Origin: Scilla litardierei
Taxonomy: Eukaryota; Streptophyta; Magnoliopsida; Asparagales; Asparagaceae
Assembly (NCBI GenBank): GCA_030789695.1
Contig: CM061135.1
Location: 111,298,301-111,362,300, forward strand
Direction: 5' to 3'
Length of the DNA stretch: 64,000 nucleotides
This document shows, in pieces, positions 1 to 64,000 of the stretch. The notes beneath the pieces are model-generated. The model saw nothing but the letters and a program-made list of their open reading frames with translations. It made no database searches and was not told where the DNA came from. Every line of letters starts with the position of its first letter. The first letter of the stretch is position 1. Both the position numbers and the translations under genes were made by a program.

Positions 1-1986
1 ACACCGAAGACGTGACCTTAGTGACAAAGGAAAGGGCGTATTCCTTCACGGCATTCTGGGCGGCCTTGGCAAGTTCCACTTCCTCCAGCTCACGAACCCG
101 ACCCTCGAGAGCGGCCACCTGCCGTTGATGATCAGATCGGATCCTCTCGATCTCTCTCGATCTCGCGTCAAGCTGAGATAGGAAGGCTCTCTCCCGCTCT
201 TCCGCCGCCTCAAGCAGGGCACTGAGTTCTCGGGCATCAGCCGTGATGAAAGGACCCGGATCGGCGACCGCCTCGGCCGCCGCATTAGGGGCCACGGTGA
301 GCGCGGCAATTCGCTCCTCGGCCTTGGACTTCTCGACCAAAGCTAAGGCTTTTTCCCAGTCCGACTTCTCCAAGGCAGAGGAAAGCTCGGCCACGCGAGA
401 TTCCAAGGACTTCACTAGTGCCTTGGACAAGTGATCGGCCTCCTCCTCGACTTCCCAGGCACCAGGAACGGGTGCCGCGTTCGCCTTGGAAAGAGCCACA
501 AATTTGCGCCTCATCGAGAGGCCAACGGAGGATAGCTGCACGAAAGAGGCGGGAGTAAGGCGAAGATAGCAGCAAAAGACTGGGTTAGGGAAGAAAATCC
601 ACCTGTTGGCCCGCCTGCACCACGAAAGCGGCCAGACGGTCACCGCTAACCCCGTCCAAAGCAGCTCGGTCTGAGGAGAGACTGCCATTCTCAGCGACCC
701 TCGCCGCCACACTGCAGCCGGAAAAGACCGACTCCCCCGCTCTAACGGGGAAGCGAAGACGGGGAAGATCCTCCTCTCCCGGAGGCAAGTCTGTAGGGGA
801 GGAGCGGAACGCACCAAGATACCGCTCATATATATCGGAAAGAGGGCCCGGCCGCGGATAGGAGGGGCCAGCCCATGGCCAAACCTCCTCGGCCGAGGAT
901 GACTGATCACAGCACTGGGGCAATGAGGCACTGACCTCCCTGACGGGGGTGCGGGTCCTCTTAGGGATGCCATGCTAGGAGGAAGAGGGGACTTTCCTCT
1001 TCAACTTCTCAACACCAGCCGTCGGACGATCAACACGTTGTTTCTTCCGGACCGCCAGCACATGATCTCCTCTCCGAGAGGCAGGATCCGGAACCCCAAC
1101 TTGATGAGGGAGGGCAGAAGGACTGGGGGGAAAACCACCTACACAGGAGAAAGTCATCAACAACCAACCCCACCGGCCGCAAAACGGTGGCCACCGAACA
1201 CTACCTTCGGAGCAGCGAAGGGTAGCAAGATTCACCAGATGGCCACGTGGTCTTCCACAGGTTGGGGTCGGAAAAGAGAACGGAGACTTTTCGATCGCCC
1301 GGGGGGGATAGACAACAGAGCCTCCACGCTCTCGAGTTCAGCCGCAATCGGGTCACCCAGCTCCAGAGCCAGCATCACATCGGCGCTCCAGTAAGTCGGG
1401 AAATCCATGTCCGACGGGCCGACGACGAAGAGGTACTCCCCCTTCCAGAGCTTGATAGAGCTCGGCAACCCCAGAATCAGGCTCTTCAAGGGCCGAGCGC
1501 TGATGTAAATCCAGGCCCCATACTGGTGGCGGCTCAGCCGATAGAACTGGGAGAAGAGTCGGGGAGAGGGGACCACCCCCTTCTGAAGGCAAAGCACGGC
1601 AAACCCGATGACGAGCCCGATCGCATTGGGGCAGAACTGGCATAAGGCCACGCGATGAGCGCACAGAAACTCAACAACGAAAGGATGAAGGGGGAACCGA
1701 AGCCCGAACCGAAAGCACACCTCGTACACCCCGACCGTCTTCGGACCCGGAAAACAAGTCCGCTCGTTAGGCTCAGGGGCCCGGATATAGTAGGGGGTAG
1801 AAGATAACTGTCACGCAGCTCTCCGGCGGAGGTGGCACAAAAGGAAGAAGGACATCCCAGAACCTCCGGAGGAACCACTGAGGGGTCATTCTCCTGACAA
1901 CCAACCGTCGAGCCGGGGCTATCAGATGAGTCAAGGCGGACTGCATCCTCTGGACAACCCGGGCCGGGGGCAGGAGAAGACGACAT
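1..1986 (-). pseudogene. Tat-type retrotransposon antisense extra ORF (Transposase_28-like), degraded
   Basis: The minus strand holds a broken coding region that I place in the 'putative gypsy type transposon' (Transposase_28) family. These proteins are encoded antisense to gag-pol near the 3' end of Tat-lineage Ty3/gypsy elements, and their function is unknown. The start chosen is the ATG at 1986 (MSSSPAPG). The family core is seen at about 1235-1745, with the motifs GLRFPLHPFVVEFL, FCPNAIGLVIGFAVLC and FSQFYRLSRHQYGAWIYISAR. It is out of frame with the N-terminal block; the shift lies near 1780-1790. Downstream blocks at 975-1140, 600-960 and 1-550 are consistent with exons separated by short introns, for example a TGTGTAG acceptor near 1141 and a GTGCAG acceptor near 550. 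The last block (1-540) is an Ala/Glu/Lys-rich coiled coil that continues past the window edge. A stop near 975 and the frameshift argue for a pseudogene. Confidence 0.7.
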
Positions 1987-2331
1987 GACAAGGAGCGGTC
2001 GATCCACAGCAGAAAATAACTGGAGCAGTATTAGGAAAAAGGAGATGCGAAAGGAAAATCTGGCCGAGAGAGTTCTACGGATGTCGGCGCTTCTTCCCTG
2101 GTGCCCTTTGGATGAACCAACACACGGTGGAGATGAATGCAAGGGGCACGTGGCGACATCAAAACGACGGCGATGCTTCGAAAACCGCACCAACAGAAGT
2201 TCAAACGGAGCAGCAATAATGACATTCATTTAATGACGGGGCCTCGACTGACGCATCCATCGGGTCACGAAAGAGTCACATCACCCGAATCGAACCGACG
2301 GAAGCCGAACGGTCCGGGCGATGGGGGAAAT

Positions 2332-3201
2332 TGTTACGACTAATGTCAGCGAGCCCAAAGCACAACGGCCCACTACCCAATCTCAAAGGAGAAGCCCGCT
2401 AGGGAAGACGGGCCCTCCCAAAAGAAGGCCCACGGACGGAGCGGAAGGCCCAACCACCTCGCCCTCGGGTACACCCGACCGGCCCCCATACGACCGGATT
2501 AACCGCCCCCCTGAATCCGCGATCCCATGATGGCCATTAACGACCCGTTAATGGGCCACCTCACCACGTCGCACGAATGGGAGGAGGCGGAGGCGGATCG
2601 TGGGGACGTGAGAGGAGGCAGGACGTGGGGGCAATCAGGAAGAACCCTATAAGGGGAAGGCCAGGATGACGAAGCAGGGGAGGAAACTCAGGTAACCCAC
2701 ACAGAGGTACTCCATCAACGACCTAGGCTTTCGCCACTCCATTTCCTCCCTCCCCCAATACTCGCGCCGCCTGGGTTGACGTTCCGGCTTCTTCACAAGC
2801 CGGATCTCCCCCGCCGAGTATCCTTTCAGATCCTGATCTGACTTAGGCATCGGAGGGGCTTTGGCCAGAACCTAGGTCTGGCCTCCCTGACGAGTTTCTT
2901 CATCTGTCCAGGAAGAAGACATCCAAGACGCAGAGGCTACCCCTCGGCGTCGGTCGGCCATCACCGACGCAGTCGCCAGGAGGACGACTGATCAAACGCC
3001 GACTCAATCACAAGGCGCCAAGGCTACCCCTCGACGCGGATACGACCGAGGCCGAGCCCGACCCGACCGAGGCCGAGCGCAACTCACCGAGCCAAGGCTT
3101 CCCCTCAGCTCTCCCACACCGAGTACAAGCGGACTCGGCGAACTCAAGGGACCCCCAAACCGGGCCCTTGACCACGTTGACCACACATCTGGCGGTCAAC
3201 A
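2332..3201 (+). repeat. Tat-type Ty3/gypsy LTR (probably the 3' LTR)
   Basis: A purine tract (ATGGGGGAAAT, 2321-2331) is followed directly by TGTTACGAC, and the GC-rich block ends with GGTCAACA at 3201, giving TGTT...AACA termini. A TATA-like TATAAGG lies at 2649-2655. The base composition changes sharply at 3202, where AT-rich DNA begins, and no primer-binding site follows. That fits a 3' LTR of an element oriented on the plus strand, whose antisense extra ORF is the preceding feature. The first bases after the LTR are AGCAG; the matching target-site copy would lie outside the window. Confidence 0.6.
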
Positions 3202-6200
3202 AGCAGTGGTGAGAAAACAAAAGTGAAGAGCGTTAGAAATAGTTTTTTCATAAAATTGAATCTTTTTTTATTGCTTATTAGCTATTGAAGAAAGTGGTTA
3301 AAACAAGCTGAAAAATTGTGTGATGTAGCTTCTGCCAAGTGACTGGAAATTCTTTTCAATATATATTTCTCTTAATGCAGATTTTTCCTATTACTTTGTG
3401 TCTCAGGTATATTGATACGCACTTGAATTTATCCTTTGTTATTTATTGGGTGAAATAACTATGTCACAGTGACTTAAAACTCGAGAATACTTTGTTGATG
3501 GAAGTACTGCTCTGCGACTGAATATATGTGATTTTAGGTATTCCAATGTACATGGTACATAAATGTAACTGATAATTCATATCACACACTGATGTAGTGC
3601 TATTGTAGTTAAATTTCAGAAAACAATTAATCAATACCAATTTCTTATTCCCATTAGTTATAAGAGTTGTAACACATAATTATTCTATAAATATCATGAT
3701 GTTCCTCAAGAAATATAATGCTAGCATGCACAAACTTTTTCAGGTTTATTATATTGTTTGATAGCAAGCTTATTATACTCTGTAATTTGTAATCAGAATT
3801 TTTGCTTCATTATTTAAACAAATTGTTAGCAAAAACTATATTTGTTATTAATATTATGACTAGAATCAATTACAAATAGGTTACATATGAGAGCGGGATA
3901 ATTGAAATCCTAAAACCCCTGATTAATCAAGTTAGTCATCATATTCATCATTTCCTTATCATTGCAATAGAGATTTGTCACAATTACTCCTTCAAATCTA
4001 TACAATTTTGAATTTTGTCGTTGCGTATAAGGAATACGTATTCTCTATTTTTCCATGTACATATTCATCTACCATTTTCAGTACATTGTTTAAACACTAA
4101 GGATCCTGATATTCGTTTCATGTATACAACACTTCTTTACAGTAAAAACAGATTGCATGATATAAATTTGGTTCTCTAGATGAAATACTTTCTCAAACCC
4201 TTCGTTGTTAATTTCAATTTTATGGACCAGAGGGTGTTTTTTTCCTTATGAAAGTCAATCAAAGATGGAGAATTGAAGCTCAATTTTGGAGGTAACACTA
4301 CAATCATTTTTCTTTTTTCCCATTAAATTTGGAGGTAACACTACAATCTCCATGGATGTTGTTATTTGTAGTGCAAACTTTTCTTATTTTGTAGTTACAG
4401 AACTCACCATCTCAAAATATATTTTGATTGTTACCTCTAAAATCATTAAATTTTGTGATGAATTCTATTAAATTGTGATGAGTTTAGCTACAAATAAGCC
4501 TCTCTCTTGATGTTGATAATGTTATGGCTTATTGGAGATAATCAAGTGTTTTATTAGAGATATATTTTAATAAAATATTCAAAGCCAGAGAATTGAAGCT
4601 CAAATTGGAGGTAACACAACAATATTTTTTCTTTTTCCCATTAAATTTCAACAATAATTTGTTGTAACAATTTGCTTTAAATTTGCATATGTTTCTATTG
4701 GAGATAGTTGGTTCTCACCTGAAATTTTTGAGGTGAGTTTTGTAACTTTTCTTTTGACTATTAATTACAGAAAGTTTCAAAACTCATTTAGAAGTTACTA
4801 AACCTTATCTTATGATGACCCTGCATGTTTGTGTTGGTGGTGCATGCATCCATACTGGTAGGTACATGAGGCTTATGTACATTATATGAAATCTCATACA
4901 TGCACTGGGATTGACCTCAGAAGTTTAAACATGGACCTGTAAGAAATTTCATAATGCATTCTGAATGAAAATATATAGCCAAAAGAGTTCCAGTAAATGG
5001 GTTCTTAGATCTTCTTATATGTTGGAGTCATATTACTTGCTTAAAGAAAGATTTTGCATTATAAAAATCTTGGGGGGGAGGCTGGAAAGTTTACATATGT
5101 TGGACATGAGGAATATACACCATAATTTCATTAAAAATTTAGATCCATCAACCTAGATATAGTTTTACAACTTTTAAATGTCAACGAATATCAGCTACAA
5201 TTGTAGTTTCATATTGAACCATGAACAACTGCTTGATATCTAAAAGTTCATGTTCTCAAGTTCTTAAGTAGTAAAACAGTGCGGTTTATTGCTGAATTTT
5301 TTGTTTCTATGTTGTAAAACCAAAATTGAACCACAATATAAACAGTTGTGTATTGACCCACAATTGAACCACAATTTTAGATTGAACCATGAACAAATTT
5401 TAGTTGTAACCAAGTTCTCACCTTTTAGATGTCAACGAATATCATCTACAATTTATTAGTTTTTTTGCTGAATTTTTTGTAAGAAAGTTTGTATTTTGGT
5501 GTATGTGTATCTATTATTATTGTCTAATTTTTGATTGATTGATTTTGATAATTTTAGGTGTTCATCAATGTGGAATTTATATTTGATTGGTTTGTTCTTG
5601 CTCGATTGGTTTTGGTAATTGTAACAACTTGAATCATTGTTCAGCTTGAACCAGGGAGATGGAAGGCAATGCAATCTTCATCACCATCTAGCTTGCAGTT
5701 TGCAAATGTGAAGGTACAGAATGTGAAGGAAATAGTACGAATTGGGGTTTCACAGGGAATCATATTTGGGTTTTAGGGGCAACCGGATATACAAGAGTTG
5801 AGGTAGATTCATGTTTGTATTGACATTTTAATGACATGCCATTTGATCTTTTTTCACATTGCAGATAGTCTGGCTCCTTTCAACATGTTTCTTTATTACT
5901 TTGATGACTGCTGATAGGAAATCCAGTGCATTGGACCAGTATTCCCTCATTAGAGTTTATGAATAAATTTCGGGGAGAAGTTTGTAATTTGGGGGAACTT
6001 TGTATTTTGGGTGAACCTTTTGGAGGAAAACAAATGGTTTCGATGCTATTATTGCAATTTAGTCAAGAGAAAAAAAGACCAGTCCCAAGATGGACCAATT
6101 CAATTACAAAATGACAGCGATATCAGATAATTAGTAGTTACATTTACGTTGATGGCTTTATGAATGGTTGTTGGATTCTTCTTGCAAGGAAAATGGGAAA

Positions 6201-6858
6201 ATGAATTTCGATAAATATGTTCACATGAGCACTTTGCCTTTCAATTGTAATCTTAGTGTTAGTCTATAATTTGGGAATTATGAGTCCAAAAGTTTGTATA
6301 TTTTAGCAGCAAAATCTAACAAGTTAATGGCATTCATTACAGGAAGAAAGAAACAAAATCTAACAAGTTACTGACATTCATTATATGAAGAAAGAAACAG
6401 TGAAACCTAAAAATTCCACATCAAGCAGGGTTCTTTAGGATTCTTATGGTTCAAAGATTTCCACATGTTAACAGCGTCTCACAGAACATAGAAGCTCTAG
6501 CATTATACCAGAACACAAGCAAGCCTAAATAAGCACCCATCATTCTCTATCAAGGCTTAAAATTTGTCTAAACAATGGTGGGAAGAAGAACTATATTTAT
6601 CTATAATTATGGGACGGCTAAATATTGGGGTGACTAAAATTTTTTAGGAAACTAAGGAACTAAATTCTCTGGAGGAACTAAATTTTGGGGTAAACAAATT
6701 TTTTTGGATGGAACTAAATTTTAGGAGAACTAAGACTTTGAGGGGGGCTAAAAATTATTGCGCTTTAATTATTGGTATTCGTTTAAAATTAAGGGGTCCA
6801 AGATTTTAAAGGGGGTATTTTAAATAAACCGTGCCCTTGGGGCACGGGTTATGACTAG
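3202..6858 (+). mobile_element. Helitron-like element H1, 3' end clear, 5' end not found
   Basis: The right end is a typical plant Helitron 3' terminus: a GC hairpin (CCGTGCCC, loop, GGGCACGG at about 6829-6847), a 7-8 nt spacer, then CTAG at 6855-6858 followed by T. I could not find a 5' TC terminus, so the left limit is only the edge of the Tat LTR and the real element may be shorter. The interior is AT-rich and non-coding, with decayed direct repeats: a block at about 4268-4340 recurs at 4588-4650, one at about 5177 recurs at 5427, and a tandem pair of about 47 bp lies at 6310-6400. A short open stretch at about 5647-5776 (LEPGRWKAMQSS...) could be a captured exon that I do not recognise. 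Confidence 0.5.
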
Positions 6859-7112
6859 TATATATATATTCTACCGGGGATTATTGTGGACGGGATTTAA
6901 CACTCAGGGGATTTGGATATAATGTTATATGCGTGTATTTTGAGATGTTTCCTGGTTCCTTCCATAGTGTCTGGTCCGATGGTGGAGAGTGACAACGCAT
7001 GTGTCCTATCCTCTCCCCATTGAGCCTAGAGCACTTTGGAACACCAGTCTGTATTTTTTTCTGTACATTTTTAATATAGATACTAACTTACCCTTCAATA
7101 TATATATATATA
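6859..7112. other. Spacer between two converging Helitron 3' ends
   Basis: About 254 bp bounded by short TA tracts on both sides. It lies between the 3' terminus of H1 (plus) and that of H2 (minus). I see no gene or known element in it. Confidence 0.5.
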
Positions 7113-10100
7113 CTAGTATATGACCTGTGCCCATAGGGCACGGTTCATTTAAGATATTTTCCCCTTATAATCTGGGATCCCCCGATTTTTAACGAAATGC
7201 AATAATTAAAGCACAATAAGTATATTTATTTTTGCAAAGAATTTAGTTACCCCAAAATTTATTCCCAAAAAATTTAGTTCCCTCATAAATTTTAGTTCAC
7301 ACAAATTTAATTCCCTCCCGACTTAACACGTGTTCTAAGGGCATGATTCATTTAAAGTATTCCCTCCCTCAAAATCATGGATCGCCTAATTTTAATTATG
7401 GTGCAATAATTGTTATTTAGGATGCCTAGCTATACACTGTCCAAACAATTACATGTGTATAACATTGCTCACAATAATTATTCAAACAGTTCATTCAAAT
7501 GTATGTCATGTAGCATATTTAAATAAGCAGATTTTGCATATTTCTACATGACATACCTCCGTAAATGAACAGTCATCTTGTTGGTCATTGGAGTCTGAAC
7601 TTCTTGGAGACCATATTAAAATGATTCGATCATGCCTCTGAACTTGGTTATCGTATCTCATAATACAGCCAGCTCTCTGCATCCTCTATGTCCATGCATC
7701 ACTCCTCCAATTTAAAGGAAAATCAGTATCATACGCTAGATTTGCATCTAAATTTCAAAAAAAATATAGGAATTCACCTCTGATACAGATAAAGCAGGTG
7801 TGTAACATTGATTCAACCTACAAAAAAATATAGCTAAGATATAAGTAGCAAAAAATAAAATAAGAAAATTGAGACTTGACTTCCATTTTCAGAATAAACC
7901 AGTTATTTCCAACAAATTTTGGTATTTAAAAAAACTACATGACAGGCCCTAATAAGAAATTTAACTCTGCTACAATATCATAAACTAATTCAATGAAAGA
8001 TAAACTTAATGTGCTGTTTGACAACCCACTTCTCTAAACTGGAGTTCCATTACTGTGTTGTAATTGTAGAATTTTGGTCTGATTAGAGTTCCATAAAGTA
8101 CAGTCTACATGATTGAACGGATCCACAGACTTGAGGTTCATAAAGTACAGTTCTAACTTGGAAATGACATCCAAATAGATCTATTTTGATTTTCCCATAG
8201 TTAGGCTAGTTAATAGTTTGAATTGGGTTTGGCATATATTAACCTTATTCCCAAAAGGGGAATACAACGGAAGGTAACAAATAATACGATATCATCATGC
8301 TATAATGGACAAAAGATTTCAGCATTGACATTACCTACCAGAATTTAAGAATAAATATATGTGTGTGTGCACAATTGGAAGTATGTCTCAAAGCTGTATA
8401 ACAGTATTTTTTGATGCATATGATACCTGAAATTGATTATTTATGTTGGCTTCATTCCTCTACTTGTCTCGTAGAAATATATCAAGAGCTCCCCCTAACA
8501 CGTCACAATAATGAATATTTAAAAAATATGTTAAATTTGTCAACTTCACATCAATTAATTGCATTTTGAGAAAATTATATTTAAACCACCAGTCAAAATA
8601 CAAACACAGTTCCTTGTTAGGTGGAAGTTTGTTTTAAGAAAATCAACTCATAAATGGAGAAAATAGCATCAGATTAAAATGATCATACAAAAAACAAAAG
8701 CCAACACATTAACTAATAATACCATCATCACCATCTCCGTTAAGCTTATACAAAATTCAATCATTTCCAATTTTTGGTGATTGTGTTCATACAGAAGCTC
8801 TGTATCTTAAAATCAATGCATGCCTTAACCCAACCACCTAAATATTACCAATAAGTTTAGTATAGCAACACAAAAATATGTAAAGCAACTCAAGTTAGGA
8901 TGCTGTGATTTTGTTCTTACCAAACACTCCCATACTGAAAATTTCAAGTACCTAACAAACTGGGCACCATATGAACCACTTAAGTGATTAAACCCCCTTT
9001 TTTCTTGCATTTCCACAATTTTAATGGACTTGATCAAATTGAAAATTATGAAGTAAAATCAAGGATTTCTTATTTAGCAATTTCAGTATCAACTCCATTA
9101 AACCATCATCAACTTTAGTAGCAACGTCAGAATCTCAGCAAATTCATATGAATACATATTTACATCCACACATCAAAATTCGAGCCCTGCCTTCATTTCA
9201 CATATGAATAAACACATGATATTCCATCTTCGTGCTCAAATAATGCATGTAATGTATATGGTCTGTATACATAGGATTTCAAATAATGCAATTAAAAAAA
9301 TATTGATATGCAAAAGGGGTCTACAACCTAGGGATTATCATCGATACATGTTCTGCTAGTTGTACTTCTAAATTTCATCACAATAACAATATTGTATGTG
9401 ATTGTGTTCTTACAGAAGTGTAAATACCGCAACAATAAAATAGATGTCGGCACGTCAATGGGAGCCATGGGATAAACAATTAAAACTGTAAAGGTGAAAA
9501 GCATTGACCTTAGGCCTTTCTTAATACGTATAGCTATGAATAAGAACACACATGGAGAATTTTAAAAAAATGATATTTAGTTTCCTGAATGCAAAGTCCA
9601 TACCTGGAAATTTAGTAAATGAATTCAAGTGAAATGAATGTAAAACTAACATAACTGAAGAAGTAGGCAAGCAAATATAGAGAGGTCCATCTTCCATGAG
9701 TACCAAATTGAGGGCAAAAGTTACATCCAGACATATGATATTCCAAATGAAGAAGAAGGAAGACAACTACATAAGCAACCAGAGTATGCAGTACTGACTT
9801 AATTTAGCCACTGAGAAATATCTATTATCTAAGTGTACCCAAGTCGAAGCTCTAAATCCAAACCCTCTTTTACATTCTCATCCATGCCTATCTTCAAATC
9901 AAGCGACACTGCTTCTTCAACATAGATATTAAAACAAATATGTACACAGATACCTCTCCCTCCTCTGCTTCTTCACCATGCACAGAAAAAATTCTGATGC
10001 ATTCCCCTATAATTATGATAAATTTATCTCTGCCTTTGACATGGTACATGAATTTCCTGAAGCAATATCTGATATGTTCACAGTGGAGAAACAATGCCTT

Positions 10101-11836
10101 TGATTTGGTTGGATTGCCATATATATGTTTTTTTCCTCTGTGGACCTAACGTGCGCACACACAAAATATATACATATGAATATACCTCTCAACGTAGGTC
10201 CACCGGAGTATGTTTTGCTACCAGCCTTAAACTTGGCAACATTTCTTTTCAAGGATAAACCCCCAACCAAGTAAAAGGGCTGTCAACTAAATTATCTGTC
10301 AAATCTTTGATGCATCAAAATTTTTTTAGTCAGGTATAGTTTTGGCGTTAAAACACCTACATATGTGTTGTATTCAATGTAAAAGAAGTCCGACTAAAAC
10401 AGTAGCCATGCATTTGAAATGATCTCCCTATCGACTAATCCACTGTATTATTATTGAATACTAAAAGGTTAATGAATGGTACACAGTACTACCTATTCAT
10501 TCTAATAATGTAAACGAAATGTTATAAAAAGTAATTAAGCCCCATACAAATACCGTACTTAATAGGACTTTTCTGATTTAAAAAAGTATCTGGGAACTCA
10601 ACAAAACAAATTATAAGCACAATTATAATTCAAAAATCGCAAAATATATACATTTGAATATACCTCTCAACGTAGGTTGGCCGGCTAGGTTGGAATGTAA
10701 ATTGATAATGTGGATAATCCTTTTCCAAAGACGACTAGATTGGCATGTAAAGTAAAGAGGGTAAAGATATGGACATTAACATGTTAACAATGATATGTAT
10801 GAAACCTGTCAAGTGATATCATTCTGTACATCCAACGTCATAAATTAATAAACCAAATATGATCTAACAAATACTAATTAACAAACTGTTATGATTACCG
10901 CAGCAAAATATTTACTGCATAAACTATTAGGGAAGAGTCAGTGAGAATCAAGGCAAAATGATTATTGATAAAATCTTTGTAGGATGCTTGATACTTTCCT
11001 CGCATCTTGCAGCTTGAATATGATGTTGTTGTCAGAGCTCTTTTGGTTCAAAGATGTGAAATTTTTTTGGTTTGCATAATTGGTCTGGTTCATGCTTAGC
11101 TTCAGCCACATGGTATATAATACAAAGCTAATTACATAATCAATGAGGTTAGCTAGATCTCGTTGTCTGCCAACTAACTTCCATCACATTTTACAGCAAA
11201 TTCATCAAACTTTATGGCGTGTCGTTTCCAAATCACAAATTCAAGAAACTTGTCATCAACAAATAAGCGTGTCTAGATTAAGTAGGAAAAATTCAAAAGG
11301 GTTTGACCATGGTATGAATGGGGTTGACTATCAGCATCCAGTGTCCACATAAACCAATTCCAACACTGCAGATGATATGAATAATCAATCTATGATATTC
11401 ATAATTTTATTCATATGAAATTAGAACAAAGATTCAATTTTTGACATAAATCCATACACATATTCTATTTTTAACATAAATCCATACCTTCTTGATGCAT
11501 CCCGCATCCTGGTTCGAGATGCCATCAAAAAGCAAAACAAAGATTCAATTTTTAAACTGACCCAAATCCTTCCATACATCCCGATCCTTCCAACCGACCC
11601 GAATCCTTCCCCTATTTATAAAGCCTAACAAAGCAAAATGATTCCAACCGAACTGATCAAACCAACAAATTTTACCAAAAATCTTACCCTGCGAGGTAAA
11701 ATCAAGAGCTCGTACCTGTGAGATTTATTGCACGAATCGAATAAGAATAAATCTCTGGATCGATTCTGAGGGCGAGAGTGAGATTCAGAGAAGGAGATGA
11801 AAGAGGAGCCTAAGAGAAGTTTGACAGGCTCTGGAT

Positions 11837-12640
11837 CCAATTCCATTTCATACATCAATAAATATGCAAGCTCATGTTTGAGTGGAATTTTGACAGGAAG
11901 GCTCATGTTGCATAATTTTGTTGTATGAAAACTTCCATTTCCTGTAAAATTTTGATGTATGAAAACTTCCATTTTCTATAAAATTTCAAATTCAAATATG
12001 CTAAATTTCATATTGAATCATATTCCAATTCCATTTCATACATCAGTAAATATGCAAGCTCATGTTTGAGTGGAATTTTGACAGAAAGGCTCATGTTGCA
12101 TAAATTTGATGTATGAAAATTTTTGACAGTAAATATGCAAACTTCCATTTCCTGTAAAAGTTTGATGTATGAAAATTTTTGTAAACTCCCATTTTACAGA
12201 ACCAAACAGTTCATGCAAATTTTGAAATGCTTCCATTTTACAGAACTTAACTTCCAATTTCCTGTATAGCTTTAACCAAAATTTTGATGTATGAAAACTT
12301 CCATTTCCTGTATAATTTTGATGTATGAAAACTTCCATTTCCTGTAAAATTTCAAATTCAAATATGCTAAATTTCATATTGAATCATATTCCAATTCCAT
12401 TTCATACATCAGTAAATATGCAAGGTCATGTTTGAGTGGAATTTTGATAGGAAGGCTCATGTTGCATAATTTTGTTGTATGAAAATTTTTGACAGTAAAC
12501 ATGCAAACTTCCATTTCCTGTAAAATTTTGATGTATGAAAATTTTTGTAAACTGCCATTTTACAGAAACAAACAGTTCATGCAAATTTTGAAATGCTTCC
12601 ATTTTACAGAACCAAACTTGTTTATGCTTCCATTTTTATA
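11837..12640. repeat. Complex tandem repeat inside H2
   Basis: A unit beginning CCAATTCCATTTCATACATC starts at 11837, 12024 and 12391, that is at spacings of 187 and 367 bp. Within and between these units a shorter phrase (GATGTATGAAAACTTCCATT, TTCCTGTAAAATTT) recurs many times. The larger period is close to twice the smaller, which suggests stepwise duplication. Confidence 0.8.
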
Positions 12641-13284
12641 AAAATTTTAAATTGACTGTAACATGACTGTAAACTTGATATGAATTTCCATCTGAATATT
12701 GAGGCAGAAATTGAAATTGAAACAAAAATTGAATATTTTACATCAACCCTGGGCTTGCAACAGAACAATATTGATATCGAAGGGACATTGGAGATTGGCA
12801 TGGGTATGTTAAAGCTTAGATTCTGCATTTTATTTCTTTTAGCGTGTTTCATTGGTATTCCGTACTCCACATAAAAATAACACAACTAAATAGATGCATA
12901 CAACTCAAATTTGATGCAAAAAAAAAAACAAACTGCCCAAAGTCCAAGACCATTTTTAAAGAAAAAAAACAAAACAAAATCAAATTATGTATTCCATTCC
13001 CATAGGAATCCAACCCCTATGGAAATTTTCAAAGAAGAATATTTGAGGCTTTGAGATGATCTTTGAGGAATATAAGCAAACATCTCATGTGCACTCATGT
13101 AACAAAGCTAAGCAGAAAAATAGAGCATACCAAAGAGTTGCCTTTGCTGATTCTGCCCACCGTACAAACTCCCCAAAGAGCATACCAAAGAGTTACCTTT
13201 TTTCATTGCGATATAAATGACAGAACAATTCTCCCAAGTGCTTCTTTTCTTTAAGGAGTAACCATAATTACTTGAAAAAAGGTT

Positions 13285-13520
13285 GTACCTTCGGGACAGG
13301 GAGAGTGTAGACTACGGTGACGTTGGCGGGGATGAAGAGCAAGGAGAGTGACATCCTGAAGAGGGCTGCCCAACATACGGCTATTAATGTCGCCAGCAGC
13401 TGATGCTAAGGGATGCAGGCGACAGTGATCCCATGCTTCCCAATTCCTCCATCCCTTAATACCCCAATATTTGACAGAGAGAAGTTGATGAGGGCCTTCT
13501 GAAATCCAGCTGTGTTACAC
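13285..13520 (-). other. Exon-like patch in H2, unidentified
   Basis: Less AT-rich than its surroundings. On the minus strand it reads in short open pieces, one of them hydrophobic (ATLIAVCWAALFRMSLSLLF) as in a membrane segment, but with a stop upstream. It could be a captured host exon; I cannot assign a family. The neighbouring 13580-13790 stretch is also GC-richer, with a repeated GAGAGCTCAGGGATCAAC phrase, and may belong to the same capture. Confidence 0.25.
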
Positions 13521-14035
13521 ATCCCAAAAGAAGCATGACATCAAACTAAAATTACATACAAATCAAGAACCATACCTTGAGCATCAGCCCCATGACGACA
13601 TTCGCTGTCCATGAGAGCTCAGGGATCAACAACTTCTCCAATTCTCCCAATTTCTCTCAGGGATCGGCGAGAGCCCCACGGCGAGAGCTCAGGGATCAAC
13701 GACATTTCTTGCAGTCAGCGGGTGGGGTTTTGGGAGCAGGGATCCAAGAGCGAGAGAGCTAGAGAGAGGTCCCCAGTTAAGGGCAGCTGAGAATGCCTTC
13801 CCCTAAAGTCTTCTTATGAAACACAAATTTCAAAAATTTTAAGTTTTCAATCAAAATTTCAATTTTCAAATTTCCCTCCAAGCTTTCAAACTCAATTTCT
13901 CTTCACTTATCCAATTTCTCTTATCTTATCCAATTTCTCTTAATAACATCCCTCATTTATACACAATTTCTCAACTCTTATCCAAAAACTCTTATCCAAT
14001 TTCTCTTGATAACATCCCTGTTTTAGATATAATAT

Positions 14036-14038
<3 letters not shown>

Positions 14039-14098
<60 letters not shown>
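14039..14098. repeat. (TA)n microsatellite between H2 and H3
   Basis: Almost pure TA dinucleotide run. The 5' end of H2 abuts its left side and the 3' CTAG end of H3 its right side. Confidence 0.95.
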
Positions 14099-14101
<3 letters not shown>

Positions 14102-14345
14102 GTCATTGCACATGCCCATAGGGCACGGTTTATTTAATGGCTGAGTGCCCGTGTCCGTGTCCGTGCCCGTGCCCCCTACACAAATTTCAAGTTTCCCCAA
14201 AATTTCAAGTTTTCCCCCAAAATTTCAAGTTTTCCCCCAAATTTAAGTTTTCCCCCAAAAATTAAGTCCCCCCCAAAATTGTCATTGCCACGTAGGACAA
14301 AGTTTTGTCCTAGTAGGATAAGATTCAAAATCTTCATGTTTTATA

Positions 14346-14347
<2 letters not shown>
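14099..14347 (-). mobile_element. Small Helitron-like element H3 (about 249 bp)
   Basis: Minus-strand 5' end TCTATAAAACATGAAGATTT (from 14347); 3' end is a hairpin (CCGTGCCC, TAT, GGGCA...) and CTAG at 14099-14102, followed by T. The 5' 80 bp match the start of H4, including an inverted pair (GTAGGACAAAG / TTTGTCCTACGTGG). The middle holds four or so copies of a TTTTCCCCCAAAATTTCAAG-like repeat and a CCGTGTCCGTGCCCGTGCCC run. It has no coding capacity and looks like a minimal internal-deletion derivative of the H4 family. Confidence 0.65.
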
Positions 14348-14395
<48 letters not shown>

Positions 14396-14431
14396 CTCTA
14401 TATCTATCTCTCTCTCTCTCTCTCTCTATAT
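14348..14431. repeat. (TA)n plus (TC)n microsatellite between H3 and H4
   Basis: TA dinucleotides to about 14391, then TC/TATC repeats to 14431. It separates the 5' ends of two Helitrons that point away from each other. Confidence 0.95.
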
Positions 14432-14560
14432 TCTATAACGGATGAAGATTTTGAATGTTTGTCCCAGTAGGACAAAGCTTTGTCCTACGTGGCAAAAGCA
14501 ATGGTGACTGGGAGAAAACTATGATGACTAGGATGAGTTTGGGGAAAAAGGGGGGGAAGG

Positions 14561-14705
14561 GAAATTTGAAAATGGAAATTTTGATTGAAAAATTAAAATT
14601 TTGGGGGCGGCCTTCTCAGCTGAACCAAACGGGGGAAATTTGAAAATGGAAATTTGTATTTGAAAACCAAACTTGGGGGCAGCCTTCTCAGCTGAACCAA
14701 ACGGG

Positions 14706-14707
<2 letters not shown>
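14561..14707. repeat. Two-copy tandem repeat of about 74 bp
   Basis: Two adjacent copies share GAAATTTGAAAATGGAAATTT at one end and CCTTCTCAGCTGAACCAAAC at the other; the second copy is slightly diverged. Confidence 0.9.

Positions 14708-14708
<1 letters not shown>

Positions 14709-14776
<68 letters not shown>
14709..14776. repeat. (TC)n microsatellite
   Basis: About 34 TC dinucleotides followed by a C-rich pyrimidine stretch to about 14840. The Ser-Leu and Arg-Glu reading frames across it are artefacts. Confidence 0.95.
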
Positions 14777-14780
<4 letters not shown>

Positions 14781-16033
14781 TCTCTCCTCCCCCTCCATCC
14801 CTCCCTCCCTCCCTCCCCCTCGCCCCCTCTCTCTCGCAGTCCCCTGCCCTCAAAAACCCCATGCCTAACTGCAAGAAAGGAGAAGCATGATGATCTTGAG
14901 CTGATGCTCGAGGTATGGTTAATAATCTTGATCCTTTTTTATTATTTGGTTGATGTTGTAAGTTAAGTTAAGTTTACTCACGGCTGTGACATCACGGTAG
15001 CAAAATCAACTTCAGAAGTAGACGGATGCAACATCACTGCTACGACATCACGACATTAACTTCAAAAGCAGACGGCTGTGACTTCACGGCTGCTACTTCA
15101 GAATCAAGGAGGAACTCAGATCTTTGGGACATCACAGAAGTACTCATCGAGGGCACCCACAAGCCCTTTGTCAAGAAACTGTGAGAGCACGAGCTGCAAA
15201 TCCTGATCCATTCAATATTCTCTATGTCAAGTGAGTTCTGATGTTTTCACTTTCGATTTCGAATTTTGTTGTTTTTGATTTTTTTTGCAGAAATAAATTT
15301 GGAGAGGCAGTCAAATTCCTTTATTTTAAATTTGCAAATCCTGATCCCTTTTTTATTCTAGACATTAAGCATTGGCCCACAAATCTTGATCCATTTTTTA
15401 TTTTCGTTTGGATTTTTGCACACCAAATGTTTGTACAAATGCTCAAAAGAACAATGTTTTGTTTTCCCCACAATTTGGTCAACTTACAGTAAGTTTATGC
15501 CTCAATATTGTTATTGCAAGTTTATAATTTTTTATGGTGGTATGGTGTTACTAAAACCAAAAATTGGAGCTGAACTTTCATTAATTGCACCTGATAAAAA
15601 TTGAAACCTCCCCTTAATTTGGCGAGAAAAGATGAATGTTTTTTTCTTTTGTCATTTGTTTATATTAGTTATTTTTTGTTTTTTTGATTTGAACACGAGG
15701 TTTAAATTCTGCATTGTGAGCCATTGAACAGAAATTTTAAATGAAAGCATGCCAGAATTTTGATATAGCAACTGACTTTTTTTATGAAGACATTCCGCCA
15801 TCACATGTGATGTGTCCCCCGTGCATTGATTTGGAGAGATGAATTTTTGGGGAGATGATGATATTCCATGAGCCAGTAGACTCTTTGAGAAACTCCAACA
15901 CTTCATATTTTATGGTAAAAACATTTTACTTACTTTCAACCTGTTATATCTATTATATCTGTTATGGAATAATCTGTTATATCTATTATACATTTGTTAC
16001 TTCAAAAACTTCCTAAAATTTGTTGAATTTTGG

Positions 16034-16098
16034 TGAGGGTTGGATGGAGTGACGAATTCGGTGCACTCATATGACGTCGAGACGAAGAAATGGACCAG
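16034..16098 (+). pseudogene. Kelch-repeat exon fragment in H4
   Basis: The frame reads GLDGVTNSVHSYDVETKKWTR, with the kelch pattern of a glycine turn, then V-x-x-YD-x-x-T-x-x-W. The match stops at ACCAG followed by GTTC, which resembles a 5' splice site, so this looks like one exon plus intron of a captured kelch-domain gene. Only one repeat is visible, too little to name the parent gene. Confidence 0.5.
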
Positions 16099-17788
16099 GT
16101 TCAAAATTTATTTTGCTAAAGATCAATATTTTGCTTTTACTTTTATGATATGTTTTTGTAGAATGCAAATAGTTATTCCCATTATATGCTTTATATCAAA
16201 TTTATGCATTATGAAGCACTGTCAGAATTTCCTCAAAAAAGTGCTAGCAGAATTTACATGAGCCTTTTATTAGCTCATTGGTTCATCTAGCTTGCTATTA
16301 TTGATGTTGCTTTCTTTCATAGATTTTCATAGAAAGAAACAGCTTGGTGATCATATAAAATTTGAGCTCAGCATGGAACATATGATATTACAGGATATCT
16401 CAGCGATAGTATCCATTGAGATTTCCTACATTTTAATTCATATTTCATATACATTTTCTTTCATATTTCATATAGAGCCAGCTCATGTTCTTGATTTAAA
16501 GGCCTTAGGGCATCACCCCACAAACTCACATGCACTGCTTGCTTCCTCTTTCAGATTGAGATCAGATGGAATGGAGAAAGCCATGCTTTCCACTTCCCCT
16601 CCTTGGTTTCTCAAAAAACAGAACTGAAAGGAAAAACAAGAATGTGAGCAGGATTCTCCCTTTTGGTCCTTTTGCAGTGCATTATGTGCCTGATGGCTGA
16701 CAACATATAACCTAATGGGAATTTTAAAATCAATCTACAATGGGAGAGAAACCGTTTTGACATAAACATATAAGTTAAATCTGCATAAAGGGATATGAAT
16801 CAAAATAATGGTAAATCATCTCATGCAGCAAATAAACAACACCTCCTTGCTACATGATCCGCTAATACATTCTACATCCCCCAACAAAAATAACAACAAT
16901 AAGTTTAAAATAATTGTTGTATCATTTACAACTTATCTGCTGCATGAAAGAGTACACTTTAGGGTGTTTGGGGGAACCCTTGAAATAAGAATACAGATAC
17001 TGCAAGAGTAAAAATGGTATACAAGTCACCTAGCTCGAATGAGTGTGTATAGATGTACACATAAGAGGAAAAAGAATACCAACAATAAGAAATTCTATCA
17101 CTTTAAGGATAAAGGGAATAAGAATTGCTACGAAAAAGTGATAAGCTACCAAGAAGGAATCTCATGCATGAGCCCGGTTCATAATAAAATACATAAACTG
17201 CGGCAGAATAATTATTCTGAAAACATCTAAAGCATTGCTTCCTGGTAGAGTAATTCAAAAATTAAAAAGGAAACTGAAAATAGAAAAAAAACATAACTTG
17301 ACTGAGCTTTTTAAGCGAAAGGAACTGGAAAGATAATCGGACAATTCAGCCTACTTTTAATTTGCAAGGTGAGGGAAAAACTTAAGAGAATAGACAACTA
17401 AGAAATTGTAACGAACTACAAGAAAATGAAATGTAGCATACATTGCACCATTAAGCTATGGGCAAAATTATGACATTAACAATAACATTGACCCTAACTG
17501 AAGCCACGCATTACAAAAGATCGGCTGAAGTCAGTTGCATGCCCATAAAATGAGAGCCTATGGGTATCTTGCTTCGAGACAAGATGAGTTCTTATAAGTT
17601 TTTTATTACGTCGATCACATTAAAATGAGCCCAACTCAGAAAGGAAAGAAGGAAACGACTTTGTGTAGATCTATTTAAGCAATGCTCGCTATCTTCAAAT
17701 GTAAGACTTGGAAACAAAACAGGCTAACGTAATGGATTCTGCTAATAGAAAGAATAAAGTATTCAGTTGATAGCTCCAAGATTTAAAT

Positions 17789-17931
17789 AACTATGAAAAA
17801 ATTGAAATTAAATGGTGTGAACTTCAATCCCTGACAGCAACAAGATACCAAACAAAGAGTAAAAGAACTATGAAAAAAATGAAATTAAATGGTGCGAACT
17901 TCAATCCCTACCAGCACCAAGAAACCATATT
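17789..17931. repeat. Two-copy tandem repeat, 77 bp period
   Basis: AACTATGAAAAA...GAACTTCAATCCCT occurs at 17789 and again at 17866 with few differences. Confidence 0.85.
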
Positions 17932-19554
17932 GCTAAGTGCTAATCATTCCTGCAAAGCCAACATGAAACAGCAAGGAGACAAAAGACAACTATATAAAGA
18001 TAGATAACGAAAGCCTGCTAGGCTACCTTTTGCAGAATGCTAATGTTGACCACCGACAGACTTCTTGCTAGCAGCATGACCGGTTTTTTTGAAGAAGCAT
18101 GACCGGTTTACAAAGAGAAATTTGAAGAAGCACTTGCAATTTTACTTTTTGCATGACGTTGGGTCATCTTTTTTCATTCCATTTATAGTGTCAATGAAAT
18201 ACACAAAGTTGTATACATGTACACCAGTTTATTGAGTTAGATTACCCCAGTTTTTTGAGAAGGCCATGTCTATTTTCAGTTCAACATCAGTTCAACATCA
18301 GTTCAACATCCATATGCAATGTTTCTGTTGCAAGTTTCAGTTCAGCTTACACTAGAACTTTTTCTAGCATTGCAATATTGCAATGGTTCTGACCAGTCCT
18401 TTATCACAACAGAATTTTGTCATAATTTTTTGCTGCAATGTTTCCATATTTTTAGCATTTCTTCAATGGTTATATTGACACGAGGTTAATTTTCACATGT
18501 TATATTGTTCGGTGATGGGGTTATTCTTGAGGAACATGTAGAAAAGTATTTTTTGGGTTCAAAACTGGAAAGAATTTTATTTAGCGTCGTTCTGTCATCC
18601 TTCATTTTGTTTATGTTTTTGGTAGCATTTTCCTTTCCATCCTAGCAATGCTAGATTAACTTGAATATTAGTGTATCTCCATTAGTTTTTTTCTAATTTT
18701 TTGTATTTTTTTGCTTCTTAGCCCCAAGTTTATCCATAAATGCCTGAAGTTGTTGGATTTAATTTTGGTTACATGCAAGCAGAACCCTAAAATTCTGACG
18801 ATTGCGGCTGAGCGAATTCGAGGTGTTAAGAATCTCTCTTTGTCTCTCCCTTAGTTTTTTGTCCCAGTTTTTTTCCTTTTTTTCGCTTGGATGATGGGCC
18901 AGTGATGAGTCTACAGAATTATTGCCTTCATTGTTTGATTGCAATTGTGATAATTCTGTATTTATCAATGAAAGAAGCTACTTATTACATATGCCAAATC
19001 CTGACTATCTCTATCCCATTTTTCAATTGCTTGCTGCAAATAATTTTATTGTCATAGGGTATAATTTACTTCTTAGCATAACTGTACCAAGCTCAAAATA
19101 TCCAGTGGTAGTGGCATCACTGCTGTGAACTTGCTCCTGAAGGATAAAACTTGGGCAATTCAAACGATTTGAGCGCTCATTTTGGTCTGATGAGTTATTT
19201 TTATAGCAATATATACTTGGATATGCATATTGCGCCATATATTCAAAACATGGTATTACACTGTTAAATGAAATATTTATAATTCAGCCACCCAAATTGT
19301 ATGCTTTTTAATGCTTTTTAAACTCAACCGTCTAAATTTAGTAACGAATATTTATAACTGCGGTTGGTCTCTGCTTTTTGATGCCCAAGTTCCTGCAAGA
19401 GGATGGTTATGAAACTTGCAGTTTTGGTGTTTGATTATATGCTCGACTAAAATATTTAACCTTTTTCGCAGTTGGTCTCCCCGGATCAGTTGGAAGTTCA
19501 TGCAACATGTAGTTTTTGATTTGTGCATTGGATGTCTACGGAGAGCAGGGGAGA

Positions 19555-19731
19555 ATGTGTGATTCAAATGGGAAGGCATCTGGAATGATAGGATGGCTGC
19601 TATAAATGGTAGTAACTTTTGTCGTTAACCATGATACAGGTTCCATCCAACATTACTGGCCATTCCTTCTAACAAAGTCATGCAAGGCTATGCATACATT
19701 CTGATGCACGCCTGGGTTCCCTCCATTGTGA
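19555..19731 (+). pseudogene. Alpha-amylase gene fragment captured in H4
   Basis: Plus-strand frames read DSNGKASGMIGW, then TFVVNHDTGSIQHYWPF and, after a one-base shift, SNKVMQGYAYILMH. Plant alpha-amylases (glycoside hydrolase family 13) have the same order of motifs, with the conserved stretch V-D-NHD-T-GS-Q carrying a substrate-site Asp and a WPFPS-KVMQGYAYIL block. Here the first Asp of VDNHD is Val, there is a TAA stop after GMIGWLL, and a frame shift falls after WPF, so no enzyme can be made. The match ends near a GTGAG that could be a splice donor. It is flanked by intron-like DNA inside H4, which suggests capture by the Helitron. Confidence 0.85.
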
Positions 19732-21417
19732 GTTTTTCCCTTCTTTCTGTTCATCTCTTAAAATGTGAACTCATCATCATCTTACCAGCACTTCTAAATG
19801 CTCTTATTTTTATATTACTTGCATATCATATATTTTTCCACAACAACAACTCTCACAATCTTTTGTGAAAAACATAGAACAAAAACGCTCATTCCAGGCA
19901 TATTTTTAAAAACTTCTACTACAAATTAAATATGTTTTAATGTATGCAACTAAAATATCTGACCGTATTCATCTGAAGCATTATATAATTATGATGTGCA
20001 GTTCTATGATCATATGTTTGATTAAAACCCTTACGATGAGATAAGCAAGTTGGCAGCTATCATAAAAGGAATGGTATCCAACCAATGCAGGTGATTCTCT
20101 GGGGCTATGATTAAAATGCATTGGTTGGGTTTGTATTTGGGGGAAATTTGTGGGGTTTGATGAGTTAGGGTTGTTCGATTAAAGGGTGTTATAGCTGCTG
20201 ATTTTGTTGCTGGATCTGTCGTAGATTGTTTCAGATGCAAGTTTTGAATCAAATATGTGAACTAAACAGAATATTCTCATTAATTGGGGTCAATCTTCTG
20301 TATGGTCCTTGGTTACTCTGCCAAATTCCAACCTTGCAGGCAACTCAAGCAAAATCAAACATACTGAAAATTTGTAATGACGATTAAATGATGTTGTCCA
20401 AGTAAACAATAATCCCTTTCAGCCCCAAGCGTGCATCTGCTTCTATCTGCATGCTGTAATTTTGCCCATTGGTAGCAGATCCTGGTCAGAATGACAGAAC
20501 CAACTCAATTTGTGCTCTGCGAGGAAAATTATGATGATTTGGACCTCTCCTAATTTGCTCACTGAGTAGGAAAGGAGAATGCACCTGTAAACGAGTTGGT
20601 TAACCAAATTTTAGTAGGCATGGTACAACTAACTCTTGCATTTTGCACAACAGAGAAAGCACAACTAACTTTGATTATTTATTATAATTCCCTTGACAAA
20701 CATGTTATGCTCCATGACCCAGAATGAAGGTTAGGTTATGATATGTGATTTTTTTCCCTCACATAACGACTTCTTTGGATTTAGCTGTTATTTTTAGTGG
20801 TAAATTGATCTTGGATTATTATAATTGAATGATGTGACGTTATGTTGCCATAAATAAACAACGAGGCGGAAAGGTTTGATAGCTTTTATTTTTCTAAATC
20901 CTCTAGCTAATTAGTATCGGGGTCGGCATGAATTTTGGTTTAAGATTCATGGGTATTATTGATTTCATTTTCATAAGGACGGCACATGACGCTGCTAACA
21001 GGAACGTCAGTTTTATTTGCTTGGATATTGTGTGGTATGTAATAATATGTTTAAAAAATGTTATACTTCTTACTTTCTATAATGGAATATAAATTTCAAA
21101 AATTCGGTAAACCATGCGATTTTCAGAGATTAATTATTATTTCGAATGCCATGTGATTTAAAGCATGCAAGTTGCATAAGTTATAGTTAACTACGCTATG
21201 GTCGATCGTATAGAATTGCATCTCAATTATATGCTCTTTTATTATTTACTGATCTTTTTATTTGAACCAGATGTAGGTATATAGATAAGGGGATAAAGGA
21301 GAGGACTTTTTAATTTTTAGCTATGTGAAAATTGAATCAAAACTATTGCCTTCTGCTTGAGTCTATATGGGGTTATATGTCTAAATGGGGTTTTTTGTGG
21401 TTCAGGATTATTTTAGT

Positions 21418-21772
21418 CTTAGCATCGATCAGAATTTAGAGGTATTGGATCTATCGCGTAGCAAGCTGAATGGCTCAATACCTTCTGGGATCTTGAGAAT
21501 ATCATCTTTATCGATTTCTGTTAACTGGGTTGATACCTGATAAGTTCAGAATGTACAAAGTCTCAGGAAGCTAGACTTATTTGAAAACAAGCTATCGAGG
21601 AAAATACCAGATGCATTGGGCAGATGTATTGGCTTAGATAACCTGATGTTGGGTGGTAACTATTTCAAAGGAACCATCCCTTTGTTCTTGAGTGCATTAT
21701 CAGGAATTTCGGAACTAGATCTTTCTTGCGAAAATTTGTCTGGCCCATTACTAGAATTTCTTGAGAAAGGAT
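21418..21772 (+). pseudogene. LRR receptor-like gene fragment captured in H4
   Basis: The frame shows successive leucine-rich repeats of plant receptor type (L-x-x-LDL-x-x-N-x-L-x-G-x-IP): NLEVLDLSRSKLNGSIPSGI, SLRKLDLFENKLSRKIPDAL, then a repeat with NYFKGTIPLFL and another with ISELDLSCENLSGPL. Two in-frame stops (TGA TAA) fall between the first and second repeats, and the frame closes at about 21772 without a transmembrane or kinase part. It is a piece of the ectodomain of an LRR receptor-like kinase or protein. Such repeats cannot identify the exact parent gene. Confidence 0.75.
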
Positions 21773-22032
21773 GAAGATTTTCTGTATTTTGGAGCAGTTA
21801 TCCTTGCTGGTTCAGGTGAGAACGTTTGCCACTGAGAACTCGCCGTACATACACTTAGCCGTCTTCTCTTTCTCTAATTGCCTACCTGCATATGTCTAAA
21901 ATGTGGGCTTAATAAATTGGAGAGTTAGAAGTCTGTCATTGTTCCATAAATTTCCGACCCATAGCTGACTGCCTGTGCGGAGTAAAACAAGTGCATACCT
22001 TTATGATTTATCGTTTCACATTTACTTTGCAG

Positions 22033-22333
22033 CTGGCCACGGAGAGTCGTCCATAGGACTTACAAGTATCTTTCTTTTACTGACAGGATCATCGAGCTAT
22101 TCGAGATCAAGTGCGATCATATCATGTCAGCACGTAGGATAAATCAAGATTAGTAGAGAAGCCAAGTGCTGAAGCAGGCGACAGCAGCGCGAATGAGAGC
22201 ACCGATGATGTTAGCAAACCGTCGAGGTGGAGAAAGCAAGAGGAGTAATAGCCCTGGGAGCATCAATAGGCTGAAGTTGTTGTACATGACATCCCTATGT
22301 GTATATCGTTCCATGATGCCTGATACTACTTGC
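22033..22333 (+). other. Exon-like patch at the 3' end of H4, unidentified
   Basis: One frame gives WPRRVVHRTYKYLSFTDRII and continues to a stop near 22152. A second, shifted frame gives KPSAEAGDSSANESTDDVSK ending at a stop, like a hydrophilic C-terminus. I do not recognise the protein. The GC content exceeds that of the surroundings, which fits a captured coding exon and 3' end. Confidence 0.3.
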
Positions 22334-23202
22334 AAATTTTGAGAAATCTAATGGTCTTCTTTATATTGTGCAAGATTTTGCAGATGATTTCTGTTTTGTA
22401 TAATAAAGTGCTGGCAAAAATTTGGAACTAAAGTTTCATAAAATTTCACTGTCGGATGAAATTTATTGAGGTCAAAGAACCCTAGGGTCAAGTATTGTTT
22501 ACATTAATATTTTGCTTTGCTATTTGCAATGCTTTTCATATAATTGGACAATTTTCATGCAACTGTCATTTTGGTTATGTTTTACAGAACACAGCAATTT
22601 TAAAAAAAAGTGGGGAACCCAAAGAATACCGTAGGTTGATACAATAAATCACATGATAACTATACTTAGCGATAAATTTCATTTATTTTATATGTAACTA
22701 ATTTAATTTTATTACTTTGATTTTAAATTTTCTTATTGATTGTTGAAATTGGTTGCACTCTAGAAACAAATTTAATTTCTTTTGATACATCGAAAAGTAG
22801 AAATCTAACTTAAATTTTGATAATTGCTTTTATAAGTTTAACAAAAAAATCTAATAATATATATATATTAAAACCAAAGTCGCCCACGCCGAAGTCGCCC
22901 GAGCCGAAGGCGCTAATTTTTTTACGCTAAATTGGTGTTCCACGTCGAAGGCGCCCGCTAAATTTTTTACGCTGCTTTGTTGTTTCACGCCAAAGGTGCT
23001 CGCTTCGAATTTGTTGTTCTACGCTAATTTGTTGTTCCGTGCCGAAAGCGCCAGTGCCGCTAAATATTTTTACGCTAATTTGTTGTTCTTTTAAATTGTG
23101 TCTGTGGAAATAATTTTTTTTGTGAACAAAGATTTCGCGGGGGAAAATCTTAAATGATCCGTGCCTGCGGGCACGAGTTATGACTAGTATATATATATAT
23201 AT

Positions 23203-23879
23203 ATGGGAATGATACTAGATGTGTATAAGTATTGAAATGCACTTATTTGTTTATATACTAGTATGCTAGTAAAAGTTTGGATATATATTGGATGTTATGT
23301 ATATAATGGTATGGGTAGCTACCGACTACCTGCTAGTATAATTTGAGTAGCTTGACTGTATGGGTGTGTAACAGCAGGATATGTATAATATGTGTGAATA
23401 GGTGTGTGCCCATATATGTTAATGTGTGTGCATGTTGCATGGGTCCTAATACGTACATACATGCATGTCTATGTGCATATCTACTATTAGTGTAATAGTC
23501 TTGTGTGTAGGCGTGTACATGTATTTGGTTGTATGCAGATTCAGAAATCTATGTTTGGTATTGATACTTATACATCTCTGGGTCTATAATGAGTATGTGA
23601 TTGAGGAATATCTATGTGGGGTATTGCTTGTTGCGTATATGTGAATATGTGTCATAGTTGTATGAATTTCTATTATACATGCCACAATGGAGTGTAGGGA
23701 TGTGCTCAAGTGTATGTAGTGTGCAGTAGGAGCATACGTAATGATGTGTATATTGGATGAATGAATATATATATATATACTTATACATATCTTTGTTTGT
23801 TTACCTACTAATCTACCCTATAGGGTTGTTTATCCAGATGTATCTCAGCGTGCTTTGAATAAATGTATTCTTGTTTGTA

Positions 23880-23965
<86 letters not shown>

Positions 23966-25111
23966 TCTGTACCAAAGCATGTGTGTATGTATATACATGT
24001 GCAATGTGGGTGTAAATGTGGTAGATATGGAATATAGGTGTATACATGTTTGATAAGTGTAAGTGAATGAAACTGTTTAATATGTGGGTATTGAACTGTG
24101 TGTATTTGGTTGCACATTATACGTATACGTGTGTGGAGTGTAGATGGATATTTATATTTATTTGACTATTATGGCAGTATGTGCGAAGGATATGCAAGTG
24201 TGGTTACATATATAGCATATGGGAGAACGCATTATGTTTGTGCACTTTTGTGTGTATTATGTGTAGTATATGTGCCTATCTGTGTGAGGTAGTAGGTGCA
24301 TCACCATGAATGTGAAATTGTGTGTGTATTTAACTATAATTATAATTATGGACCTTATGGGATTTGATCATGCATGTGTTAGTACGTGTCCGTAGGAGTG
24401 TGTATGGATGTGACTAAATAATATGTGTATATAGATATTTATGTGCCTGTAAATGTGAGTGAACCAATATGACTAAGTATTGGGTGTATAGGGATCCTGT
24501 GTACATACGGTGTGACACCGTGATAGTGACCATGTTTATCAAGTAATAATGTGTAGATTAATGTGTATTATTGTGTGTTTGTGCATGGATATAGACATAT
24601 ATGTAAAAATATAAACAGGTAGGATGTAAGTCATTTATACCTGAATGTATTATGGTGTATATGAAAACGTACCATGTGTGAGTGCCTTATGGATCAAGAT
24701 ATGGATATGATGTGATGTCATATTACATAGGTATGAGTAGTGATCTGGATACGTATAATGATACATATAGAGATCTATTTGTGGTATGTGTGTGTGTGTT
24801 GTATCTGTTAGTGTATATAATATGCTTAGATATTTATGTGAAGGATGCCTATGTGTGTGTGTATATATATGTAGTGAATGCATATAGTGATGTGGATGTG
24901 CTACTAAATGAATAATAGGATGTATATGGGATATGTGTGTCAGGCGGGTGTGTATGGATTATAGTGAAGCATATAGTGTATATAAGTGTGGTGTAGATAT
25001 GTATTCTTGTTGGTGATTCATGGGTAGAAAGACCATCATACCTAGCTGATCTTTGCCAGGATTCACACCCTAGGAAGTCCGAGGACGGACTTTATTTTAA
25101 GGTGGGTAGGA
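23203..25111 (+). mobile_element. 3' internal part of Del/Tekay-like element, copy A
   Basis: TG- and TA-rich, non-coding DNA that is nearly collinear with 55150-56960 (copy B). It ends with CCGAGGACGGACTTTATTTTAA and a purine tract (GGTGGGTAGGA), the arrangement found just upstream of the 3' LTR in Del/Tekay chromoviruses. No gag or pol motif is present, so this appears to be a large non-autonomous derivative. Its left edge is the TA tract next to the 3' end of H4. Open frames across TA tracts (Tyr-Ile repeats) are not genes. Confidence 0.55.
23884..23962. repeat. (TA)n microsatellite
   Basis: About 39 TA dinucleotides; the matching place in copy B (about 55840) has only a very short run. 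Confidence 0.95.
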
Positions 25112-27000
25112 TGTTATGCCCTATTTTGAGCTATACGTGTATTCTACTGAACACACGTGGTATTTCCACTTACGATATAAGGGTAGGCTTGGAATACACA
25201 TAGATATCAATGTATGTAGCATAGTGCAAGGGGTATTGGGCTGTAATACGTGGCTAAGAGAAGAGAATGGGAAATGTGAATGCGGGAGAAGTGCGAGTGA
25301 CGTCGTGTGTATTATACAACGCGTATGTATTGGGCGTATGAGTGTGATGCGTGTATGCATGCGTAGGTGTGCATGGTTGTGTGTAGGGGGAGCCATGCTA
25401 GTGTGAAAAGGGGTTAGGGGTCAATGGCAACCCCCGTAATTTTTTAGAAAGGTGAGGGGCAAAATGGTCATTTTGACCAAGGATGCTGTGTGTACATACT
25501 AAAGTGGTGTGTGCATAAAGTAATGGCACACTTGTAATTATTGGGAAGTTAAGAGGGTATTTTGGTCATTTAATGTGTTGCATGCTAATCCTAAGAGATG
25601 GTTCTACGTGGAGATTTTTTAAGGAAGTTTCTTCTCATTTCTAAACCATTCCTTCCCCTTTTCATTTCTATCTTCTCTCCTCTCTCTCCCATGCTAGGGC
25701 CGGCCATCCCTCCCCCCTTTTCTCCATCCTGTTCAACTCAAAACCCTAATTCTTTCATCCAAAAATCAAGTATCTCAAGTAGATTGCAAAAGAGAAGAAG
25801 GTGGAGAAGAAAGGAGGAAGAGGAGAAAAAACCAAGTTTTGGAGGTAGGAATCTACTTGGACTTGGAACTCTATTAATTGGTTCTTGTGATCATGTTTTT
25901 ATAGCATGTTTTTATTCAATATGTGATAGGGATAGTCAAATTTATATGCCATGGCTTAATTTCACAAATTTCCCTTTGAAATTCTTAGCAAACTCATCTC
26001 CTTTGAAATTCTGAAATCATGATGTCTGTTGTTGCTTTGATTCTGGTAACTGTAGCTCGAATTATGTTTCGAAAAACTTATATACTTGTAGATCTTGGAG
26101 TTCTACCCCAAAATATTATAAATTTTGATATATGTTCAATTCAAAAATTAGGAGCAAAAATTCGAACTTTACAGCATGTCTGTTTGATCTTCAGTCTGGA
26201 CACAGTTAAGTAAATTTGACCTCAGTAACTGCACACACAATGGAATTTTATGTTCTTGTTATCGTTGGAAATTTAACAATATTTTCTACAATTTCATCTC
26301 AGTGGATATTTTTCGAAATTCTGGCTAAAACATGGCCAAAACAGCAATCTTTACAGACCCTGAAATTTATCTGAAAAACAGATTTGATAGACTTCACAAA
26401 ATAATTCATCATAAATCACCTACTAAATATTTTTGAATGAAATTTTATCTGTGAATCCAGGACTAATATATCTACAACTTTCATTTAGGAAGTTTTGTTA
26501 AAATCTGAATATAGTTGGGTGATATCAGCCATCTTCTATGACTGCATGCATATTTCCTGCAAGTTGAATAGATAAGTGGTGTGATAGATTGTGTATTATT
26601 GCTATTCCACTCTCTATGATACATGACTATTATTTTTACATGGAAGATAGACTACTGATATGTTTTGTCAATTGATTTGCTAATGTGATTATAGACATAT
26701 ACATCACGCTCACCACGTGTTTGTGAAAATGCCTCTAATACATGGAAGTGAGAAACATGAATAATGTGCTTGTAAACACTTGAATTATGAATTATGTTGT
26801 GAATTGGTAATGATGGCGTCATGGAGAGCATGGTTTCATATGTGATGAATAATGAACTGATATGGCTATGATGTAGGGCATGACACTTGGGTGCTTGTCC
26901 CATGTTGATATGTGATGTGACTACAATGGATGGCATGACAGTACGGTGTATGACCCATGTTGGTGTAAGTGTGGAATATGATACCATGCAACATGATTCC
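25112..27000 (+). repeat. Del/Tekay-like LTR, copy A, left part
   Basis: The LTR starts TGTTATGCCC after the purine tract and is interrupted after position 27000 by the Athila-like element. Its right part is 49011-50105. Together they make about 2984 bp with TGTTA...TGACA ends. The terminal GGGGCGTGACA and the TGTTATGCCC start resemble Del/Tekay chromovirus LTRs (TGTAACGCCC...GGGGCGTGACA). The sequence matches copy B from 26171 onward; the first 1059 bp are missing from copy B. The pyrimidine-rich stretch at 25600-25760 may be leader sequence. Confidence 0.65.
26996..27000. repeat. Target-site duplication ATTCC of the Athila-like element
   Basis: ATTCC precedes the left LTR here and follows the right LTR at 49006-49010. 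The unoccupied sequence (...ATGATTCCTTCATTAC...) is preserved at about 57778-57795 in copy B, with one ATTCC. Confidence 0.95.
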
Positions 27001-27294
27001 TGATCACTCCGTATTTTACACCTTTTTTCTGCATGTTTGCATGCCATTTAGATCGCTCAAATCGTGTTTTTCACGTTTATTCGACAATATTGCGATGCTT
27101 TTCACGATTTGTTGTTTTTGTCGTATTTCAGGAGATTTGGAGTGATTTGAAGTGATTCTGAGATGCACCCACTCTGGAGTATCACCGACGACTCTCTTGA
27201 GGGGTATTTTGCTATTGGAGAGGAGTGGAAGGAGAAAGAATGTCGTAGGAGCGACGAGGAGGCGAAAATATGAAGTTTGGGCACTTTGAGCATT

Positions 27295-27690
27295 TCACTC
27301 GGCCGAGTGAAGGAGTCACTCGGCCGACCATAGGAAGCCTGCTCGGCCGGCCAGATCAGACACGCAACAGAGCCAATATTAGCGTGCACTCGGCCGAGCA
27401 TCGCCATGCCACTCGGCCGAGCACCGAGTCACCCCTCGCCCGAGTGGAGCCAAGACGACGGCAACAAAAGATGCCGAACTCTCTGTTTTTCGTCTGTACA
27501 GTCCCGATGACTGACTCGGCCGAGTGGAAAAAGACGGTCCGCCTGAGTGACAACCGACGTCCGCCCGAGTGACGAAAGACCGTCCGCCCGAGTGACCTCC
27601 GAGGAGATGACCCCCGAGACCACCAACTCTCTGTTTCTGTACAGGGTTCGTCACTCGGCCGAGTGACATTTGTCACTCGGCCGAGTGAGC
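27295..27690. repeat. Phased CTCGGCCGAG palindromes in LTR U3
   Basis: The core CTCGGCCG occurs at 27298, 27319, 27342, 27389, 27412, 27515, 27654 and 27676; neighbours within a group are 21-23 bp apart. The best copy is 16 bp (TCACTCGGCCGAGTGA, 27295-27310). After 27515, half sites (GAGTGA) continue at 22-23 bp steps (27544, 27566, 27589). All lie upstream of the TATA-like box. The same block recurs in the 3' LTR (37157-37550). Confidence 0.9.
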
Positions 27691-27770
27691 CGCGCTGCCT
27701 GAAGCGTAAACTGCGGATTTGAGGCTGCGCAGGGGAATTTCGACCGGGTTTTTTGGACGATTTTGGGGGG

Positions 27771-27777
27771 TATTTAA
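27771..27777 (+). promoter_or_regulatory. TATA-like box of the Athila LTR
   Basis: TATTTAA after a GGGGGG run, about 770 bp into the LTR; also at 37635-37641 in the 3' LTR. The assignment is by sequence and position only. Confidence 0.5.
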
Positions 27778-28167
27778 CCCCAGTTTTTAACCTAGTTTAG
27801 AGAGCCTTTTTCAGGACTTTGGCAGCCTTTTTAGATTAACTTTTTAGGGATTAGATTGAGCTTTTAGAGAGGAGAAAAAAGTGAGATTTTGTTGGATGCT
27901 ATCTTGTTCTTCATTGGTTTGTCTCTCTTTCTCTCAAAAACTCCAGTTTTATTTATTTGTTGAATATTGCTATGAATTCCATTCATTTTACTTGTTAATT
28001 TCTATTGAATTTGATTATGAATTGTGAGTAGTTCATCGTCTTAGGGCGTAGGGATGAACCCTACAAGCCCAATTTCGAATTTGTGATGAATTGGTGAAAC
28101 TATTGCTAGGATTGATTAGGGTTAGTTTGGGATTGCTATAATACGAATAGCTAGGGATTCATACCGA

Positions 28168-28453
28168 TTGGGATTTGCAAGAGATTGGATCCCAATTCGA
28201 TAGGAAGCCCTAGATATTCGAATTGGGTTGCAATTGAATTTCTCCGGAATCGGTTTGCAAGAGATTGGACCGAAACTAGGGTTTTCGATTACAATTCTAT
28301 ACCAATACCCGTTTGCAAGAGATTGGACGGGTAGGAACTATCCCAACCTAGGTCGTAGCTCGAGTGGGCTCGAGATACGATTGAACGATGATGTTGTTCT
28401 TCACGCTAGTTTGCCTAGGTTAGGGTTTGCAAGAGATTGGACCCTACCCTAGG
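28168..28453 (+). repeat. Array of four hairpins with a constant 14-nt loop (5' LTR)
   Basis: TTGCAAGAGATTGG occurs four times (28175-28188, 28255-28268, 28313-28326, 28427-28440). Each copy is flanked by a different inverted repeat: TTGGGAT/ATCCCAA, TCGGT/ACCGA, TACCCGT/ACGGGTA, and TAGGGT/ACCCTA extended by CCTAGG/CCTAGG. The stems differ in sequence but each is self-complementary, while the loop does not change. The array lies downstream of the TATA-like box and so would be in the transcribed leader. Confidence 0.9.
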
Positions 28454-28820
28454 TTGGCTATAGACCGGCAATAGCACGAGAGCGTGAGCTTGGTTCCACA
28501 TTTAGTTGCAACTAGTTCACCCAAGTTTCAAGTTTAGCAATTGTGAAACCTACGAATCACAATGATGAGATACGGCAAGTAGCGGGGATTCCCTATCCCC
28601 TAAGCGTCTTTATTAATTTGTTATTCCTTTATTACATTTGAACGACTGTGACCGCATATTTGCGAACATTTCTCGACTTTTCCTATAGCCAGGTGATTGA
28701 AGAAGACACTGTTATTAGGCCTCCCTGTGTTCGATACCCGCTCGCCGCTACACCGTGCGCTTGAGGTAAGACTACAGTGTCGCCGCTCCGGGACATGTAT
28801 CCGGTGCGCGACCAAGTTTT

Positions 28821-28836
28821 TGGCGCCGTTGCCGGG
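28821..28836 (+). promoter_or_regulatory. Primer-binding site, tRNA-Asp type
   Basis: TGGCGCCGTTGCCGGG, six bases after the LTR end, is complementary to the 3' end of plant tRNA-Asp, the usual primer of Athila elements. It primes minus-strand synthesis. Confidence 0.9.
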
Positions 28837-28980
28837 AAGGCATTTTGACGGAGTTCGATTTTGATCACCCGGTTATTTTTCTTCAATTTCTTTACTTATT
28901 TCTTCATTCTTTTCTAACTCTGTTTACCGCCCTATTTTGCAAGCTCTCCCGAAATTTTCCGCAAGATCTTAACAGGTAAA

Positions 28981-31900
28981 ATGGGGGATGCAATTCCAAT
29001 GACTGAGTCTGGCCAGGGAGATGATGAATCTTTTGCGGAGCTCCTCAAGGAACTTATTGATGAGGTCTACGCTACCGGAGCTTTTACTATTAATATCGAG
29101 GACCCCGTCGAACAACTGTTTGCTAGCTTCGTGGTGGATCAAATCTCCCCGGATGGGACTATTGGGGGCGATATCAGAGTTGATGAGAGGGACGACAAGC
29201 TATATTTTGAAGGCGATAGAACACGTGTCGAAGAGTACTACACTCCCGAGGAACACTTCGAACAAACCGATATTCAGGGAGATACACTCTATGACCCCCA
29301 CTCTTGCATTTATGAATCTGCTGACGTATTTCTTGATCTCAGGAATGAACCGGAACAAGGTGGTGGTCTTATCGATGCAAGCGCGGAATCGGAGAGCGTC
29401 TATTCCGATACACCGTCCTCACTAGGAAGCGAATCTGAGCCTCCACTCGAGAGTGAGCTAAACTCAGATGTTGAAGGAGAAGCCAAATTCACACAAGATG
29501 ACGAAGCAAAGGGTGCGGCACCCTTTAAGGTAGAGCTTAAACAATTACCGCCGAATCTAAGGTATGCTTTCTTGGGTAGTAAATTGACCTTCCCGGTGAT
29601 TGTTAATGCCCACCTTGGCCAAGATCAACTTGAAAAACTATTAGAAGTCCTTAGGGATCACAAGGATGTTCTTGGCTACACTATCTCTGACCTTAAGGGA
29701 ATAAGCCCTAGGCTATGCACGCATAGGATCCACTTGGAAAACACTGAAGCCTCTTCTGTTGAGCCTCAAAGGCGGTTGAACCCGAATATGAAAGAGGTAG
29801 TCAAGAAGGAAATCCTAAAATTGCTTGAGGCCGGAATTATCTACCCTATCTCTGACAGTAGATGGGTTAGCCCCGTTCACGTCGTCCCCAAAAAGGGGGG
29901 ATGACCGTTATAAAAAATGAAAAGGGAGAGCCCATTTCTACACACACTGTCACTGGATGGCGGATGTGTATTGATTACCGAAAACTAAACAAAGCCACCC
30001 TAAAAGACCATTACCCACTACCCTTCATAGATCAAATGCTTGAACGGCTTGCTAAACATAAATACTTTTGTTACTTGGATGGGTATTCGGGGTTTTTCCA
30101 AATCCCTTTGCATGAAGATGACCAAGAAAAGACTACTGTTACTTGTCCTTATGGCACTTACGCTTACCGTAGAATGCCTTTTGGCATTTTTCATGCACCC
30201 GCCACCTTTCAGAGGTGCATGACCTCCATCTTTTCCGAATATATTGAAAATATTATGGAAGTTTTCATGGATGATTTCTCAGTTTATGGAAGTGAGTTTG
30301 ATTCTTGTTTGGCTAATCTTACCAAAGTACTTAAAAGATGTCAGCAAAATAATCTTACTCTTAATTGGGAGAAATGTCATTTCATGGTCACCGAAGGGAT
30401 AGTGCTTGGGCACCTTGTCTCATCGAGAGGAATTGAGGTAGATAAGGCAAAGATTGAGGTAATCGAGAAACTCCCTCCTCCTATTAATGTCAAGGGCATT
30501 AGAGGATTTCTTGGCCATGCGGGGTTTTACCGCCGCTTTATCAAGGATTTCGCCTTGATTGCCCGACCTCTTACTTCCTTGCTTGCTAAAGATGCTCCAT
30601 TTGTTTTTTCAGGTGAATTCTTGCAAGCCTTCAATACAGGCACTAATTTCTGCGCCCATCATCCAACCACCGGATTGGAGCCTTCCCTTTGAACTCATGT
30701 GTGATGCAAGTGACCAAGCAATTGGAGCGGTATTGGGGCAAAGGAAAGATAGGAAGCTTCATGCAATATTCTATGCAAGAAAAACGTTGGATGACGCACA
30801 GAAAAATTACACAACTACGGAGAAAGAGCTTCTAGCGGTCGTGTACTTCATTAAAAAGTTCCGCTCATATCTCCTTGGATCCAAGGTAATTGTCCACACT
30901 GACCATGCGGCATTGAAGTATCTCCTAAACAAGAAAGAGGCCAAACCTAGGTTGATAAGGTGGATACTTCTATTGCAAGAGTTTGACTTGGAAATCAGAG
31001 ATAAGAAGGGTACGTACAACGTTGTGGCGGACCATTTGTCTAGCTTATTCGTGACAAGGAGGACGAAAGTTTGCCCATCGATGACTCCTTTGTTGATGAG
31101 AGGCTATACGCCATAAGGCCCGGGGAAGTTCCTTGGTATGCGGACTATGTCAATTACTTGGCTTGTGGGATTAAACCATGCGGGATGCCCACACAACAAA
31201 AGAGGAGGTTTATGCATGAGGTCCGTAGCTATTTCTGGGAAGATCTGTATCTCTTTAAGATATGCAAGGATGGGGTTCTCCGGAGATGTATTTCTAAGGA
31301 GGAGGCCACCTCCATCATCTTGCATTGCCATGGTATGCCATGCGGGGGACATCACGCCGCTTCTAAGACTACCGCTAAGATATTGCAGAGCGGATTCTTT
31401 TGGCCGACCATGTTCAGAGACACGCACGACTTCGTCAAGGCGTGCGATAGATGCCAACGGACCGGGAATATTTCCAAACGAAATGAGATGCCAATGAAGC
31501 TCATCCTAGAGATTGAGCTCTTTGATTGTTGGGGAGTGGACTTCATGGGACCATTTCCGTCAAGCAAGGGTAACAAGTATATCTTATTTGCCGTGGACTA
31601 CGTCTCCAAATGGGTAGAAGCCATCGCCACCCCTACCAATGATGCAAGGGTTGTCTCAAGGTTTTTCAAGCAGAATATTTTCCCGCGCTTTGGGGTGCCC
31701 CGTACTTTGATAAGCGACGGGGGAATCCACTTTATCAAAAACAAATTTGAAGCTATGTTGAAAAAGTACGGGGTAAACCATAGAATTGGCATGGCCTACC
31801 ACCCTCAGACGAGCGGACAAGCGGAAGTCTCAAATAGAGAAATCAAGAAAATTCTTGAAAAGACCGTAGATCGATCTAGAAAAGATTGGTCCATGAAGTT

Positions 31901-32432
31901 AAACGATGCTTTATGGGCATATCGCACGGCTTTTCGCACCCCTATTGGCACCACACCGTTCCGACTCGTCTATGGGAAGGCTTGTCACCTACCGGTAGAG
32001 TTGGAGCACCGCGCGTATTGGGCCATCAAGACCCGCAATTATGACTATAAGAGTGCGGCGGTGAGGCGACTCTTGGACATCAATGAGCTTGACGAAATTA
32101 GAAGAGATGCCTATAAGAGCTCAAGAATTTACAAAGAGAGGACCAAGATTCTCCACGACGCCCGCATAACTGTCACGGACTTCAAGGTCGGAGACAAGGT
32201 CTTACTATATAACTCCCGACTCCGACTATTCCCCGAGAAGTTGAGGTCATGGTGGTCCGGGCCTTTCACCATCAAGCGCATACAACCGGGAGGAGCATTT
32301 GAATTGGAAGGGAAAGACGGAGCCACTTTCAAGGTGAATGGGCAACGTCTAAAGCATTATTCTGAAGGAGTCCCTATAGGCGAGGTGAATAGAATATATG
32401 GGACGGCCGGACGACCTTTCATACATCCTTGA
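28981..32432 (+). pseudogene. Athila-like pol (RT, RNase H, integrase) with three frame breaks and no gag
   Basis: The first ATG after the primer site (28981) opens a 307-codon frame. Residues 1 to about 175 are acidic and unlike any gag or protease that I know; from about residue 185 it is the start of the Athila RT (NLRYAFLG, RRLNPNMKEVVKKE, SDSRWVSPVHVVPKK). It stops at 29904. RT continues one base back from 29901 with CIDYRKLN, YLDGYSG, TCPYGTYAYRRMPFG and the catalytic FMDD (residues 122-125 of that frame). A second shift near 30640 leads to RNase H ([39 protein letters not shown]). A third near 31055 leads to integrase: zinc finger H87/H94/C125/C128, catalytic D157, D216 and E252 (DD35E), counted from 31071. 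No active polyprotein can be made. Confidence 0.9.
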
Positions 32433-32826
32433 TGAGGTCATTGAAGAGGCGATACCCCACTCCATCGGCGCACCCCACGAAGATAGCTTCGAAGAAGGCC
32501 TAGATTTGGCCGAGGAAGAGAAGATGGAGCACTCCCCCGATATTTCCATGGCAATTGATGATGGCGACGCTGATGTCGCAAGAATATGGGAGCTCTGCAA
32601 GCTCTCGAAGTTGATGACTCCGAAGAAAGCTCCACCGATACGAAGACCGGTGTCACCGGTAAAGAGGAAGACCAGAGCAAGCTCTTGCTTGGGGGAGCCA
32701 CCCCCCAACATTGCCCATGACGAAGGGGCGCTGAGGAAGACCTCACACCACCATGATCCAAATCCGAGTGGTCTTCCAAGCAAGTTCGACGGGTGCATCT
32801 CGTATGCACCCAACATCAAGCGTTAA
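32398..32826 (+). CDS. Small acidic ORF overlapping the end of pol, unknown
   Basis: A 142-codon frame that overlaps the integrase end by 35 bp. The N-terminal half is acidic ([30 protein letters not shown]); a Lys/Arg/Pro-rich piece follows ([18 protein letters not shown]). I do not recognise it. It may be the C-terminal tail of pol in another frame, or a chance frame; there is no independent sign that it is translated. Confidence 0.25.
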
Positions 32827-32871
32827 TTGAAAATCAAAAGGGGTCGAGCTCAAGACCTTAAACGAACGCTT

Positions 32872-32889
32872 GTCGGGAGGCAACCCGAC
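32872..32889 (+). other. Post-pol hairpin GTCGGG-AGGCAA-CCCGAC
   Basis: Perfect 6-bp stem with a 6-nt loop, shortly after pol. A similar GGGAGGCAACCC motif is, to my knowledge, common at this place in Athila-type elements. Its role is not known to me. Confidence 0.6.
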
Positions 32890-33159
32890 GGTTATCGCAA
32901 TTTTTCTATTTTTGGTTTTTATTTTTGTTTTAGACTTTATTAGTGTTTTTGAGTCGTTTGCCCGAAAATTTTTGACAACTGGTCCTATTTTCTTTGACAG
33001 GAGAGGAGAACGGGATATCTATCATATAGAGGATGACTAAGGCGAAGAAGAGCGCTCCAGGAATGCGCTCGAGGCTTAGGAGAAGGAAGAAATCAACTGG
33101 AGAAAGAAAAACAGGGATTAGAGCCAAAACAGAGCATCACAGCAGAAAACAGGGCCTCA

Positions 33160-33500
33160 CTCGACCGAGTACCATAGACACTCGACCGAGCAACCAACAT
33201 CGTTCGCCCGAGTGGCGCACCAACGAGGGAAGTCTGCTGCACCCAACTCTCTATTTTTTTTTTGATTTCAGTATAAATTTCCACTCGGCCGAGTCTATAT
33301 CTTCACTCGGCCGAGTGAAACTGATACGCTCCTAGGGCGAGAATTGCCGAGTAGCTTGTGCCACTCGGCGGAATGGACTTTTTCCACTCGGCCGAGGGTG
33401 GCAAAGCCACTCGGCTGAGTCGTATGAGGGGAGGAGTTTTTTAAAAATATTTTTCGTTACGATCACTCGACCGAGTGACACCCTCACCCGGCCGAGTCGT
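33160..33500. repeat. Second block of phased CTCG(G/A)CCGAG palindromes, upstream of the extra ORF
   Basis: Cores at 33160/33181, 33284/33306, 33364/33387/33410 and 33466/33487, mostly in pairs 21-23 bp apart. They are variants of the U3 motif (CTCGACCG, CTCGGCCG, CTCGGCTG). The block ends about 15-20 bp before a TATA-like box (33510), repeating the arrangement seen in the LTR. Confidence 0.85.
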
Positions 33501-33509
33501 AACCTCTCC

Positions 33510-33518
33510 TATATAAGG
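33510..33518 (+). promoter_or_regulatory. TATA-like box before the extra ORF
   Basis: TATATAAGG directly downstream of the palindrome block and upstream of a GC-rich, exon-like stretch (33530-33725). The latter has a plausible GTAACC splice donor near 33723 and a TGTAG acceptor near 33884. Suggests an internal promoter for the post-pol ORF; this is inference. Confidence 0.45.
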
Positions 33519-34063
33519 CGCAGCGGGTCCGTGCGGAATTCGAAACGCCAAAATCTCCCCAAATCGCCCAAACCACATGCGACTGCTACTCCCTCGCCCG
33601 CTGCGACCTCTCACTCGCCCGACCGACGTGCCCGCCGGTCCAACTGCCGAGCCACCGCCGGCCGACGTCGACCGCCGACCACCCTCACCGCCGGCGACTC
33701 CCTCGCCGCCGGCCATCCTCCGGTAACCCCAATTTCGCCCCATTTCTCCATTCTCTCGTATTTTTCGACGATCCATGCACATATCGAGCCCCTACCTCAA
33801 ATCAATTTCATTGTCTATCTATTATACCCCTAACCCCCCATGTATTTTGAATTTTACACGCTGATATCGTTGTTTGATGTGTAGGCAATCTTGGGGAGCT
33901 TAGGGGAGCTTAGGGGAGCTTCCGGGGCGCGCTTTTGGCTTAGTGGAGTCGGCGTCTTCGCATGCATCCGCTGTTTTGCTCTCGCGGCATGTTCAGGTAC
34001 CTTCGTTCCATTATTTTTGACACTCCGCATTTTATATTTGTTGGGTGATCACTCGGGGCACAC

Positions 34064-34809
34064 ATGCCGCCCCGTACACGGCCACGCACTAGGAGAGCTT
34101 CCGCCAAGAGGAAGCGGCCGGATGAGCCCGACCCCTCCCACGAGATGGAGGACCCTCCTCCGCCTACACCACCTCACCCCACACAGCCACAGCCTGCCGA
34201 TCTAGTCGACCCACAGCCACTCCCAACCCGAGCGTCCACCCACCATACTTGAGAGCGGCGAGCCTTCCTTCACTTCTGTCGTGGAGACCCTATCCACTTT
34301 GATCTCGCTGGGGTTTCACCTTTTGGACCCCCACTTCCTCCCCAGCGGTTGACCTTTCTGTCTCCACGGCAGCCGTCCTATCTGAGAGTGTCGTGACGTC
34401 TGTCCCCACGTCTGAGTCACTAACCTCTCTTGCCACCTCGTCACCGATTTTGTCTTCCACTCCCGCTGCTGCTGCTTCCACCTCACACCAGCCTGCGTCC
34501 CAGCCTCGTACTGAGGCTGGGCATCCACTAGTGAGCACAGCACCCTTACCACCCATGCCTGCTGTGCCGATCACCTACACTGCCCGTATTAGACAGCCCC
34601 GACCTGCTCAGCCTAGACCTGTCCGTCTCTCCGCTCCACCACCCCATGACGCCTTAGTTCAGATCGTTCGCACTCTTGAGGGGGCGATGAGTGGACTGTG
34701 GGGCGATTTTAGGGCTCTATCTTCCACAGTCACCGCCATGCAGCACCGCCTCGAGCTACTTCCCGGTATTCACTTTTGCCTGACCCAGATCCTCGAGCGA
34801 CTGCCATGA
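34064..34809 (+). pseudogene. Athila-like extra (post-pol) ORF, broken
   Basis: An ATG at 34064 opens MPPRTRPRTRRASAKRKRPD, a basic, nuclear-signal-like start followed by Pro/His-rich sequence, and stops at 34252. In another frame 34393-34809 continues with Ser/Thr/Pro-rich sequence and a C-terminal helix (LEGAMSGLWGDFRALSSTVT...) with heptad-like hydrophobic spacing. The middle domain expected in the longer relatives of this ORF is missing, so there is both a frame break and a probable deletion. The same position in other Athila elements is often called 'env-like', but no signal peptide or membrane segment is visible here. A further GC-rich frame at 33531-33833 may be a 5' exon. Confidence 0.6.
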
Positions 34810-36848
34810 CCACCATCCACCCAGCAGACAGTACCACGCCCACCACGCCCACCACCACCCACCCAGCAGACTGTTTCCCAGCCACCACCACCCCCACCTC
34901 CGCCTCAGGACGGAGATGGCACAGCACCACCAGCTTAGGCACACCCTTGATGCCATCGATATTTTTTGTCGTTATGCTGCCCATTCTCTGCTTGGTCCTG
35001 ATGATTTTTGCCCACCCCCTCCTCCCATCACTATTTTTGTCCACATTTTGATCATATCATTCTATATCCTTTTTCGGGAGTGAGGGAGAGTATTTTTGGT
35101 GACACACACATATCTGCATCACTCTTATCCTTGCATGCATCACATTCGCATCATATTTTTCATCTTGTTATTTTTATTTCTTTCTATCATGCATGCATAC
35201 CCACCCCCTCCATCCATTGCACGTCTCTCGGTGTGCCACACTTCGCACATTGAGGACACTGTGCACTTTAGCTTGGGGGAGTGAGTTCTCACACTTTTTG
35301 CTTTTGTCACCTTTATTTTTAGCTTTTCCACGTTTTTTCCACTTTCACACCCATTTTTCATCACTTTTTCATTTTTTTACCATGCATCACGTTTTTCTTA
35401 TTCTTCTTGTGTGCTGCATTGTACATAGTTTTATTTTCGTTTTTCTTTGTTTTCTTTTATCTTTTGCTAGAGATGACCTTTCTGTGATGATGATGACGTG
35501 GTGTTAGCTTTTCTCTATATGCATGCTATGTTTGTCATGTCTTAGCTTTTTATTTCTGATATCATATGCTATGTTCTGCTTTGCATTTAGAAATAGCAAC
35601 CCACTCTCTTTTGCTGTATGAAAATGGATGAAATTCTATTATTAGTTGATGTCTGATGATTCATATGTATGCTATCGTAGAAAACACACCAAGATTCACG
35701 CATTGATGCTTATATCTGGAGTACTGCTTTCCTTTCTCACATCACTTCTATTTGCATGATTTGTACGCTTCACTTCGGGTTGATTGAAATGTTTGCTAGC
35801 TTTGATAAATCTGGATTAGTTTACTTTTTGAGATTAAACTGAGTAGATTATCTTACCCTGCTGAAGTTGTCATGCACATCCTACAGAGTGAACTGAGAGA
35901 TACATTTATTTATTTTTCCACATATCTTGAACATAATTTCTCTACTTTAAATTCATTGGTGAATCTCCCCTTTAGCGATTCTATCATTGGCATTCCCCCG
36001 TTATTAAAATCACAGGCTCCAAATTCCCCAAAACCCAAAGAAAAAAATACTTGTATATCCTTCTCTTTGATTTGGGATCATTGTGTATATATACTTGAAA
36101 AAAAGAGAGAAAAAAAAAGAGATTTGAGAATAAGTGAAGAAAAGAGAAAAGTAGTTCGAAAACGATCCCATCTCATATACTTTGTCTATTTCTTCCCTCT
36201 TTTGTTTTTGTTTTTGACTTTTGGAGCTTCATAAAAATGGGGATGTAAATATCGTTTTATATATGCCACCACGCTTATAGATAAGCTTGGGGGAGAGAAT
36301 CCAATGATGTGTGAGAGAGTGACTACCTGACGGTGCATGACAACCTAGGCTAAGTAATATTTTACACTCGATGAGATCGCTAAAGTTTTACGAAGTCCAG
36401 AAATCTACGCTTAGCATTCATTTCATGAAAACCACACTTTTTCTATTCTTTCTACTCTATCGTGTGATATCTCTTATACTCCTTATAGAAAGCATTCAAT
36501 TGAAAAGTGTGTGATCTACGATGTTGTATACCGCTTTAGATGCCTCAGACGACGTTAATCTTAGAATTATTCCATTTTTCATGCTATATTGATATTCTTG
36601 GGTTTTCTATTTCAGATGCACCATTATACTATGATATCAAAATAAAAGTCTTTGACATGTGTTTCATATTCGATGCATGCTATTTGAGTAAGCAAAACCC
36701 ACGTCCTGAGAAAATGATCTAGCAACTTCCCTCTTCGTTTTCTATTTCGTTTTTTTCGTTTTCTGTTTTCCGCCTTTCCGCCGTTTTCTTTATCTTTATC
36801 CACCGGGTTCGCTTTTTTGCTTATCTTCCTCGAGGACGAGTAAGAGGT
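34810..36848. other. Non-coding 3' region of the Athila-like element
   Basis: About 2 kb, T-rich, with no convincing ORF. It holds two copies of the polypurine motif before the true one: AGCTTGGGGGA at 35270-35280 and AAGCTTGGGGGAG at 36283-36295. The phrase TTGAGGACACTGTGCACTTTAG just before the first is also present, on the minus strand, in the 60-64 kb Athila element (about 63340-63375). Confidence 0.7.
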
Positions 36849-36863
36849 AAGCTTGGGGGATTT
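36849..36863 (+). promoter_or_regulatory. Polypurine tract of the Athila-like element
   Basis: AAGCTTGGGGGA plus TTT immediately before the 3' LTR; primes plus-strand DNA synthesis. Confidence 0.85.
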
Positions 36864-38367
36864 TGATCACTCCGTATTTTACACCTTTTTTCTGCATGTT
36901 TGCATGCCATTTAGATCGCTCAAATCGTGTTTTTCACGTTTATTCGACAATATTGCGATGCTTTTCACGATTTGTTGTTTTTGTCGTATTTCAGGAGATT
37001 TGGAGCGATTTGGAGTGATTCTGATATGCACCCACTCCGGAGTGTCACCGACGACTCTCTTGAGGGGTATTTTGCTGTTGGAGAGGAGTGGAAGGAGAAA
37101 GAACGTCGTAGGAGCGACGAGGAGGCGAAAATATGAAGTTTGGGCACTTTGAGCATTTCACTCGGCCAAGTGAAGGAGTCACTCGGCCGACCATAGGAAG
37201 CCCGCTCGGCTGGCCAGATCGGACACGCAATAGAGCCAATATTAGCGTGCACTCGGCCGAGCATCGCCATGCCACTCGGCCGAGCACCGAGTCCCCCCTC
37301 GCCCGAGTGGAGCCAAGACGACGGCAACAAAAGATGCCAAACTCTCTGTTTTTCGTCTGTACAGTCCCGATGACTGACTCGGCCGAGTGGAAAAAGACGG
37401 TCCACCCGAGTGACAACCGACGTCCGCCCGAGTGACGAAAGACCGTCCGCCCGAGTGACCTCCGAGGAGACGACCCCCGAGACCCCCAACTCTCTGTTTC
37501 TGTACAGGGTTCGTCACTCGGCCGAGTGACATTTTTCACTCGGCCGAGTGAGCTGTGCTGCCTGAAACGTAAACTGCGGATTTGAGGCTGCGCAGGGGCA
37601 TTTTCGTCAGGGTTTTTTGGACGATTTTGGGGGGTATTTAACCCCAGTTTTTAACCTAGTTTAGAGAGCCTTTTTCAGGACTTTGGTAGCCTTTTTAGAT
37701 TAACTTTTTAGGGATTAGATTGAGCTTTTAGAGAGGAGAAAAAAGTGAGATTTTGTTGGATTCTATCTTGTTCTTCATTGGTTTGTCTCGCTTTCTCTCA
37801 AAAACTCCATTTTTATTGATTTGTTGAATATTGCTATGAATTCCATTCATTTTACTTGTGAATTTCTATTGAATTTGATTATGAATTGTGAGTAGTTCAT
37901 CGTCTTAGGGCGTAGGGATGAACCCTATGAGCCCAATTTCGAATTTGTGATGAATTGATGAAACTATTGCTAGGATTGATTAGGGTTAGTTTGGGATTGC
38001 TATAATACGAATAGCTAGGGATTCATACCGATTGGGATTTGCAAGAGATTGGATCCCAATTCGATAGGAAGCCCTAGATATTCGAATTGGGTTGCAATTG
38101 AATTTCTCCGGAATCGGTTTGCAAGAGATTGGACCGAAACTAGGGTTTTCGATTACAATTCTATACCAATACCCGTTTGCAAGAGATTGGACGGGTAGGA
38201 ACTATCCCAACCTAGGTCGTAGCTCGAGTTTGCATGAGAGTGGGCTCAAGATACGATTGAACGATGATGTTGTTCTTCACGCTAGTTTGCCTAGGTTAGG
38301 GTTTGCAAGAGATTGGACCCTACCCTAGGTTGGTTATAGACCGGCAATAGCGCGAGAGCGTGAGCTT
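36864..38367 (+). repeat. 3' LTR of the Athila-like element, left part
   Basis: Starts TGATCACTCC and matches the 5' LTR to the base before the copia insertion; it continues at 48684-49005. The palindrome block is at about 37157-37550 and the TATA-like box at 37635-37641. Confidence 0.95.
38032..38329 (+). repeat. Hairpin array in the 3' LTR (four intact, one decayed)
   Basis: Constant loops at 38039-38052, 38119-38132, 38177-38190 and 38303-38316, with the same stems as in the 5' LTR. A fifth loop, TTGCATGAGAGTGG at 38230-38243, sits between CTCGAGT (38223-38229) and GCTCAAG (38244-38250), which pair at six of seven positions including one G-T. In the 5' LTR this fifth loop is absent. Confidence 0.9.
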
Positions 38368-39726
38368 TGTAATTCTAGCCTATAAGGATCAAATACACTA
38401 GAGGGGGGGGTGAATAGTGTATATTAAAAAATTAACTGTTGCAATTAAAGAGTTACTTCTAATTGCTTAACGTGTGCAGAAAGTAAAGTATGTAGAAAAT
38501 GTAAATCAAACGCAAACACAGAGATTTATCCTGGTTCGGATCCTTTTGATCCTACTCCAGTCCTCTACCCCGTAGAGATTTTCAATCCACTATAATCACT
38601 TGCCCCGCAAGCACCAACTTACAAAAATGGAGACACTCCCCGTGTCCCAAAATTTGTACAATCTCAAAAGAGATTCAAACATGTTAAATAAGAAATAGAA
38701 AAACACCTATAGCCTTGGTATGAATTTAGAATGAAATTCAAGGATGGTGTTTTCAAAAGAGACTTCAAGATATATAAGATATGAAATGAAGAACAATACT
38801 TGAAGTTCTCTGGTTCATAAAAGAAGAGAGAGATCAATCGATTTCTTCTTACAATTATGAACACAAACAACTTTCTAAAATGATGTTGAAAAAGATCAAA
38901 ATTGCTTCAAGGAAGAAAACTTCAATTTCCAAAAGATCTATGATTAAGAATCTTGAAGTTCTTCTGTTCTCATAAGAAGAGAGAAATCTATGGATTTCTT
39001 CTTGCAAATGAGAAAAGAGCAACTAAGGCAAGATTGCTTAGAATCAACAATTCTAGGAAGAAAGAGAGAAGAAAGTTGTGTGGAAAGAATGAGGGGTATG
39101 CCCACTTATTTATAGTATTTTTGGGTAGTTATTCTGAGGGAAAATGGGGGGAAAAGGAGTTTCCTACCGTTCAGAAACGGTCTAGAAAGTTTCAGAAAAA
39201 ACGGACACAAAAACTTCATTAGTCGACTAAAGAAGGCTTTGTCGACTAAAAGTCAAACTTTGGAATTTTTGACTGAAATTTTAACGGTAACTTTCTGAAG
39301 TTGACTGAAGACTACTTAGAAATTTTCAGGCCAAAATTCGAAGAAAAAATGTTTAGTCGACTAATGTTTGCCTTAGTCGACTAAGACAGAAAAACGTAAA
39401 TTTTGACTTGTCTGAAAAAGGGTTGGTAGGATATGTTATTAGGAACCTAGGACTTAGATGGATTTCATATTCAAGGCTCTGAAATCTATAAATATAAAAA
39501 ATACATTAGTCCGTAGATTTCCGTAGATATGTATGATGAGCTTCACGTGAGTATTTGAGATGCCTCTGTGCAGGGATTCCTTATCAAGTGATTATTGTCC
39601 AAGTGTGGATATATTGGAAAACTGCACATCTGCATAGATAGAGTGAGTAGCAATAATAATAGTTGTCACATCAAAATCTTATGGAATAGAATAGGAAAGT
39701 GAACATGGGATTATGAAATCCCAACA
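38368..39726 (-). repeat. 3' LTR of the copia element
   Basis: On the minus strand it runs TGTTGGGATTTC...GGCTAGAATTACA. The TATA box (TATAAATA, minus) is at 39107-39114. Upstream of it in U3 lie two palindrome pairs, 39219-39249 and 39353-39384. Confidence 0.95.
39219..39384. repeat. Paired TTAGTCGACTAA palindromes in the copia 3' LTR
   Basis: 12-bp palindromes at 39219-39230 and 39238-39249 (the second with one changed base), and at 39353-39364 and 39373-39384. Start-to-start spacing is 19 and 20 bp. Confidence 0.95.
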
Positions 39727-39740
39727 TTCTCCCCCTTTTT
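39727..39740 (-). promoter_or_regulatory. Polypurine tract of the copia element, with two more copies nearby
   Basis: AAAAAGGGGGAGAA on the minus strand, directly before the 3' LTR. Similar purine runs (AAGGGGGAG) lie at 39843-39851 and 39869-39880. Confidence 0.85.
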
Positions 39741-39910
39741 GATGATGACAAATATTTATAAAAAGTGAAGTGTCATACTCAGTTATATGCAGATATCATA
39801 TCATATGTTATACTTAGTGTTATATGATGATAAATATGTATGCTCCCCCTTAAAATTGCCTAAATATTCTCCCCCTTTGTCATTGAAAAAAAGATGGGGT
39901 AAAAATTATG

Positions 39911-39942
39911 TTAGTCGATTAAAGAATTTGTTAGTCGACTAA
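39911..39942. repeat. Palindrome pair downstream of the copia extra ORF
   Basis: TTAGTCGATTAA (39911) and TTAGTCGACTAA (39931), exactly 20 bp apart. Confidence 0.95.
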
Positions 39943-40252
39943 GAGGAATAATAACACAAAACAGAACAGACAATGGAACAAAGTTTTCACAAAACAGAAC
40001 CAAACAGAATTTACTAAACAAAACGAGATAGAAATCATACAAGCAAGCAGACTGTCCCACATATCTAGTACTAAGGCCCTACGGCCTAGAACAACTATGA
40101 CTGAGAATCGTCAAACAGATTGTGGCCAATGCCCATCACCAAAAGCCCGAATGCCTGCAACCCAAAAAGAAAATACCACAACATTCAGCAAACAGCAAAC
40201 ACCGACGACATGAGATAATAACTAGGATAACGAGGACAACGAACGACAAGGT

Positions 40253-41491
40253 CTAACGTCCGAAAGGAGAACCATAGTCCTGAGAATTACGACGCGATCT
40301 ACGACGGGGTGTTTCCTCTGGAGCAACCACATTCAAAGCCTCAAGTGCAGAAACAAGCTTGGTCTGGTTGAGTTGAACTTGGTCGAGCACATGAGCTTGT
40401 TCAGTTAAGGCAGACCGAAAGTCCCTAAACCCAGTAGTGACCGTATCGCGAAGAGAGCGAACATCCTTGCGAAGACCGTGAAGTGTAGTCTGGGTAGTTT
40501 GGCAAGGAGTAGAGGATGTCCATGGGGTCTTTAAGGGAAAGGACTGAGGATTGGTTCGACACTCAGGAAAACACTTATGGACGCATTGTTTCTTAACAAA
40601 ACGACAGAAACCACGGGATGAACCCGAAGTAGAGGAAGAGGGGCCGAAAGTGTTTTGGGTCGGAGTATAGTCGGGGTCGGTTGAAGTAGGGTTTTCTACG
40701 GGGTCTTCGTCAGGATCTTCATCGGTGTCATCATCATCACTATTGGCCGCATCGGATTCCTCAGGGTCCGGAAGATCCAAATGCATATTGTGCAAAGTGA
40801 TGATGTTGATATTATAAGGATTGGAGACGGCAAGTTCTCCGTCGAGAGGAACACAAAAAATTTTGAGTACCAAGTTTATGAATGAGGGATGATAGATATG
40901 AGTTTGAACTGGCCGAAGAAGAGACTGCAAGATCACGAAACCCCAGTTAATAGGTAACCCGCCCATCACCGCATAGAGGCAATGCTCCAATTCGTTGGAA
41001 AGATATTTAAAGGAGCCGCCTTTCGGCATAAGATTGGAAACTATAACCTTAAGGATGATGCGAGCAGGTGGGTGGAAATGAACAGCAGAGAGTTTATGGA
41101 CCCAAGGGGTTGCGATTTTTGTTAGGATACGAGGATCGGTCATTGTAAAGTTGAGAGAACCTGAAAAATGTGGAGGAAGATCAATCAACTCACAGATCCG
41201 ACGAAGAGTTAGACAAATTGGAAGATTCTTGATGCGGGTGAGAAGATGGGTATCACGACCGATGACGCACGACTCGAGATTGGCGTAGAATTCGCGGACG
41301 AGAAGGGGGTAGTATGGTTCCTTGTTGCCGAGTGCCCAAATCTTTTCGAGGCCGGCTGCGGAAAGGATGGAGAGGATATTGAAGGAAGCAAGAGCAGTAT
41401 AATCAATGAAGCGCTCAGGATGGAACTTTGCATTTGCGGAGGCGTTGAAGCGATTTTCAGCCGCGGCATCACGAAATTGAGGGAGAGCCAT
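40253..41491 (-). CDS. Intact extra ORF of the copia element (putative plant transposon protein type)
   Basis: The frame is open from 41572 (439 codons). I prefer the second ATG at 41491 (412 codons, MALPQFRD) because the first 27 codons are a Ser-rich run and overlap a TATA-like TATTTAT at 41562-41568. About residues 50-250 (numbered from the first ATG) form a globular region with PYYPLLVREFYANLES and ICLTLRRICELIDLP, which resembles the 'putative plant transposon protein' domain found in extra ORFs of several plant retroelements. An acidic linker (about 270-300, SDDDDTDEDPDEDP) follows, then a Ser/Thr/Pro stretch with some Cys. The C-terminal helix (about 370-420) has coiled-coil spacing (LRKDVRSLRDTVTTGFRDF). 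I see no signal peptide or transmembrane segment, so an envelope role is unsupported. It lies between pol and the 3' LTR, in the same orientation, and is unbroken although gag-pol is not. The function is unknown. Confidence 0.7.
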   Translation of the reverse strand: MALPQFRDAAAENRFNASANAKFHPERFIDYTALASFNILSILSAAGLEKIWALGNKEPYYPLLVREFYANLESCVIGRDTHLLTRIKNLPICLTLRRICELIDLPPHFSGSLNFTMTDPRILTKIATPWVHKLSAVHFHPPARIILKVIVSNLMPKGGSFKYLSNELEHCLYAVMGGLPINWGFVILQSLLRPVQTHIYHPSFINLVLKIFCVPLDGELAVSNPYNINIITLHNMHLDLPDPEESDAANSDDDDTDEDPDEDPVENPTSTDPDYTPTQNTFGPSSSTSGSSRGFCRFVKKQCVHKCFPECRTNPQSFPLKTPWTSSTPCQTTQTTLHGLRKDVRSLRDTVTTGFRDFRSALTEQAHVLDQVQLNQTKLVSALEALNVVAPEETPRRRSRRNSQDYGSPFGR

Positions 41492-41750
41492 CAGAGAAGA
41501 AGATGAGGATGAAGAGAGGGTTCGGTTTGGGATAAAAGAAATGGAGAGTAATTTCTGAAAATAAATAGACAATTGTGGAAGTAGTTATCCAAGTGAATGG
41601 GTGCCATGATCAGTTCGAGAGCAGTTTGAGAAACTGAATGGGTGAGATAGAACTGAAAAGTTTTCAAAAATATGTGAAGAGGCGGGAGGAAGAAGAAACG
41701 AAAACGCGAAAAGACGGAAGTTAGATCGGAAACGGTTTAAAAAAACCGAG

Positions 41751-41782
41751 TTAGTCGGCTAATAGATTGGTTAGTCGACTAA
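41751..41782. repeat. Palindrome pair upstream of the copia extra ORF
   Basis: TTAGTCGGCTAA (41751) and TTAGTCGACTAA (41771), exactly 20 bp apart, about 180-215 bp upstream of the TATA-like box of the extra ORF on the minus strand. Confidence 0.95.
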
Positions 41783-42329
41783 GGTAACCGAAATAAAAAT
41801 ATCTAGATCGCACCGTTTGGATTTTAATAATAATAAAAAATAAAATATTTTTTAAAAAAATAATAAAGATTAAGTGGGAAGGGACGGTAGTGGGTGGAGA
41901 TATTTTAAGTCTCTTGAAGTCTTGTAAGAGTGGTTGGTCATACACATTGAATTAGGTAGAGAAAGTACATTTTCCAATGGGTAATGATGAAGGAAAATGG
42001 AGAGTTCCAAGGTGAATTTATTTCAAATTCTCATTCCAAGATGAGAAAATTTCGGTTTTCTATGCAAAGTGGTGGCCGACGCAAGAAACCAAATAGGAAT
42101 CCTATGTCAGGATGCGATAATCAAGAAATTGGCTAAGTAAAAACTTAATTTTTGAAATAAAGTCTCATAGGAGAAAAGACAAACCGAATGTTTCTAGGAA
42201 AAGACAATCCCATAGAAAGATGAATGTTTAGAAAGATATTTGAAATTAATGAACAGTCCTAATAGTTAGGAAAGAAATAATAAATATATAAAACCGAATG
42301 ATAAGCAACACAAAAAAAATCTGGATATA
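41783..42329. other. Non-coding stretch between copia pol and its extra ORF
   Basis: AT-rich. I see no ORF or repeat in it apart from the flanking palindrome pairs. Confidence 0.6.
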
Positions 42330-42361
42330 TTAGTCGATTAAACAAAACGTTAGTCGACTAA
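42330..42361. repeat. Palindrome pair just after copia pol
   Basis: TTAGTCGATTAA (42330) and TTAGTCGACTAA (42350), 20 bp apart, about 60 bp past the pol stop on the minus strand. Confidence 0.95.
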
Positions 42362-42421
42362 GAAAATTTATTATCAAAAAATTATAAGAAAATTCCAGAA
42401 ATTCACAAAAAATGGAAAACA

Positions 42422-45400
42422 TCAAATGGCAAATTCAGATTCACTGATGATACCTAGATCTCTTTGAAGTTTGATGAAAGATTCTTCTTTCAAAGGCTTA
42501 GTTAAGATATCGGCAATCTGATGTTCAGTGGAAATGAATTTCAAAACTATATCCCCTTTTTGTACATGATCATCTAAAAAGTGATGACGGACATCTATAT
42601 GCTTAGTGCGTGAATGATGAACTGGATTCTTAGACAAATTAATTGCACTAGTGTTATCACACATTATAGGACATGTGGAACACTCAATACCATAATCTGA
42701 GATAGTTTGTTTCATCCATAATATTTGTGTACATGCTAACCCAGCGGCAATATATTCTGCCTCTGTTGTAGATAATGAAACAGAATTTTGCTTTTTGCTA
42801 AACCATGAGACCAAAGCATGTCCAAGAAAATGACATGTATCACTGGTACTTTTTTGGTCTGATTTGCAACCAGCAAAATCTGCGTCACTATATGATAATA
42901 AATCATATGTGCTAGTTTTAGGATAAAATAATCTAAAATCAGAAGTATGTTTAACATATCTAATTATCCGTTTTACAGCAGTAAGATGTGACATCTTAGG
43001 ATCTGCTTGAAAACGTGCGCATAAACAAACTGAAAACATAATATCTGGTCTACTAGCAGTTAAATAAAGTAGAGAGCCAATCATACCTCTGTAAAGACGT
43101 TGATCAACACTCTTACCATTTAAATCTTTGTCTAGTGATGTAGATGTACTCATTGGAGTATGTTTATCAGCAGAAGTCTCTAAACCAAAATGCTTGATGA
43201 GTTCTTTAGCGTACTTTGATTGATGAATGAAGATACCTTCCTTCATTTGTTTGATTTGAAGTCCAAGGAAGTAGTTGAGTTCGCACATATGAATCATTTC
43301 AAATTCCTTCTGCATAATCTTAGAAAAATCTAAACAAAGAGTTTCATTAGTAGAACCAAATATAATATCGTCAACATATATTTGAATAATAATGATGTCA
43401 GATTTTATATTTTTAATAAACAAAGTTGAATCAATTTTACCAATTTTATAACCAGAATTTAAAAGGAAATTTTTCAATCTTTCATACCAAGCACGAGGTG
43501 CTTGTTTAAGACCATATAAAGCTTTCTTTAGTTTGAAAACATGATTTTCTAAATTTTCATGAGTAAAACCAGGAGGTTGTTCAACATAAACTTCCTCCTT
43601 AAGAAAACCATTTAAAAAGCACTTTTAACATCCATTTGAAATAATTTAAAATCTTTAAAACATGCAAATGATAAAAGCATTCTAATAGATTCAAGACGAG
43701 CAACTGGTGCATAGGTTTCTTCATAATCAATTCCTTCTTCTTGATTATAACCTTGTGCAACCAATCTTGCCTTGTTTCTAATTACCTGACCAAATTCATC
43801 CAATTTATTTTTGAATACCCACTTGGTACCAATAATTGAATGATCTGTTGGTCTGGGAACTAATTCCCAAACATCATTTCTCTGAAATTGATTGAGTTCT
43901 TCCTGCATAGCAATGATCCAAGAACTGTCTTTGCATGCTTCATTGATGTTCTTTGGTTCAATGGTTGAGAGGAAAGCACAATGCGCCATTTGTTCTATTT
44001 GACGACGAGTTCTTACTCCATCTGTGATATCTCCAATGATTAATTCTGATGGATGGTTTGGAACTTGTGCAAATGCCTTAGGAAGATCTGTATTATCTGA
44101 AACAGACTCAACAGAGCGTTTAGTAGCATCAATTTCATCAAGATTAATATTATCTAAAGAATTAGATAAAGGTAATATATTCTCTTCATCATCAATGATG
44201 ATGGGAGAATTAGATGAAGGGTTTTCATCAAATGTGACATGTAAAGATTCTTCAACTGTTGAAGTTCTTTTGTTACATACTCTGTAGGCTTTTCTACGTG
44301 TTGAGTATCCAACAAAAATACCTTCATCAAATTTTGAATCAAATTTATCTAATGCATCTTTAGTATTGAGAATGAAACATTTACATCCAAACCTTTAAAA
44401 TAAGATACACGGGGAATGTGATTAAAGAATAATTTAAACCAAGTTTTATTAAGCAATGGCCTTATAAGAACTTTATTCATAATGTAGCAGGCAGTTGCAA
44501 CAGCTTCTGCCCAAAAATATTTTGGTAGATTACTATCACAAAGCATTGTTCTAGCACATTCTTGTAAAGTTCTATTTTTCCTTTCAACTACTCCATTTTG
44601 TTGAGGGTTACGAGGAAAAGAAAAATTGTGTGTAATGCCATTTTCATTACAAAATTTGGTAAAAGAATCATTTTCAAATTCTCCCCCATGATCACTACGA
44701 ATAGTGACAATGTTAGAGGATTTGATTTTTTGTATCTTTTTATAAAATATTGAAAATTCTTCAAAAGCATCATTCTTATTTTGTAAGAATATAACCCAAG
44801 TATATCTAGAATAATCATCAACAATGACAAATGCATATCTACTTCTATTCAAAGAGGCTACTCTTGAAGGACCAAACAAATCTAAGTGTAGAAGTTCTAA
44901 TGGTCTCTTTGTTGAGATAATACCCTTTGATTTAAAAGAAGATTTATGCATTTTCCCTTGTTGACAAGCATCACAAAAATATTTGTGTTTGAAAGAAATA
45001 TTTGGCATTACATTTACTAATTTGTGTTTTGAAATATGTGCAAGATTTTTGAAATTTGTGTGTCCAAAACGTTTATGCCATAAAAGTGTGTCATCTAATG
45101 TAATCATTAAACAATGATTATTAGTGGTAATAGACATGCATAAGATATAAATGTTATTCTTATGCTTACCACGGAATAAAATGGATGATATATCAGAATC
45201 ATAAATAATGCAATCATTTTGTTCAAAAACTATTTTGTAATTTTTATCGCATAACTGACTAATGGAAAGTAAGTTGTGTTTCAAACCGTCAACCAGGTGA
45301 ACATTCTTAATGATAGGCTGATTTGCATTACCAACTGTTCCAGTGCCTATGATTTTGCCCTTTTTGTTGTCACCAAAGGTAACTGTGCCTCCATCTTTAT

Positions 45401-45461
45401 ATATAATGTTAGAAAGCAAGTTGATATTTCCCGTCATATGTTTTGAACATCCACTGTCCAA
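42422..45461 (-). pseudogene. Copia pol: protease end, integrase, RT and RNase H, with frame breaks
   Basis: From 45461 the frame starts MDSGCSKHMTG, carrying the protease Asp (DSG). Integrase follows: zinc motif H129/H134/C163/C166 and catalytic D194, D257 and E293 (DD35E). The frame breaks near 44394, shortly after the integrase region. RT resumes in another frame ([50 protein letters not shown]) and breaks again at about 43612, in a T run. The last part (43610-42422) has the RT active site YVDD (residues 34-37 of the open frame from 43477) and RNase H motifs (SYSDADFAGC, STTEAEYIA, DNTSAI, HSRTKHID). Each break looks like a one-base indel, so an active polyprotein is not expected. Confidence 0.92.
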
Positions 45462-45536
45462 AATCCATCTTTCCTTTTTAGGTACCTGAAAGATAAAACA
45501 TTAAGCATTGGTACCCCTTTTTGAGGGTCCTTGGGA

Positions 45537-47296
45537 TTAGATTTTTGGAACCCAAACCCAAGTGGAATTTGGCTTTCTAATATAATCATTAGAATAAACA
45601 ATAGAGTGCATATAAGTAGAAATATAATTATTTCTATCTTTTAAACAAGAAACCTTAGGAACCCATATACTAATTGTAGTAGGTTTCCTAGGAAATGTTT
45701 TTGAAATGTTAGTAACATTTCTTTGTGAAGAAGAAATAGGAGTGTTCACTTTCTTTGAATAAATGAATGCGTGATTCTTCTTTTGTGGTTTAACAAAAAT
45801 TGTTTTTCCACAGAAGGAAGAAGTGTTATAAGTCTTGAGTGTATCCTTATTAGAATATCCCAATCCTTGTCTATGATTTGCTGGATATTGAATTCTAAGT
45901 AAATCATCGAGATTAGTCTTTCCTTTGTTAAATTTATCAACATTGGAAGACATCTTATCGTATTTCATCTTTAGTGATGAAATATTTTTATCCAATTCGG
46001 ATATTTGTGTATGAAGTTCTAAATTCTTAGTTTTGAGAATATCATTCTCTTTACTAAGATCCAAATTTTGAGAAGATGTATTCTCAACAAGTATGGAATT
46101 TGGTGTAGTGTTTTTAGAAGAAGATAATTCATGATATTTAATAAGAAGATTATCATTATTCTGTTTCAAAGATTTATGTTGATTATTCAACTTTTTGAAA
46201 CGAGAATAAAGATCTTTCAATGCTTCTAATAATTCTTCATTATTAAAGGAACTTACCTCTTCTTCTTCATCTTGTGCCATAAAACACATATTGGCATTTT
46301 CATTATTGTCATCTTCATCATCTGAAGATTCATCCCAAGTTGCTGCAAATGCTTTCTTCATCTTATCAAACCTCCTTTCTCTTCTGGATTGATCGTTGTT
46401 GGAAGTTTTGAACTTTGCTTTGAGAAATGGACAATCTTTCTTCATATGTCCTGGCTTATTACAATTAAAGCAAAGAGAAGAATCAGTATTTTTAAACTTA
46501 TTATTATACTTACCTTTTTGAAAGAACTTTCTGAAGTTCTTGGCAAAGAATGACATGTCATCATCTGAATCTTCATTATCTGATGTTGTATTGAAGGCGA
46601 GTACTTTCTTCTTTTGATTTGATTCTTCTTTCGCATCTTGCAATGTAACTTCATGTGCCATTAGGTTACCAATTAGATCTTCCATTGATAAGGTGAAAAG
46701 ATCATTGGCTTCCTCAATAGCAGTGATCTTTGGACGCCATTCTGGGGAGAGTACTTTAAGAATCTTGCGTACCTGATCAAGAGAAGAGTAAACTTTTCCA
46801 AGAGCAGTAAGAGAATTAATAATGTTAGTGAACCTGGTGTTCATTTCTCCAATCGTCTCTTTGTCTTGCATCTTGAACAACTCATACTTATGAACCAAGG
46901 AAGCAATCTTGGTTTCCTTTACTTTACTGGTACCTTCATGAGTTACCTCAAGTATGTGCCAAATTTCCTTTGCACTTTTGGCCTGAGATACTCGATTAAA
47001 CTCAGTTTATCCATAGCGTAGAATAAAGCAATCATGGCCTTTGAGTTGTTGGTCTTTGCAGTTTTGTCGTTGGTGGTCCAATCAGCAACAGGTGTTTCTG
47101 GCTTTGTGTATCCTGTCTCTACGATGTCCCAAATCTCATAATTCATACTTTGGAGATGAATCTCCATTCGTATTTTCCAATATGAGTAATTTGAACCATC
47201 AAATAGAGGAGGACGAGTTTGAGAGTGCCCTTTAGGATGCTGATTGTAGTTGTGTGGAACGACGTTCATGTTTGATGTTGAGGAACTTGCTGCCAT
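45537..47296 (-). pseudogene. Copia gag with zinc knuckle, broken
   Basis: The start is ATG at 47296, about 20 bp past the primer site (MAASSSTSNMNVVPHN). The first part has the copia gag signature RPPLFDGSNYSYWKIRMEIH. One base is lost near 47007 (after FYAMDK), which ends this frame early at 46943. The rest continues in another frame to 45537: LVHKYELFKMQ, then VLSPEWRPKI, a CCHC zinc knuckle CFNCNKPGHMKKDC (residues 143-156 of the open frame from 46898), an acidic region and a long heptad-rich section. A further frame change lies at the gag-protease junction (about 45540). Gag would form the particle and bind RNA; this copy cannot be made in full. Confidence 0.9.
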
Positions 47297-47301
47297 CTTA
47301 G

Positions 47302-47317
47302 CCTTGATTTGATACCA
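47302..47317 (-). promoter_or_regulatory. Primer-binding site, initiator tRNA-Met type
   Basis: The minus strand reads TGGTATCAAATCAAGG two bases after the LTR; TGGTATCA is the start of the usual tRNA-iMet primer site of copia elements, the rest is less conserved. Confidence 0.8.
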
Positions 47318-47319
47318 AA

Positions 47320-48678
47320 TGTAATTCTAGCCTGTAAGGATCAAATACACTAGAGGGGGGGTGAATAGTGTATATTAAAAAATTAACTGTTGCAATTAAA
47401 GAGTTACTTCTAATTGCTTAAGATGTGCAGAAAGTAAAGTATGTAGAAAATGTAAATCAAACGCAAACACAGAGATTTATCCTGGTTCGGATCCTTTTGA
47501 TCATACTCCAGTCCTCTACCCCGTAGAGATTTTCAATCCACTATAATCACTTGCCCCGCAAGCACCAACTTACAAAAATGGCGACACTCCCCGTATCCCA
47601 AACTTTGTACAATCTCAAAAGAGATTCAAACATGTTAAATAAGAAATAGAAAAACACCTATAGCCTTGTTATGAATTTAGAATGAAATTCAAGGATGGTG
47701 TTTTCAAAAGAGACTTCAAGATATATAAGATATGAAATGAAGAACAATACTTGAAGTTCTCTGGTTCATAAAAGAAGAGAGAGATCAATCGATTTCTTCT
47801 TACAATTATGAACACAAACAACTTTCTAAAATGATGTTGAAAAAGATTAAAATTGCTTCAAGGAAGAAAACTTCAATTTCCAAAAGATCTATGATTAAGA
47901 ATCTTGAAGTTCTTCCGTTCTCATAAGAAGAGAGAAATCTATGGATTTCTTCTTGCAAATGAGAAAAGAGCAACTAAGGCAAGATTGCTTAGAATCAACA
48001 ATTCTAGGAAGAAAGAGAGAAGAAAGTTGTGTGGAAAGAATGAGGGGTATGCCCACTTATTTATAGTATTTTTGGGTAGTTATTCTGAGGGAAAATGGTG
48101 AGAAAAGGATTTTCCTACCATTCAGAAACGGTTTGGAAAGTTTCAGAAAAAACGGACACAAAAACTTCATTAGTCGACTAAAGAAGGCTTAGTCGACTAA
48201 AAGTCAAACTTTGGAATTTTTGACTGAAATTTTAACGGTAACTTTCTGAAGTTGACTGAAGACTACTTAGAAATTTTCAGGCCAAAATTCGAAGAAAAAA
48301 TGTTTAGTCGACTAATGTTTGCCTTAGTCGACTAAGACAAAAAAACGTGAATTTTGACTTGTCTGAAAAAGGGTTGGTAGGATATGTTATTAGGAACCTA
48401 GGACTTAGATGGATTTCATATTCAAGGCTCTGAAATCTATAAATATAAAAAAATACATTAGTCCGTAGATTTCCGTAGATATGTATGATGAGCTTCACGT
48501 GAGTATTTGAGATGCCTCTGTGCAAGGATTCCTTATCAAGTGATTATTGTCCAAGTGTGGATATATTGGAAAACTGCACATCTGCATAGATAGAGTGAGT
48601 AGCAATAATAATAGTTGTCACATCAAAATCTTATGGAATAGAATAGGAAAGTGAACATGGGATTATGAAATCCCAACA
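47320..48678 (-). repeat. 5' LTR of the copia element
   Basis: 1359 bp, same length as the 3' LTR. TATA box (TATAAATA, minus) at 48058-48065. Palindrome pairs at 48170/48189 and 48304/48324 lie about 105-270 bp upstream of it, in U3. All four palindromes are perfect here. Confidence 0.95.
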
Positions 48679-48683
48679 AGCTT
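48679..48683. repeat. Target-site duplication AGCTT of the copia element
   Basis: AGCTT at 38363-38367 and 48679-48683. The uninterrupted sequence GTGAGCTTGGTTCCAC is seen in the 5' Athila LTR near 28485. Confidence 0.95.
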
Positions 48684-49005
48684 GGTTCCACATTTAGTTG
48701 CAACTAGTTCACCCAAGTTTCAAGTTTAGCAATTGTGAAACCTACGAATCACAATGATGAGATACGGCAAGTAGCGGGGATTCCTTATCCCCTAAGCGTC
48801 TTTATTAATTTGTTATTCCTTTATTACATTTGAACGACTATGACCGCATATTTGCGAACATTTCTCGACTTTTCCTATAGCCAGGTGATTGAAGAAGACA
48901 CTGTTACTAAGCCTCCCTGTGTTCGATACCCGCCGCCGCTTTACCGTGCGCTTGTGGTAAGACTACAGTGTCGTCGCCCCGGGATGTGTATCCGAGGCGC
49001 GATCA
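48684..49005 (+). repeat. 3' LTR of the Athila-like element, right part
   Basis: Continues from 38367 and ends CGCGATCA at 49005, followed by the ATTCC target copy (49006-49010). Confidence 0.95.
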
Positions 49006-49010
49006 ATTCC

Positions 49011-50105
49011 TTCATTACTAATATGATAAAATGAAATTCTTGATTGCCTCAATCCTCTCTAAAGAGGGTGAGTTAGCAAAACTCGTGTTTAAGGGGAAAT
49101 TTGAGTAAATTGTGGATATGAGGCCTGGACTGAGAAGTTGGGGGAAATGATAACGTGATTTGTGATATTTATTCCCACTCGCATTTACAGGAGTGGAGGG
49201 GACATACGGAGGTTGTTTTATTATGGGAGTCCTCACTTCTGCCAGGGACTGGGGAGCTAAGAGGCCCGGCGTACAGTGCCCGTATCCACTGCGTCATGTG
49301 CTATATTCACCCCAAATTTGGGGTGAAGTCCAGGTCATGGTATCATGCAGTTTACCCAAGTTTCCAATTAATTCAATAATAAAATAAAAGTCTTGTATGT
49401 TACTTCTTCTGCTTACAACACTTCCTTTGTCCTTATCTGATATGCTTGTGATGACGTATATTGAGTTACACTTGTGGCATTAATACCTTCCTTTTAAATT
49501 ATGTTGGTATGAACACTTGCTTTATTACTCGTGCTAACCCTTTTCTTGCAGTCACTCGACATTGGACCGCATGTATGATCCTATTTCTTGGTTATTTACC
49601 TTTCACTATATTACTTAGTTTACTAGTCTTATGTCTCTTGCCTTGCTTTGTGTATTGATAACCTTAACACGGTGTTCCAAATCCAAGTTGGTTCCTATTG
49701 GGGCACACATTGACGTGCTCCTCCCTATTTTTTCAGGTAGCAGGGGTAGTATGGTTGGTGATGACTTGGACTGGGTCTCAGGAGTAGAACTTGGTGTGAG
49801 TTGTAGCTGTGTAGTGTGACATGGTTGTCTTGGGAGGTGGAGAGTGGCGGTGTATGTGTAGTAGTGCACTTGGACTATGTATGTAAATAAAAGTTGTTAT
49901 ATAAATCTGTTGTTGTTGTTCAATGTTATTTATAAGTTGTTTGATATTATAATAAAGCTGCACGTGTACTATCCCAGCATGTACTCAGTGGCCTGTATAT
50001 TCAGTTTCTTCTTTCTCTCTCTTTTCCTCTCTCATCACCCTCACTCTTCCGGATACTTGGAAAGAAAATTTAAATGCTGGGTATTCTGGAGAGCGGGGCG
50101 TGACA
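49011..50105 (+). repeat. Del/Tekay-like LTR, copy A, right part
   Basis: Continues from 27000 after the Athila insertion and ends GGGGCGTGACA. Collinear with 57785-58879 in copy B. The open frames in it (for example 49461-49658) are also present in copy B, but have no recognisable product. Confidence 0.75.
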
Positions 50106-50630
50106 GTTTTTGGTGGTCCATGTAGGTCACCGCACTGCGATGTGTGTAAGGATAGTACATGTAATGCTTCAGTATTTGATTGGGATAGATTAACCCTAAG
50201 GTGGGTAGTGACCTTAGTGACCTTAGAGTTTTAAGTGGTCCACCCTTGCACCCCTGGCTTTAGGGAGTCTGGGGATGAACTTTTGCAGTGTATTATACTA
50301 TAGATGTATATTGTGGATGTACACGTGTATCTATAACTATGTGAACCCCTGTGTATTAGTGCATTTGTTGTGCTAAGAGATTTGAATTATATATGTGAGT
50401 ATACTTGTATTTAGTATATGTATTTATACTTGAAAATCAAGAAGTTGCATGTATCTTGGATGGCTATAGTGGTATATATGTGGGTGTTTATACTAGGTGG
50501 GTAAATACTTGAGCGTATATATATATATATATATATATATTGTCTATATATATATATATATTGTCTATATATATATTGTATATATATATATATATTGTCT
50601 ATATATATATATATATATTGTCTATATATA
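50106..50630 (+). mobile_element. Start of the second Del/Tekay-like internal region, ending in TA repeats
   Basis: Follows the copy A LTR. I do not find the usual tRNA-Met primer site of this lineage; the sequence after the LTR is GTTTTTGGTGGTCCATG, which could hold another TGGT-type site. The last 115 bp are (TA)n tracts broken by TTGTC, into which H5 is inserted. No coding. Confidence 0.45.
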
Positions 50631-50823
50631 TCTATTATACATTTGACAGTGATTTTTGAATCCTATGGCTGACTAGGACAAGCTGACTAGGACAAATACG
50701 TTGATAGAAAGACGGATGAGATTTAATCTTGATGAATCAACGGTGTAGATGTGGTTTTGTGAAAATTGGGAGGGGAGAGGGGATTTTAAATAAACCGTGG
50801 ATTCGAAATTTTAATACCCGCAC

Positions 50824-51041
50824 AATGCAGCAAGTGGATTCGGAAAAGGCTCTTTAATCCACGTGCATCACTCCCAATGCAGCAAGTGGGAGCTTTAAAT
50901 CAGGGGGAAATGTTAATGCCCGGTTAATGAAGCAAGTGAAATTTTAATGCCTAATGCAGCAAGTGGATTCGAAAAGGCTAATGCAGCAAGTGGAAATTTT
51001 AATGCCCTGCCAACGGGCATTGCTCCCAATGCAGCACGTGG
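50824..51041. repeat. Six copies of AATGCAGCAAGTGG in H5
   Basis: Copies at 50824, 50876, 50926 (variant), 50953, 50980 and 51028 (variant). The pieces between them (GATTCGAAAAGGC, TAATGCCC) are also repeated. Confidence 0.9.
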
Positions 51042-51248
51042 GAGCCTGCTGTAATTAATTGCTACTGTGGAAAATGACAAAATAAGGGCACCCACACCCT
51101 AAAGCCATGCACCCACATCAGATTCTTTGGAAAACAATAACCTAACAAAAACTTCAACCTTGCATCTCATTGGTCCAGATCGAAACCTGCAGATTGCCAC
51201 CAAAAACATAATCCCAACCGTTCATCTAAAGCCACTCTCTCTTCACCA

Positions 51249-51275
51249 TATAAAATATAAACCCCAGAACCCTAA
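51249..51275 (+). promoter_or_regulatory. Promoter-like segment in H5
   Basis: TATAAAATATAAA at 51249-51261 followed by AACCCTAA (51268-51275), a telo-box-like motif often found near the start of plant translation-related and histone genes. An ATG follows at about 51383 with a short open stretch. It may be a captured host promoter and leader; the link to the H2A piece downstream is not proven. Confidence 0.35.
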
Positions 51276-52090
51276 ATAATTTTATTTGGAGGAAAAAACG
51301 CAAGAACCCTCCAAACGCCCCCCTCGGTGAGAAATAGCAACCGGCTCTGTCAAGGCTCTGTCAAGGTCGATACTTGAAGAAAGGATGGTCTATCTGGATG
51401 TTGTACTTCGATGTTAAGGTATTCAACTAAATTTTAGTCTGAAGTTTGTTTCTTTTTTGGTATTTTAACTCAAATGTTGCAATTCTTTTCTTAGATTAGG
51501 TTTGTTTCTTTTTTCGGTGTTTTACTCAAAATAGTTATTTCTTTTCATAAATCATTTGTTGGTATGTCTGTAAGTTATTTGAATACTCAAAATAGTTCTT
51601 TGCATTATTTAATCAGGTCATATCCTATATCCTAAATACGAATTTACATTTTTGAAATGGAAATGATTGCACGAGTTCAGCTACAGCTTTTGTAACTCCA
51701 CTTGCGGGCATGTGTTATTTGTTTGATACAGCTTCATGCACGAATGCTTATTTATTTGATCATGGAAAAACTTTCTTATTCTTGCCTCTATACATATATG
51801 TAACCTATAATTATATGCACCATTGATTTAAGGCCAATTAAAAAAAACCTTTATGTTTCACCATTTTCCCATAATACTACCATAAATTTTGAAAATAACT
51901 GAAAACTGCCTTGAACTTTATGTTTCCCAAATTAGTACAATGAAGTTCAAAAACAGAAAACTACATCAACGTTTAGAGTTCAAATTACTTCTTCTAATAT
52001 AAAGTATCTGGATGTCATATAAATAGTTAGATCTGGATGTTATTTCTTTTTTCGGTGAAACATAAATCAATGGTGCATTTCTTTTTTGAT

Positions 52091-52190
52091 GTTGTCCCAA
52101 GGCATGTGCTGCTGGCATTGAGGAATGATGAGGAATTGGGAAAGTTGCTTGCATGCATCACGATCACCCATTGTGGGGTCCTACTGTCAA
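52091..52190 (+). pseudogene. Histone H2A exon fragment captured in H5
   Basis: The frame reads [20 protein letters not shown] and then ITITHCGVL, matching the H2A histone-fold end (VPRHIQLAVRNDEEL-KLL...VTIA-GGVLPNI). The RNDEEL segment, which contributes to the H2A acidic patch, is intact. The match fades after GVL, and upstream is intron-like T-rich DNA, so only about 35 codons (one exon piece) survive. It resembles canonical H2A or H2A.X rather than H2A.Z. Confidence 0.8.
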
Positions 52191-54003
52191 CCATGAGTTG
52201 CGGCCAAAGGAGAAGTCATCAAAGGAGAAGGAAGGGGGCAGTCACCGTCGTATGGTTTCGAGTCTGTAGTTTTTTGTATGTGACAATGGTGCAGATTGAT
52301 GGTGGTTGGATTTGTTTTAATGGAATTTGTCTGCTGTTTTAACATCATTCGTTAGAAATGCTAAACATGTTTTACCGCACGAATTATTTCCAATTATGTA
52401 TTTTAATGTTTCTTTGTATTAGCTGTGTATCTTAACATCTCCAAAGAAAATTCAATCCAATTTGTATGTTATTTTGTATGTTAGCATTTCCAATCAATTT
52501 AAGGCACTTTAATTCGTTTGGACTGTTTATCTATAGGAATCAATGGGTGGGTTGATGCTTGGAAAGAGTATGATTTTGATGTGTGCTAATGATGTTGTGG
52601 AACGTGAAGCGGCAAGGATAGCTAACAAACAGAATGGTGCTTTTAGTATGATTGATTTCTTTATGTTTTGTCAAAAATATTTATGGTTTTTTATAATTTG
52701 TTCTTTCAGTTTTCCATTGAGATGTACGCAATTTAGTTAAATATATTTCAAACATTATGATTTCTTACGCTAATAACAACTTTTAGAAATGATAAAATTA
52801 ATGGCCTTTATTGAAGAAATTGATTTTGAAATTTTTAATGGAGAAGTTTATATTGAACAAGAATCTATTTGGTAATTTGACGTTTTTAATCCTTCAAAAT
52901 CCTTCAAAATCTGTGTGTTCTCAAAATCCTTCAAAATCAGATGAGCAACACAGATACGATTGGAAGCGTTGCTCGAGGTCTCATGCTCAAATCCTTCTTC
53001 AATCTATTTTAATTGGCCAAAAAGGTTTTTCTTCGGGGTATTAATTCTGCTTATTTTCTTCACTTAGGAAGTTACGATTTATGATCTAGAACATCGCAAC
53101 ATGGATTTTATTAAAGTAGTAACCTAAGCTATCATTGTGTTGTTATGGCTAGAAAAGTTGTCCAGGCTCACTTAAGCAGGTTGCAATTTTTCAAAAAAAT
53201 ATTTAGTAAAAAGCAACCAAGCGAGGAAGAGAAAGTTGGTCATCTTATTTTTTTTGTAATTAAAGCGAGTAACCTACACTATTATAGTGTCATTATGAGT
53301 AGAAAAGTTGTCAATGGGCAAAAAATATTTCAGTGAAAAGGAACCAGGAAAGGAAGATAAAATAATCATAAAAAATGTTTAGGAGTATGCCGTGACTATG
53401 TTTCAAGACCATCCATTCACAAATACGAACATTAGCAAATATTCGCGTAAAGGAGTATCCTACACTATTATATGCCGTCAATAGGCAAGTATCTGTTTAA
53501 TTTTTGGGAGACATCATATAATTGTTTTGAGAAAATATTCGCGTAGAGGAGTATACATAATTTTTGTCATATAAAGTTGGTCAAAAAGGGTGTTTGAGAA
53601 GAATTTGCCTTCTAACAAACAAGATCTTTTTTTCATGGGTCAATAGAACTATGCTTTATATGTCTAATTATATTTTGTAAAATAGCAAGTTGAAGTCTTT
53701 TTTACATTGATTTGAAGAAGATCATGTGTTCGATTTGTTTGTGTTTGGATGGTCTGAAAAAACCTTAGCATTTGTTTGTGAGGATGTACCGTGGAAAATG
53801 GGGGGGATAAAAAGTGGCTAGCATTTGGAGAACAGAGATTTTGAGGGGATATCTTAAATGAATTGTGTCCGAGGGCGCGGGCGCCTTCGCAGCTAAATTT
53901 TTGTTCGTTTAGATTTTGCGGGGGAAATAATTTTTAGGGAGAACAAAGATTTTGAGGGTATATCTTAAATGAACCGTGCCAAGGGCACGGGTTATGACTA
54001 GTA

Positions 54004-55073
54004 TATATATATATCTACATGATACGGATATGTAAGTAGGTATGTGTTATACTTGTGTGACTTTGAGACATAGGTGATATGTATATGTTTATTTGTGGAT
54101 GTATATTGGTGTGTACATATAAGCTAGTGGGGACATATGAGTTGTAAGGGTGTGAGTGAGGATATGCACATATGTGGAATGAGTGCATGTATGCGTTTCT
54201 TATCTATTGTAATAAGTTCGTATTCCATGTGGGGAATGCACCGATGTGTGTATATCTATCCTTGTATGGATAGAGTAGTGGAATGTCGATATTGTCTTTG
54301 GACATGAGGGGGGAAGTGTATATGTGTAAATATATGTGAGCTTGTATGGGTAGAGGGTGTAGATATATGTGAGGGAAGTTAATGCATATATATCGCTAGT
54401 GTTGCATTGCTAGGGTATGAATTCCTAAAGTGTTAAAATTTAAATAAATGTGAGTATGTCTATGTCCTGCCTACAAGCTTATATAAACCGGTATATTGTC
54501 TTAATTTGGTATATGGTTGTGGGTTGTATTATTACGTGAAGATAAGTGTTGTGTTGGGGCCATGTATGGTGGGTATGTAGCGAAATAGATAAGTAATGGA
54601 TGCACAGGTAGTGTGAGTAATGCCCCAGGGTGTTTGGAGTAGATGTATCCTATGGTGGGTAGGGGTGCTTTAAACTCGTCCATCCTAAGTTTAGACTCTT
54701 AGCCCTATACCATGCCTAATATGGGATAGGGATATAAGTGTGACGTGTATCATATGTAGGATGTGATGGATATAAGGATTTGAGATTATAGAGTGCAGGT
54801 ATAAATGGGATGGCTGTGGGTTTGCATAGTTTACTGGAGTTATGGTTAATATATATGTGTGTATACGCTTGCCCTGTAGAATGGTGTTTATAGGACCATT
54901 TGTATGTATATGTAGTGCATGTACCCTTCTGTATATAGTGAAATGAAGTGGCATTGTGTATTAGTATGTGAGATGCTTACATGTCGATAAGAGGCGTGTT
55001 ATATCAAGCATGGTATGATTATGTATGTGTGTTATTAATATTGAGCATTTATTGTTATATGCATTATGAGTAG

Positions 55074-55132
<59 letters not shown>

Positions 55133-55695
55133 TGGGTGGGTGGGTGGGTGGGAATGATACTAGATGTGTATGAATTGCACTTATTTGTGTATGTACTAGT
55201 ATGCTAGTAAAAGTGTGGATATATATTGGATGTTATGTATATAATGGTATGGGTAGCTACCGACTACCTGCTAGTATAATTTGAGTAGCTTGACTGTATG
55301 GGTGTGTAACAACAGGATATGTATAGTATGTGTGAATGGGTGTGTGCCTATATATGTTAATGTGTGTGCATGTTGCATGAGTCCTAATACGTATATATAT
55401 GCATGTCTATGTGCATATCTACTATTAGTATAATAGTCTTGTGTGTATGTGTATACATGTATTTGGCTGTATGCAGATTCAGAAATCTATTTATGGTATT
55501 GATACGTATACATATGTGGGTCTATAGTGAGTATGTGCTTGTGGAATATCTATGTGGGATATTGCTTGTTGCGTATATGTGAATATGTATTATAGTTGTA
55601 TGAATTTCTATTATACATGTTACAATGGAGTGTAGGGATGTGTTCATGTGTATGTAGTGTGCAGTATGAGCATATGTAATAATGTGTATATTGGA

Positions 55696-55732
<37 letters not shown>

Positions 55733-56960
55733 TTATACATATCTTTGTTTGTTTACATACTGATCTATCCCACAGGGTTGTTTATCCAGATGTATCTCGG
55801 CGTGCTTTGATTAAATGTATTCTTGATTGTCTGTGTATATATATAGGCCTGTACCAAAGCATGTGTGTATGTATATACATATGCAATGTGGGTGTAAATG
55901 TGGTAGATATGGAATATAGGTGTATACATGTTTGATAAGTGTAAGTGAATGAAATTGTTTAATATGTGGGTATTGAACTGTGTGTATTTGTTTGCACATT
56001 ATAGGTATACGTGTGTGTCGAGTGTAGATGGATATTTATATTTATTTGACTATTATGGCAGTATGTGCGAAGGATATGCAAGTGGCATATGGGAGAACGC
56101 ATTATGTTTGTGCACTTTTGTGTGTATTATGTGTGGTATATGTGCCTATCTGTGTGAGGCAGTAGGTGCATCGCCATGAACGTGAAATTGTGTGTGTATT
56201 TAACTATAATTATGATTGTGGACCTTATGGGATTTGATCATGCATGTGTTAGTACGTGCCCGTAGGAGTGTTTATGGATGTGACTAAATAATGTGTGTAT
56301 ATAGATATTTATGTGCCTGTAAATGTGAGTGAACCCATATGACTAAGTATTGGGTGTATAGGGATCCGGTGTACATACGGTGTGACACCGTGATAGTGAC
56401 CCTGTTTATCAAGTAATGATGTGTAGATTAATGTGTATTATTGTGTGTTTGTGCATGGATATAGACATATATGTAAATATATAAACATGTAGGATGTAAG
56501 TCGTTTATACCTGAATGTATTATGGTATATATGAAAGAGTACCATGTGTGAGTGCCTTGTGGATCAAGATATGGATATGATGTGATGTCATATCACATAG
56601 GTATGAGTAGTGATCTGGATACGTATAATGATACGTATAGAGATCTATTTGTGGTTTGTGTGTGTGTTGTATCTGTTAGTGTATATATATGTGCTTAGAT
56701 ATTTATGTAAAGGATGCCTATGTGTGTGTATATATATGTCGTGAATGCATATAGTGATGTGGATGTGCTACTAGATGAATAATAGGATGTATCTGTGATA
56801 TGTGTGTCATGCAGGTGTGTATGGATTATAGTGAAGCATATAGTGTATATAAGTGTGGTGTAGATATGTATTCTTATTAGTGCTTCATGGGTAGAAAGAC
56901 CATCATACCTAGCTGACCTTTGCCAGGATTCACACCCTAGAAAGTCCGAGGACGGACTTT
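54004..56960 (+). mobile_element. Second Del/Tekay-like internal region, 3' part (copy B)
   Basis: From 55150 it is nearly collinear with 23203-25093 (copy A). Between 54004 and 55149 it is TG-rich DNA without a counterpart in copy A. No coding was found. Copy B joins at ACTTT (56956-56960) directly to position 26171 of the copy A register, so the polypurine tract and LTR start are missing here. Confidence 0.6.
55075..55129. repeat. (TG)n microsatellite
   Basis: About 27 TG dinucleotides, followed by GGGT repeats up to the start of the duplicated block at 55150. Confidence 0.95.
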
Positions 56961-58879
56961 ACAGCATGTCTGTTTGATCTTCAGTCTAGAAACAGTTTAG
57001 TAAATTTGACCTCAGTAACTGCACACACAATGGAATTTTATGTTCTTGTTATCGTTGGAAATTTAACAATATTTTCTACAATTTCATCTCAGTGCATATT
57101 TTTCGAAATTCTGGCTAAAACATGCCCAAAACAGCAATCTTTACCGACCCTGAAATCTGTCTGAAAAACAGATTTGACAGACTTCACAAAATAATTCACC
57201 AAAAATCACCTACTCAATATTTTTGAATGAAATTTTATCTGTGAATCCAGGACTAACATATCTACAACTTTCATTTATGAAGTTTTGTTAAACTCTGAAT
57301 ATAATTGGGTGATATCAGCCATTTTCAATGACTGCATGTATTTTTCATGCAAGTTGAATAGATAAGTGGTGTGATAAATTGTGTATTGTTGCTATTCCAC
57401 TCTCTATGGTACATGACTATTAGTTTTACATGGAAGATAGACTACTGATATGTTTTATCAATTGATTTGCTAATGTGATTATAGACATATACGTCACGCT
57501 CACCATGTGTTTGTGAAAATGCCTCTGTGACATGGAAGTGAGAAACATGAAAAATGAGCTTGTCACTTGAATCATGAATTATGTTGTGAATTGGTAATGA
57601 TGGGGTCATGGAGTGTATGGTTTCATATGTGATGAATAATGAACTGATATGGCTATGATGTAGGGCATGACACTTGGGTGCATGTCCCATGTTGATATGT
57701 GATGTGACTACGATGGAGGGCATGACACTACGGTGCATGACCCATGTTGGTGTGAGTGTGGAATATGATACCATGCAACATGATTCCTTCATTACTAATA
57801 TGATAAAATGAAATTCTTGATTGTCTCAATCCTCTCTAAGGAGGGTGAGTTAGCAAAACCCGGGTTTAATGGGAAATTTGAGTAAATTGTGGATATGAGG
57901 CCTGGACTGAGAAGTTGGGGAAATGATAATGTGATATGTGATATTTATTCCCACTCGACTTTACCGAGAGTAGAGGGGACATACGGAGGTTGTGATATTA
58001 TGGGAGGCCTCACTCCTGCCAGGGACGGTGGAGCTGAGAGGCCCGGCGTACAGTGTCTGTGTCCACTGCGTCGTGTGCTATATTCACCCCAAATTTAGGG
58101 TGAAGTCCAGGTCCTGGTATCACACAGTTTACCCTAGCTTCCAATTAATTCAATAATAAAATAAGAGTCATGCATGTTACTTCTTCTGCTTACAGCACTT
58201 CCTTTGTCCTTATCTGCTATGCTTGTGATGACATATATTGAGTTACACTTGTGGCATTAATACCTTCCTTTTAAATTATGTTGGTTTGAACACTTGCTTT
58301 ATTACTCGTGCTAACACTTTTCTTGCAGTCACCCGACATTGGATCGCATGTATGATCCTCTTTCTTGGTTTTTTACCTTTCGCTATATTACTTAGTTTAC
58401 GTGTCTTATGTCTCGTGCCTTGCTTTGTGTATTGATAATCTTAACACGGTGTTCCAAATCCAAGTTGATTCCTTTTGGGGCACGCATTGACGTGCTCCTC
58501 CCTATTTTTTCAGGTAGCAGGGGTAGCCTGGTTGGTGATGACTTGGAGTGGGTCTCAGGAGTTGAACTTGGTGTGAGCTGTAGCTGTGTAGTGTGACATG
58601 GTTGTCTTGGGAGGTGGAGAGTGGCTGTGTATGTGTAGTGGTGCACTTGGACTATGTATGTAAATTAAAGTTGTTATAAAAATATGTTGTTGTTGTTCTA
58701 TGTTATTTATGAGTTGTTTGATATTATAATTAAGCTGCACTTGTACTATCCTAGCATGTGCGCAGTGTCCTGCATATTCAGTTTCTTCTCTCTCTCTTTT
58801 CCTCTCTCATCACCCTCACTCTTCCGGATACTTGGAAAAAAATTTAAATGCCGGGTATTCTGGGGAGCGGGGCGTGACA
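56961..58879 (+). repeat. Del/Tekay-like LTR, copy B, 5'-truncated, without the Athila insertion
   Basis: Matches 26171-27000 joined to 49011-50105 and ends GGGGCGTGACA at 58879. The empty site ATGATTCCTTCATTAC is at about 57778-57793. It lacks the first 1059 bp of the copy A LTR. Confidence 0.75.
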
Positions 58880-59340
58880 GGAAGACCAAGGAGGCCGAGC
58901 TGTAGGGTCAGCTACTTGCCACCTTGCAGGGACTAGACCGTACAAAAATTACCGAGAAGGCCATAGCGGAGTATAAGGACAGCCTTGGCGATCTCGACGT
59001 GCTATACATGGCAGGATATGAGCGATGCCTGCTAGAGATCAAGCATCGGTACCCTACTCTGGTGATCAATATTGGTCAGCTGACATTGCCCTCGGATGAC
59101 GATGAACTCGAGGGTTCATCAGAAGAAATCAATCACGCTATAGGTAAGGGAACCGACAACTTGATCGAGGGGGTCGCCACTTCGACCGAGGTGGGTACAA
59201 GTGCTGCAGCTTCGGAGATCGGGGAGCCGCCACTTCACCTGAGGGGGCTACGAAACCGTAGTTTCGGGAGATCCGCTTCAGGATTTCATGGTCCCATGAG
59301 CCCCTTTTTTGTATTGGGGGTGTAAAGTCCCCTCTTTTCT
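58880..59340 (+). pseudogene. C-terminal part of a Tat-type extra ORF
   Basis: Right after the LTR the frame reads RKTKEAEL, a stop (TAG in place of a probable CAG), GQLLATLQ, then AEYKDSLGDLDVLYMAGYERCLLEIKHRYP, the typical C-terminal end of Transposase_28-type extra ORFs, and an acidic/Ser-rich tail that stops near 59325. It corresponds to the protein end missing beyond position 1 of the window, but lies on the opposite strand, so it is another element or an inverted piece. The Del-like LTR is inserted in its coiled-coil part. Confidence 0.6.
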
Positions 59341-59671
59341 TTTTGTATGATAAAAGTAAACTTAGTTTTGTCATGGAATACCATGGAATACCGTCATGGA
59401 ATCATGGAGTACCTTATACTGTATTATCCGTAGGGCATCGTATTATTTGTTTGCCCCTTCAACAGGTTAGACTTGTTCACCGGAAAACTGTAGAGGGTAA
59501 GCTGTTGAACAACGAGCCTTTTTCTCGTTTTGAGGGTCCCTCATATCGGGTTATTGGGATCTCCACTCCTCAATGAACCAGCTCGGTCAGCTTACGAAGA
59601 TGATGCATCTCCTTCGTTCGTATAGTTTAGTTGACGTACGAGGGGTTATCTTATGAGGGGAGTGCCCCCTT
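59341..59671. other. 3' flank of the Tat-type ORF
   Basis: A 77-codon plus frame (59343-59576) is open but has no recognisable domain. I see nothing else. Confidence 0.3.
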
Positions 59672-60100
59672 GACTAACTTCCGACTAGGATTGTTCGGTG
59701 TTGAGGTGAGTGCCCCTTGACTTACGTCCTACGAGGATCTTTTGGTGGCAATGGGAATGCTTCATCGACTTACGTCTAATGAGGATCATTCGGTGGCGAG
59801 GGGAGTGTCCCCTCGACTTACATCTGACGAGGATCGTTCGGAGGCTAGGGGATTGCCCCTCGACTTACGTCCGATAAGAATCGTTCGGTGGTGAGAGGAG
59901 TGTCCCCTCGACTTATGTCCGATGAGGATCGTTCAGTGGCAAGGGGATGGCCCCTCAACTTACACCTGACGAGGATTGTTCGATGGGTAGAGGATGGCCC
60001 CTAGACTAACGTCCGATGAGGATCATTCGATGGTGAGGGGAGTGCCCCCTCGACTTACATCCGACGAGAGTCGTTCGGTGGAGAGGGGATGACCCTCGAC
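59672..60100. repeat. Minisatellite of 46-48 bp units, about nine copies
   Basis: The unit is CGACTTACGTCCGATGAGGATCGTTCGGTGG-like, closed by GAGGGGAGTGCCCCCT. Copies start at about 59672, 59719, 59767, 59813, 59858, 59905, 59953, 60001 and 60048, with substitutions and small indels. Each contains a GAGGGGA...TCCCCTC inverted pair. It ends where the Athila LTR begins. Confidence 0.9.
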
Positions 60101-60424
60101 TTGTTGATGTGCTCCGAATGTTAACTCCGGAAACGTACCGCAAGTGCACGGTTTCAAAGCTTTGTAATATAGAAAGATATCGATCCCACATGGATGCAGT
60201 TGATTTAAAGGTCATGGGTTTATTCAGAGTCTCGAAACAATGTCAGTTGAGGGTGTTCAATTGGTTGTCATAAGTATTTCCTATCTCAAATTAACAATAT
60301 AATAAAGACTATGGCAATAGGAGTCGCCACTAGGATCGTCGGATGTCGATGCTAGGTTATAATTTCTATGTTGAATTGGTTTTTATAGGGAGAGATTGCC
60401 ACATCTAGGACATGGAATTCATGG

Positions 60425-60760
60425 CCAACTATCGTCGTGCCACTCATCTAACGTATCTTGTACTTAACCCCACTGTCGTGGATGGCCTTGCACATGATCC
60501 GTGCATTACGAACGACAACTATTTTCAATCTCTATGCATGCCACTATCGTGGGTTAGAGCTTTGATCTGTGATTTGATGTCTCTCATTGATGCTACTATC
60601 GTAGATCATCTATTAGTAATATAGGACGTCGGTCGAAACCATCAAAGTACGTGCCACTATCGTGGATCACGAACTCTAATTGAATTCACTAACGAGCCTA
60701 ATTAAGTTCATAGGATAGCATGGCTAGGATGCGTACCACTATCGTGGATCATAAACCCTA
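60425..60760 (-). repeat. Repeated ATCCACGATAGTGG element with self-complementary flanks
   Basis: Plus-strand CCACTATCGTGGAT, or close variants, occurs about six times (near 60433, 60469, 60543, 60592, 60652 and 60739). Two copies have clear complementary flanks: CGTG/CACG around the 60652 copy, and GATG/CATC around the 60592 copy, where the inner pairs also change together (CCAC/GTGG to CTAC/GTAG). The 14-nt unit read on the minus strand agrees with TTGCAAGAGATTGG at 9 of 14 positions. Confidence 0.65.
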
Positions 60761-61249
60761 AATTGAATCTCCTACGAACTTGGCTGGAACAACCAAATCA
60801 CATCCCTTTTATACCAAAACAACATAAAATCGTAACTTTACATCTAAATCTTAAGATCTTAGGGCTTATCCATTAGCCCTAAAAGCGACTACTCACAATT
60901 CATAGAAATATCGACAAAAGCGATAATAATATCAATAGTAATGAACATCGCAACGAAAGACATCAAAACAAGTAAAGAGAGACGAGAGATCATTCCAAAC
61001 TAATAGAGACGAAGAATCAAACTCAGAGAATTAAGATCCAAAGATTCCAAAGAAAATTGCCATATTAAAAATCAAGTCTTTGTCTCCAAACAATAACGAT
61101 GGCTCAAAACTCTCTAAAAACTCCAAACTAGAATAATAAACTCTGCTATCTAAAACTAGGACAATAAATATGTTTAATTACAAAGGGGATGGACCCCACA
61201 AAAATTTGGAAAAAGGCCCAACTTGGCCTGCAAAAAGTCTGCCTGCGGC

Positions 61250-61700
61250 GCCCTACTCGGTCGAGTAGCGGCGTCGCTCGATCCGTGCTAGGGTTCTACT
61301 ACTACGGCTTCGTTCTGTATTTGACTTCAGGGTTTGGGTGCTCAGACTAAGTAGATGTCCTACTAGGTCGATCTGCAGAGGGCCGCAGCAAGGCTCGAGA
61401 TGTCTCTATGTAATTGCTTCCGCTCAGACGAGTAGCTCGTCTGCTCGGTCGAGCTGCAGATGGCTGGAAGAGCCTCAAAATGTGGTTCTGATGTGCATTC
61501 CACTTGACCAAGCTGTTGCTCTGCTCCGTTGAGTAGCTTTAAGCTCCTCAATTTTGGCTAAGTGCTGGGAATTGAATTCGACCGCCGAGTCATACTGACC
61601 GAGTAGCATTCCTACTCGGTCCGAGTGAAACATGCATTCTTCAGTCTTGGAGCTCTTCTTTGGTTTCAGTAGCTCGGCCCAAGTGGGCTGTTCCACTCGA
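61250..61700. repeat. Palindromes of CTCGGTCGAG type in the second Athila LTR
   Basis: CTACTCGGTCGAGTAG at 61253-61268 and related, more decayed copies (GAGTAGCTCGTCTGCTCGGTCGAGC near 61430, CTACTCGGTCCGAG near 61612, CACTCGACCGAGC near 61695). Measured from the LTR start they lie at about 310-760 bp, as in the first Athila LTR. Confidence 0.75.
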
Positions 61701-62011
61701 CCGAGCTGATTGAAATCAGTGTTTAATGTGTATATGAGCTTCTCACCTCCTTCTCTTCTCTTCTTCTCCTCCAATCTTCTCATCCACCTCGTCAAACACC
61801 TAGTGGACCTTGCCATTAGTTCTCCGGCTAGCTCAGATGTGTCCATGTCTCAGAATTTCTTCAAATCGCTCCAAAGTTCCTGAAAATCATCAAATCTCTA
61901 CGAAAATCAAATATATCATGAAAAGAACGATACCATATAGAAAAGTGAACTTTGGACGATGAAAATGCTATGACTATATGCAATAAAAGTATGGAAAATA
62001 TGGACACATCA

Positions 62012-64000
62012 AAATCCCCCAAGCTTACCTCTTACTCGTCATCGAGGAAGACGAATATGAAGCTTACCGGGGAGTAAAAAATATGAAAATGAAAAAGAAT
62101 GCAAAGAGGAGGGGGTTGCTAGATTACTCTATCAAATCTCAATCCATTCACCACACTTCACGACTACTTTGAAAATAAATCCCATGCTATCAAGAGATTT
62201 CATATCTTAAATGAATATAGTACTTGCGGGTTTAAGATCGAACAAACGAGGTCTCTCTAAAGTTTGTGCAATCAACCCATATCTACATCGTGCGTTTCAT
62301 AGTATCAAATATGCATAACCTTGGCAATGCACTTTTCAATCAAAAGCGATAGCTGAAGCATGGAGAATTTACAACAAGCATAAAATGAATATTAGAATAG
62401 AAGTCAAGACATGCACATACTCGCTTCAAATCATAGGAAATCCCCAGAACTAAATTATTTCGCTAAGTTTCTGTATTATCAAACTTTCCAGCTTGTGTAC
62501 AACTCACTCTAATGTCATGCTCACTTATTTGGTCAAAATGTTTCGCCCTCCAAGCTTGATTTAGGGAGTCACATCCAAGAAGATTTTTGTGGATTTGGAA
62601 TTTTGTTTTGGGTTTTCCAAGGATATATATAAGTGCTCCAAGTAATGAAATTGATATTTTTTGGAGCAAGCTTTTCTTTTGTATGGGATTTTTGGGAGTG
62701 GATGCGGTAGAAATAGCTTTGGGGAGTAAATTCAAGTGACATGCATAGAATATAAGATATATGTGGAGAAGGAACACAAACAATTTAGTACTATAATACA
62801 TTAACTAAACTCATATGTAAGCATGTGTATTCTTAATCATAACAACGAGTAGTGAAGTCAAGCAATAAGATTTCCAATCATATCAAGCATGCAACAAGAA
62901 TGCGAATAAGAGAATAAAAGCGATGCTTCAGATATACTAATGATGAGTGGATCTTAGTGTATTTCCACTGAAAGCATACTAAACACTACTCTACATATTC
63001 AATTTCAATACACTTCATGCGTTTACTTAGAGAGGTCGTCAAAAGAAATATATTTGCAAGCACTTATGAAGATTATGATTATGAAATGACTTTAAGTATC
63101 ATGGCATGGAAAATAAGCAACGTGATGGCTGTGAAAGCAATATGAAATATCATCACAAAGAATTAATCTAGCAAAAGAAAGAGAAGAAAAATGGAGAAAA
63201 ATAAAAACAAGCCTGCATGCACACCAAAAGGAAAGGAAATAAGATAATAAAAAGAAAAAATGCTCTGGAAATGGATGGAAAAATAAGGTGAAAAAGATGC
63301 AAAGTGAAAGAAAAACAAATAAAAAGCGATAGCGCTCATCCCCTAAGCTAAACACAGCAGTGTCCTCACTGTTGAGAACACATGTGAAAGACGAAGAATG
63401 ATGCTGGGACGGGGTAGGTCGTAAATGAGAAATCCTAGAAAAAGGAAAAAATATACAAAAACTAATGAATGCAAATGCAAATGCAAGAACATGCATGCAA
63501 ATGTTGGTATGATATATATACAATAGATGAAATGAGTTCTCCCCCAAGCTATGCAATACTAGGCCCCGAGTGGACAGATGGGCACTAAAAAAGATGAGAG
63601 GGGAGAACAGGAGCAAAAAGACTAATCAGGCAGCGGTACCACCCTCTGGAGGTGGTGATGGGTCTCGCTGCTGTGGACCAGAAGTAGCATCAGATGGTGG
63701 TGCAGAAGGGTCGGTAGGTGGTGAAACAGGTGATGCTGGTGTCAAAGGAGCAGCTGGTGCACCCTGTGCTCGGAGGATAACTAAGATCTCAGTGATATCT
63801 TGCGGCACTGACTGGTGGTGGGTAGCGACCATTCGGGAGAAGGTGAGAAAGTCACGCCTCAGCCTAGCAGCCTCAGTCTCAACTGCTGTCAAGCGTGCAT
63901 CAGTGACACGAGAATTACTAGACTGACGTGCACCACTAGGCGCACCTCTCTCGATCAAGGCTCGTGCATGTGGTGCACGTGGTCGAAACGCAAAATCAGG
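62012..64000 (-). mobile_element. 3' internal region of the second Athila-like element (runs off the window)
   Basis: The polypurine tract AAGCTTGGGGGATT (minus) is at 62012-62025. Two further purine tracts of the same kind lie at 63338-63349 (AGCTTAGGGGAT) and 63538-63550 (AGCTTGGGGGAGA). The region between is A-rich on the plus strand, non-coding, and related to 35270-36848. The rest of the element lies beyond 64000. Confidence 0.75.
63626..64000 (-). CDS. C-terminal end of the extra ORF of the second Athila-like element (partial)
   Basis: The minus frame is open from the window edge to a stop at 63626. It has a basic start (ALIERGAPSGARQSS), then a helix with heptad-like spacing (RLTAVETEAARLRRDFLTFS) and a Pro/Ser/Thr-rich tail (SPVSPPTDPSAPP). 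It matches the layout of the C-terminus of the broken extra ORF at 34393-34809 and of the copia extra ORF: coiled coil near the end with a low-complexity linker. The function is unknown. Confidence 0.5.
   Translation of the reverse strand, partial: PDFAFRPRAPHARALIERGAPSGARQSSNSRVTDARLTAVETEAARLRRDFLTFSRMVATHHQSVPQDITEILVILRAQGAPAAPLTPASPVSPPTDPSAPPSDATSGPQQRDPSPPPEGGTAA

What the first reader, a model, noticed from the sequence alone, without database searches (positions are those of the whole stretch)
28168..28453. LTR hairpin array: one constant 14-nt loop, four different self-complementary stems
Seen: TTGCAAGAGATTGG four times in 280 bp, each flanked by its own inverted repeat (TTGGGAT/ATCCCAA, TCGGT/ACCGA, TACCCGT/ACGGGTA, CCTAGG-TAGGGT/ACCCTA-CCTAGG). 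Simple duplication would copy the stems as well. Different stems that each still pair, around an unchanged loop, look like selection on structure plus a loop recognised by something. The array is downstream of the LTR TATA-like box, so it would lie in the 5' leader of the RNA. Inference: an RNA element for packaging, dimerisation, translation or regulation. I know of no description of it.
Basis: partly seen in the sequence, partly recalled or inferred. Interest (0 to 1): 0.88.

Follow-up and report, generated by a model that had tools for sequence, protein, structure and literature searches.

The report
Five-armed RNA signal in plant retrotransposon
A very abundant jumping element in a large plant genome carries, in the start region of its predicted RNA, five hairpins with different stems but the same tip, and evolution has kept those stems paired, so this RNA shape very probably does a job in the element's life cycle that our searches did not find described.

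Summary
The array lies in both LTRs of a Ty3/gypsy retrotransposon (27001-28814; 36864-38370 plus 48679-49005). The 3' LTR keeps a fifth hairpin that the 5' LTR lost by a 12-nt deletion. In the same 3.68-Gb genome the exact 14-mer occurs 167,774 times, its reversed control 5 times. In 39 aligned copies stems change on both sides: 21 of 105 pairs have two or more Watson-Crick types, against 1-6 in slid controls. For hairpin 3, genome-wide exact counts are 17,708 (CC/GG), 9,215 (TT/AA) and 10 (mismatched CC/AA). G.U far outnumbers A.C, and the sense alignment folds far better than the antisense: selection acts on sense RNA. The 'loop' is really a CAN-GAGA-NUG hairpin (GNRA tetraloop) above a UG bulge. 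The array is the best conserved part of the LTR, about 0.4 kb after a TATA-like box. A shorter lineage, with no pol match in four units sampled, keeps it re-paired. Best reading: a cis-acting multivalent packaging/dimer-type signal; nuclear export and translation control remain open.

The parts
27001..28814 (+). 5' LTR of element A (TG...CA), 5-bp target duplication ATTCC
   Evidence: self-BLAST; ends, duplication and empty site in the other repeat of host element C
36864..38370 (+). 3' LTR of element A, first part; the rest is 48679-49005 after the nested copia element B
27771..27777 (+). TATA-like box TATTTAA; transcript start inferred about 30 nt downstream
28123..28133 (+). P0, 5' arm of the helix that encloses hairpins 1-3 (one pair G-C in 14 and U-A in 13 of 28 copies)
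28152..28212 (+). hairpin 1, tip 28175-28188
28224..28299 (+). hairpin 2, tip 28255-28268
28306..28333 (+). hairpin 3, tip 28313-28326; two stem pairs are CC/GG or TT/AA genome-wide
28340..28350 (+). P0, 3' arm
28351..28382 (+). hairpin 4, truncated here by a 12-nt deletion
38215..38258 (+). hairpin 4 in the 3' LTR, tip 38230-38243 TTGCATGAGAGTGG
28405..28458 (+). hairpin 5, tip 28427-28440
28474..28485 (+). small sixth predicted hairpin with a GAGA tetraloop (exactly GCGC-GAGA-GCGU in 14 of 28 copies; one stem base differs here)
28040..28519 (+). plateau of highest conservation in the LTR, containing the array
28821..28836 (+). primer binding site TGGCGCCGTTGCCGGG (tRNA-Asp type, recalled)
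28981..32432 (+). four overlapping ORF pieces; the first (28981-29904) has no Pfam match, the others carry gypsy-type RT, RNase H and integrase

Best explanation
A cis-acting structured RNA in the 5' leader (R/U5) of a plant Ty3/gypsy retrotransposon family. About 360 nt fold into a multi-arm structure: one enclosing helix with three arms, then two more arms and a small sixth. Each of the five main arms ends in the same cap (U.G, UG bulge, CAN-GAGA-NUG). Stems are free to change as long as they pair; the cap is nearly fixed, so the cap is the likely contact surface. Shown by sequence comparison: structure, covariation, sense-strand selection, conserved cap, persistence in units in which no pol was found. 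Inferred: transcription, and that the repeated cap is bound several times over by the element's own Gag/nucleocapsid (or a host protein), so that full-length RNA is chosen, dimerised and packaged. A lineage without RT and integrase must borrow proteins and therefore must keep such a signal.
For: Covariation on 28 and 39 copies. Hairpin 3 genome-wide: 17,708 CC/GG, 9,215 TT/AA, 10 CC/AA. At one pair in matched sequence context: 636 wobble (U.G) against 88 mismatch (C.A) single variants. Sense consensus fold -90.0 kcal/mol with 116 pairs, antisense -34.7 with 66. Column identity: cap 0.956, outer stems and P0 0.852, other unpaired 0.750. Array windows (28100-28519) are 0.82-0.90 identical, against 0.55-0.70 upstream in all but two windows (28040-28099, 0.76, the edge of the plateau, and the first, poorly covered one, 0.83) and 0.57-0.76 downstream in the LTR. 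Same-strand neighbouring TT/AA arrays lie mostly 5.0-6.7 kb apart (17 of 23 gaps under 13 kb among the 100 places listed), CC/GG mostly 9.3-11.3 kb (24 of 30), counted by hand. In four TT/AA units with arrays 5.8-6.2 kb apart (two covered in full, two in part) nothing matches this element's RT, RNase H or integrase, and five ORF pieces of one have no Pfam match. Precedents read in passages: a Gag-less BARE2 keeps dimerisation and packaging signals and is packaged by BARE1 (PMC3735527); murine leukaemia virus repeats GACG-tetraloop stem-loops in its dimer linkage region (PMC5874298).
Against: No transcript, protein-binding or packaging data. Retroviral GACG loops interact with each other; GAGA loops cannot pair with themselves. 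The signal lies before the primer binding site, whereas core packaging signals of retroviruses lie after it (recalled). The short units still carry an ORF that looks gag-like to me, and one TT/AA copy (L060) matches the N-terminal part of this element's first ORF at 44% over 144 aa, so coding capacity and hence a translation role are not excluded. Six of 23 TT/AA gaps are outside the short class, three of them 10-12 kb, so TT/AA is not purely short. Most covarying pairs need only one switch on the tree (24 switches over 21 pairs).
Confidence: 0.42

Rival explanations
1. Nuclear export element: the repeated caps recruit a host export adaptor so that long unspliced RNA leaves the nucleus, as a transport element or the structured pararetrovirus leader does.
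For: A multi-arm structured leader fits; [quoted passage not shown] Keeping the element in units without pol fits equally well.
Against: No splicing problem was shown for this family; I know of no export factor that reads this cap (recall); Rfam finds no known transport element in 27001-28990.
Confidence: 0.2
2. Translation control: the array blocks scanning in a leader of about 1.2 kb with ten upstream ATGs and either drives internal entry or shunting, or keeps a separate untranslated RNA pool.
For: Ten ATGs between the inferred start and the ORF at 28981; fold of 28120-28480 at -127.6 kcal/mol, z -5.9. BARE keeps separate RNA pools (PMC3735527, passages). The short units keep an ORF that looks gag-like to me.
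Against: Five near-identical caps on different stems look like a binding platform more than a roadblock; units without pol match keep them.
Confidence: 0.2
3. Target of a host RNA-binding or small-RNA pathway, or a precursor of small RNAs.
For: Long hairpins; weak sub-threshold Rfam match to MIR5565 at 28129-28235 (23.4 bits, cut-off 80).
Against: In small-RNA precursors the arms are conserved and the loop varies (recalled); here the tip is the most conserved part (0.956 against 0.852). An element would not be expected to keep re-pairing a structure that silences it.
Confidence: 0.08
4. DNA-level feature (cruciform, protein site array) or a mutational by-product such as gene conversion of the tip.
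For: Inverted repeats form on either strand; hairpins 4 and 5 share an alternative tip CAC-GAGA-GTG.
Against: G.U 640 cells against A.C 34; antisense fold far weaker; 636 wobble against 88 mismatch; stems are specific to each hairpin position in the 39 aligned copies, so conversion would have to spare them.
Confidence: 0.03

Closest known systems
Retroviral packaging/dimer linkage regions, e.g. murine leukaemia virus SL-A to SL-D (PMC5874298, passages)
   Same: 5' leader, several stem-loops, repeated tetraloop caps
   Different: two GACG caps that interact, and palindromic dimer loops; here five GAGA caps over a UG bulge, lying before the primer binding site
BARE1/BARE2 dimerisation and packaging signals of barley (PMC3735527, passages)
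   Same: plant LTR retrotransposon, signal kept by a non-autonomous partner
   Different: Ty1/copia; the words stem-loop and hairpin do not occur in that paper's main text
Structured leader of cauliflower mosaic virus and transport elements (PMC12786077, passages)
   Same: long structured leader read by host proteins
   Different: no repeated constant cap described in the passages seen
RNA phage coat-protein operators such as MS2 (recalled)
   Same: tetraloop plus a bulge a few pairs below, stem sequence largely free
   Different: different tetraloop and bulge; no relation implied

Membership tests
Any of 4,227 Rfam families (hammerhead/retrozyme, transport elements, miRNA, riboswitch) | match at gathering score | tested here: not met
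   three matches with E up to 1 in 27001-28990, all below cut-off
Conserved structured RNA element | two-sided compensatory changes above controls | tested here: met
Conserved structured RNA element | acts as sense-strand RNA | tested here: met
   by sequence bias only:
LTR-element packaging/dimer signal | lies in the genomic RNA leader | tested here: inconclusive
   TATA-like box upstream in 21 of 21 LTR pieces; no transcript data
LTR-element packaging/dimer signal | kept in elements that need proteins in trans | tested here: inconclusive
   four short units without RT, RNase H or integrase match (two covered in full, two in part); small sample, diverged pol could be missed, and their mobility is inferred from copy number only
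LTR-element packaging/dimer signal | binds Gag/nucleocapsid and directs packaging | not testable with these tools
   none
Athila lineage of plant Ty3/gypsy | RT/integrase phylogeny | not tested
   gypsy RT, RNase H and integrase by Pfam; nearest annotated proteins are from plants such as Tanacetum, Arachis, Centaurea and Malus; none of the (shortened) names in the 120 rows listed of 7,995 says Athila
Athila lineage of plant Ty3/gypsy | tRNA-Asp-type primer binding site (recalled) | tested here: met
   exact 15-mer in 9 of 21 LTR pieces at +646 to +694 from the first tip; the pieces may include 3' LTRs, which have none; the tRNA assignment is recalled

The most novel reading that the evidence does not exclude
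A previously undescribed class of plant retrotransposon signal: a five-armed RNA platform with one fixed cap that multivalently recruits Gag (or one host factor), shared by a long lineage and a shorter pol-less one, and kept paired across some tens of thousands of LTRs, so that the structure helps decide which RNAs are mobilised in this genome.
Probability: 0.38. Interest if true: 0.85.

Novelty: new variant of a known kind. Interest (0 to 1): 0.76.

Why it matters
[quoted passage not shown] This gives a concrete, very abundant, statistically strong RNA element with an obvious candidate contact surface and natural variants, so the question becomes testable by probing, pull-down and reporter assays. 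It also shows that the many copies of one element in one plant genome can serve as a covariation data set for retroelement RNA structure.

Tried and rejected
Viral contigs: the 16-mer gave 29 hits, none with stems like these; a primer-binding-site pattern gave no hit and the integrase no confirmed relative. Prokaryote genome contigs: one hit to an 18-mer, in a bacterial metagenome bin, not pursued. Rfam: nothing above cut-off. Array read as protein against 5.8 billion proteins: 15 candidates, none with E up to 1 (a weak test, and no other plant genome could be searched, so presence in other species is unknown). A generic scan for other hairpins with a 3-nt/1-nt internal loop and a GNRA tip over the window and 40 loci gave 7 scattered hits and no array. 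Literature searches: exact 14-mer, Athila with hairpin (20 of 39 listed), packaging signals in plant LTR elements, GNRA tetraloop, conserved RNA structure with covariation, Athila with packaging: no title or abstract start listed describes it; the papers themselves were not opened except three in passages, and only open-licence papers are held. A G.U/A.C count on 28 copies (163 against 13) used helices chosen with G.U allowed; the 39-copy count has the same bias, so carry the argument. The counts for the neighbouring pair's single changes and for the double wobble were never obtained. One pair in hairpin 5 (five bp below the tip) is unpaired in 12 of 28 copies.

Full report
What is there. The window is a nest of retrotransposons: an element C with a pair of long repeats, probably LTRs (23204-27000 continued at 49006-50106; 55149-58880), was hit by element A, whose 3' LTR was hit by copia element B. 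Element A has LTRs 27001-28814 and 36864-38370 plus 48679-49005, a 5-bp target duplication ATTCC and an empty site in the other C repeat. Of four ORF pieces scanned, three carry gypsy-type RT, RNase H and integrase and the first has no Pfam match; no gag was recognised, so this copy is probably defective. The array sits in each LTR.

The 3' LTR has a fifth hairpin, lost from the 5' LTR by a 12-nt deletion. And the constant 14 nt are themselves a small hairpin: three pairs around a GAGA (GNRA) tetraloop, above a UG bulge and a U.G pair, in four of the five single folds; hairpin 4 of this copy folds its tip differently on its own. The whole region 28120-28480 folds to -127.6 kcal/mol, z -5.9 against 100 shuffles.

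Family data. The window lies in an assembly of 3.68 Gb. The exact 14-mer occurs 84,400 + 83,374 times, the reversed control 1 + 4. A conserved stretch just after hairpin 5 (CTATAGACCGGCAAYAG) occurs 30,569 times, control 7, so there are about thirty thousand LTR copies or more. Of 20 stretches of 10 kb at arbitrary places, 5 held arrays, 6 in all, and all 6 had five tips within two mismatches. Together with 20 listed sites and the window's two this gave 28 arrays, then 39 (L089 left out). Tip spacing is 80, 57-58, 53, 71-73 in 26 of 28, the exceptions being the window's 5' LTR and L072, both with deletions. Arrays were recognised by at least three tips with up to three mismatches, so tip conservation is partly ascertained; stems are not.

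Covariation. RNAalifold finds 116 pairs, 18 with a two-sided change. On a 105-pair structure 97.5% of cells pair (slid versions 22.7-49.8%); both-side-change pairs 18 against 12.0 (sd 2.1) and covariation score 0.208 against 0.145 (sd 0.004), 0 of 500 shuffles each; the count of further pair types was not raised (68 against 68.7). The structure was drawn from these sequences, which favours it over slid versions. On a tree built from unpaired columns only, 21 pairs have two or more Watson-Crick types with 24 switches; slid controls, with at least 80% pairing required, give 1-6 pairs and 1-7 switches. Most of these pairs need a single switch, and several have the same two-group pattern, so independent events are fewer than cells suggest.

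Genome-wide test on hairpin 3. TACCCGT/ACGGGTA 17,708; TATTCGT/ACGAATA 9,215; the mixed CC/AA form 10, all ten on one strand of the assembly, which I cannot explain. The single change giving a U.G wobble occurs 636 times, the mirror change giving C.A 88 times. Because the stem is palindromic both sites have the same mutational context, so the sevenfold excess points to selection on the sense RNA, although amplification of a few lineages makes the copies non-independent. Cells: G.U 640, A.C 34 (structure chosen on the sense strand). Consensus folding energy -90.0 sense, -34.7 antisense.

What is conserved. Along the LTR the array and its edges (28040-28519) are 0.76-0.90 identical in 21 copies; windows upstream of that are 0.55-0.70 except the first, poorly covered one (0.83), downstream LTR windows 0.57-0.76. 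Within the array, caps are 0.956, outer stems and P0 0.852, other unpaired 0.750. The third inner pair is the variable one, and it varies as A-U, C-G or U.G. So stems are kept for pairing and caps for sequence. A TATA-like box lies 361-425 nt before the first tip in 21 of 21 pieces (17 TATTTAA, 3 TATATA, 1 TATAAA).

Who carries it. Neighbouring CC/GG arrays on one strand are mostly 9.3-11.3 kb apart (24 of 30 gaps under 13 kb), TT/AA arrays mostly 5.0-6.7 kb (17 of 23), counted by hand from the 100 places listed in each. Four TT/AA units with arrays 5.8-6.2 kb apart were looked at: two covered in full (L043; L062 with L091 and L063) and two in part (L092, L093). None has a match to this element's RT, RNase H or integrase, five ORF pieces of L043 have no Pfam match, and the other three loci are each about 90% identical to L091 where they align. 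The first ORF looks gag-like to me. Another TT/AA copy, L060, matches the N-terminal part of this element's first ORF at 44% over 144 aa. The long lineage holds pol here, and L053 has integrase-like DNA (92% over 307 aa) in the same stretch as an array.

Mechanism. Shown by sequence comparison: a sense-strand RNA structure under selection with a nearly fixed cap. Inferred: leader position. Most likely function is recognition of the genomic RNA for dimerisation or packaging by repeated binding to the caps, because units without pol match keep it; export and translation control remain real rivals, and separating them needs experiments.

Known or new. No Rfam family and no listing in the searches named under Tried and rejected describes it. 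Structured leaders with repeated loops are a known kind of thing in retroviruses; five stems with one cap in a plant LTR was not found described in these searches. Hence: new variant of a known kind.

Noticed in passing
27298-27685, 33284-33396, 37252-37548: Palindrome CTCGGCCGAG: 15 copies in the window against 0.01 expected, 14 of them inside element A, 11 of these in the LTRs upstream of the TATA-like box.
   Followed up: partly
39219-42361 and 48170-48335: A different palindrome, TTAGTCGACTAA, 14 copies (up to one mismatch, 0.09 expected), all inside copia element B and set in pairs about 20 bp apart.
   Followed up: partly
28474-28485: A sixth, smaller GAGA-tetraloop hairpin right after hairpin 5, in the most conserved 60-nt window of the LTR; exact consensus form in 14 of 28 copies.
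   Followed up: partly
L043, L091, L092, L093: Units with arrays 5.8-6.2 kb apart and no recognisable pol use the same kind of LTR and seem abundant.
   Followed up: partly
28161-28204 and 28299-28340: Hairpins 1 and 3 share flanks (ATACC[GA]AT before, [AG]TAGGAA after) although their stems differ, a hint that arms arose by duplication and were then re-paired.
   Followed up: no
G000 C3, C4, C6: All ten CC/AA mismatched hairpin-3 copies lie on the reverse strand of the assembly; unexplained.
   Followed up: no
11836-12619 and 59655-60102: Tandem or near-tandem repeats outside the retrotransposons studied.
   Followed up: no
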